Shown: in pieces, positions 1 through 44,939 of the stretch
Layout of the letters: the number at the start of each line of letters is the position of its first letter
Numbering within the stretch: position 1 is the stretch's first letter
Source of the DNA: a virus
Length of the DNA: 44,939 bases
Direction: 5' to 3' (one strand)
Virus record (IMG/VR): IMGVR_UViG_3300020152_000008
Coordinates: 1-44,939 of that record
Translations under genes and position numbers: made by a program
The notes under the pieces: generated by a model
Database searches by the model: none
What the model saw: only the letters and a program-made list of their open reading frames with translations
What the model was told of the DNA's origin: nothing

Positions 1-127
1 CAGGCCGAAGCGTGCGCGCGGATGGAGCAGGCGTAGATCATGCCGCGTCCTCGCGGGCGGGCTTCTTCACGAACTCCCGGGCCGGAATGCCGGTGCGGCG
101 CTCCAGCGCCACAGCCAGTTCGAGCGA
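1..127. repeat. Direct terminal repeat, left copy (circular-assembly overlap)
   Basis: Bases 1-127 are identical to bases 44813-44939. A repeat of exactly 127 bases at the two ends of a contig is what a de Bruijn assembler with k=127 leaves on a circular or circularly permuted molecule, so this is more likely an assembly overlap than a physical terminal repeat. The repeat cuts through the C-terminal part of the leftward repressor gene, which is complete only in the left copy. Confidence 0.95.
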
Positions 128-238
128 GGGCTGCTGCAGCCCGGCCTCGATGCGCGAGATGCTCGCGCCAGTCGTGCCGAGTTCGGCGCCGAGGGCCTCT
201 TGAGAGATGCCGAATTTTTCACGCCAGTCCTTGAGCAT
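38..238 (-). CDS. XRE-family repressor, short (CI/Cro-like)
   Basis: A 66-residue single-domain helix-turn-helix protein. The HTH spans about residues 8-40, with recognition helix TGASISRIE and the usual following glycine. I chose the ATG at 238 because the likely -10 box (246-251) ends 7 bases before it, which would give an almost leaderless mRNA, as for lambda cI from PRM. The in-frame ATG at 250 lies inside the -10/operator. It is transcribed away from the other XRE gene at 332. No dimerisation or peptidase domain is present, so this is not a LexA-cleavable repressor of the lambda type. It likely represses its own promoter through the operator at 250-262. Which of the two XRE proteins maintains lysogeny cannot be told from sequence. 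Confidence 0.85.
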   Translation of the reverse strand: MLKDWREKFGISQEALGAELGTTGASISRIEAGLQQPSLELAVALERRTGIPAREFVKKPAREDAA

Positions 239-245
239 GTGCAGG

Positions 246-273
246 ACCATACACCCCATGTAGGGGATTGCAA
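246..273 (-). promoter_or_regulatory. Leftward repressor promoter with embedded operator O1
   Basis: Read on the minus strand: -35 TTGCAA (268-273), 16-base spacer, -10 TATGGT (246-251). The 13-base operator TACACCCCATGTA (250-262, plus-strand reading) fills the downstream spacer and enters the -10. Its outer half-sites TACA/TGTA are inverted. The same arrangement occurs at 1045-1072, which makes chance unlikely. Promoter boxes are assigned by eye. Confidence 0.6.
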
Positions 274-331
274 CCGCATTCCTACGTGCGAGCGTAAAGA
301 CACCTCGCCGCAGCCCCCGCACAATCTACGC

Positions 332-661
332 ATGGCGAAGGGCGACAAGCAGAAGCGCGCGGCGGTGCGGACCTACTTCAAGGCGTGGCGGAAGCACCGC
401 GGCCTGTCGCAGGAGCGGTTCGCCGAACTCGTCGGCATGACCGGCGCCAGCATCTCCAGGATCGAAGGCGGCGACCAGAACTGGGACCAGGAGTTCCTTC
501 TGAAGGCGGCCGAGGTGCTGGAATGCACGCCGGGCGACCTGCTGACCCGTCGACCCGACGATCCGGACATCAATCAGCTCTGGGAAAAGCTCGGCGACGC
601 CGGCCGCGAGGAAGCCGCCGAGGTGCTGGCCGTCCTGGCGCGGCGTAACAGCGCGGCGTGA
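332..661 (+). CDS. XRE-family transcriptional regulator (second switch protein)
   Basis: A 109-residue DNA-binding protein with an HTH at about residues 22-55. Its recognition helix reads TGASISRIE, the same nine residues as in the divergent repressor at 38-238, so both proteins probably read the same operator. After the HTH comes a short C-terminal helical tail rich in Ala, Glu and Arg. ATG 332 is preferred over the upstream in-frame ATG at 200 because the HTH family normally begins about 20 residues before helix 1, and because 200-331 runs through the opposite gene and its promoter. It overlaps the next gene by 4 bases. Probable role: the competing partner (Cro- or CI-like) in the lysogeny switch. 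Confidence 0.85.
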   Translation: MAKGDKQKRAAVRTYFKAWRKHRGLSQERFAELVGMTGASISRIEGGDQNWDQEFLLKAAEVLECTPGDLLTRRPDDPDINQLWEKLGDAGREEAAEVLAVLARRNSAA

Positions 662-1011
662 ACATCACCCGCGAGCGCTGGGGTTTCTGGCTCCTGCTCG
701 CCGGGCTGATCCTGTTCCTGCTGTCCGACCTGATCCTTGGCGGGATCTTCCGACTCATCGACCGGCCGACGACGGCCCAGGCTCCGGCCGCAGCCGTCCA
801 ACCACGGACCTTCGGCGGCTATCCCTGCACCGACGACTGCAGCGGTCACGAGGCCGGTTACGAGTGGGCTGAGTCGCGCGAGCCTGCCGACGAAGCAGCG
901 TGCGAGAACGCAAGCCGATCCTTCCGCGAGGGCTGCATGGCCTGGCTCGCCGACAACACCCCGGAAGCCTTGCGCGAGCGGGATGCGGAGGCTGCCGATG
1001 CGCTCTGGTGA
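658..1011 (+). CDS. Membrane-anchored Cys-containing protein, unknown function
   Basis: 117 residues from a GTG start that overlaps the previous stop. One hydrophobic helix (about residues 9-31) is followed by a Pro/Ala linker and a small domain beginning YPCTDDCSGHEAGYEWAE, with further cysteines at CENASRSFREGC. Four cysteines in an exported domain suggest disulfides in the periplasm. I know this PCTxDCSGHxAGYxWA pattern from uncharacterised proteobacterial and phage proteins. It is cotranscribed with the second repressor and so may be expressed in the lysogen, which would make it a candidate lysogenic-conversion protein (inference). Confidence 0.7.
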   Translation: MNITRERWGFWLLLAGLILFLLSDLILGGIFRLIDRPTTAQAPAAAVQPRTFGGYPCTDDCSGHEAGYEWAESREPADEAACENASRSFREGCMAWLADNTPEALRERDAEAADALW

Positions 1012-1044
1012 AAGCCGCCCCCTTCACCGGGCGTAATTTCTAGG

Positions 1045-1072
1045 TTGTAAATCCATACACGCCATGTAAGGT
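1045..1072 (+). promoter_or_regulatory. Rightward early promoter with embedded operator O2
   Basis: -35 TTGTAA (1045-1050), 16-base spacer, -10 TAAGGT (1067-1072). Operator TACACGCCATGTA (1056-1068) starts 5 bases after the -35, exactly as in the leftward repressor promoter. It lies in an 88-base gap before the first gene of the early operon, whose RBS (GGGGAGG, about 1084-1090) follows. This is the likely PR equivalent, silenced by repressor in the lysogen. Confidence 0.6.
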
Positions 1073-1099
1073 GTCCTCCAGAACAGGGGAGGCACGCCA

Positions 1100-1294
1100 A
1101 TGCCCGCCATCGTCACCGACCTGCTGCTGCCGACCGCCTACGTCCTCGGCTTCCTCGGCGCCATCTACATCGTCCTCGGCTCGATCTACCGCAGCGGCGG
1201 CCACGCCAACATGGCAGGCCTGATCTGCTGCTTCGCCTGGCCGCTCTGGATGCCGTTCTATCTGGGCTGGAAGGCGTGGAAGGCGGTGCGCTGA
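1100..1294 (+). CDS. Small membrane protein, first gene of early operon
   Basis: 64 residues with two hydrophobic helices (about 8-29 and 37-55) separated by a short polar turn, ending in a basic tail KAWKAVR. A good GGGGAGG ribosome site precedes the ATG. I recognise no family. As the first gene behind the repressed early promoter it could be a superinfection-exclusion or host-takeover protein, but nothing in the sequence settles this. Confidence 0.65.
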   Translation: MPAIVTDLLLPTAYVLGFLGAIYIVLGSIYRSGGHANMAGLICCFAWPLWMPFYLGWKAWKAVR

Positions 1295-1776
1295 TGCTCC
1301 CCAGCGCCATCGCCGCCACCTTCACCGCCGTCGAGCGGCCGGTCCCCAACGACGCGATCCTCGCCGCGCTGGCCCGCGAGATCACCCTGCGCGGGTCGGT
1401 CGATGCGGCCTTGGACGCGCTGCCGACCTCGTTCGCGCGGACGGACGCCGACGACAGCCTATTCCTCGCGCTGGTGGAATACCGGTGCGCGCTTCAGGAG
1501 GTCGAGCAACCGGAACGCTGGGCCCAGCGCCTGATCCTGGAGGCGCAGCGCCTCGATATCGCGGCTTCCGAGACCCGCATCCGCGCCGATGTCGCAGCCA
1601 AGCGCGCGGTCGAACACGAGGGCAGGGGCTGGCACGACACCGCGGCCGAATACCTGCGCCAGGCCGAGGTCGACCGCCGGGCGTCCGTGCGGGCCGAGGC
1701 CGCTGCCGCTGAGCGCCGCGAGAAGGCGGCTGGGATCAGGGCGGGCGCGAAGGCCCCAGCGAAAGCGAGCGCCTGA
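1294..1776 (+). CDS. Hypothetical helical, alanine-rich protein
   Basis: 160 residues. The ATG overlaps the stop of the upstream gene (ATGA), which is preferred to a GTG 18 bases earlier. The C-terminal half (about residues 75-160) is a long run of Ala, Glu, Arg and Lys, likely a continuous helix or coiled coil, ending in an Ala/Lys-rich tail. No catalytic motif is visible and I know no family. Confidence 0.65.
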   Translation: MLPSAIAATFTAVERPVPNDAILAALAREITLRGSVDAALDALPTSFARTDADDSLFLALVEYRCALQEVEQPERWAQRLILEAQRLDIAASETRIRADVAAKRAVEHEGRGWHDTAAEYLRQAEVDRRASVRAEAAAAERREKAAGIRAGAKAPAKASA

Positions 1777-1778
1777 TG

Positions 1779-2165
1779 TCAGGCCGCGACGCTCAGCCCG
1801 AACCGCACGACGCGGCGGCTCTCGACGGCCCCGGCACGGCCCCGGTCGGGGTATGGCCGGTGCGCGGACTCTGCCACCGCATCGCCTTCCGCCTCCGCAA
1901 CGAGCGCGCGGGCCTGTTCGGCGTCCATCAGGACCAGACGCAGGCCCAGCACCTCGAGCCAGGGCGTGAGGCTCGCCCACAGGAACTGTGCGGCTTTGCG
2001 GCCGTAGCGCCGATGCGGCGCCTCCAGCTTGGCGATGTAGCCGTCGGGGAACCCGGCGCGGAAGTCGGCCTCGGGCTGGGTCAGGCCCGGCGTGGCCTCT
2101 CGGACGCCTCGCAGGACCGCAATCAGCTGGTCCTCGCAGAGGATGACCATCGGCCGAATACGCAT
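1779..2165 (-). CDS. Putative DNA-binding regulator, antisense within the early operon
   Basis: 128 residues, convergent with 1776 and divergent from the exonuclease at 2180 with only a 14-base gap. The order of elements (REATPGLTQPEADFRAGFPDGYIAKLE, then RRYGRKA and LEVLGLRLVLM) matches a Cro/HTH-like family of alphaproteobacterial proteins in which an HTH (about residues 18-45) precedes a conserved LGLRLVL strand. The start at 2165 is chosen because it removes a stretch that would run into the exonuclease gene. An overlapping plus-strand frame has poorer protein character. It may be a third switch protein acting on the promoter for the recombination genes. Confidence 0.65.
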   Translation of the reverse strand: MRIRPMVILCEDQLIAVLRGVREATPGLTQPEADFRAGFPDGYIAKLEAPHRRYGRKAAQFLWASLTPWLEVLGLRLVLMDAEQARALVAEAEGDAVAESAHRPYPDRGRAGAVESRRVVRFGLSVAA

Positions 2166-2179
2166 GAGAGCGCCCCAAG

Positions 2180-3124
2180 ATGATGTGTCCCGACGCACAG
2201 ACGATACCAGCAACGGTGCCGCTTGTCGAAGGACAGGCTGACGCGCCCCTGCGGCTGGAGGCGGGCATCTACGAGGATGTCGCCGACGCCGACTACAGGG
2301 CCGACCCGTGCCCGGAGCCGTCGCTGAACGCCTCGGGCGCGAAGGTGCTGCTCAACCGGTCGCCCAAGGCGTTCGCCGCCCAGCACCCGCGCCTGCGCCC
2401 CGCCCACCTCGGCGACCCGAAGCCGGAGAAGCTGGACGACAAGAAAGTCATCGGCCAGGCCGTGCACAAGCTGGTCCTCGGCCGCGGGCGCGAGATCGTC
2501 GAAGTCGACGCCGACGCCTGGACGACCAAGGCGGCGAAGCAGGAGAGGGCGGAAATCCACGCCCACGGCCGCCTCGCCGTTCTCAAGGCGAAGATGCCGC
2601 AGGTCAGGGCCGCCGCCCGCGAACTCCGCGCCGCCATGAACCTGCCGAAGAACACGCCGACCGAGCTCGTGCTGGTCTGGCCGGACGCCGCGTCCGACGG
2701 CACGCCGGTGTGGTGCCGGTCGATGATCGACGCCTGGTGTCCGGACGCGATCACCATCGACGACGCGAAGACGACCTGGGGCTTCCTCTCGGACGCCTAC
2801 GTCGGGAAGCAGATCGGCTCGATGGGCTACGACTTCAGTTCCGCCTTCTACCGGCGGGGCATGGGGAAGCTGCTCCCGGAACTGTCGGGCCGCATCAAGA
2901 CCCGGCTCTCGTTCGTCGAGATGAACGAGCCCTACGACACCTTCATCAACCCGCTCACCGAAGGCGACCTCGCGACCTGCGACCGCATGGTTCAGGCCGC
3001 CATCGACCGCTTCGCCGAGTGCACCGCGACGGGCGTCTGGCCCGGCGTCGCGCCCACCCCCCGGTCCGTGAAGATCCCGGACTGGCACCTCAGAACCTTC
3101 CTCGAACAGGAGCTTGAAGACTGA
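2180..3124 (+). CDS. RecE-like PD-(D/E)XK exonuclease
   Basis: 314 residues. It belongs to the exonuclease VIII / RecE C-terminal-like nuclease group (PF12684 type). Visible core: conserved His in GQAVHKLVL (H96), Glu in TELVLVW (E162), Asp in SMIDAW (D184) and the DAK triad end in ITIDDAKTTW (D195, K197), which together give the two-metal PD-(D/E)XK site. Such enzymes resect duplex ends 5' to 3' to leave 3' single strands for phage recombination. It heads a run of three overlapping genes, with an unknown protein and an AAA ATPase downstream. Two adjacent ATGs (2180, 2183) are possible starts. Confidence 0.88.
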   Translation: MMCPDAQTIPATVPLVEGQADAPLRLEAGIYEDVADADYRADPCPEPSLNASGAKVLLNRSPKAFAAQHPRLRPAHLGDPKPEKLDDKKVIGQAVHKLVLGRGREIVEVDADAWTTKAAKQERAEIHAHGRLAVLKAKMPQVRAAARELRAAMNLPKNTPTELVLVWPDAASDGTPVWCRSMIDAWCPDAITIDDAKTTWGFLSDAYVGKQIGSMGYDFSSAFYRRGMGKLLPELSGRIKTRLSFVEMNEPYDTFINPLTEGDLATCDRMVQAAIDRFAECTATGVWPGVAPTPRSVKIPDWHLRTFLEQELED

Positions 3125-3645
3125 TGACCAGCAAGAAGCAGCCCGCCGGCCTCGGCGCCGTGACCGATGTCGAAGACATCGACACCACCACCATGACCGG
3201 CGACGTCCGCGACCTGATCCTCCAGGAGATGCGCGACGCCAAGGACCACAAGCCCTGGACCGAGCGCTCGGAGAACGACCAGTACGACATGATCGACCGC
3301 GCCGAGCGGTTCGCTGAGCGGCTGGTCACGGACCTCGTGCGCAAGCTGGCCGTGCGCGACTGCCCGAACGTGCCGGTCGAGATCGAGAAGTGGGAAGTCG
3401 GCAAGGGGCTGAAGGTCGTCATGACGGCCATCGACTCCGAGGACAACGTCACCGCCCTGATGCACGGCGGCAAGTTCGCGCACGTCGTGTTCACCAATCT
3501 GGACGACGTGCGCGGCGAGCGCGGCAAGATCAAGCCGACGCCCGACCAGGCCGAGCTCCTGCACGACGAAGACGGCGTCGTGTTCGACAACACCGAAGCC
3601 GGCCAGCAGACGGCGGCTGACGCCCTCGCTGCGGTCCAGGCCTGA
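3124..3645 (+). CDS. Unknown protein between exonuclease and AAA ATPase
   Basis: 173 residues, translationally coupled on both sides through 1-base ATGA-type overlaps. It is acidic, with a helical N-terminal half, a central region MTAIDSEDNVTALMHGGKFAHVVFTN that looks like beta strands, and an acidic C-terminus. I do not recognise a family. Its fixed place between an exonuclease and a recombinase-like ATPase suggests a partner such as a single-strand binding or mediator protein, but no OB-fold signature could be confirmed by eye. Confidence 0.75.
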   Translation: MTSKKQPAGLGAVTDVEDIDTTTMTGDVRDLILQEMRDAKDHKPWTERSENDQYDMIDRAERFAERLVTDLVRKLAVRDCPNVPVEIEKWEVGKGLKVVMTAIDSEDNVTALMHGGKFAHVVFTNLDDVRGERGKIKPTPDQAELLHDEDGVVFDNTEAGQQTAADALAAVQA

Positions 3646-4664
3646 TGCCCCGCCAGTTCACCGCCAGCCCCGCCGCACGGCAGGCCGTCAACCTCATCAT
3701 GGGGTTGGTCGGCCCGTCGTCCAGCGGCAAGACCTACACCGCGCTCGAACTGGCGACGGGCATCCAGTCCGTCGTCGGCGGCGACATCGACGTGATCGAC
3801 ACGGAGCACGGCCGGGCGCTGTTCTACGCCGACACGTTCAAGTTCAACCACGTCCCGTTCGACGCGCCGTTCGCCTCGCTCGACTACCTCGAGGCCATCC
3901 AGCAGTCGGCCAAGCGCGGCGCCAAGGTGATCGTCGTGGACAGCATGAGCCACGAGCACGAGTCGGCCGGCGGCATGCTCGACTACCAGGACGCCGAGCT
4001 CACCCGCATGGCCGGGGCCGACTACGCCAAGCGCGAGCGGATGCAAATGCTGGCGTGGGCGAAGCCGAAGGCCGCGCGGCGCAAGCTGCTGCAGGGCCTG
4101 ACGCAGATCGACGCCCACCTGATCCTGTGCTTCCGGGCGAAGAACACCTCCAAGCCCGGGAAGAACGACCAGGGCAAGAACGTCGTCATCCCGATGGGCT
4201 TCGTGCCGATCGCCGGCGAGGAGTTCGTGTTCGAGGCGGCGCTGTCGATGCTGTTCCACCCGAACAGCGGCGGCGTCCCGACGTGGAACCCGGAGCTCCC
4301 GGGCGAGCGCATCGCCGTCAAGCTGCCGAAGCAGTTCGAATGGCTCCGCGACGTGCGCGGACCGCTGGACCGCCGCGTCGGCGCCAAGCTGGCCGAGTGG
4401 GCGAGGGGAGGGGTCAGCGCCTCGGCCGCCAAGCCCGCCAGCAAGCCCGCCGACGAACAGACCGGCCCGACCCTCACCGAACGCGCCGACGCCTTCGAGA
4501 AGGCCCTGCGTGACGCCAAGCCCGACGACCTGGCGCGGGTGTGGACCCGTGGCGCCGCCGTCCGTGCCGACCTCGACCGATCCGACCCCGAGCGCCTGGC
4601 CGAACTCGACCAGCTGCTCCGCGACCTGGAAGCCGGCGTCCCTGCCGGTGAGCCGACCTACTGA
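3645..4664 (+). CDS. AAA-family (RecA-fold) ATPase, Sak4/AAA_24-like
   Basis: 339 residues. Walker A is GPSSSGKT (residues 23-30) and Walker B is KVIVVD (94-99), followed by SMSHEHE. The fold and size of the first 240 residues match phage nucleotide-binding ATPases of the AAA_24 type, which include Sak4-like single-strand annealing recombinases. The C-terminal 100 residues (after about 240) are Ala/Pro-rich and then helical, probably an added interaction tail. Paired with the RecE-like nuclease two genes upstream it would make a phage recombination system. Assignment to Sak4 rather than generic AAA_24 is inference. Confidence 0.8.
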   Translation: MPRQFTASPAARQAVNLIMGLVGPSSSGKTYTALELATGIQSVVGGDIDVIDTEHGRALFYADTFKFNHVPFDAPFASLDYLEAIQQSAKRGAKVIVVDSMSHEHESAGGMLDYQDAELTRMAGADYAKRERMQMLAWAKPKAARRKLLQGLTQIDAHLILCFRAKNTSKPGKNDQGKNVVIPMGFVPIAGEEFVFEAALSMLFHPNSGGVPTWNPELPGERIAVKLPKQFEWLRDVRGPLDRRVGAKLAEWARGGVSASAAKPASKPADEQTGPTLTERADAFEKALRDAKPDDLARVWTRGAAVRADLDRSDPERLAELDQLLRDLEAGVPAGEPTY

Positions 4665-4675
4665 GGAGGATGACC

Positions 4676-4906
4676 ATGCGCTCGTTCGCCATGGAGTACC
4701 TGCCCGCCACCCGCCGCCGCGGACTCGCCGGAGCGCTCGAGCGCTGCCGTCGCGCTGCTCTCGCGCTCTGGGTCAGCGCCCTGAACGCCACCGAGTTCGC
4801 CTGCGTGCTGATGCTGCGGGGAGGGGAGGCCATCGTGCCCTCGCTCATCGGCGCCGGCGCGTTCCTGATCCTGGCCCTCGCCGGCCTTTCGCTCCTGTTC
4901 GGATGA
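4676..4906 (+). CDS. Small membrane protein
   Basis: 76 residues with one or two hydrophobic segments, the clearest at about residues 52-75 (SLIGAGAFLILALAGLSLLFG). ATG 4676 is chosen over ATG 4670 because it gives a 6-base spacing from the strong AGGAGG site at 4664-4669. The N-terminus is basic, so the cytoplasmic face is probably N-terminal. Function unknown. Confidence 0.6.
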   Translation: MRSFAMEYLPATRRRGLAGALERCRRAALALWVSALNATEFACVLMLRGGEAIVPSLIGAGAFLILALAGLSLLFG

Positions 4907-5133
4907 GCGCCGCCATGACCGACCATACCATCAAGCCGGAAGAGAGGTGGACTGAGTGGTCGGGCGGGGAGTGTCCCGTAGCCCGCGACGTTCTGGTGCA
5001 GGCTCAGCTCCGCACCGAGTGCGTGACGGCTGCGAAGCGCCGGTCCGGCCTCAAGGCGGACGCTTACCGCTGGGATCACCGCAACAGGCGCTCCGATGTC
5101 ATCGCCTACCGGATCGTGGAGTCCACCCAATGA
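4903..5133 (+). CDS. Conserved phage hypothetical (WTEWxGGECPV domain)
   Basis: 76 residues (64 or so if the second ATG at 4915 is used). It matches a small domain seen in many phages: WTEW-GGECPV near the N-terminus, then RSGLKADAYRWDH and a final IAYRIV. The role of this domain is not known. It overlaps the genes on both sides by 4 bases. Two neighbouring gene products begin with the same TIKPEE stretch (this one and the protein at 5130), which suggests local duplication of a gene start. Confidence 0.7.
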   Translation: MSAAMTDHTIKPEERWTEWSGGECPVARDVLVQAQLRTECVTAAKRRSGLKADAYRWDHRNRRSDVIAYRIVESTQ

Positions 5134-5468
5134 CCATCAAGCCGGAAGAGATCGTTGAGGGGGACCGGCTGACGCTGGAAGCCGAAGTCGTGGAGATCGG
5201 GGACGACGCCACCATTCATGTCAGCTTCGGGGACCGCACGGTGCGCTGGTTCACTCGCGAAGCCCTCGCCGCCGCCACCATCACCCGCCATCAGCGCGAG
5301 CCGCAGGTCGGGGACGTGGGGACGTGGTGCGACAACGAGTACGAAGTCGTTGCTGGCCCCCGCGAGCGTCCGGGGTACGGCAACGAGGTTGCGATCTGGA
5401 GCAAGTCGAGCGGCTTCTACCACTGCCTCGTCTCCGACTTCACCGTCACCAAGCGAGCGGGCCAATGA
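5130..5468 (+). CDS. Hypothetical protein
   Basis: 112 residues, likely beta-rich (LEAEVVEIGDDATIHVSF) with a second compact half around WCDNEYEVVAGP. The start at 5130 is fixed by the 4-base overlap with the previous stop. The opening residues MTIKPEE resemble those of the preceding gene. No family recognised. Confidence 0.65.
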   Translation: MTIKPEEIVEGDRLTLEAEVVEIGDDATIHVSFGDRTVRWFTREALAAATITRHQREPQVGDVGTWCDNEYEVVAGPRERPGYGNEVAIWSKSSGFYHCLVSDFTVTKRAGQ

Positions 5469-5683
5469 GGAACAAATACCCCGGCCCGTGCCGCGAATGT
5501 TCCGGTCGTGTCGAAGCGGGCGAGGGCTACTTCGAGCGGTCTCCCGGTGGCTGGCTGGTCCGGTGCATCCTCTGCACTGCCAAATCCAAGATCGCCGCCG
5601 GTAAGCCGCTAAGCCGCGCTCAGGCGAAAGCCGCCGCCCTCTCCCAAGCCTCTCCCACCCTGGCTGATGGAGGCGGGGAATGA
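5465..5683 (+). CDS. Small zinc-ribbon protein
   Basis: 72 residues. Two knuckles, CRECSG and CILC, separated by about 28 residues around EGYFERSPGGWLVRC, form a likely zinc ribbon. The C-terminal tail (ALSQASPTLADGGGE) is encoded by a GC-rich inverted repeat found in variants elsewhere in this cluster. Nucleic-acid binding is plausible but unproven. Confidence 0.65.
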   Translation: MRNKYPGPCRECSGRVEAGEGYFERSPGGWLVRCILCTAKSKIAAGKPLSRAQAKAAALSQASPTLADGGGE

Positions 5684-5868
5684 GGGGGGAAGTGCTGCGA
5701 GACGCACTCACGCGAGTGCCGCTGGGCCGTCTCGTCGGTAAGCAACCGACGAACGAAGCCGACCACTTCTACGTCTGCGAAGCGTGCGGCGACGCCGTGG
5801 ACATGCGCGATCTGGCCGACGTGTTCCGCCATGAGGAACCCGGCCACGAACCCAAGGTGAAGTCATGA
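5680..5868 (+). CDS. Small Cys/His protein, putative zinc-binding
   Basis: 62 residues with CEACG and a later RHEEPGH pair that could complete a zinc site. Start and stop both overlap the neighbouring genes by 4 bases, which supports it being real despite its size. Function unknown. Confidence 0.6.
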   Translation: MRGEVLRDALTRVPLGRLVGKQPTNEADHFYVCEACGDAVDMRDLADVFRHEEPGHEPKVKS

Positions 5869-6797
5869 GCAAGAAGGTCGCTGACTGGCGGGCGCTGTGT
5901 CTCGGCGTGGTCGGACAATTCGATCACCAAGGATGCACCTGCACTTTCCCGAGCGATGACTGTTGCTCATGGGCGGCGGCAAAGTCGGCCCTCTCCGCTC
6001 CCCCCGCTCCGGTAGGGGGAGGGGCCTACACCGGAGCGCCCCCGCCGCACTGGACGCCGGACGACAAATACGACCGGCACCCGAAGGCGGCCGAGGGCTG
6101 GGATTACCGAAACGACCCGACAGGCGGGGCCTTGGCGATCTCAGAGCGCAGGCTGAACTTCGCTTGCGATCTGGCGGACCCTCGCGCGCCCGATCAGATG
6201 GCTCTCGTCCACCGCATCGACCTCATGCGCATTATGGGCGACTTGCACCACAAGCGCGCCGTGTTCGACCTCTGGAAGGCGGAGCGGGCCGCCCTCGCCT
6301 CCCCTCCCTCAGAGGGGGAAGGGCAAGCGGATCAAGAGCTTGGTTCGTTCCAGTCGCCTGCGGCTCCTTCCACACCCGTCGAGCTGACCAGTTCTAGCCC
6401 TGCGGCCGAAGTGCTTGCCGCGCTTGGGCTGTCCGAGGACGACGTGCCGCGCTTCCGTGGCGCGACGTTCGACCCCAACACGGCGCGCATCCTGATCGAA
6501 ACTCGCACCGGCGGGGGCAACCGCGACATGTACGAGAGCGAGGGCCGGGCGAGGGCGAGTTACCCGGAGTATTTCGAGGGCGACAACCCGCCAACCGGCC
6601 CGTGGAACAACGACCTGCGTAGTGTTCCCGGCTACCTATACGACTTGGATAACGACTACGACAGCACATACGCCGAGTTCTACTTCGCATATCCAGCGCC
6701 CGCCGCCACCAGCCAAGCCCAATCCACGGGTGCGCAGCCCGAAGGGCGGAGCGAACACAAAGCCCCAGCTAATCCTGGGAAGGAGGAAGGGGCATGA
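5865..6797 (+). CDS. Hypothetical modular protein with repeat-derived inserts
   Basis: 310 residues. The N-terminal 45 residues are Cys-rich (HQGCTCTFPSDDCC). Two low-complexity linkers, about residues 42-60 (Ala/Pro/Gly) and 145-165 (PPSEGEGQ region), coincide with GC-rich inverted repeats in the DNA. Between them lies a helical block with DLHHKRAVFDLWKAERAALA, and after them an acidic, Tyr- and Asp-rich region (NNDLRSVPGYLYDLDNDYDSTYAEF). The layout suggests short domains joined by repeat-encoded linkers. No family recognised. Confidence 0.6.
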   Translation: MSKKVADWRALCLGVVGQFDHQGCTCTFPSDDCCSWAAAKSALSAPPAPVGGGAYTGAPPPHWTPDDKYDRHPKAAEGWDYRNDPTGGALAISERRLNFACDLADPRAPDQMALVHRIDLMRIMGDLHHKRAVFDLWKAERAALASPPSEGEGQADQELGSFQSPAAPSTPVELTSSSPAAEVLAALGLSEDDVPRFRGATFDPNTARILIETRTGGGNRDMYESEGRARASYPEYFEGDNPPTGPWNNDLRSVPGYLYDLDNDYDSTYAEFYFAYPAPAATSQAQSTGAQPEGRSEHKAPANPGKEEGA

Positions 6798-7024
6798 GCC
6801 GCTTGATGATCAGCGCGCTCGCCGCCGCCGCCTTGGCGTCGATGGGCACGGGACACACGCCTGCACCCGAGCCGATCTCCCCTAAGCGCGCCGGCTGGAA
6901 GAAGCGCCGGGCACAGTCGCCCACGCGAGACACCTACCGAGCCGCGGCCGTCAACGAAGAGATCGCGGCGCGCCACATCCACCCGCGCAGCAAGCGCCCC
7001 AACCCCAAGGAAACCTCCCTGTGA
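6794..7024 (+). CDS. Small hypothetical, possibly exported
   Basis: 76 residues. The first 18 residues (MSRLMISALAAAALASMG) look like a weak signal peptide or a short helix. The rest is basic and proline-rich. It overlaps its neighbours by 4 bases on each side. Function unknown. Confidence 0.5.
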   Translation: MSRLMISALAAAALASMGTGHTPAPEPISPKRAGWKKRRAQSPTRDTYRAAAVNEEIAARHIHPRSKRPNPKETSL

Positions 7025-7401
7025 GCGGTTCTGGATATACGCGACGCGAGGAAATTGCGCGGATCATCGCGCCGAACCCATGGGACGCCTACGATGCTTG
7101 CGTTGCGGCCGGGCAAGAACAGCACCCGGACAAGTCGTTCCTGATCAAGCCGTCCCTCGCCAAAGCCGACGCCATCCTCGCCCTCCCGCCCCTCTCTGCC
7201 GCTTCTGAGTTGGTGGGGGCGTTGGAAGACGCGCTGTTCGCCTTGGAGAGCGCGAAGGCGTTCATCCTGAAGCGGTCCGGCACGACGAACCCGTTCCGTG
7301 AAGACACGATCACGCGGGTCCAAGGCGCTCTCGCCGCCCTCAAGGCTCTACCCTGTGGAGGGGATTTTAGTGCGGTCGGACGCGAGAGGTTGGATCCGTG
7401 A
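7021..7401 (+). CDS. Hypothetical helical protein
   Basis: 126 residues from a GTG start set by the overlap with the previous stop. Central helices (SELVGALEDALFALESAKAF) are followed by RVQGALAALKAL. The sequence resembles loosely the many small phage proteins in which a GALE-DALF-type helix pair recurs. A GC-rich repeat follows at its 3' end. Function unknown. Confidence 0.55.
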   Translation: MSGSGYTRREEIARIIAPNPWDAYDACVAAGQEQHPDKSFLIKPSLAKADAILALPPLSAASELVGALEDALFALESAKAFILKRSGTTNPFREDTITRVQGALAALKALPCGGDFSAVGRERLDP

Positions 7402-7946
7402 TGGAGCGCTGGCTTCCGATTGCTGGTACGGACGGCAAGTTCGAGGTGTCGGACCACGGAAGGGTGCGCGGTCCTCGCGGCCTGAAGACGACGACACCGG
7501 ATCGCTATGGCTACCCGCGATCCTTCCTATTCCTCAACGGCGAGCGCGTCGGCAAGAGCGTGCACAGCCTCGTGGCCGCAGCCTTCATCGGCCCGAGGCC
7601 CGCGGGTTACGACGTGGACCACATCGACCGCGACAAGGCCAACAACCGCGTTGAGAACCTGCGGTACGTCACGCACGCCGAGAACATGCGCCTGGCCTTC
7701 CCAGATCGGAAGGTGCATCCGCCGCGCCCGCCCCGGCCGCCACGCTCGCGGGTGAAGCGCGGGCCGGCGTCCCTTAAGGGCGAGATGAACGGCCGGAGCG
7801 TCCTTACGGCTGAACAGGTCCAGGCCATCCGCAGCGCGGCGCGGCCCGGCTACGGCGCGGCCCTCGCCCGCCAGTACGGCGTCTCGAAGGTCACGATCAG
7901 CGACATCCTTGCCGGCCGCACATGGAAGACCGAACCCAATGAATAA
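7401..7946 (+). CDS. NUMOD4-HNH homing-type endonuclease with C-terminal HTH
   Basis: 181 residues. Order: NUMOD4 DNA-binding motif (residues about 3-30: WLPIAGTDGKFEVSDHGRVR), HNH_3 nuclease (about 50-95: VHSLVAAAFIGP, VDHIDRDKANNRVENLRYVTHAENM, with catalytic His in VDHID and Asn residues in NNRVENL), proline/arginine linker, and a C-terminal HTH (about 130-175) of the kind used for site recognition. Genes like this are free-standing homing endonucleases that spread between phages. A GTG at 7398 is an alternative start. It overlaps the next gene by 8 bases. Confidence 0.88.
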   Translation: MERWLPIAGTDGKFEVSDHGRVRGPRGLKTTTPDRYGYPRSFLFLNGERVGKSVHSLVAAAFIGPRPAGYDVDHIDRDKANNRVENLRYVTHAENMRLAFPDRKVHPPRPPRPPRSRVKRGPASLKGEMNGRSVLTAEQVQAIRSAARPGYGAALARQYGVSKVTISDILAGRTWKTEPNE

Positions 7947-8391
7947 CCTCAACCTACAAGAGATAGCAGATAGGGCTGGCTGGCTCGCTGCTTTCGCCGA
8001 AACCTCGTTCCAGAGCCGCGAGGACCGCGACCGCCTGCTCGACATCGGCGACCGCGACATCCCCCTCCTCATCTCAGAACTCCAGAAGGCGAGGGAGGAG
8101 AACGCCGCGCTAATGAGCGTGCCGGACTACTGGCGCGCTGTCTTCGGGGATGACTCGTACACGCCCGCCGTGCTGCGGAACGTCAAGCACATGCACCCGA
8201 CGACAGTGAAGGACGTCTTCGAGCGCGTGAAGGGCACGGACGTAGCCGACGTGATCGTGGGCCTGATCTTCTCGTGCCAGATCGCCAACAATCGCGCCGA
8301 GGTCTTCTGCAACGAGATGCACGCCGCCCGCCAAGCCCTCTCCCCCGCTCCTGTTGGGTCTCCTCCTACCTCTGGAGGTGGAGAGCCGTGA
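7939..8391 (+). CDS. Hypothetical protein
   Basis: 150 residues. The start at 7939 lies inside the end of the HNH gene. The N-terminal third is helical and charged. A conserved-looking centre reads VPDYWRAVFGDDSYTPAVLRN. The tail (LSPAPVGSPPTSGGGEP) is encoded by a GC-rich repeat related to that ending the zinc-ribbon gene at 5465. No family recognised. Confidence 0.6.
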   Translation: MNNLNLQEIADRAGWLAAFAETSFQSREDRDRLLDIGDRDIPLLISELQKAREENAALMSVPDYWRAVFGDDSYTPAVLRNVKHMHPTTVKDVFERVKGTDVADVIVGLIFSCQIANNRAEVFCNEMHAARQALSPAPVGSPPTSGGGEP

Positions 8392-8750
8392 CCGACCTTC
8401 CGCCCCGGCTCCTCGCCTCGGAGGTCTGCGCACTCGGCCGCTTCAGCAAGCGCAGCCTGGCTGAGCGCGTGGCCGACGGGCGGATGCCGCGGCCGATCGA
8501 CCGGGGCCGTGAAGCCATCTTCGACCGAGACGCTGTTCTCCTCGCGCTAGGCATGGTGAAACCAGATGCCGACCAACAATCAGACCCGTGGGCCTTCGAT
8601 CCAGATGCCTACCGTGAAGCTCTCTCTCGGCAAGTTCGTGGTCGCCCTCGCCCCCCGGGCCGACGGGACCCGCCGCGTGCTGTTCCAGGTTCCGCCACGG
8701 CTCCGGCCCTCCGGGTGGTCGCCGACAATTCCGCTGCCTCGGACGGGTGA
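8388..8750 (+). CDS. Excisionase-like HTH protein (AlpA/HTH_17 type)
   Basis: 120 residues from GTG 8388, with RBS GGAGG at 8374-8378. Residues 6-55 (LLASEVCALGRFSKRSLAERVADGRMPRPID, then AIFDRDAVLLAL) form a MerR/AlpA-like winged helix typical of phage recombination directionality factors. The reading frame continues 185 bases into the integrase gene in another frame, and its tail past residue 60 has low-complexity Arg/Pro character. The core domain is secure. Whether the long tail is translated protein of value is less sure. Position directly before int supports an Xis role. Confidence 0.7.
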   Translation: MTDLPPRLLASEVCALGRFSKRSLAERVADGRMPRPIDRGREAIFDRDAVLLALGMVKPDADQQSDPWAFDPDAYREALSRQVRGRPRPPGRRDPPRAVPGSATAPALRVVADNSAASDG

Positions 8751-9792
8751 GCGCACGGGCGACCTGACGAACGCCGCCGAGGTGGCGCGGATCCAGGCTG
8801 ACGCGAAGGCGCTGTATGCCGAACTCGAGGCCGCCCGTCGCGGCGAGCCGGTGAAGCAGGGCCGCACCTTCGAGACGCTGGCCGCATCCTGGCGCCGCAC
8901 CGACGAATACCGCGATCTCAAGCCGAGGACGCAGACCGGCTACGAGGAGAACGTGCGCCGGATCGAAGCCTGGTCGGAGGCATGCGGCCACCCGGACCCG
9001 GCCCGGCTGACGCAACAGGGCGTGCGCGCCTTCTTCGCCGAGTTCGATGATCGGCCGTGGGTGAAGTGGCACGTCCGCAAGGTGCTGCGCATCCTGATGA
9101 ACCATGCCGTCGCCGTCGGCTGGAGGGCGGACAATCCCGTCGAGGGCATCCGGGTCAAGATGCCGAAGTCCACCGTCGCGATCTGGGAGCCGGAGGACGT
9201 CGAGGCCTATGCCTGGGCGGCCATCGGCGCCGGTCAGCCGGACCTCGCGGGCGTGATCATGATGGAATGGGAGATCGGCCAGCGGCTCACCGACGCGATC
9301 CTCTTCCGGCGTGGGGCCGAATACGAGGCCGCTGAGGGCGTGTTCCGGTTCTGGCAGTCCAAGACCAACAGCTACGTCACCATCCCCGTCAGCGACCGCC
9401 TACGGGCGATTCTGGCCCATCTGAAGCGCGACGGCTCGCCGTACCTGTTCCACGACGGCGGAACCGGCCGGCCCTTCCGCGACGTCAACCGCCTCGGCCA
9501 CGTCTTTGAAGAGGTGCGCGACCGTCTGGTGCTGCCCTCGTTGCCGGACACCCGCACGTCTGAGGAGCAGGAGGACCACCCGGTGCACGAGCGGCATCGC
9601 GTCCTGCGGGCCCTGCGCCACAGCTGCGTCGTCCAGCTGGCCCGCTACGGCTGCACGGTCCCCGAAATCGCCAGCATCACCGGCCACAGCATCCAGACCG
9701 TCGAGAGCATCCTGTCGACCTACCTGCCGCGTGATAACGTCGTGGCCTGGAACGCCCAGCGGAAGCGCGGGCTGATCAAGGAGAGCGCATGA
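8566..9792 (+). CDS. int: Tyrosine-recombinase integrase
   Basis: 408 residues (395 if the ATG at 8605 is used). It has an arm-binding N-terminus, a SAM-like core-binding domain at about residues 98-190, and a catalytic domain at about 205-400. Catalytic residues visible: Arg240 (GQRLTDAI), Lys266 (WQSKTNS), Arg351 (LRALRHS), His374 (TGHSIQT) and nucleophile Tyr386 (STYLPRD). The box II position normally His (HxLR) is Arg348 here. It integrates the phage at a tRNA-Pro gene, judging from the attP about 250 bases downstream. It overlaps the excisionase-like gene heavily, as lambda xis and int do to a lesser degree. Confidence 0.93.
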   Translation: MPTNNQTRGPSIQMPTVKLSLGKFVVALAPRADGTRRVLFQVPPRLRPSGWSPTIPLPRTGERTGDLTNAAEVARIQADAKALYAELEAARRGEPVKQGRTFETLAASWRRTDEYRDLKPRTQTGYEENVRRIEAWSEACGHPDPARLTQQGVRAFFAEFDDRPWVKWHVRKVLRILMNHAVAVGWRADNPVEGIRVKMPKSTVAIWEPEDVEAYAWAAIGAGQPDLAGVIMMEWEIGQRLTDAILFRRGAEYEAAEGVFRFWQSKTNSYVTIPVSDRLRAILAHLKRDGSPYLFHDGGTGRPFRDVNRLGHVFEEVRDRLVLPSLPDTRTSEEQEDHPVHERHRVLRALRHSCVVQLARYGCTVPEIASITGHSIQTVESILSTYLPRDNVVAWNAQRKRGLIKESA

Positions 9793-9986
9793 GCGACCGC
9801 CCGAAGTTGTACGTCTGGACACAGGCCGGCACGGAAGTGCTGGAGACCGACGAGCATGGCCGCGCGGAGTGGACCAGCCCGGAGACGGGCGAGACCTACT
9901 ACGTCTTGCTCCGCACGCACGCGACGGAACCGCCCGTGAACAAACAGTCTGACGGTCGGTCTGACACCGAGTCACACGGTCGCTAG
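9789..9986 (+). CDS. Small hypothetical downstream of int
   Basis: 65 residues, coupled to int by a 4-base overlap. Residues 5-45 look like two beta hairpins (KLYVWTQAGTEVLETD, AEWTSPETGETYYVLL). The C-terminus runs over the left attP arm repeat (9950-9959). Function unknown. Confidence 0.55.
   Translation: MSDRPKLYVWTQAGTEVLETDEHGRAEWTSPETGETYYVLLRTHATEPPVNKQSDGRSDTESHGR
9950..9959 (+). repeat. Putative integrase arm site, left
   Basis: TGACGGTCGG, repeated in the same direction at 10172-10181. The two copies sit about 110 bases either side of the centre of the tRNA-Pro half. Paired direct repeats flanking an attachment core are typical of tyrosine-integrase arm sites. A partial copy (ACGGTCG) lies at about 9977. 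Confidence 0.45.
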
Positions 9987-10043
9987 ATGTTCTCTTGCCC
10001 GAACCCCGCGAAGCCCTTACACGCCAACGTCCGCAGTTCTGGA

Positions 10044-10087
10044 CGGGGCGTAGCGCAGCCTGGTAGCGCATCTGCTTTGGGAGCAGA
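10044..10087 (+). other. Probable attP core: 5' half of tRNA-Pro(UGG)
   Basis: These 44 bases reproduce the 5' half of a proteobacterial tRNA-Pro: acceptor strand CGGGGCG, the unpaired TA, D-arm GCGC-AGCCTGGTA-GCGC, and a complete anticodon arm TCTGC-TTTGGGA-GCAGA with anticodon TGG at 10078-10080. No variable loop, T-arm or pairing 3' acceptor strand follows, so it cannot be a functional tRNA. It lies in a 206-base gene-free stretch next to int. It is best read as the region of identity with a host tRNA-Pro gene through which the phage integrates. The 5' half rather than the more usual 3' half is carried. Confidence 0.8.
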
Positions 10088-10171
10088 CAGACGCCCTTGT
10101 TTTCGCACGGGATCGTCAGAGAAACCCCTGCAAAACCGCGCACGGGAATTCAACCACTTACGGGTAGAGTT

Positions 10172-10181
10172 TGACGGTCGG
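10172..10181 (+). repeat. Putative integrase arm site, right
   Basis: Second copy of TGACGGTCGG, same orientation as the one at 9950-9959 and at a mirror distance from the attP core. It also overlaps the ribosome-binding region of the gene at 10193, so integrase binding could affect that gene. Confidence 0.45.
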
Positions 10182-10192
10182 AGGGTGAGTTT

Positions 10193-10486
10193 ATGAGCGA
10201 CATCGATACGCCGCAGGCTGCGTGGGCGCGACTGGAGCTTGGCCGCGAGTACCTCAAGGATCGGCAGTACGTTCGGGTGGAAAAGCGCCGCCCCGTCACC
10301 GTGGATAGAGGGCAGGCTGGACCGAGAGCCCGACCCGTCGAGGTTTGGGAGTTCACCGTTGAGGAGCTTGAAGGCCGACTGCCCCACGGCGAGCCGTTTG
10401 TGGTTCAGCAGTATGTGGAGATGACGACCGCCACGGTTGTCGAAGGCCCCTTCCTTCTGAAGGCCCTCACTTCAGCGGAACGCTGA
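10193..10486 (+). CDS. Hypothetical protein right of attP
   Basis: 97 residues, RBS GGAGGG about 10179-10184. The sequence looks beta-rich with an acidic middle (VEVWEFTVEELEGRLP). It ends in a tail-to-tail overlap of 20 bases with the leftward holin-like gene. Because it lies beyond the attachment site, integration would separate it from int and place it at the other prophage end. Function unknown. Confidence 0.65.
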   Translation: MSDIDTPQAAWARLELGREYLKDRQYVRVEKRRPVTVDRGQAGPRARPVEVWEFTVEELEGRLPHGEPFVVQQYVEMTTATVVEGPFLLKALTSAER

Positions 10487-10718
10487 CCACAGCCGGGACC
10501 GGCTCCGGAACGTGCGGCGTCTCCAGCTTCTCGTAGACCTGCAGCGCGAGCCAGCCGATCACGCCGGCCGCGATGGTCCAGGCTCCGCGCCGGGCGCCCT
10601 TGACGGTGTCCTTGAGCTCTGAGATGGACACGCCCAGCGCCTCGTAGCGCAGCGTGCACTCCCGCTCGTGGCTCTCGATCTTGGCGTAGGCGCCCTCCAC
10701 CGTCTTCCTCTCTGCCAC
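10467..10718 (-). CDS. Holin-like / XhlA-type membrane protein
   Basis: 83 residues. N-terminal charged helix (ERKTVEGAYAKIESHERECTLRYEALGVSISELK), then one transmembrane segment (about 46-64: AWTIAAGVIGWLALQVYEKL) and a proline-rich tail. This N-coil plus single-helix plan is that of XhlA/hemolysin-type phage lysis proteins. Last gene of the late region, next to spanins and endolysin, which supports a lysis role. Topology fits a one-helix holin or accessory holin. Confidence 0.6.
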   Translation of the reverse strand: MAERKTVEGAYAKIESHERECTLRYEALGVSISELKDTVKGARRGAWTIAAGVIGWLALQVYEKLETPHVPEPVPAVVSVPLK

Positions 10719-10760
10719 GTCGGTCTCTCCTCAATTCCCCGACACGGCGGCCGGTTCGGT

Positions 10761-11069
10761 CTAGTCGCCGCCGGGTTCAGCCGGCGGGCATTCGAAGGGC
10801 AGGATCGCCCCGTTGGTCACCGCCCAGCGGCAGATGCGGCCGACGGCGCGGTCACGGCGCTCGCCCCAGCCCTCGATGGCGATCTCGTGCGCGTCCAGAG
10901 CCGCCTCACTTTCGAGCGCCGCCGGGTCCAGGCGCGGCTTCGGCTCCGGCCGCAGGTCCTCGGCAGGCGGGAATACGAGAGACGTCGGTGCCTTGTGCGC
11001 GCAGCCTTGCGCAGCCAAGAGCAACACGACGATCGCTAGGCTTAGCGTCGGGCAGGGGCGCAACCGCAT
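10761..11069 (-). CDS. Rz1-like outer-membrane spanin lipoprotein
   Basis: 102 residues. Basic start, hydrophobic signal and lipobox LAAQGC with Cys at about residue 23, then a proline-rich mature part (FPPAEDLRPEPKPRLDP). This is the signature of o-spanins, which are lipidated in the outer membrane and join the i-spanin to fuse the two membranes in the last step of lysis. Its first 164 bases overlap the Rz-like gene in another frame, the usual nested Rz/Rz1 arrangement. Two cysteines near the C-terminus (GRICRW, PFECPP) are unusual extras. Confidence 0.78.
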   Translation of the reverse strand: MRLRPCPTLSLAIVVLLLAAQGCAHKAPTSLVFPPAEDLRPEPKPRLDPAALESEAALDAHEIAIEGWGERRDRAVGRICRWAVTNGAILPFECPPAEPGGD

Positions 11070-11337
11070 CGGACAGGTCCTTTTCCAGGGTGGTGACGGC
11101 GGCGGTGTCGTTCACGCGCTCGGCGCCGGCCGTCTCCTTGGCGCCGGCGTCCCGTTCCAGCGCGGCCGAGCGCGCTGCGGCGAGTTCGGCGGCATCGGCC
11201 ACCTTCTGCCGGCGGGCGCCGTCGCACTGGCCCAGCATGAAGGCCGGGGCGAAGACGACCGCGGCGCCGACGAGAGCCGGCCACCACTTCGCGAAGATCG
11301 CTCGGGCGCGGAGGGCGGCGATGGCGGGGAAGATCAA
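10906..11337 (-). CDS. Rz-like inner-membrane spanin
   Basis: 143 residues from a TTG start (11335-11337) that overlaps the endolysin stop as TTGA. No ATG or GTG lies suitably nearby, so coupling decides the start. N-terminal transmembrane helix at about residues 18-36 (KWWPALVGAAVVFAPAFML), then a long Ala/Glu/Arg periplasmic helix, and a C-terminal part with CARLRAQGTDVSRIPACRG typical of proteobacterial phage Rz proteins. It pairs with the nested Rz1-like lipoprotein. Confidence 0.75.
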   Translation of the reverse strand: MIFPAIAALRARAIFAKWWPALVGAAVVFAPAFMLGQCDGARRQKVADAAELAAARSAALERDAGAKETAGAERVNDTAAVTTLEKDLSDAVAPLPDAKPSDRRVALGCARLRAQGTDVSRIPACRGPAAGAEAAPGPGGARK

Positions 11338-11819
11338 GGCGCCCTCGCGATCTCGTAGTGCGGCCCGTCGATGAAGACGCGCTTCTTCCCGAGCTTGCGC
11401 CTGCGGGCGACATAGGCCTCGACGGCTGCCGCCAGGCCCTGCGGCGTGCCGTCCAGCGCCAGGAACGGCCGATCCCATACGCCGCCCCAACGAAGCGGCA
11501 GGCCCATCTCGCGGGCGGCGGTATGCATGGCCGAGGCGATGTGGAAGATCGGGCCCCACTCCCAGCGCGGCTTGCCGTTGATCCAGGGCACGAGGTCCAC
11601 CGCGTGGCCGTAGCCGTCCGGCTGCGGCAGGTGCTTGCTGTCCATGGTCTCGCTGGCGCCGCTCGCGACCATTCGCTGCTGGTCCTGGGTGGTGCGCAGG
11701 CCGTCGAACACGGTGAAGTCCTGCGTCGACAGGACGATGGCGCGCTGCACCACCCGCACCATGCGCGGCTCTACGCCGGCCAGTTCGCGCATCGACTTGG
11801 CTCCAAGGGCGAAGGTCAT
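11334..11819 (-). CDS. M15-family peptidase endolysin
   Basis: 161 residues. Zinc-peptidase motifs of the M15 / VanY-like endolysin family: SKHLPQPDGYGHAVDL supplies the first His and Asp ligands and GPHYEI the second His, with FDGLRTTQDQQ upstream matching the usual substrate-binding loop. Such enzymes cleave peptide cross-links (L-Ala-D-Glu or D-Ala-D-Ala type) in peptidoglycan. There is no signal sequence, so release needs a holin. It is the first of the endolysin-Rz-Rz1 cassette. Confidence 0.9.
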   Translation of the reverse strand: MTFALGAKSMRELAGVEPRMVRVVQRAIVLSTQDFTVFDGLRTTQDQQRMVASGASETMDSKHLPQPDGYGHAVDLVPWINGKPRWEWGPIFHIASAMHTAAREMGLPLRWGGVWDRPFLALDGTPQGLAAAVEAYVARRRKLGKKRVFIDGPHYEIARAP

Positions 11820-12148
11820 TTGCTGGGGTCCACTTCGACGGGGGGCTGGTCGGGGTTCATCGGCGGCATGGGCGCCGTGCCGAATCCAAAGCCGCCGCCG
11901 AACAGGCCGCCGCGGGCCTGGGTCACGGCGACGCCGACCTTGCCGAGCTCTCCGGCCAACTCGAGCAGGGCCAGCTTCTGGTCGCGGCCGACCGACAGGA
12001 ACACGAGCGTCAGGATCGCCACGGCCGGGAACGGCGCGATCATCCAGACCGTTTCGGCCGACGCGCGATGAGCGCAGTAGGAGAGCAGCAGGAAGTTCGC
12101 GATCCCGCCGGCGAACGTGCAGAGGTGCAGGACGGTCGGGACCCGCAT
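11816..12148 (-). CDS. Putative holin, two-helix membrane protein
   Basis: 110 residues. Two hydrophobic helices (about 4-24 and 34-52) joined by a short polar loop with HRASAET, a charged middle and a Gly/Pro-rich C-terminus. Position between tailspike and endolysin, coupled to both by short overlaps, is where a holin is expected. With the single-helix protein at 10467 there are two holin candidates, possibly holin and antiholin. Family not recognised. Confidence 0.55.
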   Translation of the reverse strand: MRVPTVLHLCTFAGGIANFLLLSYCAHRASAETVWMIAPFPAVAILTLVFLSVGRDQKLALLELAGELGKVGVAVTQARGGLFGGGFGFGTAPMPPMNPDQPPVEVDPSK

Positions 12149-15100
12149 CAGGTCACCGCCATGATCGCGTTCGTGAGGACTTCGACCATCTGCTCGCGCA
12201 GGGCGCCCTCGCCGAAGTGGATGGTGTCGCTGATCGCGGCGTGCAGGACGCCGGTGTCGGCGTCGGCCGTGCCGGTGATCTCCCAGCCGACCTCGGCGCT
12301 CATGTGCGCGTAGACCGGCACGAAGTAGACGTTGCTGTCGCCGCCGGCCCGCTTGTTGCGGATCAGGGTGTTCAGCAGTTCGATGGTCTCGCGGTGGCCG
12401 CGCTCCCAGCGGGCGTCGCCGTTCGAGGAGCGGGGCTGGCACGGGAACCAGACCAGGATCTTCGCCGTCGCCAGCGCAGCCCGCGTCTGGTCGATCATGA
12501 TCTCCAGCGACTGCTCGATCAGCGCCGGGGCGGATTCGAAGTCGTCGGTGATGTCGTTCGTGCCGAGACAGATGATCACCGCGTCCGGGTCGGCGTAGCT
12601 GAACCGCGACAGGTAGAACGCCATGTCGAAGGCGTAGCCGTTCTGGACGACGCCGGGGTCGTAGCTGGCGTCGTCCGCCTTCAGGAACGGGTTCTGATTG
12701 ACCTTGTTGGCGTGGCTGTCCGCCTGATAGGTCGCCTCGTCGCCCGGCGCTACCGGCGGCAGGGTCGTGTCGATGTAGACGTACTCGGTCGCCTTCTTGC
12801 CCTCGCGACCCTCGCCGTCCGTGCCGTCCTGGTTCGTGCCGGACTCGTCGCGGCCGACCAGAGTGCCGATGAAGCTCGGCGTCAGGCCCGCCGCCTCCAT
12901 CTTCTGGCGCACCAGGTCGGCCGTGCCGCGGTTCGTCAGCGAGTCGCCGATGAACAGCAGGTTCGGCGAGCCGGTGTCCGTCGCCGGGGCGGTCAGGATC
13001 GTGACATCGACGCGCCGGCGGTTGCTGTAACCCCGGTCGGCCTGGCGGAAGTCGAACGTGCCGGCCGCGCCGCACTCGTCCGCGTCGATGACGATCTGCC
13101 CCGCGGGCTCGTAGGAGGCAGCGTAGCGGTCTGGGGTCGTCCGCAGGGAGCAGAAGCCCGCGACGACCGGATCATGCTCGTCCGCGCGCCGCTGCATGAC
13201 GTTCTGCGGGTAGAAGGGCAGGCGGCGGCCCTCGCGCAGGAACAGGTGCGTCGGGTAGATCGGCTCGTTGGCGTCGCCGATGACGGGATAGTCGCCGACG
13301 TTCAGCGCCCGGATGCGCCGCGGCGACACCGCGAACTGGCCGCCGCACACGATCAGGCCGGAGAAGGCGGAGGCGCAGCCCACACCCATCCAGTTCGCGC
13401 CGATCACGTCGCTGTCGACCTGACCTTCGCAGGTATAGACGGCTGCGGTCGAACTGAACTTCTCCTCCAGCGTCATGTTCACGCTGTCGGCCAGCTGCGC
13501 GCCGCGGCCCTTGTAGAAGTACAGCCGCGGCGTGCCGAAGTCGTCGGCCGTGCCGGTCTCGACGTAGACGCGCGCGAAGTAGTACTCGTTGCCGATCAGG
13601 GTGCGGCTGATGCTTTCGCCGTAGAGGATGGACGTTTCCACGCCGCCCTGGGTGACGCCGCGCGTTAGGCCCAGCGCGGTCAGGTCGCTGTCGGTCACGT
13701 CCGCGTAGGCGTTCAGGGACGACTTCGACGCCTGGTCCGGGTAGTTGCCCGCCCGGAACATGTTCTCGGCGGCGGTGTCCTCGACATCGGGCTTGGCGGC
13801 CAGGCTGGCGGCCGAGAGCGTCGGCACGCCGCCATAGTCCTCGAGGTCGATCCCTTCGATGGGGAACGGGCGGATGGCGAACTGCCCCGCACCCATGATC
13901 AGCCCGGCCGGCGCCGCACTGACGCCGAGGCCGATGCGCTTGGCCGTCACCCGCGCCGGGTCCACCTGGGCATTGAAGATGTAGCTGCGGACCGTCGAGG
14001 AGAACTCGGTCTCCAGCGTCAGGTTGTTGTTGCCGTGGGTCGCCCCGGCCTCGGTGTAGAAGAAGATGCGCGGCGTGCCGAACGCGCCGGCGCTGGCCGC
14101 CTGCACGTAGACGCGGGCGAAGATGTATTCCGTCCCGGTGAGCTCGTCGGCGAGATTGATGGCGTAGATGGCCGCGCTGTTGGACCCGCGCTCCACGCCG
14201 GTCGTGAAGCCGAGATCGGTCAGCTCGGTCGCGGTGAAGCTGTCCGAGACGTTCCCGCTGAACAGGATGATGTCGGGGTGCTCGGGGTCGAGCGAGTTGT
14301 AGAACTCGTTGCGGGCATAGCCGGCCGTGGTCGGTGCGGCGCCCAGCGTTTCCCGCCAGCCGGCCGCGTCGGTCTCGGCCTGGATCGACCGCGAGAACGC
14401 GGTCAGGTCGAAGGTGGCGAAGGCGTCCGCGCCGGTGGCGTAGAGGCCCTTGTCGGCGGCGACGGTTACGCCAGCCCATGCCTGCACGGTGGCGTCATAG
14501 GCCAGAACGTCGGCCCCGATCTCGACGCCGAGGTTCTGGCGAGCCGTGGCGGTGTCGACGACGTTGCTGAACGTCAGGTCGGCCCGGTTGGCGACCGTGG
14601 CGGTAGCGTTGGCCTCGGCCGTCTCCGCACCCGCCTGCGCGGCCTCGGCTGCGGCCTGAGCCGTCTCTGCAGCGGCTTGAGCGGTTTCAGCGTTCGTCTC
14701 GGCCGTGGCGGCTGCAGTCGCGCTGGTGGCCGCTTCATCGGCCTTGTCCGTCGCGATGCCCGCCTGCGTGGTGGCGGTCCCGGCGCTGGTGCTGGCGGAG
14801 TCGGCCGAATCCGCAGCGTCGGCAGCCTCGGACGTGGCCGTTGCAGCGGCGGCCGTGGCGACACCCGCCTGGGTGACGGCGGTCGCGGCGTTCGTGCTCG
14901 CCGAGGCCACGGCCGCGTCGAAGGCCGTCAAGGTCCGGTCGGTGTCGAACGACAGGCCGTCGTCGCCCCAGATCGCCACAGTGCCTGCACGGGCGGCGGC
15001 CGTCGGGAGAACGAACCCGTCCTCGCCATAGGGGACCAGCAGCGTGCGGTCGGCCTGGCGCTTGAGGTCCTGTTCCCGCGCCGTCAGGCGGTCGAGGTCG

Positions 15101-15438
15101 CTGTTCAGCGTGTTCGACGAAAGGGCGCCGGTCGCGCTGAAGTCGGTATCCCGGTCCAGCACCACCATCCGGTCGACGATGACGGTCTTGTTGGTGACGC
15201 CGGCGTTGAGGGTGACCCGGCCGGAGCCGTAGCCGCCGACAACGGTCGTGGCGCCCTGGAGGTTGTAGCCGGTGACGGTGTAGGTCGACGGGTCGCGGAG
15301 AACGCCGTCGACGTAGACGATGATGTCGCCCGACTCCCAGAACGGGAACGCGAAATCGAAGTTCACCGTCGAGCTTCCGCCGACGCTGAACGTGACCGGG
15401 CAGGGGGGATCGCCCGTGATTTTGACGTGCTCGGTCAT
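12148..15438 (-). CDS. Tailspike/tail fibre with T7-type N-terminus and SGNH hydrolase
   Basis: 1096 residues. Residues about 5-130 match the T7 tail-fibre N-terminal domain that attaches to the tail tube. Residues about 165-300 are Ala/Thr/Glu-rich helical repeats, a trimeric coiled-coil shaft. Two related domains of about 150-170 residues follow (about 383-533 and 549-716). The C-terminal quarter is an SGNH/GDSL hydrolase: Ser833 in GDSLT, Asn961 in GTND, and Asp1071-His1074 in DTIH. Such enzymes remove acetyl esters from capsular or O-antigen polysaccharide, so this is probably both receptor binder and deacetylase. A candidate late element lies 34 bases before the start. Confidence 0.9.
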   Translation of the reverse strand: MTEHVKITGDPPCPVTFSVGGSSTVNFDFAFPFWESGDIIVYVDGVLRDPSTYTVTGYNLQGATTVVGGYGSGRVTLNAGVTNKTVIVDRMVVLDRDTDFSATGALSSNTLNSDLDRLTAREQDLKRQADRTLLVPYGEDGFVLPTAAARAGTVAIWGDDGLSFDTDRTLTAFDAAVASASTNAATAVTQAGVATAAAATATSEAADAADSADSASTSAGTATTQAGIATDKADEAATSATAAATAETNAETAQAAAETAQAAAEAAQAGAETAEANATATVANRADLTFSNVVDTATARQNLGVEIGADVLAYDATVQAWAGVTVAADKGLYATGADAFATFDLTAFSRSIQAETDAAGWRETLGAAPTTAGYARNEFYNSLDPEHPDIILFSGNVSDSFTATELTDLGFTTGVERGSNSAAIYAINLADELTGTEYIFARVYVQAASAGAFGTPRIFFYTEAGATHGNNNLTLETEFSSTVRSYIFNAQVDPARVTAKRIGLGVSAAPAGLIMGAGQFAIRPFPIEGIDLEDYGGVPTLSAASLAAKPDVEDTAAENMFRAGNYPDQASKSSLNAYADVTDSDLTALGLTRGVTQGGVETSILYGESISRTLIGNEYYFARVYVETGTADDFGTPRLYFYKGRGAQLADSVNMTLEEKFSSTAAVYTCEGQVDSDVIGANWMGVGCASAFSGLIVCGGQFAVSPRRIRALNVGDYPVIGDANEPIYPTHLFLREGRRLPFYPQNVMQRRADEHDPVVAGFCSLRTTPDRYAASYEPAGQIVIDADECGAAGTFDFRQADRGYSNRRRVDVTILTAPATDTGSPNLLFIGDSLTNRGTADLVRQKMEAAGLTPSFIGTLVGRDESGTNQDGTDGEGREGKKATEYVYIDTTLPPVAPGDEATYQADSHANKVNQNPFLKADDASYDPGVVQNGYAFDMAFYLSRFSYADPDAVIICLGTNDITDDFESAPALIEQSLEIMIDQTRAALATAKILVWFPCQPRSSNGDARWERGHRETIELLNTLIRNKRAGGDSNVYFVPVYAHMSAEVGWEITGTADADTGVLHAAISDTIHFGEGALREQMVEVLTNAIMAVT

Positions 15439-15471
15439 GAACCGGAGGTTCAGGCCTTATGCACAGGGGAA

Positions 15472-15482
15472 GAATGCACCCG
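15472..15482 (-). promoter_or_regulatory. Late element copy a
   Basis: Minus-strand CGGGTGCATTC, 34 bases upstream of the tailspike start, in a 60-base gap after a tiny coiled-coil gene. One of seven copies of the consensus CGRGTGCRTTS that precede leftward late genes. Promoter role is inferred from position only. Confidence 0.5.
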
Positions 15483-15498
15483 CCGGGAGGTGCTGGGT

Positions 15499-15666
15499 CT
15501 ACGGCGTCTCCAGGTCTGTCACCCGGCCGTCGATCGCGCTGACGGTCGTCTCGATCTCGGCCACAGTGGTCTCGACCTCCGCCACGGCCGTCTCCAGCGC
15601 GGCGACTTCAGCCTCACGGGCGGCGGCCTCCGCGTCGGCGGCGCGAATCCAGGGGCGCGTCTTCAT
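15499..15666 (-). CDS. Small coiled-coil protein
   Basis: 55 residues, MKTRPWIRAADAEAAAREAE onward, then regularly spaced TAVAEVETTVAEIETTISAI heptads. ATG overlaps the stop of the giant upstream gene. Almost the whole chain is one predicted coiled coil with alternating Ala, Val, Ile and Glu. It may trimerise or chaperone the adjacent tailspike, though no homologue is recognised. Confidence 0.55.
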   Translation of the reverse strand: MKTRPWIRAADAEAAAREAEVAALETAVAEVETTVAEIETTVSAIDGRVTDLETP

Positions 15667-18600
15667 TCGGCGGACCTTCCCTTTGCCTCGGCGGCCAGGT
15701 CGCCCAGATCGGCGGTCGGGCCGTCCTGCTTCAGTCGGCCCTCGACCTCGGGCCAGAGCTTCATCACCGCGTCGTAGCTGTAGGCCTTGTCGCGCCCGTC
15801 GCGGACTCGGCGCTCCAGTTCATCGTAGAGCCCCGGCGCCGCGGCCTTGAGCTCTTCCATGTAGGCCTCGCGCACCATCGGCTGCCGGTTCTCGTAGCCG
15901 GGCTGGCGGGTGGCGATCAGCGCGTTCCTGATCTCGGCCACGGCCAGCCGCTCGAGCGCGTCCTGAACGACCGCCTTCTCCTGCGGCGACAGCTTCGGTA
16001 GCGCCTCGCCGTCGTCCTTCGGCATGCCGCCGTGGATCTCGTCGATCATGCGGCTGACCTCGAGGTTGACCACCTTCGCCCGCTCCAGCGGGTGCAGGCG
16101 CTTGATCGCCGCCGCGCCAGTCTCGTCGCCGCCTGCCAGCTGCGTCATCAGCCAGAGCCGACCGGGTTCGTCGGCGTCGTTCAGCAGCAGCGCCGCCTCG
16201 CCCGGCCGACCCTGTTCCACGCGCGCCTTGATGCTGTTCAGGCGCTGGTTCAGGGCGCTCGTGCGCCCGCCGACGCGTTCGAAGAAGGTCGTCTTGTCCT
16301 GGGCCCCGCGCTGCCATTCGGTGACGAACCGGCGGGCGAGCGGAGCGTCCGCCAGTTGCCCGGCCGGCCGGTCCGGGTCCGTGAGGTTCGACGCCTTCTG
16401 GAACCATGCGCCCCAGCTGCCGCCAAATCCGGTGATGGCGTGGTCGATCTTGGCCGGCGAGACGCCGAGCGCATCACCCAGCCGGCGCGAGAACGTCGAC
16501 GTCCAGCCGTTGAACTGGTCCTGCGGCAGCTCGTCTTCCTTCGACTGCGGCACGATGTTGCCGCCCGTCGTCATGTTCTTGTTGGTCTTCAGTTCGACGG
16601 CGGTCTTCAGCAGCGGGTTGCTGTCGGGCATGGCGAGGGTCTGGAACACGCCCTTGACCAGCTTCTCCAGCGCGCCAGGGTCGCCGAAGTGCATCGCCTC
16701 ATATGCGCGCTCCAGGACGGTAGACGGCAAGCCGAGTTCGAACGGCTTCGGGATCTTCGCCCACTGACCGCCGCCGATGCGGACGAGCCAGTTGTTGGTG
16801 CGCGTGTACTCGCTGATCTCCTGGTATTCCTCGTCGTCGGAATAGATGGCGGTGAGCGCCAGGCCGAACACGGCCATGATCGAGACCTTCGTCCAGACCT
16901 TGCTCGCCAGCTTCAGCGCCTTCACGTCCTCGCGGCGCATCGGCACGCCGGGCTCCATCTGGAACAGCGGGCGCAGAACCTCCTTCACGCCATAGCGGCC
17001 GGCGGCTGCCAGCGGATCGCCGACACTGGCGCGCAGGGTCTTGTCCAGGCCCTGCATCGTGGCGTTTAGGAAGGTGATGATCTTGCGCGCCGCGATCATG
17101 CGCGAGCCATTGCGGCCGAAGTCGATGTAGTCGCGCGCGGCGAAGGCAGCCTCGATCAGCGAGTCGTAGTCGTTGAAACCTTCCTTCTTCGCCCGCTCGA
17201 ACGACCGCTTGAACAACTGCAGGCGCGTGCCGGTCTCGGTGATCTCGGCCAGCGACAGGAAACTCGGCAAGTCTTTGAAATATTTGGCCCGAATGCCCTT
17301 CTGGGCCAGCGCCAGCATCTCCATCCTGTCGGCCGCCTCGCGCACCGCTGCCGCAGCCTGACCGCCCGAAAGGCCGCCGGCGGAGTTGTACATCTGGCGG
17401 GCTGTCGCATCGCTCGTCGAGCTCTTGCCGACGGCGCCTGAGATTGCATCGCTGACGCCGAGCTCAGAACCCACACCGCGAATACCGTCGAAGGCCAGAA
17501 AGCGGCCTGGGTCCTTGAGGCCGCCGACGACATCGATTCCCGGGTTGAATCCGACATCGGTCAGCACCCACGCCGACAGTTGGTCGCGGATGAAGTTCGT
17601 CACCAGGAACTCCGGGTTCGTGGTCACGCCCGCCCGCAGCACCGCCGACGGTGCGGCGAGGAAGGTCGTCATCACGTCCGCCATCTCGCGACTCATGCCG
17701 GTCATGGCGTTGTAGAGATCGCGGCCCATATCCGGGTCGAGGATTTCCCAGGCTTCGCGCTTGCCGTCCTTCCAGGCGTAGATGATCGCCCGCCCGCCCT
17801 CGTTCAGTTCGCCGGGGCGGTAGATGGTGAAGCTGTCCTCGCTCATCATGGCGTCCCAGCCGTTCCGGGCGATTTCCTCGCCGGTCACGGTGATGGGCTT
17901 CGACGGGGCCTTGACCTTGCGCATCACGCCGTTGGCGCCGGTCTCGCCGAGCAGCTTGTCGAGCGTGGTCGCCAGCTTGACCATGCCGGCGTTGATCTCG
18001 TTCTGGCGGATGCGGCGATTGATCTCGTAGGTCTGCTGCGCCAGCGTCTCCAGCGGGCCGAGAACATCGCGGTCGGAGCCCTTGAACTTCTTCGCGACCG
18101 AGCCCTTCGCCGAGCCCGCGCCGCCGGCCGAGGCGGACTCGTCCATGACCCGGCGGAACGGGACGTAGAAGGTCCGGGCGGCGTTGGCGGCCTCGTAGCT
18201 CTCCTTGTCGATCAGGCCCGCATCGAACGACTTCTTCCAGAGCAGGCGGCCGTATTCGTTCACCTGGTCGGCGAGCTCGACGAAGTGCGGGTTCGCTGCC
18301 TCCGCTGCCGTGATGTGCGCCTGGAGCGTAACCGCGTCGCCCCCCTTGTCGGCGGGCAGCGGGTCGCGGTCCAATTCGCCGCGCGCCCGACGCGCCCATT
18401 CCTCGACGCCCCGGCGCGCGGTCAGGTAGTCGTTGAAGCCCTTCAGCGCGTCCTCGGGCGAGATGCCGTCGCGGACCTCGCGCGCCGTGACGGCGGCGAA
18501 CACCTCGCCCAGCGCCGGCCCCTCGGGCGTGGTCCCGCGGTACGGCACGACGCCGTTCATGATGTCCATGTGCCCGATGGCGCGGACATCATAGGACCCT

Positions 18601-19757
18601 CGCGCGAGCTTGCGGGGATCGTCGCCGGGCAGGATGTCCAGCGGCTTCCCGGTCTTGCTCTCGATCCTGGAGCGTAGCCCCTCGACCGCCATCGGGATCG
18701 GATGCTGTTCGGCGACCGTGGCGGTGTACAGCCGGTCCATGGCCTCCCCGATGGCGGGGAGCAGGCCCTTCTCGTCGATCTTCTGCTTCGCCTGCCGGAT
18801 CAGGCCCTTGGGCTCGACCGGGCGGACGAAGGCGAGGGGTTGCGTGCCGGGGTCCACGGGGGGCGCGGGCTGCGCGTTGACGGCCCCGGCTCCGTCCGTG
18901 TTGCCGGTTACGACTTCGCCCTCCAGCGAGCCGTCCGGGTTCTCCCAGACGGCGCCCGCCTCGGTGTTCTCGATGACCTTCGCGCCTTCGGGAATCTCGA
19001 CGCCGTTCGGGGCCTCTTTTGTCGCGGCCGTGGGGGCGGCGCTCTCGGGCTCGGGTTTCGGCTCGCGCGGGGCCGTGAAGGCGTCCTCCGCCCACTTCGC
19101 TAGCGGGCGGGCCGCTTCGGCGAGGCTGCCGAGGCCGGCGCCGACAGCGGCCGCCATGGCCGTTTGGGTGAGGCTGAATTCATCCTGGGTGTCGGACGCG
19201 AGGTCGAGCCCCTGCGTCGCGACATCGGCGCCGGCGTTCGTCGCTGCGGCCGAAGCGATCCGCGTCGCCACCGTGCGACCGCCGCCGAGCCAGCTGCTCG
19301 GGTCTGCGGCGGCGCCGCCGAGTTGTCCCATCAGCGTGACGGCGCCGCGCAGGAGGGCCACGTTTGCCCGCCCCATCGGCGTCGGGGGCGCCGCATCGGG
19401 GCTGTACCAGGGGTCGGCCTTGCTGACGGCCTCGAAGTCCACCCGGCGGTCGCGCTCGACGCCGGGCACGGTGCGGGCCCCGCCGCTCGCGACGAATTCC
19501 CGTGCCTCCCCCGAGAGCACGCCGAGCGGCGTCATCGGTAGGGCGTCGCCAATTCCCCACCGCCTTGCCGCACGGACGGGACCGCGCTCGAACCCATCTT
19601 CGAAGTTCTGCGTGAGGCGTTCCCAGAGGTTTCGCTCGGGCGCTTCCGGCTTTGTGAACAGCCCGCGGCGGACCCCTTCCTCGTAGGCCGCCTTCTGCTC
19701 ATCGTTCATCAGGCCGCGGCGGTAGGCCTCGGCGTAGATTTCGTCGCGGGGGTTCAT
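15663..19757 (-). CDS. Giant internal virion protein (LPD38-type)
   Basis: 1364 residues, the largest gene. The N-terminus (DEIYAEAYRRGLMNDEQKAAYEEGVRRGLF) is typical of podovirus ejection proteins. The C-terminal half contains MIAARKIITFLNATMQGLDKTLRA, then a hydrophobic helix (KVSIMAVFGLALTAIYS) and WLVRIGGGQWAKIPKPFELG, which I associate with the LPD38 large polyvalent protein domain of phages. By position (after capsid and tail-tube genes, before tailspike) and size it corresponds to the T7 gp15/gp16 class that is ejected to form a channel for DNA across the envelope. Exact homology is inference. Confidence 0.8.
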   Translation of the reverse strand: MNPRDEIYAEAYRRGLMNDEQKAAYEEGVRRGLFTKPEAPERNLWERLTQNFEDGFERGPVRAARRWGIGDALPMTPLGVLSGEAREFVASGGARTVPGVERDRRVDFEAVSKADPWYSPDAAPPTPMGRANVALLRGAVTLMGQLGGAAADPSSWLGGGRTVATRIASAAATNAGADVATQGLDLASDTQDEFSLTQTAMAAAVGAGLGSLAEAARPLAKWAEDAFTAPREPKPEPESAAPTAATKEAPNGVEIPEGAKVIENTEAGAVWENPDGSLEGEVVTGNTDGAGAVNAQPAPPVDPGTQPLAFVRPVEPKGLIRQAKQKIDEKGLLPAIGEAMDRLYTATVAEQHPIPMAVEGLRSRIESKTGKPLDILPGDDPRKLARGSYDVRAIGHMDIMNGVVPYRGTTPEGPALGEVFAAVTAREVRDGISPEDALKGFNDYLTARRGVEEWARRARGELDRDPLPADKGGDAVTLQAHITAAEAANPHFVELADQVNEYGRLLWKKSFDAGLIDKESYEAANAARTFYVPFRRVMDESASAGGAGSAKGSVAKKFKGSDRDVLGPLETLAQQTYEINRRIRQNEINAGMVKLATTLDKLLGETGANGVMRKVKAPSKPITVTGEEIARNGWDAMMSEDSFTIYRPGELNEGGRAIIYAWKDGKREAWEILDPDMGRDLYNAMTGMSREMADVMTTFLAAPSAVLRAGVTTNPEFLVTNFIRDQLSAWVLTDVGFNPGIDVVGGLKDPGRFLAFDGIRGVGSELGVSDAISGAVGKSSTSDATARQMYNSAGGLSGGQAAAAVREAADRMEMLALAQKGIRAKYFKDLPSFLSLAEITETGTRLQLFKRSFERAKKEGFNDYDSLIEAAFAARDYIDFGRNGSRMIAARKIITFLNATMQGLDKTLRASVGDPLAAAGRYGVKEVLRPLFQMEPGVPMRREDVKALKLASKVWTKVSIMAVFGLALTAIYSDDEEYQEISEYTRTNNWLVRIGGGQWAKIPKPFELGLPSTVLERAYEAMHFGDPGALEKLVKGVFQTLAMPDSNPLLKTAVELKTNKNMTTGGNIVPQSKEDELPQDQFNGWTSTFSRRLGDALGVSPAKIDHAITGFGGSWGAWFQKASNLTDPDRPAGQLADAPLARRFVTEWQRGAQDKTTFFERVGGRTSALNQRLNSIKARVEQGRPGEAALLLNDADEPGRLWLMTQLAGGDETGAAAIKRLHPLERAKVVNLEVSRMIDEIHGGMPKDDGEALPKLSPQEKAVVQDALERLAVAEIRNALIATRQPGYENRQPMVREAYMEELKAAAPGLYDELERRVRDGRDKAYSYDAVMKLWPEVEGRLKQDGPTADLGDLAAEAKGRSAE

Positions 19758-21997
19758 CCGCCGCCGAGCCCGGCGAGCTTCGCCCTCAGTTCAGCGTCGG
19801 ACATCTGGCTGGCGGGCTTGGCCGGCGCTTGAGAGCCGTTGGCGGCCCTGGTGCGGGCCTGATTCCGCTGGGCGGTCTGCACCGTCGCCTGCGTGGGGCG
19901 CTCGCCCGTCGCGATCTGCGTCGCGATCCGCGCGCCCATGGCGTCGGACCCGGTGGCTTCAAGCACCGCCTGCCAGACCAGGGCGCCGTTGCCGCTGCGG
20001 CTGTCCTGCGGGGTGAACCGGCGGATGATCTCGCGCTGGTAGTCCATGAAGGCGGCAGCGTCGCCGGACTTCATGATGTTCACCGCCTGGTCGACGTAGG
20101 GCTTCAGCACCGCCTTGGGGAGCGGCTGGCGCTGGCCCTGCGGGATGTTCGCCCGCTCCTGCGCGTCGAGATAGGCCTGAACGACATTGTGGCCCTCGGT
20201 CCCGGCGATCTTGCCGGTGGCGCGGGCGTCGTTCCAGACCTTCACCGCAGCCTGGACCGGGAACTGCGGCGCCACCGCGGCGGCCGGATCATCCCGGCGC
20301 AGGCGGCGCGACTCCTCGAACTTCCGGAACGATGCGTCGGCGCGACCGCCGCCCATGGCCGCAGCGACCTTCTTCGGGTAGGCGGCCGAGCGCGGGTTGC
20401 CGGCGGCGCCAACGCGGTCCAGCCATTGATCGATGCCGACCTCTCCGGTGCGGGGGTCGCCGTAGCGCTTGATCCAGCCGTCCACGTTGCCCTCGCCGGC
20501 GTGGTAGGCGGTCACGGCCAGCAGGGTGTTGCCGTCGTAGCGGTCCAGCAGGGTGCGCAGGTATTCCCGGCCCAGGCTCTCGTTGTAGGCCTCATCGGTC
20601 AGCAGGCGGCGCTCGTCGTACTTGACGCCGAGACGGGCGGCCATGGCCTTCGCCGTGCCGGGCAGCAGCTGCATCGCCCCGACAGCGCCGCCGCCGGCCG
20701 GTCCGGCGCCATCGGGGTCAGCGCTGATACGAGCGGGGTTGGTCCCGGTCTCGACCATGCGCACGGCCGCGGCCAGCGCGTCCATCTGCTCGTCGGTCTC
20801 GATGCCGGGCGGAAGGCCGGTGCCGGCGGTCCGGCGGGCCCGGTAGGCCTGGATCTTCGCCGCCGCCTCGTCGTCGGTCAGCATCGAGAGGTCGCCGAGT
20901 TCGCGGTACTCCTCCAGCGCGTCGGCCCGCTCCTTGAGATACTGGCGGTATCCCCGCTCGCCGACGGCGGCCTTGATCTCGGCTTCATCCGGCGCCTGCC
21001 AGACGCCCGTCGAGGCGAGGGTGGCGACGCCATCGGCCAGCGTGCGGCTCATATCCTGCTCGGCCTGGGCCCGGGCCTGGCGCTGACGGCTCTCCCGCTG
21101 GATGCCGACGTTCATCTCCTCGGCGACGGCGTTGCGGGCCTGGTCGAACGCCAGTTCCTTCGCCTCAAGGTCGTCGGCGATCGGCGACTCGGCGTCGGCC
21201 ATGATGTTCTGGACATAGGCCAGCGCTGCATCGTCGCCCTCGTTGCGGAGCACGAACAGCGCCTCGCCGGTCACGGCGGCGGCCTTGGCCTTCAGCGTCA
21301 TGGTCCGGAGGCGCAGCGTCACCTCCTCGGGGCTCAGCGCGAAGGCCGGGTTCTCGGCGGCCTCCTGGAGCACGGCGCCGTACTCGGCGATGTCCTCCAG
21401 TACCTCCGCATTCGTCTCCAGGCCCTCCAGCCCGCCGCCGGCCTTCACGGTCGTGATGACGCGGTTCTCCAGCATGCTGAGGCGTGCATCGACGGCCCCG
21501 CGCGCTTCCTGGAACTCCTTTTCGGACCGGGCGCCGAGCACCTTCAGCCGCGCGGCGCCGGCCTTTCGGTCGAAGGTCTGAGCGAGGCGGAGAACGATGT
21601 CGCCAGGCGCGGCAGCGACGTGGGCTTCCCGGATCGAAACCAGCCGCTCCTCGAAGCCGTCGGTGTCGTAGGGGTTCAACAGCCGCGCCCGCTCGATGTC
21701 CGCCTCCATGGCGGTCTCGCTCTGCGTGGTCTGAGCCAGCCGGATCGCGGCGTTGTAGGCGTTCGAGCCCGGCTGCCACAGGGGCCGCCGCTTGAAGTCC
21801 TGCTCGGCGGCATCGGCCTCAGCCGCCTGCGTGGAGACCGCGTCCACCAGCTGGTCGGTCTGCTGGCCGACGACCTTCGCCGTGCGCGCCATATCGTCGG
21901 CCAGGGCCACATACGGCGCGGCGGCCCCGCTGAAGTCGACAAGGCCGGTGACGCTCTCGCCCTTGATGCCCGGAAGGCCGGTGCCCTGCGCAGCCAT
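19754..21997 (-). CDS. Internal virion protein with lytic transglycosylase (SLT) domain
   Basis: 747 residues from ATG 21997. A longer frame to 22084 is rejected because it overlaps the preceding gene and has a Gly/Arg shadow character. Residues 1-390 are long helices. Residues about 405-520 are an SLT domain with catalytic Glu416 (RMVETGTN), GAMQLLPGTA (440-449) and the AYHAGEGN loop (497-504). It is the T7 gp16-like muramidase that opens a local hole in peptidoglycan during DNA entry. The C-terminal 225 residues are helical and end in a Gly run. It overlaps both neighbours by 1-4 bases. Confidence 0.88.
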   Translation of the reverse strand: MAAQGTGLPGIKGESVTGLVDFSGAAAPYVALADDMARTAKVVGQQTDQLVDAVSTQAAEADAAEQDFKRRPLWQPGSNAYNAAIRLAQTTQSETAMEADIERARLLNPYDTDGFEERLVSIREAHVAAAPGDIVLRLAQTFDRKAGAARLKVLGARSEKEFQEARGAVDARLSMLENRVITTVKAGGGLEGLETNAEVLEDIAEYGAVLQEAAENPAFALSPEEVTLRLRTMTLKAKAAAVTGEALFVLRNEGDDAALAYVQNIMADAESPIADDLEAKELAFDQARNAVAEEMNVGIQRESRQRQARAQAEQDMSRTLADGVATLASTGVWQAPDEAEIKAAVGERGYRQYLKERADALEEYRELGDLSMLTDDEAAAKIQAYRARRTAGTGLPPGIETDEQMDALAAAVRMVETGTNPARISADPDGAGPAGGGAVGAMQLLPGTAKAMAARLGVKYDERRLLTDEAYNESLGREYLRTLLDRYDGNTLLAVTAYHAGEGNVDGWIKRYGDPRTGEVGIDQWLDRVGAAGNPRSAAYPKKVAAAMGGGRADASFRKFEESRRLRRDDPAAAVAPQFPVQAAVKVWNDARATGKIAGTEGHNVVQAYLDAQERANIPQGQRQPLPKAVLKPYVDQAVNIMKSGDAAAFMDYQREIIRRFTPQDSRSGNGALVWQAVLEATGSDAMGARIATQIATGERPTQATVQTAQRNQARTRAANGSQAPAKPASQMSDAELRAKLAGLGGG

Positions 21998-22422
21998 CAG
22001 CCGCCCCCTCCGCCACCCATGCCCTTGGCGATCTCCGATTCCATCGTGCCGACCATCCGCATCACCCCGAGGGGGATCGCCCACTTGGCCTGCAGGGCAT
22101 AGCCGTCAGCGGCCATGCGCGCGGCCGATGCGCGGTTCAGTTCTGCCAGCCGCGCGACCGCCTCCGCCCGGAAGGCGTCGTCGCGGGTCGCGCTCTCGAT
22201 CAGCTGGCCGGTCTGGCTGTCGCCGGACACGCCGCGGGCGGAGCGGATCGCCTTGACGGTCCCCTGCGTGGACAGCAGGCCGCGGCGGGACTCGCCAACG
22301 ATCTGCTTTCCGCGCAGCTTCGCCATCTTCATCTCGAGCTTGGCCTGCTCTTCCTGGATCTTCGCGGAGTCGCGGCCGAGGAAGCCGCCTACCAGGTCCC
22401 CGAGTGCGCTGAAGAAGGCCAT
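21997..22422 (-). CDS. Internal virion protein, T7 gp14-like
   Basis: 141 residues. Hydrophobic N-terminus (MAFFSALGDLVGGFLG), long helix rich in Lys/Glu/Gln (KIQEEQAKLEMKMAKLRGK), and a Gly-rich end. The size, the N-terminal amphipathic segment and the order after the tail tubular proteins fit the small ejection protein that T7-like phages insert into the outer membrane. Assignment rests mainly on order and general character. Confidence 0.65.
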   Translation of the reverse strand: MAFFSALGDLVGGFLGRDSAKIQEEQAKLEMKMAKLRGKQIVGESRRGLLSTQGTVKAIRSARGVSGDSQTGQLIESATRDDAFRAEAVARLAELNRASAARMAADGYALQAKWAIPLGVMRMVGTMESEIAKGMGGGGGG

Positions 22423-24641
22423 CAGCCCGCGACCTCCATGCTGACGCCGTAGAGCGTGAACGGGCCGGGGTAGGCGTGGCCGATGGTGACCGTCGGCTCG
22501 TCGGCCCAGCCGCCGAACGTCGGGACCCGGGTCGTCTCGTCGCGGAGGGGAGGGGCCAGGTTCATGTCTTCGTTCGCGCGGTAGACGGGCTGCAGGGTGT
22601 CGTCGACGCTGAGGTAGCGGCCGGCCCAGCGCACATGCACCCGGCCGATCCGCTTCTTGCGACGAACGGCGGTCTGATCCTGCGCGTCCATCGGGTGCCA
22701 CGGAACGCACTCAAGGCCGAACTTGAAGCCGAGCTGCAGCGCCGTGCCGCCGGCCGGGGCGCCGAAGTCGCCGTCGCCGTCCAGATCGACCTCGCCGACA
22801 TAGGTGCCATCGACGACCAGGCTGCACGTCGTGTCGGCAAGCGAGGCGCAACGATAGACCTTCTCGGCGGCCACCGCGCCGGAGGGGCTGTCGATAACCT
22901 CGGTGGTCGCGTCGCCCTGCAGGTCGGAGGCGTCGAGGTCGAAGGCGCAGTCCAGCGTGCGCGCGGTGTCGAAGGCCTCGACGCTGTACTTCGTGGTTCC
23001 GTCGATCTCGCGGGCGACCAGGGCCCAGCACTCGCCCTGGCTGGCGGCGAAGCTCCGGTAGTCCCCCGTGGTCGTCCACGGCACCAGCGAGGGCAGGGCC
23101 TCGGCGTCCGTCTCGGAATAGGTCAGGACCGAGGCCCCGCCGTCGGCATTGGCGATGTAGACCTGACGTTCGGGCGTCTGGGTCGACGCCGACACGAAGG
23201 CCATGGCCCGGGGCTCCGCGATGAGATGCGGGGCCATGTAGCTGAGCGAGGCCGTGCGCCAGGACCGGCGGACGTCACCGGTCGGGAACGCGCCGATGAG
23301 TTCGGCCCCGGCCTCCTCGACGAACACGACGCCCTCGGACAGGACCACGGGCTTGCACAGGTTCGCGCCGTCGGGGCCTACCTCGATGAAGCCGATGCTC
23401 GTCGGCCGGATCGGGTTCGTCTCCGACTCGGGAATGTAGAAGGTCTTGTCGCTGGTCAGGATCAGCAGCTGCTCGCTCGGCACCAGCCAGCGGATCGCGC
23501 CGATGCGCGCGTTACCCATCTCCTCGAAGATCGCATCGCTGTCGCCGACGCCGACCTCGAAGCCCTCGGGATCGTTGATCTCCGACGCCATGACGCCGAA
23601 CGGGACATCGGGGAGGCGGGCGAACCAGAGCCGGCCGCTGTGCACCGTCACCGTCGCCGGCCAGCCGCGGTAGTCGCTCATCGCCTGCTCGGTCCACTCC
23701 ACCACGGGGGCTTGGGGCGTGACGACCGCCTCGGCCGCGGTGAGGCGGGACTTCGCGTTCGGCCCGATGACGAGCTCCCGGCCATCGACGCCGGTGTTGT
23801 TGAGCCAGAAGAACTGCGTGAAGTCCTTCTTCAGTACGGTCATGACGGTGCTGCTGTCGATGCTGACGACCTCGGCACGGGCCGCGGTGTCGGCGCCGGC
23901 GATGGATTCGCCGAGCGAGAAGCCGTCGGTGCTCTCGACCGTCAGCTGAACCGTCTTGTGCAGGTCCTGGATCACCGTCGCCGTGGCCGTGTCGCCATCG
24001 GTCACGGTGTCGATCTCAATCTCGCGGCCCTGGAGCCGGAAGCGGAGACCAACGTGGTCGGCGTCGAACACCGCGGCGCTGGCCTCGACCGTGATCGATC
24101 CGGTGAGGGCCGAGGGCGTCAGGGTCACGCCGCGGTCGGCGTAGCGATAGAACGGCTGGCGCTTCGTCCCGCCGGTCCCGTCGGCCGGGGCCCAAGCCGT
24201 GCGCGTCCAGGTCCCGTCGTCCTGCTGTTCGAGGATCTGCGGGTTCATCTCCTGGTGGCAGATGTAGGCACGCTTCCCGTAGGTCTCGATAACGAGGTCC
24301 GGCAGCATATCGGCCGTCCAGGGGCAGGAGGTCAGCGACGCGACCTGGCTGCGGTCGGACTGCAGGCGCACCTCGGCGGCGGTCGCGGTGATGACGATGA
24401 AGTAGCCGATGCCCTCGATCGACATCGAGGCCAGCCAGCCGTCGCCGGCGGCGAAGAACAGATGCTCGGTTCCGGGCCGGGCCTCGAGCGCGCCGCTGTA
24501 GCGGGGCCGGCAGTTCAGAGCTGACTTCAGCGACCGGTTGCGCACCTTCAGGTCGGCCCGCCAGACGTAGTCGGGGCTGAGCTCGCCGAGGTCGAAACCG
24601 GTCTGTTCGTACTGCGTCAGGCTCACCGGGTGACGCTCCAA
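22422..24641 (-). CDS. Tail tubular protein B (T7 gp12-like nozzle)
   Basis: 739 residues, beta-rich throughout. The opening (TGFDLGELSPDYVWRADLKVRNRSLKSALNCRPRYSGALEARPGTEHL) and later WPATVTVHSGRLWFARLPDVPFGVMASEINDPEGFE are characteristic of podovirus tail-nozzle proteins that extend the tube below the gp11 ring. Length is close to T7 gp12. The ATG at 24641 overlaps the gp11-like gene by 19 bases. A later start is possible but would trim the conserved N-terminus. Confidence 0.85.
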   Translation of the reverse strand: MERHPVSLTQYEQTGFDLGELSPDYVWRADLKVRNRSLKSALNCRPRYSGALEARPGTEHLFFAAGDGWLASMSIEGIGYFIVITATAAEVRLQSDRSQVASLTSCPWTADMLPDLVIETYGKRAYICHQEMNPQILEQQDDGTWTRTAWAPADGTGGTKRQPFYRYADRGVTLTPSALTGSITVEASAAVFDADHVGLRFRLQGREIEIDTVTDGDTATATVIQDLHKTVQLTVESTDGFSLGESIAGADTAARAEVVSIDSSTVMTVLKKDFTQFFWLNNTGVDGRELVIGPNAKSRLTAAEAVVTPQAPVVEWTEQAMSDYRGWPATVTVHSGRLWFARLPDVPFGVMASEINDPEGFEVGVGDSDAIFEEMGNARIGAIRWLVPSEQLLILTSDKTFYIPESETNPIRPTSIGFIEVGPDGANLCKPVVLSEGVVFVEEAGAELIGAFPTGDVRRSWRTASLSYMAPHLIAEPRAMAFVSASTQTPERQVYIANADGGASVLTYSETDAEALPSLVPWTTTGDYRSFAASQGECWALVAREIDGTTKYSVEAFDTARTLDCAFDLDASDLQGDATTEVIDSPSGAVAAEKVYRCASLADTTCSLVVDGTYVGEVDLDGDGDFGAPAGGTALQLGFKFGLECVPWHPMDAQDQTAVRRKKRIGRVHVRWAGRYLSVDDTLQPVYRANEDMNLAPPLRDETTRVPTFGGWADEPTVTIGHAYPGPFTLYGVSMEVAG

Positions 24642-25228
24642 GCGCGGTCACGCCGACGGGCCATCGTCAGGTCCCATTCGGTCGGGTCGGTCGGGGTGGA
24701 GCTGTTCTTGTCGCGGGTCTTGGCCTGCTTCAGCAGCCCCTCGGCGTCGGCCTCGCGCCGGTCGGCCGCCGTGGTCTGGAAGCTGATGCCCCGCAGGAAC
24801 ACCGCCTCCATGTAGTATTGGACGGCCCGGGCGAAGTCCGCGGGCCAGACCGATTCCGAGACGCGGGCGGTGCCGACGGCGGTCAGGCTGTCGAACTCGT
24901 CCATGACGACGACCGAAGCGCCGTTGTCGGTGACGCGGGCCTCGTGGGGAACCCGCCTGCCGTTCTCGTCGCAGACGTACTGCAGCGCCAGCATCAGCAC
25001 CGGCATCTGCCAGGCCTGCGCCCACGGCAGTTCCGGCGTGGTCTCCAGCGCGGTCATCGGGAAGGCCTGACGCGCGAACCGCCAGCCGTGCTTCGTGAGA
25101 GCATCTGCGGCGACCGCTTCGTAGTGCTGGTTCACCAGGTCCGCGATGTCGGCGTTGTCGTCCAGCGACGAGATCAGCGTCCCCGTCGCCGAGGCCGCCC
25201 GCTTCACGATCTCGATGCGCGACGTCAT
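24623..25228 (-). CDS. Tail tubular protein A (T7 gp11-like adaptor)
   Basis: 201 residues, the usual length of the gatekeeper/adaptor ring protein. Helical N-terminus (RIEIVKRAASATGTLISSLDDNADIADLVNQHYEAVAADALTKHGWRFA) with the typical W(R)FA, then VWPADFARAVQYYMEAVFLRGI. It joins portal to nozzle and is followed directly by the gp12-like gene. Confidence 0.85.
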   Translation of the reverse strand: MTSRIEIVKRAASATGTLISSLDDNADIADLVNQHYEAVAADALTKHGWRFARQAFPMTALETTPELPWAQAWQMPVLMLALQYVCDENGRRVPHEARVTDNGASVVVMDEFDSLTAVGTARVSESVWPADFARAVQYYMEAVFLRGISFQTTAADRREADAEGLLKQAKTRDKNSSTPTDPTEWDLTMARRRDRAWSVTR

Positions 25229-25268
25229 CTACCGGCTCCTCTCAGGCCGCAGCCCTTGGAGCGGCGGC

Positions 25269-25700
25269 TTACTTCTTCACGCGGGCGACCGGCTTCGGGA
25301 CCGGAGCCGGGACGACGGGCGGCGGCGGGTGGTCGGCTTCGGCCGCCTGCCTGGCGACCAGGGCGACCTCGGCCTCGCGGATCACGTCACCGGCCGACAG
25401 CGAGCCGCCGGGGGCGCCGTCGCCGTCGTGGTCGAACTTCGCCGGGTCCGCCCCGTTGAAGTCGGCCTTCGGCATCGGCAGGGCCTCGCCCGCCATGACG
25501 CGCAGGTCAGGCTCGCCGCTCGGCGCTTCCGGCGGCAGGCCGGCCTTCGCCAGCCACTCGGCCTCGGTCATCTGCTCCTCGGGCGGGCAGGCGGTCCCGA
25601 GGCCGTAGCGGAGACCCGACCGGGCGATGATGTCCTGCGCGTTCTGCTGCGCGGTCATGAACACCCGGTCGGAACAGCGGTCGTAGACGGAGACGAACAT
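25269..25700 (-). CDS. Hypothetical virion-region protein
   Basis: 143 residues between the cement-like protein and the gp11-like adaptor. The middle carries an acidic DHDGDGAPGGS loop that resembles a calcium-binding turn. The C-terminus is Pro/Val/Lys-rich. No family recognised. Position suggests a head-completion or minor structural protein. Confidence 0.6.
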   Translation of the reverse strand: MFVSVYDRCSDRVFMTAQQNAQDIIARSGLRYGLGTACPPEEQMTEAEWLAKAGLPPEAPSGEPDLRVMAGEALPMPKADFNGADPAKFDHDGDGAPGGSLSAGDVIREAEVALVARQAAEADHPPPPVVPAPVPKPVARVKK

Positions 25701-25703
25701 GGC

Positions 25704-26093
25704 CTAGACCAGCACCGCCGGCGCCAGGAACGCCTGCGCCGTGATCGACGGCGTGGTGCCCGCGACGTCGAAGTAGGCGCGGACGTAGCGGTACACGGTG
25801 TCGGCCTGCTCGTTCACGAACGGGATGACGTACTGGCCGGTGGCCGAGACCACCATCGAGCCCAGCTGTTGGACGGACGAGAAGTCCGTCGCGGTGCAGC
25901 CCTGGATGATGATGTCGTAGGTCTCGTTGCCCGACGTGGTGTCGAGCGCCGTGACGTTGAACACCGCGACCGCGGGGAAGCGGGCCGTGGCCGACTCGGT
26001 GTCGAAGTAGGCGACGGAGCCGGCGCCGTCGGCGGTGATCGCCGTGGTGCCGTTGAGCGAGGCCGAAGCGTCGTAGGGGTATTGCGTAGCCAT
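25704..26093 (-). CDS. Putative capsid cement/decoration protein
   Basis: 129 residues, almost all predicted beta strands (FPAVAVFNVTALDTTSGNETYDIIIQG). Size, composition and position immediately after the major capsid gene resemble small capsid cement proteins such as Bbp16 of Bordetella phage BPP-1. Homology is judged by pattern only. Confidence 0.6.
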   Translation of the reverse strand: MATQYPYDASASLNGTTAITADGAGSVAYFDTESATARFPAVAVFNVTALDTTSGNETYDIIIQGCTATDFSSVQQLGSMVVSATGQYVIPFVNEQADTVYRYVRAYFDVAGTTPSITAQAFLAPAVLV

Positions 26094-26109
26094 CGGTGCG
26101 TGCTCCGGA

Positions 26110-27045
26110 TTAGGCGGTGATCGCCGCGTCGGTGATCGACGACAGGCGGATGGCGGCGAAGGGGTGCTCGATGCGGATGCCGCTGTCCCACTCGATGCGG
26201 GTCAGCAGCTTCGGCTCGGACTGCATCTCGCCGAGATCCTTGGCGTCCATCGGCGCGGCCTGGAAGCCTGAGAACTTGCCGTCCTTGATCGACAGGACGT
26301 AGATCGACGTGGTGACGGCCGAGCCGCCGCCGGAGCCGACTTCATCGAAGGCGAGCAGAGGGGTGTCGGCCTCTTCCTCGTAGCCGACCAGGATCGGCAG
26401 GCGGCGGTAGGACGTGATCGTGTTGCCGAAGTCGTCCTTGGTCTGGTCGACGTAGCCGCCGACGCCGGTGTTGCGGCCGGCCTGGGTCAGGCGGTCGCGC
26501 ATGGCCTTCGGCATCAGGATGTGCGTCGGTTCCGAGCAGGTCGAGATGGCGCGGTCGAGCTTGTAGAGCGACAGCGCGGCGCCGCCCGAGGCCGCCGAGT
26601 TCGTCAGCGAGGACGAGCCGGTGATGCGGCGCTTCAGGCCGTCGAACTCCTTGGGGTTCGTGGCGTTGTTGCCGTTCAGGATGGTGCTGGAGACGCCCTT
26701 CACGAGCGCCTTGATCTGCATCTGCTCCTGCTGGGTGCGCTTCGCCTCGCCGTGGCGACGGATCAGGGCCTTGTCGACCTTGATTTCGCCGCCCGAGATG
26801 AAGGTCTGCTCGATCAGCGGGTTGATGACGCCGGTCGTGGCCGTGTAGCTCTCGTTGATGCCGCGGAAGGCGACGCCCGGAAGCGTGTTCTCGCGGTCGT
26901 AGCGGTAGAGACCGCCGGGGACGGTCTCGAACGGAATGGCCCGGATCAGGTCCGATTCCTTCGCGTACATTTCCACGTAGGCCCGCTCGGACGAGTCCGC
27001 CGGCAGGGTCTTCGCGTATTCGGGCAGAGTCAGAGCAGTCGCCAT
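26110..27045 (-). CDS. Major capsid protein (HK97 fold)
   Basis: 311 residues. It follows the scaffold gene and precedes the cement-like gene. The N-terminal arm (LTLPEYAKTLPADS), an E-loop-like stretch, NPKEFDGLKRRI, and the C-terminal ILSIKDG-type strand with IEWDSGIRIEHPFAAIRLSSI match the short HK97-fold capsid proteins of podoviruses with no protease domain. There is no delta-domain, which agrees with a separate scaffold gene. Confidence 0.85.
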   Translation of the reverse strand: MATALTLPEYAKTLPADSSERAYVEMYAKESDLIRAIPFETVPGGLYRYDRENTLPGVAFRGINESYTATTGVINPLIEQTFISGGEIKVDKALIRRHGEAKRTQQEQMQIKALVKGVSSTILNGNNATNPKEFDGLKRRITGSSSLTNSAASGGAALSLYKLDRAISTCSEPTHILMPKAMRDRLTQAGRNTGVGGYVDQTKDDFGNTITSYRRLPILVGYEEEADTPLLAFDEVGSGGGSAVTTSIYVLSIKDGKFSGFQAAPMDAKDLGEMQSEPKLLTRIEWDSGIRIEHPFAAIRLSSITDAAITA

Positions 27046-27060
27046 GGTGAGAATCCCCTG

Positions 27061-27918
27061 TTAGGCGGCCTTGGCGGCTTCTCGCTCGCGGATGGCCGCG
27101 AGGCGTTCGGCCCCGAAAAGATTGTCGAAGTTGGCGCCGGCCTGCGCGCCCGGCTGGGCGGGCTTCAGCTGGCGAAGTGCGATGATCGCCTCGATGGCCT
27201 CGACGGCCTTCGGGCTGAAGTCGCGGCCGTACAGCACTTCCTTGAGCGCGGCGGCCTGCTCCGACTTCACGTTGGCGGCGACCCAGGAGTCGACGGCGGC
27301 GAGACGTTCGTTCGCCTTCTCGCCCAGCGCCTTCTTCCCGGCGGCGTAGTTGTCGACCCAGGCTTCCTGGTCGGCGATCTGCGCCGCGGCGTAGGCGTCG
27401 ATGATCTTCTGCGCCGCGACCTTGCCGACGCCGGCTTCGTGGAGCGCGGGCATGACCGCCTTCACCAGCGGGTCGTCGGGGTTCAGCGTGACGTCGAAGC
27501 CCTCCGGCACCTTCACGGCGTCGGAGACCTTGAGCTCGTAGCCGTCGGGGCCTTCCGGCAGATCGGCGCGGAGCTCTTCGTACTCGCGGAGCTTGGCGAC
27601 GACATCGCCCAGCTTCACGCCGTCGGCGTCGTCCCAGAACTCGTCGGGGAGGCCTTCGGGGCGGACGAGTCCGCCGGCAGGGGCGGGCTCGGGCGCGGCG
27701 GCCGGTGCGGGTTCGGCGGGGGGATCGGCCGGGTCCGCGGCTCCCGCGACCACGACGGGCGGTTCGGCCGGAGCCGGGGCGTGGCCCGCGCCACCATCGC
27801 CATCGGGACCGCGAAGATAACGGCCGGCGCGGCGTTCGGCAGGCGACATGGCGCCAAGCAGGCGCGTCGGTGCGGAGGTGCCGCCCCAGCCTTCAACCTT
27901 GTCCGCCGCTTCGCTCAT
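27061..27918 (-). CDS. Scaffolding protein
   Basis: 285 residues. Disordered Ala/Pro-rich N-terminal third (about 40-90), then a helical acidic core with LPEGPDGYELKVSDAVKVPEG and a helical C-terminus ending in Ala/Lys. This disorder-then-helix plan directly upstream of the capsid gene is that of podovirus scaffold proteins, which template procapsid assembly and leave. A candidate late element lies 83 bases upstream. Confidence 0.8.
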   Translation of the reverse strand: MSEAADKVEGWGGTSAPTRLLGAMSPAERRAGRYLRGPDGDGGAGHAPAPAEPPVVVAGAADPADPPAEPAPAAAPEPAPAGGLVRPEGLPDEFWDDADGVKLGDVVAKLREYEELRADLPEGPDGYELKVSDAVKVPEGFDVTLNPDDPLVKAVMPALHEAGVGKVAAQKIIDAYAAAQIADQEAWVDNYAAGKKALGEKANERLAAVDSWVAANVKSEQAAALKEVLYGRDFSPKAVEAIEAIIALRQLKPAQPGAQAGANFDNLFGAERLAAIREREAAKAA

Positions 27919-28198
27919 CGGTCGCCTTCAGCTTCGCTTCAGCCGTCGCCCGGAGGCTTCGGAATGTGCGGCACAGCGTCCGTTGACCTTCGATAAGCAA
28001 CAATGCACCCGTGTCCGGGGCCGTCGGATCGACCGACATCTGCTCGATGCGGTCGCGGCTGTAGTCGAGCAGGGCCTGGAAATCCTCGCTCTGCGACAGG
28101 CGCAGCATCGCCGACCAGAACTGGCGCTGCTCCGGCGTCAGCGGGGCCATCGCCTTGCCGTGGCGCGCGCTCTCGACTGCGCTCCATCGCCCCGTCAT
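27893..28198 (-). CDS. Hypothetical protein between portal and scaffold
   Basis: 101 residues, helical (LTPEQRQFWSAMLRLSQSEDFQALLDYSRDRIEQMS). It overlaps portal by 4 bases and scaffold by 26. A small protein at this place occurs in related podoviruses. A late element (28001-28011) lies inside its coding sequence and is read as DTGALLL in this frame. Confidence 0.65.
   Translation of the reverse strand: MTGRWSAVESARHGKAMAPLTPEQRQFWSAMLRLSQSEDFQALLDYSRDRIEQMSVDPTAPDTGALLLIEGQRTLCRTFRSLRATAEAKLKATDERSGGQG
28001..28011 (-). promoter_or_regulatory. Late element copy b
   Basis: Minus-strand CGGGTGCATTG inside the 27893-28198 gene, 83 bases upstream of the scaffold start. It would allow extra expression of scaffold and capsid, the most abundant products. 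Confidence 0.5.
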
Positions 28199-29754
28199 TG
28201 CGGCGCGGCTTCCGGTGCGCCGGGCGGCGCGGTCTCAAGGCCGGGCGCCATGCCGGGCTGTCCGAGGACGCCGCGGAGCAACTGGTCGGCCGCCTCCGGA
28301 TCGCGGATTGCCACGGCCTCGTCGTTGAAGAGCTTCTTCAGGTTCTCGATGGTCGGGCCGGCGTCGACGATGGAGGCCGTGACCTCGGGCCCGAACACCT
28401 GCTTGATCGTCTCCAGCAGGATGCGGCTGTTGTTCGCCTTCTCGAAATCCTGCTGCAGGGCGAGCGGGTTCAGCGGGCGGAGGCGGACGAACTTCTGCTT
28501 GTCCTTGATCTGCAGCACCTCGGCCAGCTTCCCGGCCTTCTGCAGCATGTATTCCGTCCGCTCGACGACGGCGATCACGCCCTCCTCGAACAGGCGGCCG
28601 GTCGGCATTTCGAGTCGGCGGCCCTGCTCGCCCTTCTCGTCCATCCACTGGCCGAGGGTCGGGGGGGTGAGCCCCTTCTGGCGCGGGCCGGACTGGAACG
28701 CGGCGCGGCGAATCTTGTCCCGGATGGTCCCCTGCTCGAAGAAGGCGAGCTCCAGACGGCCGCCCTCCCAGAAGTCGACGCTGGAACCGGCCTGGCGCGC
28801 GATCGCCATGCCGGCGTCGAGGCCGGCTTCCAGGTTGATCACGTTGTCGTCGTCGTAGAAGAACGGCGGGTCGACCTGCTTCCCGAGGTTCTTCAGCACC
28901 AGGTACTCGAGCTGATCGAGCACCCGCGCATCCGGGACCGCCTTCAGCAGCGGGCCGTAGCCCCAGGGCGTGGTCGAGAACGTGCGCCAACGCGTGACGA
29001 TGATCGGGCAGCAGCCGCGACCGCGCAGTTCTTCCTCGTGGATCAGGAAGCCATCGACGCAGACCTGCCACTTCCAGACCTCATCGCCGGGGTCCGGGAC
29101 CAGCGTCGCCGCCTCGGTCAGGATGACCTTCTTGCACTTGCCCTGCGGGGTCAGCGCCTCGCGCTTCAGTTTCTCGGGCCAGGCGTAGTCGGGCCAGTAG
29201 GCGATCAGTTCCGCGAGCTCATGGCAGGATTCGCGGGCCTTGAAGTTCAGGCCACGGGCGCCGCGGCCGATCAGCAGCTGGCCCGGCGCGATGGCCTCCC
29301 AGTAGTGCGGCTGGCCCTTGCCGGGATCGTAGCCGATGATGGCGCTGGTGCCGTGGCCCTGGTCCCAGGCCCATTCGCCGGCCGCCTCGCGGTAGAAGTT
29401 GGAGCTCCGGATCGCGGCGAAGATCGACTTCGTGCGCGTCTCCAACGGCTCCTGGATGACCTTCGCCTCTTCCTGCGACAGGGTCTCGATCGGCTCGTAC
29501 TTCAGCCAGTCCTTGTCGCGCGGCATCGCCCGCTGCAGCAGGTCGGAGGCGAAGTCCTCGCCCGATTCCTCCAGCTGGGTGTCGAAGCGGTCGTCCACCT
29601 CCTCGCTGCGGTTCGAGGGCGAGGTGAGGCTGTCGCCGATGCGGGGGCGCACCGGGTCGGCGTACTTCAGGTAGCCGTTTATGAGGCCCTGGACGTTCGA
29701 GCGTTCGGTCTTCGCTCGCGCGATGCGGGCCTGGAGATCGGCGGGGACCTTCAT
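28195..29754 (-). CDS. Portal protein (T7-type head-tail connector)
   Basis: 519 residues, near the T7 gp8 length. N-terminal helices (RARIARAKTERSNVQ type), the conserved middle SAIIGYDPGKG and YWEAIAPGQLLIGRG, WGYGPLLKAVPDARVLDQLEYLVLKNLGKQVDPP typical of the T7-like portal family (PF12236), and a disordered Ala/Pro tail. It forms the dodecameric DNA channel and terminase docking site. Confidence 0.88.
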   Translation of the reverse strand: MKVPADLQARIARAKTERSNVQGLINGYLKYADPVRPRIGDSLTSPSNRSEEVDDRFDTQLEESGEDFASDLLQRAMPRDKDWLKYEPIETLSQEEAKVIQEPLETRTKSIFAAIRSSNFYREAAGEWAWDQGHGTSAIIGYDPGKGQPHYWEAIAPGQLLIGRGARGLNFKARESCHELAELIAYWPDYAWPEKLKREALTPQGKCKKVILTEAATLVPDPGDEVWKWQVCVDGFLIHEEELRGRGCCPIIVTRWRTFSTTPWGYGPLLKAVPDARVLDQLEYLVLKNLGKQVDPPFFYDDDNVINLEAGLDAGMAIARQAGSSVDFWEGGRLELAFFEQGTIRDKIRRAAFQSGPRQKGLTPPTLGQWMDEKGEQGRRLEMPTGRLFEEGVIAVVERTEYMLQKAGKLAEVLQIKDKQKFVRLRPLNPLALQQDFEKANNSRILLETIKQVFGPEVTASIVDAGPTIENLKKLFNDEAVAIRDPEAADQLLRGVLGQPGMAPGLETAPPGAPEAAPQ

Positions 29755-30080
29755 CAGACCGCGTTCGCGCCGGTCGACCCGCCATTGTTCGACCCGCCCG
29801 TGGAGCCGGTGCCCGTGCCGCCGGCGTAGGCGCCATAGGAGCCCGACGACCCGCCGCCCTGCGCGGCGATGTAGCGCGAGAGGGCGTTCTGGCCGACCGG
29901 CTTGCCGGCGCGGCGGTACATTCCGCCGCCGCTGCGGCGACCGAAGCGACGGAACCGCAGACGGGTCTCCTCGTCCATGAGCTCGCCGGTGTTCTCGACG
30001 ATCGCGGCCTCGGCGCTGGCCTCGGCACGCTTGCGGGCGTTCTTGGCCTGCTTGGATTCGCTGCTGGCTTTGTTGTTCAC
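29754..30080 (-). CDS. Hypothetical protein, Gly/Ser-rich C-terminus
   Basis: 108 residues from GTG 30080, which overlaps the upstream stop (GTGA). The first half is charged and helical (SSESKQAKNARKRAEASAEA), followed by RLRFRRFGRRSGGGMYRRAG and a Gly/Ser/Asn-rich tail. A 36-residue upstream extension in the same frame is rejected as shadow sequence. Function unknown. Basic patches suggest nucleic-acid or portal contact. Confidence 0.65.
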   Translation of the reverse strand: MNNKASSESKQAKNARKRAEASAEAAIVENTGELMDEETRLRFRRFGRRSGGGMYRRAGKPVGQNALSRYIAAQGGGSSGSYGAYAGGTGTGSTGGSNNGGSTGANAV

Positions 30081-30430
30081 GGCTTGAAGACCTGTCTCGC
30101 GCCTGAGCGGAGAAGGTCGCGCCTCAGCCCCCCGGGGAACAATGCACCCGAACGGAACCCCAGCAGCCGCTTGATCTCGGCGACGCACAGCCAGCCGGTC
30201 GTGAAGCGCGGTCGCCGGTCGGAAACCTCGGCCCTGACGATGAAGGCGCGCTTCGCCAGGCGACGAAGCCAGCGGTGGAACACCCGCGTCGTCATCGTCG
30301 AAACGGCCGTCCGGCGCGTGGCCGGGTCGATCACCACCCAGACGCTCGTCGCCGGGTCGAAGCTGAAGGCGAGGCAGTGCGTCGGCCGCTCGGCGGGGAT
30401 GAAGGCCACGTTCCAGGAGGTGATGCTCAC
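30077..30430 (-). CDS. Hypothetical protein after large terminase
   Basis: 117 residues, coupled to TerL by a 4-base overlap. The first 60 residues are beta-rich (SVWVVIDPATRRTAVSTMTT) and the rest is basic with a helix RWLRRLAKRAF. Late element copy c lies near its end. No family recognised, although a small gene here is common in podoviruses of this layout. Confidence 0.65.
   Translation of the reverse strand: MSITSWNVAFIPAERPTHCLAFSFDPATSVWVVIDPATRRTAVSTMTTRVFHRWLRRLAKRAFIVRAEVSDRRPRFTTGWLCVAEIKRLLGFRSGALFPGGLRRDLLRSGARQVFKP
30140..30150 (-). promoter_or_regulatory. Late element copy c
   Basis: Minus-strand CGGGTGCATTG, 60 bases before the GTG of the 29754-30080 gene and upstream of portal. 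It lies within the end of the 30077-30430 coding region. Confidence 0.5.
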
Positions 30431-31944
30431 CGCCGGAACACCGCCATGCGGCCCGCGGGCTTGGGCCCCCGGAACATCGGGTTCACGGCGCGCAGGGTGT
30501 TGATCGGCGGCGGCTTCTCGGTGCGCCCGATGGTGATCCGACCTTCACCCAACCCCATCAGCGGCTCGATGCTGGCGTCCACCGGGTGCGAGAAGACGTT
30601 CTTCAGCGGCACGTCCTCGTAGGTCGGCGTGCCGGAGACCTTCTTGCGCTTGTAGCAGTAGCCGCCGGCCATGCCGGTCGTGAGCGTCGGGCAGCGGATG
30701 GGGTCGTAGACGATGGCCGGCTGGCCGTTGACCATCCGGTTCAGCATCGCCGTCATCGTTTCGAGACGGATGCCGCGACGGCCGGCGGTGTCGGCCTTGC
30801 GCACCGTCATGCCGTACTTCTCGAAGATCCCGAACGCGGTCTGGTCGTCGGTCTCGCCGCGGGGATTGTCGCCCGACGGGTCGCCCCAGAACCGGACCTC
30901 GAACCCCGGAAACCACTCGGCGAGCCGGCGCTTCACCATCGGCGCGAAGGTCTCGGCGCCCATGCCGGAGCCGGTGACCTCGCCCAACACCAGCCAGCGG
31001 CCGTTGACCTGCTGCATGAACACCGCGGCGGGCTGGCGGCCGAAGTCGAGCCCGACGTCGATCGGGTAGCCCTTCACCGGCTGGAGCGGGACCTTGGAGA
31101 TGTGCGTGTCCCGGGTGAACATCGGGAACACCGCGCGGCCAGGCTGGAGCAGGGTCACCCGATTCATGAGATCGGCGTCGATCTCGTCCGTGGTCCGGCC
31201 GTCGAGCAGTTCGAACACGGACCGCTCGCCGACGATGTTCAGGTTCTCGGCCTCTGGGTTGATCTTGTAGGACAGCACTGCGCCGTGCTGGTCCTTCTCC
31301 TCGATGAACCAGGCCGGCTGCGTCAGGAACTCCCAGTCGGGCGGCTTGACCAGCGACCGGCGCTCGCGGTCGGTCATCTCCTCGGGGATCGGCGCGTCGC
31401 CCCGCATGATCGGCACCCAGTGGCCGAGCGGCGGGGCGTTCATGTCCATCTGCAGGAACTTCGGGCCGCCGGGCAGAGGGTACCAGCCGGTGCGCTCGTA
31501 GACCGCGACGCAGAACTTCCGGCTGTAGAACTGCGCCTCGTTGATCCAGGCGCCGGTGTACTCCCGCGACTTCAGGCTCGGGATATCCTCCTCGCCGGCG
31601 AAGCTCTCGAACTCGACCGTGGCCTCGACGTCGCCGAAGCGCATCTCGTGGCGGTAGGGCGGAGTGTTGTAGAACCGGCCGTAGACGTCCTCGGGGAACC
31701 ACTCGAGCCAGGTCTTGATCGTCGAGGCCAGCAGGTCGGGGTAGCTGTTCCGGATCACCAGCCAGCGCGAACGCCGCTTCCCCCGCGTTTTCGGGACCGC
31801 CATCATCGCGGCGTAGATGCGCATGATGGAGGCGACGGACTTCCCGCTGCGGACCGGGCCCTGGATGCAGATCACCGAGGCCGTCGACAGCAGGTAGCGC
31901 CGCAGCGTCTCCCCGTCCGGCCTGTACCGGCGCTGTTCGCTCAC
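30427..31944 (-). CDS. terL: Large terminase subunit
   Basis: 505 residues. ATPase: Walker A GPVRSGKS (29-36), catalytic Glu136 in GAWINEAQF (Walker B region), and arginine-rich segments between. Nuclease (RNase H fold): Asp296 and Asp300 in IDVGLDFG and Asp355 in FWGDPSGDN. Cuts concatemers and pumps DNA into the prohead. It is separated from the small subunit by about 2.8 kb of accessory genes. The gene preceding it ends 3 bases upstream. Confidence 0.93.
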   Translation of the reverse strand: MSEQRRYRPDGETLRRYLLSTASVICIQGPVRSGKSVASIMRIYAAMMAVPKTRGKRRSRWLVIRNSYPDLLASTIKTWLEWFPEDVYGRFYNTPPYRHEMRFGDVEATVEFESFAGEEDIPSLKSREYTGAWINEAQFYSRKFCVAVYERTGWYPLPGGPKFLQMDMNAPPLGHWVPIMRGDAPIPEEMTDRERRSLVKPPDWEFLTQPAWFIEEKDQHGAVLSYKINPEAENLNIVGERSVFELLDGRTTDEIDADLMNRVTLLQPGRAVFPMFTRDTHISKVPLQPVKGYPIDVGLDFGRQPAAVFMQQVNGRWLVLGEVTGSGMGAETFAPMVKRRLAEWFPGFEVRFWGDPSGDNPRGETDDQTAFGIFEKYGMTVRKADTAGRRGIRLETMTAMLNRMVNGQPAIVYDPIRCPTLTTGMAGGYCYKRKKVSGTPTYEDVPLKNVFSHPVDASIEPLMGLGEGRITIGRTEKPPPINTLRAVNPMFRGPKPAGRMAVFRR

Positions 31945-31947
31945 GGG

Positions 31948-32493
31948 TTACGCCTTCCGGACTGCCATGCAGGGAACGACGGTCGTGAAGGCCAGCGTCG
32001 GCGGGGTTGCGGGCAGGGCGCCGTAGGCCTGCGTGCCGATGTAGCCGCGGCCGGTCCCGGCGAACGACGGCTGGCCGACCGTGTAGCCGCCGGCGCCGAG
32101 CGCCCCCGTCGTCACCGTTGGCGTGCCCTCGAAGATCATGCCGACCCAGATCCATTCCGGCAGGGTGAAGTCGGCCGCCAGCGCGACCTCATCGATCTCG
32201 GCGGCGTTGTGGTCGGTCGTGCCGGCGTCCTGGATCAGGTCGCCCGGCATCCCGTCGGCGTTGTTGGCGTAGAGGCCCATGCGGACGGAGCCGACCGCGC
32301 CGACGGTCGTGTTGACCGCCAGCCGGTTGATGACCAGGCCGGGGTTGCGGAACGGCTGCATGTAGAGCCGGCCCGCCGTGACCGCGGCCGTACCGGTCCC
32401 GGGCGTGGCGATCTGGTTGAAGAAGTAGCGGGTGGCGATGGCCGTGCCGGGGCCGACGAACGGCTTCATGCCGGGCTTGTCGACGCCCATCAT
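31948..32493 (-). CDS. Hypothetical structural-type protein
   Basis: 181 residues, beta-rich with many Gly/Thr (GTAAVTAGRLYMQPF, SVRMGLYANNADGMPGDLI, TLPEWIWVGMIFEG). The pattern resembles jelly-roll domains in phage fibres and base structures. It overlaps the next upstream gene by 1 base. Probably a minor virion or host-contact protein; no family named. Confidence 0.65.
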   Translation of the reverse strand: MMGVDKPGMKPFVGPGTAIATRYFFNQIATPGTGTAAVTAGRLYMQPFRNPGLVINRLAVNTTVGAVGSVRMGLYANNADGMPGDLIQDAGTTDHNAAEIDEVALAADFTLPEWIWVGMIFEGTPTVTTGALGAGGYTVGQPSFAGTGRGYIGTQAYGALPATPPTLAFTTVVPCMAVRKA

Positions 32494-32858
32494 CAGCTGA
32501 GTTCCGTGATGCGGGCGTTGCCGGTGGCGCTGGCCCAGATGCCGGACACGGCGCCGGTGTAGCCGTCGAAGTTGAACGCCTCGTCGGCGGCGAGCTTGGC
32601 GGTGTAGTTGGTGGCGCTCGCGGTCTCGCCCAGGGCGACGTAGAGGACGGCGGTCGAGTCGTTGACGATCCGGGCCGACTTGCGGTCGGTGTTCGCCGCC
32701 AGCAGCGACACGGCGCTGGCCGACGCGGCGACGGTCGTGATCGAGCCGGCGGATGCGACCGGCAGGCCGTCAGCGGCCGGGTCGATGACCGTCCCGTCCT
32801 CGCGCCGCGGAACGACGCCCTGGTAGGGGGTCTCGGTCGAGAGTTCGATGTCCGCCAT
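32493..32858 (-). CDS. Hypothetical structural-type protein
   Basis: 121 residues. A conserved phage pattern: SAVSLLAANTDRKSARIVNDSTAVLYVALGETAS followed by FNFDGYTGAVSGIWASATGNARITEL. Proteins of this kind are small beta-sandwich virion or fibre-associated proteins. A late element lies 49 bases upstream of its ATG. Confidence 0.7.
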   Translation of the reverse strand: MADIELSTETPYQGVVPRREDGTVIDPAADGLPVASAGSITTVAASASAVSLLAANTDRKSARIVNDSTAVLYVALGETASATNYTAKLAADEAFNFDGYTGAVSGIWASATGNARITELS

Positions 32859-32906
32859 GCCGGCCTCCAGAGAGGCTGCAAGGGTCGGGCAGGGCGGTCA
32901 GGTCAG

Positions 32907-32917
32907 GAATGCACTCG
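32907..32917 (-). promoter_or_regulatory. Late element copy d
   Basis: Minus-strand CGAGTGCATTC, 49 bases before the 32858 start, in a 168-base gene-free stretch. A perfect inverted repeat CGGACGG/CCGTCCG (32914-32933) abuts it on the upstream side. Confidence 0.55.
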
Positions 32918-33026
32918 GACGGTTGCCCGTCCGGCGGACCTCCCGTATCTTGCTCGCGCACCTTCGGGACCGGACGCGGCCGGTGCAGGGGTGGCCCGCT
33001 AACAGCGCCCCTGCTGCGCCCGGATC

Positions 33027-33224
33027 ATGACCCAGCCCACCCCCTGCTACTGCGGCCGGCCGCGCACCGTCGCGCCGACGGAGCCCTGCCCTAGCTGCGG
33101 CGAGCGCCTCGACGTCCCGAACGTCGTCGGCTCGGTCGAGCACGACCGGAAGCAGGCGAAGAAGGCTGAGACGTTCCTGCGGGTGACGTTGGCGGCGAGC
33201 ATCAGGGACGAAACAACCTCTTGA
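33027..33224 (+). CDS. Small putative zinc-ribbon protein
   Basis: 65 residues, rightward inside the leftward late region. CYCGRPRTVAPTEPCPSCGERL gives two CxC/CxxC knuckles, so it may be a zinc ribbon. Its RBS is weak and its end overlaps a small leftward gene by 23 bases. Composition looks protein-like and no leftward frame over it is better. Confidence 0.45.
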   Translation: MTQPTPCYCGRPRTVAPTEPCPSCGERLDVPNVVGSVEHDRKQAKKAETFLRVTLAASIRDETTS

Positions 33225-33321
33225 GCGCCGAGCCGAGCGCGCTGAGGAAGATCGCCAAGCCGAGACCGCCCCAGAAGAGCGCGCCGGCAACACGCAGCAC
33301 GTCGTGAGCCCATTCTGGCAT
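33202..33321 (-). CDS. Tiny membrane protein (39 residues)
   Basis: MPEWAHDVLRVAGALFWGGL then GLAIFLSALGSALKRLFRP: one hydrophobic helix with charged ends, ATG start 7 bases after the sulfotransferase stop. Too short for ordinary calling. Position and composition favour a real gene. Confidence 0.45.
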   Translation of the reverse strand: MPEWAHDVLRVAGALFWGGLGLAIFLSALGSALKRLFRP

Positions 33322-33328
33322 GTTCCGC

Positions 33329-34111
33329 CTACCGGTACTGCGAATCCAGCGGCATCCCCCACTGCTCCATCACGACGTTCAGGTTCCTGCCCCGGTCCCC
33401 GAACGCCTCCCGCGCCACGGCGACGTCCTCGCGGGTGAGCTCGTTCTTCCACTGGCCGATGGAGCCGTTCCTCGCCAGCGGGACCGTGAACGTGCGGTGC
33501 AACATCTCCTGCTCGGCCGCCCGGTACTTGTCCGCCGAGATCGCCTCGATGGTCTCGTCCACCAGGGTGTCGTCGATCGGCTGGCCGATGAACGCCAGCA
33601 TCTGCCGGAAGGTCGCTCCTGGATCCGTCACCAGATCCTCGTAGTGGAGATGCAGGGCCTTGCGGTCGGTGCGCTTCAGCTTGTCCAGCGAGCGGTCGTC
33701 CACGGTCCAGCGGCGGGCGTAGGTGTCGACCACGGCGCTGATGTTGGCGACGTGGTGCTCCTCGTCGACCCGGCCGGCGTGGCGGTAGTGGTACTGGCTG
33801 ACGATGTAGTCGAGCGGGTTGCGGCGCAGGGTGATGATCCAGCCCGGGAACTCCTGCAGCAGGCCGAACGCATGCTGGACCACGATGTCCCGGATGCCTT
33901 CGGGCAGCGGCCCGGTCGGCTTGTAGGCCACGCCGCGGCGCATGTAGTCGTAGCGCCGGTTCGGATACTCCCGGTCCGCGTTCTTGCCGAACAGGACCGG
34001 GCCCTCGATCCCGATCAGGCGCCGGAGATAGTTGACCAGGAAGTGGTGCGTGTAGTGCGTGCCCGCCTTCGGCATCGTCGCCAGGCAGACGAAATCGGTC
34101 TCGTCGATCAC
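33329..34111 (-). CDS. PAPS-dependent sulfotransferase
   Basis: 260 residues from GTG 34111, chosen for the GGGGGAG site just upstream. An upstream GTG at 34144 would add 11 residues across a hairpin. PAPS-binding 5' loop MPKAGTHYT (13-21), equivalent to PKSGTT in the family. 3'-phosphate site LRRNPLDYIVSQYHY (95-109), equivalent to RDPRDVVVS. C-terminal PAPS loop NGSIGQWKNEL (215-225). It would move sulfate from PAPS to a hydroxyl or amine of an unknown acceptor. Full length and intact motifs suggest activity. Such genes are rare in dsDNA phages; placement among late genes suggests virion or host-surface modification. Confidence 0.88.
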   Translation of the reverse strand: MIDETDFVCLATMPKAGTHYTHHFLVNYLRRLIGIEGPVLFGKNADREYPNRRYDYMRRGVAYKPTGPLPEGIRDIVVQHAFGLLQEFPGWIITLRRNPLDYIVSQYHYRHAGRVDEEHHVANISAVVDTYARRWTVDDRSLDKLKRTDRKALHLHYEDLVTDPGATFRQMLAFIGQPIDDTLVDETIEAISADKYRAAEQEMLHRTFTVPLARNGSIGQWKNELTREDVAVAREAFGDRGRNLNVVMEQWGMPLDSQYR

Positions 34112-34119
34112 TGTGGAAG

Positions 34120-34134
34120 CTCCCCCGTGGGGAG
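34120..34134 (-). other. Hairpin before sulfotransferase
   Basis: CTCCCCCGTGGGGAG, a near-perfect 6-bp stem with a 3-base loop just upstream of the chosen start. No T run follows, so it is not a classical terminator. It could modulate translation or be part of the RBS (GGGGGAG on the minus strand). Confidence 0.4.
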
Positions 34135-34166
34135 AGCCTAACACCGCTACTCGCCAGACGGGAAGC

Positions 34167-34256
34167 CTAGCCGTTCACCATCCAGAGCCAGGCGCTGAGA
34201 AACCCGGCCGCCAGACCGCAGCAGAACCACGCGCGTCTGAGGGCGTGCCGGGACAT
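34167..34256 (-). CDS. Tiny membrane protein (29 residues)
   Basis: MSRHALRRAWFCCGLAAGFL then SAWLWMVNG: a short basic start and one transmembrane helix. It overlaps the end of the 34175-34405 gene in another frame. Support: protein-like pattern, and late element g lies 33 bases before its ATG, the same spacing as copies a and e. Confidence 0.35.
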   Translation of the reverse strand: MSRHALRRAWFCCGLAAGFLSAWLWMVNG

Positions 34257-34405
34257 CGGTCGAGATTGGACCCGACGGCCCCGGCACGGAACGCACCCGA
34301 CGGCGGCGGCGCACCCAGCGGAAGCTTGCCGGCCTCGACCGCCGCCCAGAGCAGGAGGCCGACGAACATGCCGAGGACGAACCCGATGACCGCGGCGGCG
34401 ATCAT
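34175..34405 (-). CDS. Small membrane protein
   Basis: 76 residues, N-terminal transmembrane helix (MIAAAVIGFVLGMFVGLLLW) followed by AAVEAGKLPLGAPPPSGAF, a plan common in small phage proteins. The last 30 residues look like shadow sequence of the overlapping 29-residue gene. ATG overlaps the upstream stop (ATGA). Confidence 0.55.
   Translation of the reverse strand: MIAAAVIGFVLGMFVGLLLWAAVEAGKLPLGAPPPSGAFRAGAVGSNLDRCPGTPSDARGSAAVWRPGFSAPGSGW
34289..34299 (-). promoter_or_regulatory. Late element copy g (variant)
   Basis: Minus-strand CGGGTGCGTTC, differing from the consensus at one base. It lies inside the 34175-34405 frame, 33 bases upstream of the 29-residue gene and 178 upstream of the sulfotransferase. 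Confidence 0.4.
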
Positions 34406-34608
34406 GCACCAGGCTCCGGCGCCGCGGACCCGATCACGTAGGCCTTCCAGTAGCCCTGCGTGTAGTTGGCGACGACCGCGCCAAGGCCGCCCTGCGGTGC
34501 GTACGCCCGGACGATCAGCGTGCCGTCCGGCTCCTTCGAGATCGTCGAGTTCTCAAACCGCTGCCAAGTCCCCTCGGCAGTGCGGATCGCCCAGGTCTGT
34601 GGATCCAT
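34402..34608 (-). CDS. Hypothetical protein
   Basis: 68 residues, beta-rich (TWAIRTAEGTWQRFENSTISKEPDGTLIVRAYAPQGG). It could be a single small beta domain. It follows TerS after a 104-base gap that is G-rich on the plus strand and holds no recognisable feature. Family unknown. Confidence 0.6.
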   Translation of the reverse strand: MDPQTWAIRTAEGTWQRFENSTISKEPDGTLIVRAYAPQGGLGAVVANYTQGYWKAYVIGSAAPEPGA

Positions 34609-34712
34609 GGTCAGTGCTCCAAGGGGTGGGGGTGAAGGAAAATCCGGGAACGGGTTGATGGGCGGGTCAGTGAATGGAGGGGTGGGTGGGCGAAGTCTTG
34701 GGAGGGAGGCCC

Positions 34713-35393
34713 CTAGGACCGCTCGGCGGCCCGGTTTTTCCCCCGGGGGTGGCCTCCGTCCGCCGGGGGCCTGTCGTGCTCGGTGCGGGCAAGGGGCTCG
34801 AGGTCCAGGACCTGCGTCGATTCATGGCTCCCCTCGACCGTGTGACCCTGTGCCAGTCTGACGGTTTGCTGTGATTGCAGTGCGTTGGCGCCTCGGGCCA
34901 CCTGCTCGCTAGGCAGTCCGGTCAGATCCACGATGACCAGGCGCTTCGTGATGTCGATGTTGTGGTTCACCTCGACCCGCTCCCTGTACTCGGCGAACCG
35001 GGCTCGCATGACCTGAGCCCACGCGCCGGCCGGGAACTTGTTGTCACGGGTCGCAACGGCCTTGCGCGCTTGGGTTTCCCACCATGCCTGAGCTGCTGAG
35101 CGCGCGCGTGCGAGGGCTGCGTCGAACGCCTTATGCGCCTCTCCCCACTCCCTGAGCACCTCGACCGACTGCGCCCAGTGGTGGGCGATCTCCTGCGGCG
35201 TCATGCCGAGGGCTCCGAGCTCGACGACCTCATCGCAGAGCTCAGGCCTGTAGGTTTCGGGTTCGGTGCGGCGCTCGGTCTCGGGCTGCCAGCGTTCGCC
35301 GCCGTCCTCGCGGGCAGCTTCCAAGGCCCGGTTGTGCTTGCGCCCGCCGGGGCGGGGCTTCGGGTGCTGGCGGGGGGCTGCCTGGGCTGCCAT
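34713..35393 (-). CDS. terS: Small terminase subunit
   Basis: 226 residues. Basic Pro-rich N-terminus (PGGRKHNRALEAAREDG), an HTH at about 48-90 (RPELCDEVVELGALGMTPQEIAHHWAQSVEVLREWGEAHKAF) and helices AAQAWWETQARKAVA, the pattern of phage DNA-packaging small subunits. The C-terminal third has VEVNHNIDITKRLVIVDLTGL and a disordered end. It recognises phage DNA for TerL. Unusually, six or seven small genes lie between it and terL. Confidence 0.8.
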   Translation of the reverse strand: MAAQAAPRQHPKPRPGGRKHNRALEAAREDGGERWQPETERRTEPETYRPELCDEVVELGALGMTPQEIAHHWAQSVEVLREWGEAHKAFDAALARARSAAQAWWETQARKAVATRDNKFPAGAWAQVMRARFAEYRERVEVNHNIDITKRLVIVDLTGLPSEQVARGANALQSQQTVRLAQGHTVEGSHESTQVLDLEPLARTEHDRPPADGGHPRGKNRAAERS

Positions 35394-35478
35394 CGGGGCG
35401 GGTGTCTCTGCGGTTGCTGGCGGGCTTCATGTTCGGTGGAGGACCGCGCGCGAGGTTCGGCGGGTCTGGTGCGGCCTC

Positions 35479-35489
35479 CAATGCACTCG
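35479..35489 (-). promoter_or_regulatory. Late element copy f
   Basis: Minus-strand CGAGTGCATTG, 86 bases before the TerS start, in the 108-base gap between TerS and the small basic gene at 35502. Confidence 0.5.
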
Positions 35490-35501
35490 CGGGCCGATTT
35501 G

Positions 35502-35663
35502 CTAAGTGCTTGGTCTCGTTGCGAGATATGCCATGGCCTCATCCAGGGCCGTTTCGGGGTCGTGTCCCTTTTCGGGGTGATTCACCGCTGATCTCGCCTG
35601 TTCCCGGCGCCGTTCCGCGGCTCGCCTGATCGCCCGTTTCCGCTTCAGCGCGTCCTTGTGCAT
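35502..35663 (-). CDS. Small basic protein upstream of terS
   Basis: 53 residues. MHKDALKRKRAIRRAAERRREQARSAVN is strongly basic and helical, then an acidic helix (PETALDEAMAYLATRP). Late element e lies 35 bases before the ATG, as expected for the first late gene. Possibly nucleic-acid binding; no family recognised. Confidence 0.5.
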   Translation of the reverse strand: MHKDALKRKRAIRRAAERRREQARSAVNHPEKGHDPETALDEAMAYLATRPST

Positions 35664-35697
35664 GGCCTGCAGCCTACCTGTCGGGACTGGAGCCGTG

Positions 35698-35708
35698 GAA
35701 TGCACCCG
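35698..35708 (-). promoter_or_regulatory. Late element copy e
   Basis: Minus-strand CGGGTGCATTC at the upstream end of the whole late region, 35 bases before its first gene, in a 181-base intergenic stretch shared with the rightward promoter at 35780. Confidence 0.55.
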
Positions 35709-35779
35709 CCCCAGGCGACAGGCTGGCCCTTATCCGTCAACGGTGCGTGACTGATTACGGGCTGCTGCGTCGCTTTGGG

Positions 35780-35808
35780 TTGACACGGAGGCACGATCCT
35801 GTCATCTA
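35780..35808 (+). promoter_or_regulatory. Putative rightward promoter for the 35.8-37.1 kb island
   Basis: -35 TTGACA (35780-35785), 17-base spacer, weak -10 CATCTA (35803-35808), with the start codon 37 bases on behind a GGAGGG site. The consensus -35 and spacing make it the best sigma-70-type promoter seen in an intergenic region here. Confidence 0.5.
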
Positions 35809-35844
35809 TGGCTTACGGCAACACCGCCGAACCGGAGGGACACA

Positions 35845-36045
35845 ATGACGATCTTCGAAGTCAACGCCTGGGTGAAGGAGGGCTGCAACTCCTACGCTGC
35901 GCACTGCATCCCGCCTGCTGGGTATGAGCTCCGCATCACCGGCTACCGGGTGCGCCGGCCTGATGGCTCGACCGTCCGTCCGGCTTACCCCCCGTTCAAG
36001 ACGCGCGACGAGGCGGAAGCCTACGTCGCCTCGCTGGAGGGCTGA
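35845..36045 (+). CDS. Hypothetical protein
   Basis: 66 residues with strong RBS (GGAGGG). Single small alpha/beta domain: EVNAWVKEGCNSYAAHCIPPAGYELRITGYRVRRPDG, ending FKTRDEAEAYVASLEG. First gene of the rightward island. No family recognised. Confidence 0.65.
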   Translation: MTIFEVNAWVKEGCNSYAAHCIPPAGYELRITGYRVRRPDGSTVRPAYPPFKTRDEAEAYVASLEG

Positions 36046-36047
36046 AC

Positions 36048-36446
36048 ATGGCCAAGCGCATCATCAACGCGTTCAACGCCGACCACGAGGCTTTCCCGCT
36101 CACGATCACGACCCGCCGGGTTCAGTGGGGCTGGGAGGCGACCAGCGAGGCCAGCATCTGGAACATCGGGAACGGCCCGATCTACCCCACCTCGCGGGAG
36201 GCCTTGGACGCCTACCAGGCCCACGTTGAGGCTTCGTGCGAGCGCCGCGGCTGGAACCGGCCGAAGGATCAGGCCCGCACACTGACCGACTGGATTCAAG
36301 CCTGCCGCGCTTATCTCGACGCCATCGGCGAGGTTGACCGCCCGGAGCTGCACCAGGAACTCGCGGACGTGCTCGGCATCCCGCTGCGGAACGTCCAGAC
36401 CTTCAGCATGTACGGACGCCTTGGCGCGTCGCCGAAAGGGGTATGA
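36048..36446 (+). CDS. Hypothetical protein
   Basis: 132 residues, 2 bases after the preceding stop. N-terminal beta part with WGWEATSEASIWNIGNGPIYPTSREALDAYQAH and a helical C-terminal half ending in a possible HTH-like pair (HQELADVLGIPLRNVQTFSMYGRL). Function unknown. Confidence 0.65.
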   Translation: MAKRIINAFNADHEAFPLTITTRRVQWGWEATSEASIWNIGNGPIYPTSREALDAYQAHVEASCERRGWNRPKDQARTLTDWIQACRAYLDAIGEVDRPELHQELADVLGIPLRNVQTFSMYGRLGASPKGV

Positions 36447-36721
36447 GGATGGACGCTCACACTCGCGCAGCAGCGCTTATCAACAGCCTCCTAGAGGCCG
36501 AGCGTATCCCGGCTAAGCGCGTCTTCGTCGGCCGCACCGGCTCGCTCCTCGTGACCTTCTACGGCCGCGAGAGTGCCGAGAGAGCGACCGAGTTGTTCCA
36601 GCCCTTCGTGAGCGGTCTCAGGATCGGCGAGGGCTTCGACCCGGGGGAGACGACATCCATTCGCAACGCCAGGCGCGCGGACGTCAAGGTCTACCGCGTT
36701 GCCGGACACCTCGCCGCCTGA
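36443..36721 (+). CDS. Hypothetical protein
   Basis: 92 residues (90 from the ATG at 36449). Alpha/beta pattern: RAAALINSLLEAERIPAKRVFVGRTGSLLVTFYGRESAERATELFQPF. Overlaps the previous gene by 4 bases. Function unknown. Confidence 0.6.
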   Translation: MRMDAHTRAAALINSLLEAERIPAKRVFVGRTGSLLVTFYGRESAERATELFQPFVSGLRIGEGFDPGETTSIRNARRADVKVYRVAGHLAA

Positions 36722-36794
36722 CTCTCCGGTGAGGGCCGGGCGGTCCATCCGCCCGCGCCTTCCCCCGAGCGCCAAGCTCAGCTATGAGGCCACC

Positions 36795-37082
36795 ATGACC
36801 GCCAAGCTGCTATCTCCCGACGACATCGCGACGATCTGCCAGTCGGCCCTCGGCGACAACTGGCGGGCTCAGCTGGGCGCCGCGCTGGGGCTCGAACGTC
36901 AGTCCGGCTACAAGCTGGCGTCGGCGCCGGTCAGCGGAACCCAGGCCGCGGCTATCGTCGGCCTCCTCGCCCGCCAACTCGCCCGGGAACAGGCCGATGA
37001 GGCGCAGCGCCGGGAGGAGGTGGACGCCCGCCAGTCCGGCCTCGCCGCCCTGCTCGCGCACTACGAGGCGCGGCTGGGCTAG
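36795..37082 (+). CDS. Hypothetical protein, possible HTH
   Basis: 95 residues. LSPDDIATICQSALGDNWRAQLGAALGLERQSGYKLASAPVSGTQAAAIVGLLARQLA could form a Cro-like HTH followed by a long C-terminal helix with ReVDARQSGLAALL. The stop codon shares the palindrome CTAG with the stop of the leftward gene at 37079. Function unknown. Confidence 0.6.
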   Translation: MTAKLLSPDDIATICQSALGDNWRAQLGAALGLERQSGYKLASAPVSGTQAAAIVGLLARQLAREQADEAQRREEVDARQSGLAALLAHYEARLG

Positions 37083-37486
37083 GCGTCGCCGATCAACTCG
37101 GCCCTGGTCAGCCGGCGCGGACCTCTCGGCCGCCATGCCTTCAGCGCCGCCCATGGATCTCGCGACGGGTCGATCTGTGGGCGCTCGGGCCAGTGGACGC
37201 GCTTCGGCTCGGTGCGGGCCTGCTTCACACGTCCAGGGCCCTCACGGCGCGTCTGGCGCACCTTCTCGGCCCCGATCGCCTTGAGCATGCGCCTCAACAC
37301 CGCCAGGTGGTTCTGCAGGCCCCGGGCGCCGTCGCTCGGTGTGGCCGCGTAGATCACCGACCGAGACCGGGCGCCGAGGCTGATCACCAGGGCGAGATGC
37401 ACGCCTCTGAACTCGCGCTCGGCCGTGACGCCGGGCCACCGCGCCAGTTCCCGCTCCGTCGCCTCGTCGTAGGGGTGACGACGCAT
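37079..37486 (-). CDS. Hypothetical protein, end of replication operon
   Basis: 135 residues from ATG 37486, 1 base after the upstream stop. N-terminal part LALVISLGARSRSVIYAATPSDGARGLQNHLAVLRRMLKAIGA looks like an alpha/beta domain of a kind common in phage replication regions. The second half is basic (Arg/Pro-rich). No named family. Confidence 0.6.
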   Translation of the reverse strand: MRRHPYDEATERELARWPGVTAEREFRGVHLALVISLGARSRSVIYAATPSDGARGLQNHLAVLRRMLKAIGAEKVRQTRREGPGRVKQARTEPKRVHWPERPQIDPSRDPWAALKAWRPRGPRRLTRAELIGDA

Positions 37487-37487
37487 C

Positions 37488-37724
37488 TCAGAACGGGATG
37501 CCGTCGTCGGCGAACGGATCGTCGGCAAAGCGGGTCTCCTCGACGTCCGGGCGCTTATTCACCGCGACAGCGGCGGCCAGAACGATGAAGCGGCTGCCGG
37601 GGCATTTCAGTGCCAGACGCCCGGCCTCGGCGCGAGCGGCCCGATACGTGGCGTGCTTGACGGTCGGCGACCCGCCGTTCTCGCGCCAGACGCACCAGAA
37701 TTGCGGTTCGTACTTCGGGCTCAT
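37488..37724 (-). CDS. Hypothetical protein
   Basis: 78 residues from ATG 37724. WCVWRENGGSPTVKHATYRAARAEAGRLALKCPGSRFIVLAAAVAVN matches a small domain often found beside phage replication genes (WRENGG...PTVKH..Y..A..EA.RLA...PG..F.VL), then an acidic tail. Role unknown. A long upstream extension of the frame is shadow sequence. Confidence 0.65.
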   Translation of the reverse strand: MSPKYEPQFWCVWRENGGSPTVKHATYRAARAEAGRLALKCPGSRFIVLAAAVAVNKRPDVEETRFADDPFADDGIPF

Positions 37725-38647
37725 GCTGCTTCTCCCTTGCCAAATCCGAATCTCGCCAGCACCTCCGCCGGCGCCTTGCATCCCGGCTCGCCCGGCTTCG
37801 GCCCGGCCCCATCGGGCCACCGCCGTTCCTCGACCCAGTTCCGCACCGCCACGGTCCAGCGCTCCGGCCGCCAGGTGCTCGTGTCGACAGGGGCGGGGGC
37901 TGCGGGCTGGAAGTTCGCCCAACGGTCGCGCTGGACCATCCGGTGCACGCCCTTGGCGTACTGGCCGCCGTCCTTGGTCGCGGCGTCCGTGCGGTAGTAG
38001 GCCGCCAGCGCCCGGCGCACCGCGGCGAGATCGGCCCCACGCTTCCGCGCCGCTGTCAGTGCGTCCTCGAGCTCGGCGATGCTGGAACGTTCACGGCCGG
38101 GCTTCGGCGTCTCGTTCCAGATGTCGGTGACCAGCTGCCTCAGCGACGGCGCTTCGACCGGGGGCTCATCGGGGACGAGCTCAAGCTGTCGCGGTTCGTC
38201 CCCTTGGGGGACTACAGGGGTATCTTCTCTTGTCTTTGTCTTGTGGTTGGATTTTGCTTGAGCCAACTCACTGTTTTCTTTGGCTCTGCGTGCGTTTTCG
38301 GCTCGCTTTCGTCCACCTTTCGCGCCGATTTCGGCCGCGAAATCTGATCGAAACTGCTGCGAAGCGAGTTCGTCGGCGGCGCGCGGGTTGCTCAGAACGG
38401 GTCCGTGCGGGGTGTCCTCGGCGACGATCTTGCCCTTCACGATGAGGGCGGCGCGCAGGCTGGTCCACTTGCGCAGCGAGCAGCCCATCCACCCGGCGAG
38501 CCAGCGCTGATCGTCCGGCACGGGACCACCGCGCTCGTACATCAGGTCGAGTAGGGTGTTGTAAGCGCCCTTCTCCTCCAGGGTGAGGCAGCGCATGCCG
38601 TCGAGGGCGGCGCGGTGATGGCGCGGGTGCCAGTCGAAGCGGCTCAT
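37721..38647 (-). CDS. DUF1376-type phage replication protein
   Basis: 308 residues. N-terminal region (WHPRHHRAALDGMRCLTLEEKGAYNTLLDLMYERGGPVPDDQRWLAGWMGCSLRKWTSLRAALIVKGKI) is the DUF1376 winged helix found in phage replication initiators or helicase loaders. Residues 95-160 are a low-complexity linker whose DNA is unusually AT-rich at 38225-38300 compared with the rest. The C-terminal region (RRALAAYYRTDAATKDGGQYAKGVHRMVQRDRWANF) resembles the end of such proteins. It probably brings the DnaB-like helicase two genes upstream to the origin. Confidence 0.75.
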   Translation of the reverse strand: MSRFDWHPRHHRAALDGMRCLTLEEKGAYNTLLDLMYERGGPVPDDQRWLAGWMGCSLRKWTSLRAALIVKGKIVAEDTPHGPVLSNPRAADELASQQFRSDFAAEIGAKGGRKRAENARRAKENSELAQAKSNHKTKTREDTPVVPQGDEPRQLELVPDEPPVEAPSLRQLVTDIWNETPKPGRERSSIAELEDALTAARKRGADLAAVRRALAAYYRTDAATKDGGQYAKGVHRMVQRDRWANFQPAAPAPVDTSTWRPERWTVAVRNWVEERRWPDGAGPKPGEPGCKAPAEVLARFGFGKGEAA

Positions 38648-39660
38648 GCGGCCACCACGTCGGCGAACATGCCGGCGTCCCCTGCGATCCGGCGCAGCGC
38701 CATGGCGGCGTATTCAGGGTTCAGCTCGATCAGCACGGCGTCGCGGCCAAGGCGGTCGGCGACCAGGCCCGTCGTGCCAGCGCCGCCGAAGGGGTCAAGC
38801 ACCGTCCCGCCGACCGGACACCCGGCGAGGATGCAGGGCTCAATCAGCTCCGGCGGGTAAGTGGCGAAGTGCGCCTCCTTGAACGGCTGGGTCGCCACGG
38901 TCCAGACTGACCGCTTATTGCGGCGCCCGCCGCGGGCCACATCGTCAAGTCCGCTTTGGTCGCTGCTGGCGTAGGCGGCGTGCCCAGGCGGAATGCCGCG
39001 CGCCCGGCCAACCGCCTTCATCGCGCCGTTCGTCTTGCCAGGAACACGGTTCGAACCGGCCTGGAGCTCGACGTTCTGCGCCAGCCGGGCGATCGACGAG
39101 TCTGCCATCCCCTCAGCGATTGCGTCGGCGTCGAAGTGGTAGCGCGGCCCCTTGCTCAGCAAGAAGATATACTCATGCGCCTTGGTGCAGCGGTCCTGCA
39201 CGCTTTCAGGCATGGGATTGGGCTTGGCCCAGATGATGTCTTGGCGGAGGTACCAGCCTTCCGCTTGCAGGGCGAAGGCGACGCGCCACGGGATCCCGAT
39301 CAAGTCCTTGGCCTTCAGGCCGACAGGAACCTTGCTGGCTTTCCCGCCCGCCGCCTGACTGTCGCTGTGCTTTGAGCCGCCCTTGGTCGAGGGCGCTTGA
39401 TAGGGGCGGTTCGCCGCGTAACTGTCACCCAGGTTCAGCCAGAGTGTCCCGTCGTCGCGCAGCACGCGCCGCACTTCACGGAACACGGCGACCATGGCCG
39501 CAACGAACTCGTCGGGGGTGGGCTCAAGGCCGATCTGGCCATCGTGACCGTAGTCCCGCAGGCCGAAGTAGGGCGGAGACGTGACGCAGGTCTGCGCGCT
39601 CTGATCCGGCATCTCGGCCAGTCGGGCGCGGCAGTCGCCTATCATGATGCGGACGCTCAT
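38644..39660 (-). CDS. DNA methyltransferase (N6-A or N4-C, beta class)
   Basis: 338 residues. Motif IV TSPPYFGLRDYG (27-38) precedes SAM-binding motif I DPFGGAGTT (289-297), the beta-class order of PF01555 enzymes, the class that includes CcrM and N4-cytosine enzymes. The SPPY form fits either base. It is solitary, with no restriction partner. Coupled by 4-base overlaps to the helicase and replication genes, so it likely marks newly made phage DNA. Target site cannot be told. The presence of a GcrA-like gene in the same operon makes GANTC worth testing. Confidence 0.88.
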   Translation of the reverse strand: MSVRIMIGDCRARLAEMPDQSAQTCVTSPPYFGLRDYGHDGQIGLEPTPDEFVAAMVAVFREVRRVLRDDGTLWLNLGDSYAANRPYQAPSTKGGSKHSDSQAAGGKASKVPVGLKAKDLIGIPWRVAFALQAEGWYLRQDIIWAKPNPMPESVQDRCTKAHEYIFLLSKGPRYHFDADAIAEGMADSSIARLAQNVELQAGSNRVPGKTNGAMKAVGRARGIPPGHAAYASSDQSGLDDVARGGRRNKRSVWTVATQPFKEAHFATYPPELIEPCILAGCPVGGTVLDPFGGAGTTGLVADRLGRDAVLIELNPEYAAMALRRIAGDAGMFADVVAA

Positions 39661-41066
39661 CGCCGCACCTCGACCGCGTCCATATCCTGGATCGCGTTGC
39701 AGCCGATGTCGCAGAACGCCTTTGCCATGCCGGTGCGGCCGCCGCGGTTCTTCTCGACGTAGAAGTGGATCTCGAACCGCTGATCCTTCAGCCGGTTGAA
39801 GCGATCCCAGCCCTTCACGTCCTCGGCGTCCTCGGGCTCCCGGGCGTAGTAGGCCGGGCGGTAGAGGAAGGTGACGGAATTGGCGTCCTGCTCGAGCTCA
39901 CCGGCCCAGCGCAGATCGCTCAGGGTCGGGCGCTTGTCCTCGCGGCCCTCGTTGGCGCGCGACAGCTGACAGAGACCGATCACCGGCAGGCCCGTGGCCT
40001 TGGCGATGTGCATCATATCGCCCGAGATGGCGCCGGTGTCCTGTACGCGGGATCCAGTGAAGTGCTCGGGCGCGGCGTGGCCCAGGTGGTCGACGATGAT
40101 CAGGCCGTCGAGCAGGCCCGCACGATGCCAGCGGCGCTTGAGCCTGCGCGCGGCCGCCAGGATCTGCGACGGCTTCAGCTTCGACCGGAAATCCAGGTGC
40201 ACCGGCAGCGTGTCGAACACGCCTTTCGCCCGCTCCAGCCGGTCCCACTGCGCCGGCTCGAGCTCGTTGCTCTGGAACGCCTCGTAGGTCGGGCAGGACG
40301 AGACGCCGTTGAAGTACGGGGCCATGCGGTCGAAGGCGATGGAGGCCGGGAAGCGATAGGGCAGGGTGTCCTCCGGCTCCTCGAGCGAGAAGACGCCGAC
40401 GCCGCGGCCCTGACGCGCGACGTTGATCACCAGCTGGACCAGCCAGGCCGTCTTACCCATGCCCGGGCGAGCGGCGATCAGGTTGAAGGTGCTGGCCTTG
40501 TAGCCGCGCAGGATCTTGTCGAGGTCGTAGATGCCGGTGGCGATGCCGGCCATGCCCGAGCGGGTGCGCGCCGCGGCATAGGCCCGGTCCATCACCTCGG
40601 CGATCGGCCGCCACGCATCCCGCGTCGGGCCGTCGGACGCCATTTCCTGCAGCCGCTTCTCCGCGTCCGCCAGCAGCGCCTCGACGGCCTCGCCCTTCTT
40701 CGCACGGTCCGACACCTCGGCGCCGAAGTCCCGCAGCGTGCGGGCGAGGGCGGAGTCGCGGACCTCCCGGGCGAAGTCCGCGATCACCGACGTCGGCGGC
40801 GCCCGGTCCATCAACTCGGCCAGGAACGGCATGCCGAGCTCGGCATAGGCCGGATCGCCCGCCAGGGCCCCGCCCAGCAGGGTCGGATCGCTGGACCGGC
40901 CGTCGCGCGCCCGTTCCTGCATCAGCGCCCAGAGGCGGCCGTGGAAGGGCTCAGCGAAGTGCTCCGGCCGGACGTCCTCGCACCGCTCCATCACGGCGGA
41001 ATCGAACATCGCCGCGCCCAGCAGCGCGTGTTCCGCCTCCAGGCGGGTGAGGGTGGCTTCGGTCAT
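39657..41066 (-). CDS. DnaB-like replicative helicase
   Basis: 469 residues. N-terminal DnaB domain (about 5-110: LEAEHALLGAAMFDSAVMERCEDVRPEHF), linker, then RecA-fold motor with Walker A ARPGMGKT (199-206), Walker B GLIIVDHLGH (321-330, Asp326), and the DnaB-type H3 and H4 segments (GLCQLSRANEGREDKRPTLSDLRWAGELEQDANSVTFLYRP). It unwinds the fork for host polymerase. No phage primase is visible, so it likely uses host DnaG. Confidence 0.9.
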   Translation of the reverse strand: MTEATLTRLEAEHALLGAAMFDSAVMERCEDVRPEHFAEPFHGRLWALMQERARDGRSSDPTLLGGALAGDPAYAELGMPFLAELMDRAPPTSVIADFAREVRDSALARTLRDFGAEVSDRAKKGEAVEALLADAEKRLQEMASDGPTRDAWRPIAEVMDRAYAAARTRSGMAGIATGIYDLDKILRGYKASTFNLIAARPGMGKTAWLVQLVINVARQGRGVGVFSLEEPEDTLPYRFPASIAFDRMAPYFNGVSSCPTYEAFQSNELEPAQWDRLERAKGVFDTLPVHLDFRSKLKPSQILAAARRLKRRWHRAGLLDGLIIVDHLGHAAPEHFTGSRVQDTGAISGDMMHIAKATGLPVIGLCQLSRANEGREDKRPTLSDLRWAGELEQDANSVTFLYRPAYYAREPEDAEDVKGWDRFNRLKDQRFEIHFYVEKNRGGRTGMAKAFCDIGCNAIQDMDAVEVRR

Positions 41067-41527
41067 GCCTCCGCCGCCACCAGCGCGTCGATCTTCTCGG
41101 CGGCTTCCGGCTTGATCGCCCAGCCCCGGCCCCAGAGGGTTTCGATGGCGCCGGGGACGCCGGCCGCCTTGAGCGCAGCCCTGATCTTGCAGATGTAGAC
41201 CGCGGGCAGGTTCACCCCGCAGTCGGCCGAGATCGCGCACTCCTCGAATGCCCGCTCCCGGGGGATGATCTGCCCCCGACGCTCCATCATGAGCATCAGC
41301 AGACGCAGGGCTTGCGGGGCGAGCTTCGTGGCCTTCCGCAGGGCCGCCATCTGCGTCAGGTCGTCGGCGCTGACGTCGGCCGGTGCGTGCACGTCATCCA
41401 GGTCCGCCAGCAGCCCCCACGCGAACCGCTTGGCCTCGCTCTCGGGCACATGCACGCTGGCGCCGGGTCCGAACGTGACCAGCACGCGGCCGTCGTCCAG
41501 CATCTCGTGACGGAGGCGGGCGGTCAT
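41063..41527 (-). CDS. Winged-helix DNA-binding protein (PhoB/OmpR C-terminal type)
   Basis: 154 residues. The C-terminal 80 residues match a Trans_reg_C winged helix: LAPQALRLLMLMMERRGQIIPRERAFEECA, then VYICKIRAALKAAGVPGAIETLWGRGWAI, equivalent to the recognition helix and wing of response regulators. There is no receiver domain, so activity is not set by phosphorylation. Overlaps the helicase and HTH genes by 4 bases. A good candidate for activator of the late elements (inference). Confidence 0.75.
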   Translation of the reverse strand: MTARLRHEMLDDGRVLVTFGPGASVHVPESEAKRFAWGLLADLDDVHAPADVSADDLTQMAALRKATKLAPQALRLLMLMMERRGQIIPRERAFEECAISADCGVNLPAVYICKIRAALKAAGVPGAIETLWGRGWAIKPEAAEKIDALVAAEA

Positions 41528-41733
41528 GCGCGGGCCCTCCCATCGAGGGCCGGGTCGCGGCGGTTGAGCAGCTGAACCGCGTCGCAGGTCCGCCGGCCGA
41601 GCTTCACCCAGAGCGCATAGTCGAGCTCGGGCGGGGTGACGCCCGCGAGTTCCGCGCTGTCCGCGAGCGAGACCCCGCGACCGATCCGATCGACGGCCAT
41701 GGTCAGGCGCGGCGTTGTCCACACGCCGTTCAT
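41524..41733 (-). CDS. Small HTH-like protein
   Basis: 69 residues. TMAVDRIGRGVSLADSAELAGVTPPELDYALWVKLGR can fold as a helix-turn-helix (SLADSAELAGVTPPELDYAL). Coupled to genes on both sides. Possible DNA-binding accessory; no family named. Confidence 0.6.
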   Translation of the reverse strand: MNGVWTTPRLTMAVDRIGRGVSLADSAELAGVTPPELDYALWVKLGRRTCDAVQLLNRRDPALDGRARA

Positions 41734-42485
41734 GCCGCCACGTCCCGCCGGCGCTGCGGGCCATCAACCCACGCGGCCAGCTTGTTGAGCGAGCGCTTCT
41801 TCTCCTCGGTGAGCGGCTGATAGGCAGCCCGGTGGTGGACCGGGCAGTAGGTCCCGTTCGCCTCGCGCCCGCAGAACCCGAAAGCCGCCTCCTGCGGGTC
41901 GCCGATCGGCCACTTGCAGACACCGGTGCGCAGGTCCGCGAACGTGGCCGTGGGCGTCAGGGCCTCGGGCGCAGGGACGAACGCCACGACCGGCTCGGCG
42001 GCCTCCTTGAGCACGCGCAGGCGGTTCTTCGATGCGGCGCCGAGAGGGTTCTGGACCCGGGGAACGGCGGGGGCCCTGAGGGCGCGGTTCGGACTGGCCG
42101 GCCTGCCGCCACTCCGGGCGTTGTTGATCCGTGCGAATTCGGGCGAACGAGACCAGCCCTCGCGGTGAGCGATCCCGATGACGCCGCAGCGCGTGGTGCC
42201 GTTCCCCATCTGCTTGGCGACCTGAGTCGCTGACAGGCCCTCCGTGATGTAGAGCCGGTGCGCCTCTGCAGTGCGTTCCTTCGTCCACTTCGTGGTCGGC
42301 CTTCCGACCGAGGACTCGCGCGTGATCGTCGGTCCCAGCGGGCCGGCGCGGAGGAGTCGGATGCGAGGGGCGATGACGTGTGCCTTCACCCCGATGCGGA
42401 AGGCGATCTGGCCGTCCGAGAGGCCGAGGTTCCAGAGCGAGATCATCTGCTCATCGCGTTCGCGAGGCACGGGTTTGGCAGGCAT
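41730..42485 (-). CDS. gcrA: GcrA-family cell-cycle regulator with extra N-terminal HTH
   Basis: 251 residues, versus about 170 for bacterial GcrA. Residues 67-113 match the GcrA DNA-binding segment (WTKERTAEAHRLYITEGLSATQVAKQMGNGTTRCGVIGIAHREGW). Residues 189-225 match the conserved C-terminus that binds the sigma-70 factor, with CKWPIGDP, FCGR and YCPVHHRAAYQP. Residues 8-48 (RERDEQMISLWNLGLSDGQIAFRIGVKAHVIAPRIRLL) look like a second, degenerate copy of the same HTH. In Caulobacter GcrA recruits RNA polymerase at GANTC sites methylated by CcrM. A phage copy could redirect host or phage transcription. Confidence 0.85.
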   Translation of the reverse strand: MPAKPVPRERDEQMISLWNLGLSDGQIAFRIGVKAHVIAPRIRLLRAGPLGPTITRESSVGRPTTKWTKERTAEAHRLYITEGLSATQVAKQMGNGTTRCGVIGIAHREGWSRSPEFARINNARSGGRPASPNRALRAPAVPRVQNPLGAASKNRLRVLKEAAEPVVAFVPAPEALTPTATFADLRTGVCKWPIGDPQEAAFGFCGREANGTYCPVHHRAAYQPLTEEKKRSLNKLAAWVDGPQRRRDVAA

Positions 42486-42940
42486 CACGCTCTCTCCATG
42501 TGCTCGGGGTAGGCCTCGACGGTCACGCGGATCAGGTCGCGCTCGCCCCAGGTGCGGACGGCGGTGATGCCGAAGCACTGGCGGTCGTCGAGGAAGGCGA
42601 CCTTGTTCAGGCCGTCGAGAATGGCTTTCACCTGGTTGTCGAGGTCCACGGCGCCGGTCGCCGGTCCGCCTTTCCGGGCAGCGGCGCGCTTGGGGCTCCA
42701 CGCCTTGAGCGGCGCCCGCTCGATCAGGATATCGACGTGCACGCTCTCGCCGTCGACAGCCATCGGCTCGCCGGACTGGCGCATGGCCTGCTGGGCGTAG
42801 AGCCCCAGCGCGGTCTCGAACGTGCGGGTGGCGGCCGGCGTGTAGGCCCGCGCGAACCCGCCGCGCGTGGTCACCCTCGGCCGGCCCTTGGCGACGGCGA
42901 CGCCCTCGTAGACGAAGCTGCAGACGGTGCGGCGGGTCAT
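42485..42940 (-). CDS. rusA: RusA-like Holliday-junction resolvase
   Basis: 151 residues. RusA-family signatures: GVAVAKGRPRVT near the N-terminus and DLDNQVKAILDGLNKVAFLDDRQC (about 98-121) with the acidic residues that bind metal, followed by KTWGE-type end. It resolves or debranches recombination intermediates before packaging. Overlaps neighbours by 1 base on each side. Confidence 0.88.
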   Translation of the reverse strand: MTRRTVCSFVYEGVAVAKGRPRVTTRGGFARAYTPAATRTFETALGLYAQQAMRQSGEPMAVDGESVHVDILIERAPLKAWSPKRAAARKGGPATGAVDLDNQVKAILDGLNKVAFLDDRQCFGITAVRTWGERDLIRVTVEAYPEHMERA

Positions 42941-43107
42941 CAGAAGGGCCGCCGGCGCGCACTCAGAGCGTCGATGGCGCCGCAGATCAGAACCCCGACC
43001 AGTACGCCGGCGCAGAGGGCGAGCAAGGCATTCCCGTCACGCAGCGCGGCGTAGACGCTGAGGCCCGCGAAGATGATGATGCAGCCGCCGATGATCGCAC
43101 GCAGCAT
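42940..43107 (-). CDS. Small two-helix membrane protein
   Basis: 55 residues from ATG 43107: LRAIIGGCIIIFAGLSVYAAL, short loop DGNALLAL, then CAGVLVGVLICGAID and a basic tail SARRRPF. The longer frame to 43158 crosses a hairpin and is rejected. Function unknown. Confidence 0.55.
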   Translation of the reverse strand: MLRAIIGGCIIIFAGLSVYAALRDGNALLALCAGVLVGVLICGAIDALSARRRPF

Positions 43108-43131
43108 GGGCCGCTCCCGACTCGAAACACA

Positions 43132-43146
43132 CCGACGCCCCGTCGG
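43132..43146. other. Hairpin in 53-base gap
   Basis: CCGACGCCCCGTCGG, a 5-bp stem with overlapping CCCC/GGGG extensions, between leftward genes 43161 and 43107. A GANTC site (GACTC, 43119-43123) lies beside it. Without a T run it is a weak terminator at best. Confidence 0.35.
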
Positions 43147-43160
43147 CGGGGTAGGCACGT

Positions 43161-43658
43161 TCAGGCCGCTGCTTCGGCGGCCCGGCTCTTGTTGAAGGCG
43201 GCGAGCTCGGCGGCGAACGCAGCGCGTCCGTCGCGCCAGACCGCGCGCGCCTCGGAATCCGCGGGGTGGCCGCCGCCATCGTTCGGGCGGTTCAGCACGC
43301 CGCTCATCCAGCCAGCCCGCCAGACACGCTCCAGCGCCTCGGCATGGGTCAGGTCACGGATGCGGCGGACGGCGGTGACTTCCTCGGCCTCGACGACCGG
43401 GGACATCACGCCGTTGACGATGATGGCGAGCTCGCGCTGCTCCTGCTCCAGGATCGCCGTCGGCGTCTCCAGCATGCGGGCGGCGAGGTTGAAGCTGGAT
43501 GTGCGCAGACCCGTCAGCTTGGCGACGGTATCGGCGATGGTCGGATCTCCGCCGATCACCGCGTGCAGGGCGATGGAGAGACGGACGTCTGAACGGGCGC
43601 GGAGGCGGGCTACCCGGTCCTGCCATCCTTCCGACGATCGAGTTGCGCCCAGGCCCAC
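43161..43658 (-). CDS. Hypothetical protein
   Basis: 165 residues from GTG 43658, 3 bases after the upstream stop. Mostly helical. The C-terminal region has HAEALERVWRAGWMSGVLNRPNDGGGHP and WRDGRAAF, a Trp-Gly pattern seen in ribosome-modulation-like small proteins, but the match is loose. Function unknown. Confidence 0.6.
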   Translation of the reverse strand: MGLGATRSSEGWQDRVARLRARSDVRLSIALHAVIGGDPTIADTVAKLTGLRTSSFNLAARMLETPTAILEQEQRELAIIVNGVMSPVVEAEEVTAVRRIRDLTHAEALERVWRAGWMSGVLNRPNDGGGHPADSEARAVWRDGRAAFAAELAAFNKSRAAEAAA

Positions 43659-43661
43659 CGC

Positions 43662-44105
43662 TCAACCCTCGCCGCCAGGCGCTGCAGCGAATACGCGCGC
43701 CTCTCCGTCCAGCGAGCGCACCGCTCGATGATCTTCAGACACCAGCGTGCCGGCGCGAACCGCGCGTTCCCGTTCGATCCGCGCATGGAGGGCGGCGGCC
43801 TCGGCTTGTCGTCGTGCAAGGTCACGCTCCCTGGCTGTGAGGGGATCGGCGCCGACTGCCGGCGTCATCACCGCCTCGATGAACTCCCATCCGTAGACTT
43901 TCGCCAACGCGTCCAGAGCGCGCACGCCGCAGGACCCTTCGAGAACGGTCCGGGCCGTCCTCACGTCCAGGGCCGCGGCGACAGCGACCTCCTTCGCCGT
44001 TAGCCGCTGGTGTCTCAGCCACGCGGCGACCCGTTCGCCGAGGTGCAAAAGTCCGGCATCGCTGCCGAGGTAATGCGTCATCGTGTGCCCCATGATCTGA
44101 CTCAT
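43662..44105 (-). CDS. HTH-containing protein, head of replication operon
   Basis: 147 residues from ATG 44105; other starts (GTG 44114, later ATGs) are possible. A likely HTH at about 27-60 (WLRHQRLTAKEVAVAAALDVRTARTVLEG), then ALDALAKVYGWEFIEAVMTPAVG and a charged helical tail. Divergent from the gene at 44138 by about 30 bases, so it could regulate both. A competing frame at 43610-43825 is considered less likely. Confidence 0.6.
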   Translation of the reverse strand: MSQIMGHTMTHYLGSDAGLLHLGERVAAWLRHQRLTAKEVAVAAALDVRTARTVLEGSCGVRALDALAKVYGWEFIEAVMTPAVGADPLTARERDLARRQAEAAALHARIERERAVRAGTLVSEDHRAVRSLDGEARVFAAAPGGEG

Positions 44106-44137
44106 GAGACGCACCGGCCCACGGAGGGGCGAGGAGC

Positions 44138-44410
44138 ATGGAGGCTGACCCGAGGATCATCGAGGCGATCGACAACGCCGTGGCGGCCAATCGTTGGCGC
44201 GTAGCCGCACGGTTTGAGAGTGGAGAGACGGCCGCCCAGTACAGGCGGTTGGGAGACAAGCGGTCCGCGTTGGCGCGCGAGCTGCTCGCAGAGATCGGGA
44301 ACCCGGCCGGGCGCATCACGCAACCCGGCCGGCCCGTCGCGGCCCACCGTGAGGGGGGGAGGGTCGATGGCCCGCGCATTCGAAGTGTTCAGCCCCCGGA
44401 TCATGGCTAG
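44138..44410 (+). CDS. Hypothetical protein
   Basis: 90 residues with GGAGGGG about 10 bases before ATG. IEAIDNAVAANRWRVAARFESGETAAQYRRLGDKRSALARELLAEIG is helical. The last 30 residues are Arg/Gly/Pro-rich and may be poorly ordered. Function unknown. Confidence 0.5.
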   Translation: MEADPRIIEAIDNAVAANRWRVAARFESGETAAQYRRLGDKRSALARELLAEIGNPAGRITQPGRPVAAHREGGRVDGPRIRSVQPPDHG

Positions 44411-44629
44411 GCAGCCGACCGATAGGGCAGCGCCGCGACACGGCGACGCACAAGCTTGGCTGTAACGAAGTGTTTACGTGCGACCGGCGAGCCACATTCG
44501 TGAACCGCAACAATGGAAACGGCGGTTACGCCGCAATCCCGCCGCAAATCGTTAAGCACGTTCAGACACTTGGCGGTCTGGACAACATAGGTGAACGCGC
44601 GCCTCATTTCCCCTACGGAGGGAATGAGC
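44411..44629. other. 219-base stretch without a confident gene
   Basis: Lower GC than its surroundings. Contains overlapping GC inverted repeats around GGCGGTTACGCCGC (about 44520-44533) and TTAA within ATCGTTAAGCACG. It could hold a promoter for the 44630 gene or an origin, but no iteron array or clear promoter was found. The leftward frame crossing it reads poorly. Confidence 0.3.
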
Positions 44630-44848
44630 ATGTTGCCGGTCAGCGCCCCAGTCTTGCAGGTCATCGTCACGGCGTTCGTCGTGACGGCCGAACCGAAGCG
44701 CATCAGGAACGCGCGCAACGCGCTCAAGAGCCGGCTGCTGATCCTGCAGGCCTCACCATCTATCAACTCGGCGGACGAGCGGACCATCGAGGCCGCCATC
44801 GCCGTGCTGGCCCAGGCCGAAGCGTGCGCGCGGATGGAGCAGGCGTAG
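44630..44848 (+). CDS. Hypothetical protein, convergent with the repressor
   Basis: 72 residues. ATG 44630 is favoured over 44591 and 44624 because it lies 8 bases from GGAGG (44617-44621). Hydrophobic N-terminus (SAPVLQVIVTAFVVTA), then NALKSRLLILQASPSINSADERTIEAAIAVLAQAEACARM. Its stop lies one base from the stop of the leftward repressor after circularisation. Function unknown. Confidence 0.55.
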   Translation: MLPVSAPVLQVIVTAFVVTAEPKRIRNARNALKSRLLILQASPSINSADERTIEAAIAVLAQAEACARMEQA

Positions 44849-44939
44849 ATCATGCCGCGTCCTCGCGGGCGGGCTTCTTCACGAACTCCCGGGCCGGAAT
44901 GCCGGTGCGGCGCTCCAGCGCCACAGCCAGTTCGAGCGA
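44813..44939. repeat. Direct terminal repeat, right copy
   Basis: Exact copy of bases 1-127. It contains the end of the 44630 gene and the 3' part of the repressor gene found complete at 38-238. For annotation the genome should be taken as 1-44812. Confidence 0.95.

Follow-up and report, generated by a model that had tools for sequence, protein, structure and literature searches.

Introduction

The closest described systems for the gene considered here are the cytosolic sulfotransferases (SULTs) of family PF00685, such as SULT1C2, SULT1A1 and estrogen sulfotransferase, together with Teg12, Teg14 and StaL, which sulfate glycopeptide antibiotics. Alphaproteobacteria carry single-domain 'WLASYPKSGNTW' sulfotransferases of about 280 residues, and they also sulfate lipopolysaccharide (LPS), as does S. 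meliloti through LpsS, an enzyme of the separate Stf0 family (PMC12445080). Papers and predicted-structure libraries record sulfotransferases in OM43 phages, S-SRM01, S-SCSM1, P-SSM7 and glacier and coral phages. According to one of these papers, what they do in phage genomes 'remains unclear' (PMC10580990), and our literature search found no phage sulfotransferase with a known substrate. In several phage papers, moreover, "sulfotransferase" denotes the unrelated PAPS reductase family (CysH/DndC-like, PF01507), which shares the name alone with the protein described below and gives no match to it. Here we analyse a sulfotransferase gene in an IMG/VR virus record of 44,939 bases, the whole of which we call the window; its product adds to an already known, uncharacterised group of phage sulfotransferases.

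A predicted SULT-fold enzyme with conserved PAPS contacts

The gene occupies positions 33,329-34,111 on the minus strand, with a GTG start at 34,111 and a stop codon ending at 33,329, and encodes 260 residues. A first-pass annotation had placed a full-length protein of this size at exactly these coordinates; the strand is here corrected to minus, the plus-strand frame over the same interval being antisense to the gene. A Shine-Dalgarno-like GGGGGAG, as read from the sequence, lies 8 nt 5' of the start codon (34,120-34,126, minus strand), and a second GTG farther upstream, at 34,144, would yield a protein of 271 residues instead. A regulatory hairpin across the start codon was unsupported (z=-1.16), and a scan of 32,850-36,100, confined to sigma-70-like promoters and minus-strand terminators, found neither that could serve the gene on its own.

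Family searches and structure prediction confirm the protein as a member of the SULT-fold, PAPS-dependent sulfotransferase class. It matches PF00685 (Sulfotransfer_1) with 64.8 bits (E=1.1e-17, curated cut-off 22) and PF13469 with 36.8 bits, these being the only families returned by Pfam, with no match to Stf0; PHROGs, NCBIfam and defence models likewise held no matching family. The nearest solved protein by sequence (phmmer) is human SULT1C2 (E=8.1e-9), in an alignment that spans the P-loop to the GxW motif. An AlphaFold2 model built with viral relatives reached a pLDDT of 78 and a pTM of 0.80 but is weak at residues 41-70, a stretch that possibly lines the acceptor side, and a Foldseek search with this predicted structure returned LGS1, Teg12 and many SULTs (E near 1e-8, TM 0.5-0.66).

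The 5'-phosphosulfate-binding P-loop reads MPKAGTHY (P14, K15, G17), the 3'-phosphate-binding motif RRNPLDYIVS (R97, S105), and the C-terminal RxG..GxW loop RNGSIGQWKNEL, with RNGSIGQWK carrying R214, G216 and W221. P14, K15, G17, R97, S105 and E158 are invariant across 63 viral relatives, and H80 occupies the column of the KTH histidine, which is His in 61 of 62 of them. The first reading of the PAPS-binding motifs as intact therefore holds for the P-loop lysine, the 3'-phosphate Arg/Ser pair and RxG..GxW. The departures lie in the KTH lysine, which is V78 here and Lys in 60 of 62 relatives (in a loosely aligned stretch), in the P-loop letters GTHY in place of the usual GNTW, and in a change from F to A at residue 213. 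Because the motifs are kept and the predicted fold matches SULTs, PAPS binding is very likely and catalysis likely, the latter with one unusual active-site change.

How closely does the protein resemble its described counterparts? With the cytosolic SULTs it shares the predicted fold, the P-loop lysine, the 3'-phosphate Arg/Ser, RxG..GxW and the KTH-position histidine, but it is only about 20% identical to them, has Val for the KTH lysine and is phage-borne. The alphaproteobacterial 'WLASYPKSGNTW' enzymes are of similar length, have the same motif order and show 20-24% identity across the full alignment, whereas the window protein has GTHY for GNTW and Val for Lys before the histidine, and sits on a separate long branch. 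The predicted fold also matches Teg12 (E about 1e-8), Teg14 and StaL at 15-19% identity, although the window gene has no antibiotic pathway nearby. Viral SULT-like proteins of IMG/VR, among them those on contigs L099, L104, L107 and L108, belong to the same superfamily and are likewise found among head and packaging genes, yet identity to them is again about 20%. The recorded sulfotransferases of S-SRM01 (by annotation alone) and OM43 phages, both PF13469, and of S-SCSM1 and P-SSM7 are phage-borne members of the same superfamily and very distant; structural matches to the last two are weak (E 0.015 and 0.36). The structure comparison proposed at first reading as a route to the acceptor class thus returns the SULT/Teg12 fold, from which the acceptor cannot be read, because enzymes sharing that fold take phenols, sterols, glycans and peptides.

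Cargo of a temperate, podovirus-like phage

The sulfotransferase gene lies within a minus-strand operon, between the genes for the terminase small subunit (TerS, 34,713-35,393; phrog_309, E=1.1e-13) and large subunit (TerL, 30,427-31,944; phrog_2, E=8.6e-17). Two proteins of unknown function separate it from TerL, one of 121 residues (32,493-32,858; weak matches to phrog_33692 and phrog_30212) and one of 181 residues (31,948-32,493; phrog_25864, E=8.5e-5), both on the minus strand. The same strand continues with a portal-type head-tail connector (28,195-29,754; phrog_332, E=4.3e-25), a scaffold-position protein, the major capsid protein (MCP, 26,110-27,045; phrog_212, E=2.2e-59), tail-tube-position proteins, a transglycosylase protein, a 1364-aa internal-virion-position protein, a tail fibre and an M15-like peptidase. 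The tail fibre (12,148-15,438, minus strand) ends in a GDSL/SGNH hydrolase domain (PF13472), likely a surface-polymer deacylase or deacetylase. Within this otherwise minus-strand operon, a short frame on the plus strand (33,023 onward; start ATGACCCAGCCC...) has CxC/CxxC pairs and a zinc-ribbon-like appearance.

Placement among late genes, as first proposed, is borne out by the terS and terL flanks on the same strand. In codon usage (GC3 0.958, mean log p -0.574) the sulfotransferase gene equals the MCP, portal and TerL genes and is unlike the genes for TerS, a DUF1376 protein and the methylase; we read this as long adaptation to strong late expression. Strand, position and codon usage together point to expression late in the lytic cycle rather than in the lysogen.

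The closest relative found, IMGVR_UViG_3300047522_000004 (41,145 bases; includes stretch L008), has the same gene order, with identities to the window of 53% for the integrase, 46% for TerS, 63% for TerL, 57% for the portal, 78% for the MCP, 51-52% for the tail tube and 38-39% for internal proteins. A sulfotransferase was found neither in L008 nor in that whole record, where the TerS-TerL interval holds other proteins, and the more distant prophage-like contig G149 (TerL 42%) likewise gave no sulfotransferase match. Since its nearest relative is collinear but lacks the gene, the sulfotransferase is by this comparison lineage-specific cargo, and it is not essential to this type of phage. Absence from a collinear relative is what one expects of a moron-type gene; the promoter and terminator that such a gene would have for itself were not found in the scan described above.

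A tyrosine integrase gene (8,566-9,792, plus strand; weak PF13495 match below the curated cut-off) is followed after about 250 bp by an attP-like 44-bp sequence (10,044-10,087, plus strand) that matches the 5' half of tRNA-Pro(TGG) at every position. Of 385 alphaproteobacterial genomes, 40 contain this sequence with no more than one mismatch; ARAGORN calls it tRNA-Pro, and the match is common to many alphaproteobacteria. Judged by these features and by its late operon, the phage is temperate, integrating in tRNA-Pro, and podovirus-like. The mid-record position of attP indicates an excised phage form and thus a sulfotransferase that is not host flank. Its capsid relatives occur in Caulobacter, Brevundimonas and Rhizobium phages, and a protein at 41,063-41,923 (minus strand) carries a CtrA-like DNA-binding domain of the response-regulator output type (weak match, 9.9e-6), which hints at the cell-cycle regulator of the host; on these two grounds, the host is probably an alphaproteobacterium. 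The record contains no APS kinase, which supports the early proposal that the enzyme needs PAPS made by the host. It further encodes a homing-endonuclease-like HNH protein with a NUMOD4 motif (7,398-7,946, plus strand) and an N6/N4 DNA methylase (PF01555; 38,644-39,660, minus strand) with a strong PADLOC match to type II methyltransferases.

We conclude that the sulfotransferase gene is genuinely of the phage, as it lies between terS and terL, has the codon usage of structural genes and shares its record with an integrase and an internal attP. A host gene, acquired through misassembly or from the edge of a prophage, for which one can cite the existence of bacterial homologues, is rejected and given practically no weight: beyond the terminase flanks, the codon usage and an attP that is internal rather than at the record ends, there is no close bacterial relative.

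Viral sulfotransferases and their head-gene neighbours

No close relative of the window protein was found by tblastn in 50,697 phage records or by peptide patterns in IMG/VR, and GTDB genomes gave weak partial matches only, with no close bacterial relative; relatives of some kind are present in 59 of 385 alphaproteobacterial genomes. DNA patterns for PKAGTHY led to three more viral sulfotransferases (L066, L070, L071), and those for GQWKNEL and RNPLDYIV to chance matches only. A profile scan of IMG/VR yielded 98 confirmed stretches with superfamily relatives, of which 80 were retained, 70 of them distinct below 75% identity. By these searches, the window protein is an outlier of a superfamily that is itself not rare in phages, and the initial remark that sulfation by dsDNA phages is hardly known was overstated, given these stretches and the published phage sulfotransferases, cyanophages included. 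Taken as a whole, that first reading stands in its enzyme class, late placement and need for host PAPS, and falls short on rarity.

We surveyed the neighbourhood of 68 viral loci and built a tree of 87 sequences. An MCP of family phrog_283 was seen at 25 loci, among which there are 20 places where it precedes the sulfotransferase by one or two genes; phrog_2941 (virion structural) is the gene directly after it in 16 of 18 loci, followed by phrog_3287, and portal and scaffold genes precede. In one clade, which includes contigs L099, L104, L107, L108, L109, L091, L102, L103, L086 and others, the order MCP - (small gene) - sulfotransferase - phrog_2941 - phrog_3287 is fixed, the gene often found between MCP and sulfotransferase being short (about 130-180 aa). 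The MCP-linked label requires two changes on the tree, consistent with two origins. Outside these MCP-linked groups, the sulfotransferase lies directly before the portal in L071, one gene after it in L055 and L092, a short gene after it in L120 and L133, shortly before TerL in L132 and L130, and one gene after a different MCP in L054 and L075. Exceptions are L081, where it is found beside a DNA methylase, and L137, where it is found beside a tryptophan halogenase; at many loci, recognisable neighbours are absent altogether. The L137 halogenase (4,410-5,948; phrog_2928, E=5e-148) is two genes upstream of the sulfotransferase, which suggests small-molecule or peptide tailoring in that phage. Two contigs carry two different sulfotransferase genes each, adjacent in L083 (7,207-8,849) and within 5,441-8,837 in L088.

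Head genes are recognised more readily than any others, and the contigs have common ancestry; the linkage to head genes is thus strong in one clade and suggestive overall. Lying between terS and terL and not behind an MCP, the window gene fits the pattern as a separate sequence outside the MCP-linked clade; its long branch (2.58 changes per site) and lack of close relatives leave its place in the tree unsure. Although the window protein pairs with L071 in the tree (93/78), we claim no common subfamily, the pair carrying a long-branch-attraction warning and a weak BLAST match of E=7e-5 over 37 residues.

Discussion

How might the enzyme act during infection? We consider it likely that the window encodes a late-expressed, cytosolic, SULT-fold PAPS-dependent sulfotransferase, the cargo of a temperate podovirus-like phage whose terS and terL flank its gene. 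We envision that late in infection it would take PAPS made by the host and hold it with K15, R97 and S105 and with the C-terminal RNG..GxW loop, while H80 would activate the acceptor hydroxyl, sulfation taking place in the cytosol. If the enzyme is active, its acceptor might be, as a tentative first candidate, a phage product (a protein of the capsid or tail, a decoration protein, or a glycan on one of these); a host envelope glycan or lipid precursor is about equally likely, and a small cytosolic molecule slightly less so.

The recurrent head-gene placement speaks for late expression and puts a virion product forward as a serious candidate substrate beside host surface glycans. A capsid, decoration or tail component could be sulfated in assembly, a reading that we hold possible, if on balance unlikely. 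It draws on the way viral sulfotransferases recur next to genes for MCP, portal or terminase across lineages that differ in their head genes, and on the fixed gene order kept by one clade. Yet other lineages place the gene beside a DNA methylase or a tryptophan halogenase, the count is biased towards head genes, and the nearest phage has a 78% identical MCP while lacking the sulfotransferase. The head-gene neighbourhood may mean no more than that a strongly expressed operon tolerates insertion at this site.

Phages often modify host surfaces. Conceivably, cytosolic sulfation of an LPS, capsule or lipid precursor would alter receptors and reduce superinfection or the re-adsorption of progeny. 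Alphaproteobacteria do sulfate LPS, as S. meliloti does with LpsS (PMC12445080), and their genomes often hold relatives of the window protein (the 59 of 385 noted above). A late-operon position and late-gene codon usage, however, fit poorly with expression in a lysogen, no membrane or glycan genes adjoin, and Pfam, as far as it goes, places the protein outside the Stf0 family, although the same function could still be served through its own family. We regard this reading as unlikely. A block to superinfection, raised in the first-pass annotation, is a possible role that is not favoured over others, because the position of the gene does not suit expression in the lysogen.

The protein might instead be degenerate or repurposed, binding PAP(S) after loss of sulfate transfer, for example as a nucleotide sink or sensor. 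The missing KTH lysine, the odd P-loop letters, the change from F to A at residue 213 and the long branch could be read in this way, but every invariant PAPS contact and H80 are retained, the frame is intact and the codon usage is that of strongly expressed genes, so we give this alternative little credence.

Returning to the late-expressed, PAPS-dependent sulfotransferase that we prefer, a broader proposal is that SULT-type sulfotransferases have been drawn time and again into the head-assembly modules of tailed phages, where they sulfate components of the phage's own virion. We advance it as a speculation that is quite unlikely to hold. If true, it would amount to a phage post-translational modification system so far undescribed, with the window gene as one independent instance, and virion sulfation would alter capsid charge, stability or receptor binding. 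Phage sulfotransferases recur in surveys; the linkage to head modules is the part worth following, since it applies to the whole group of genes and could help to tell a role in the virion from one at the host surface.
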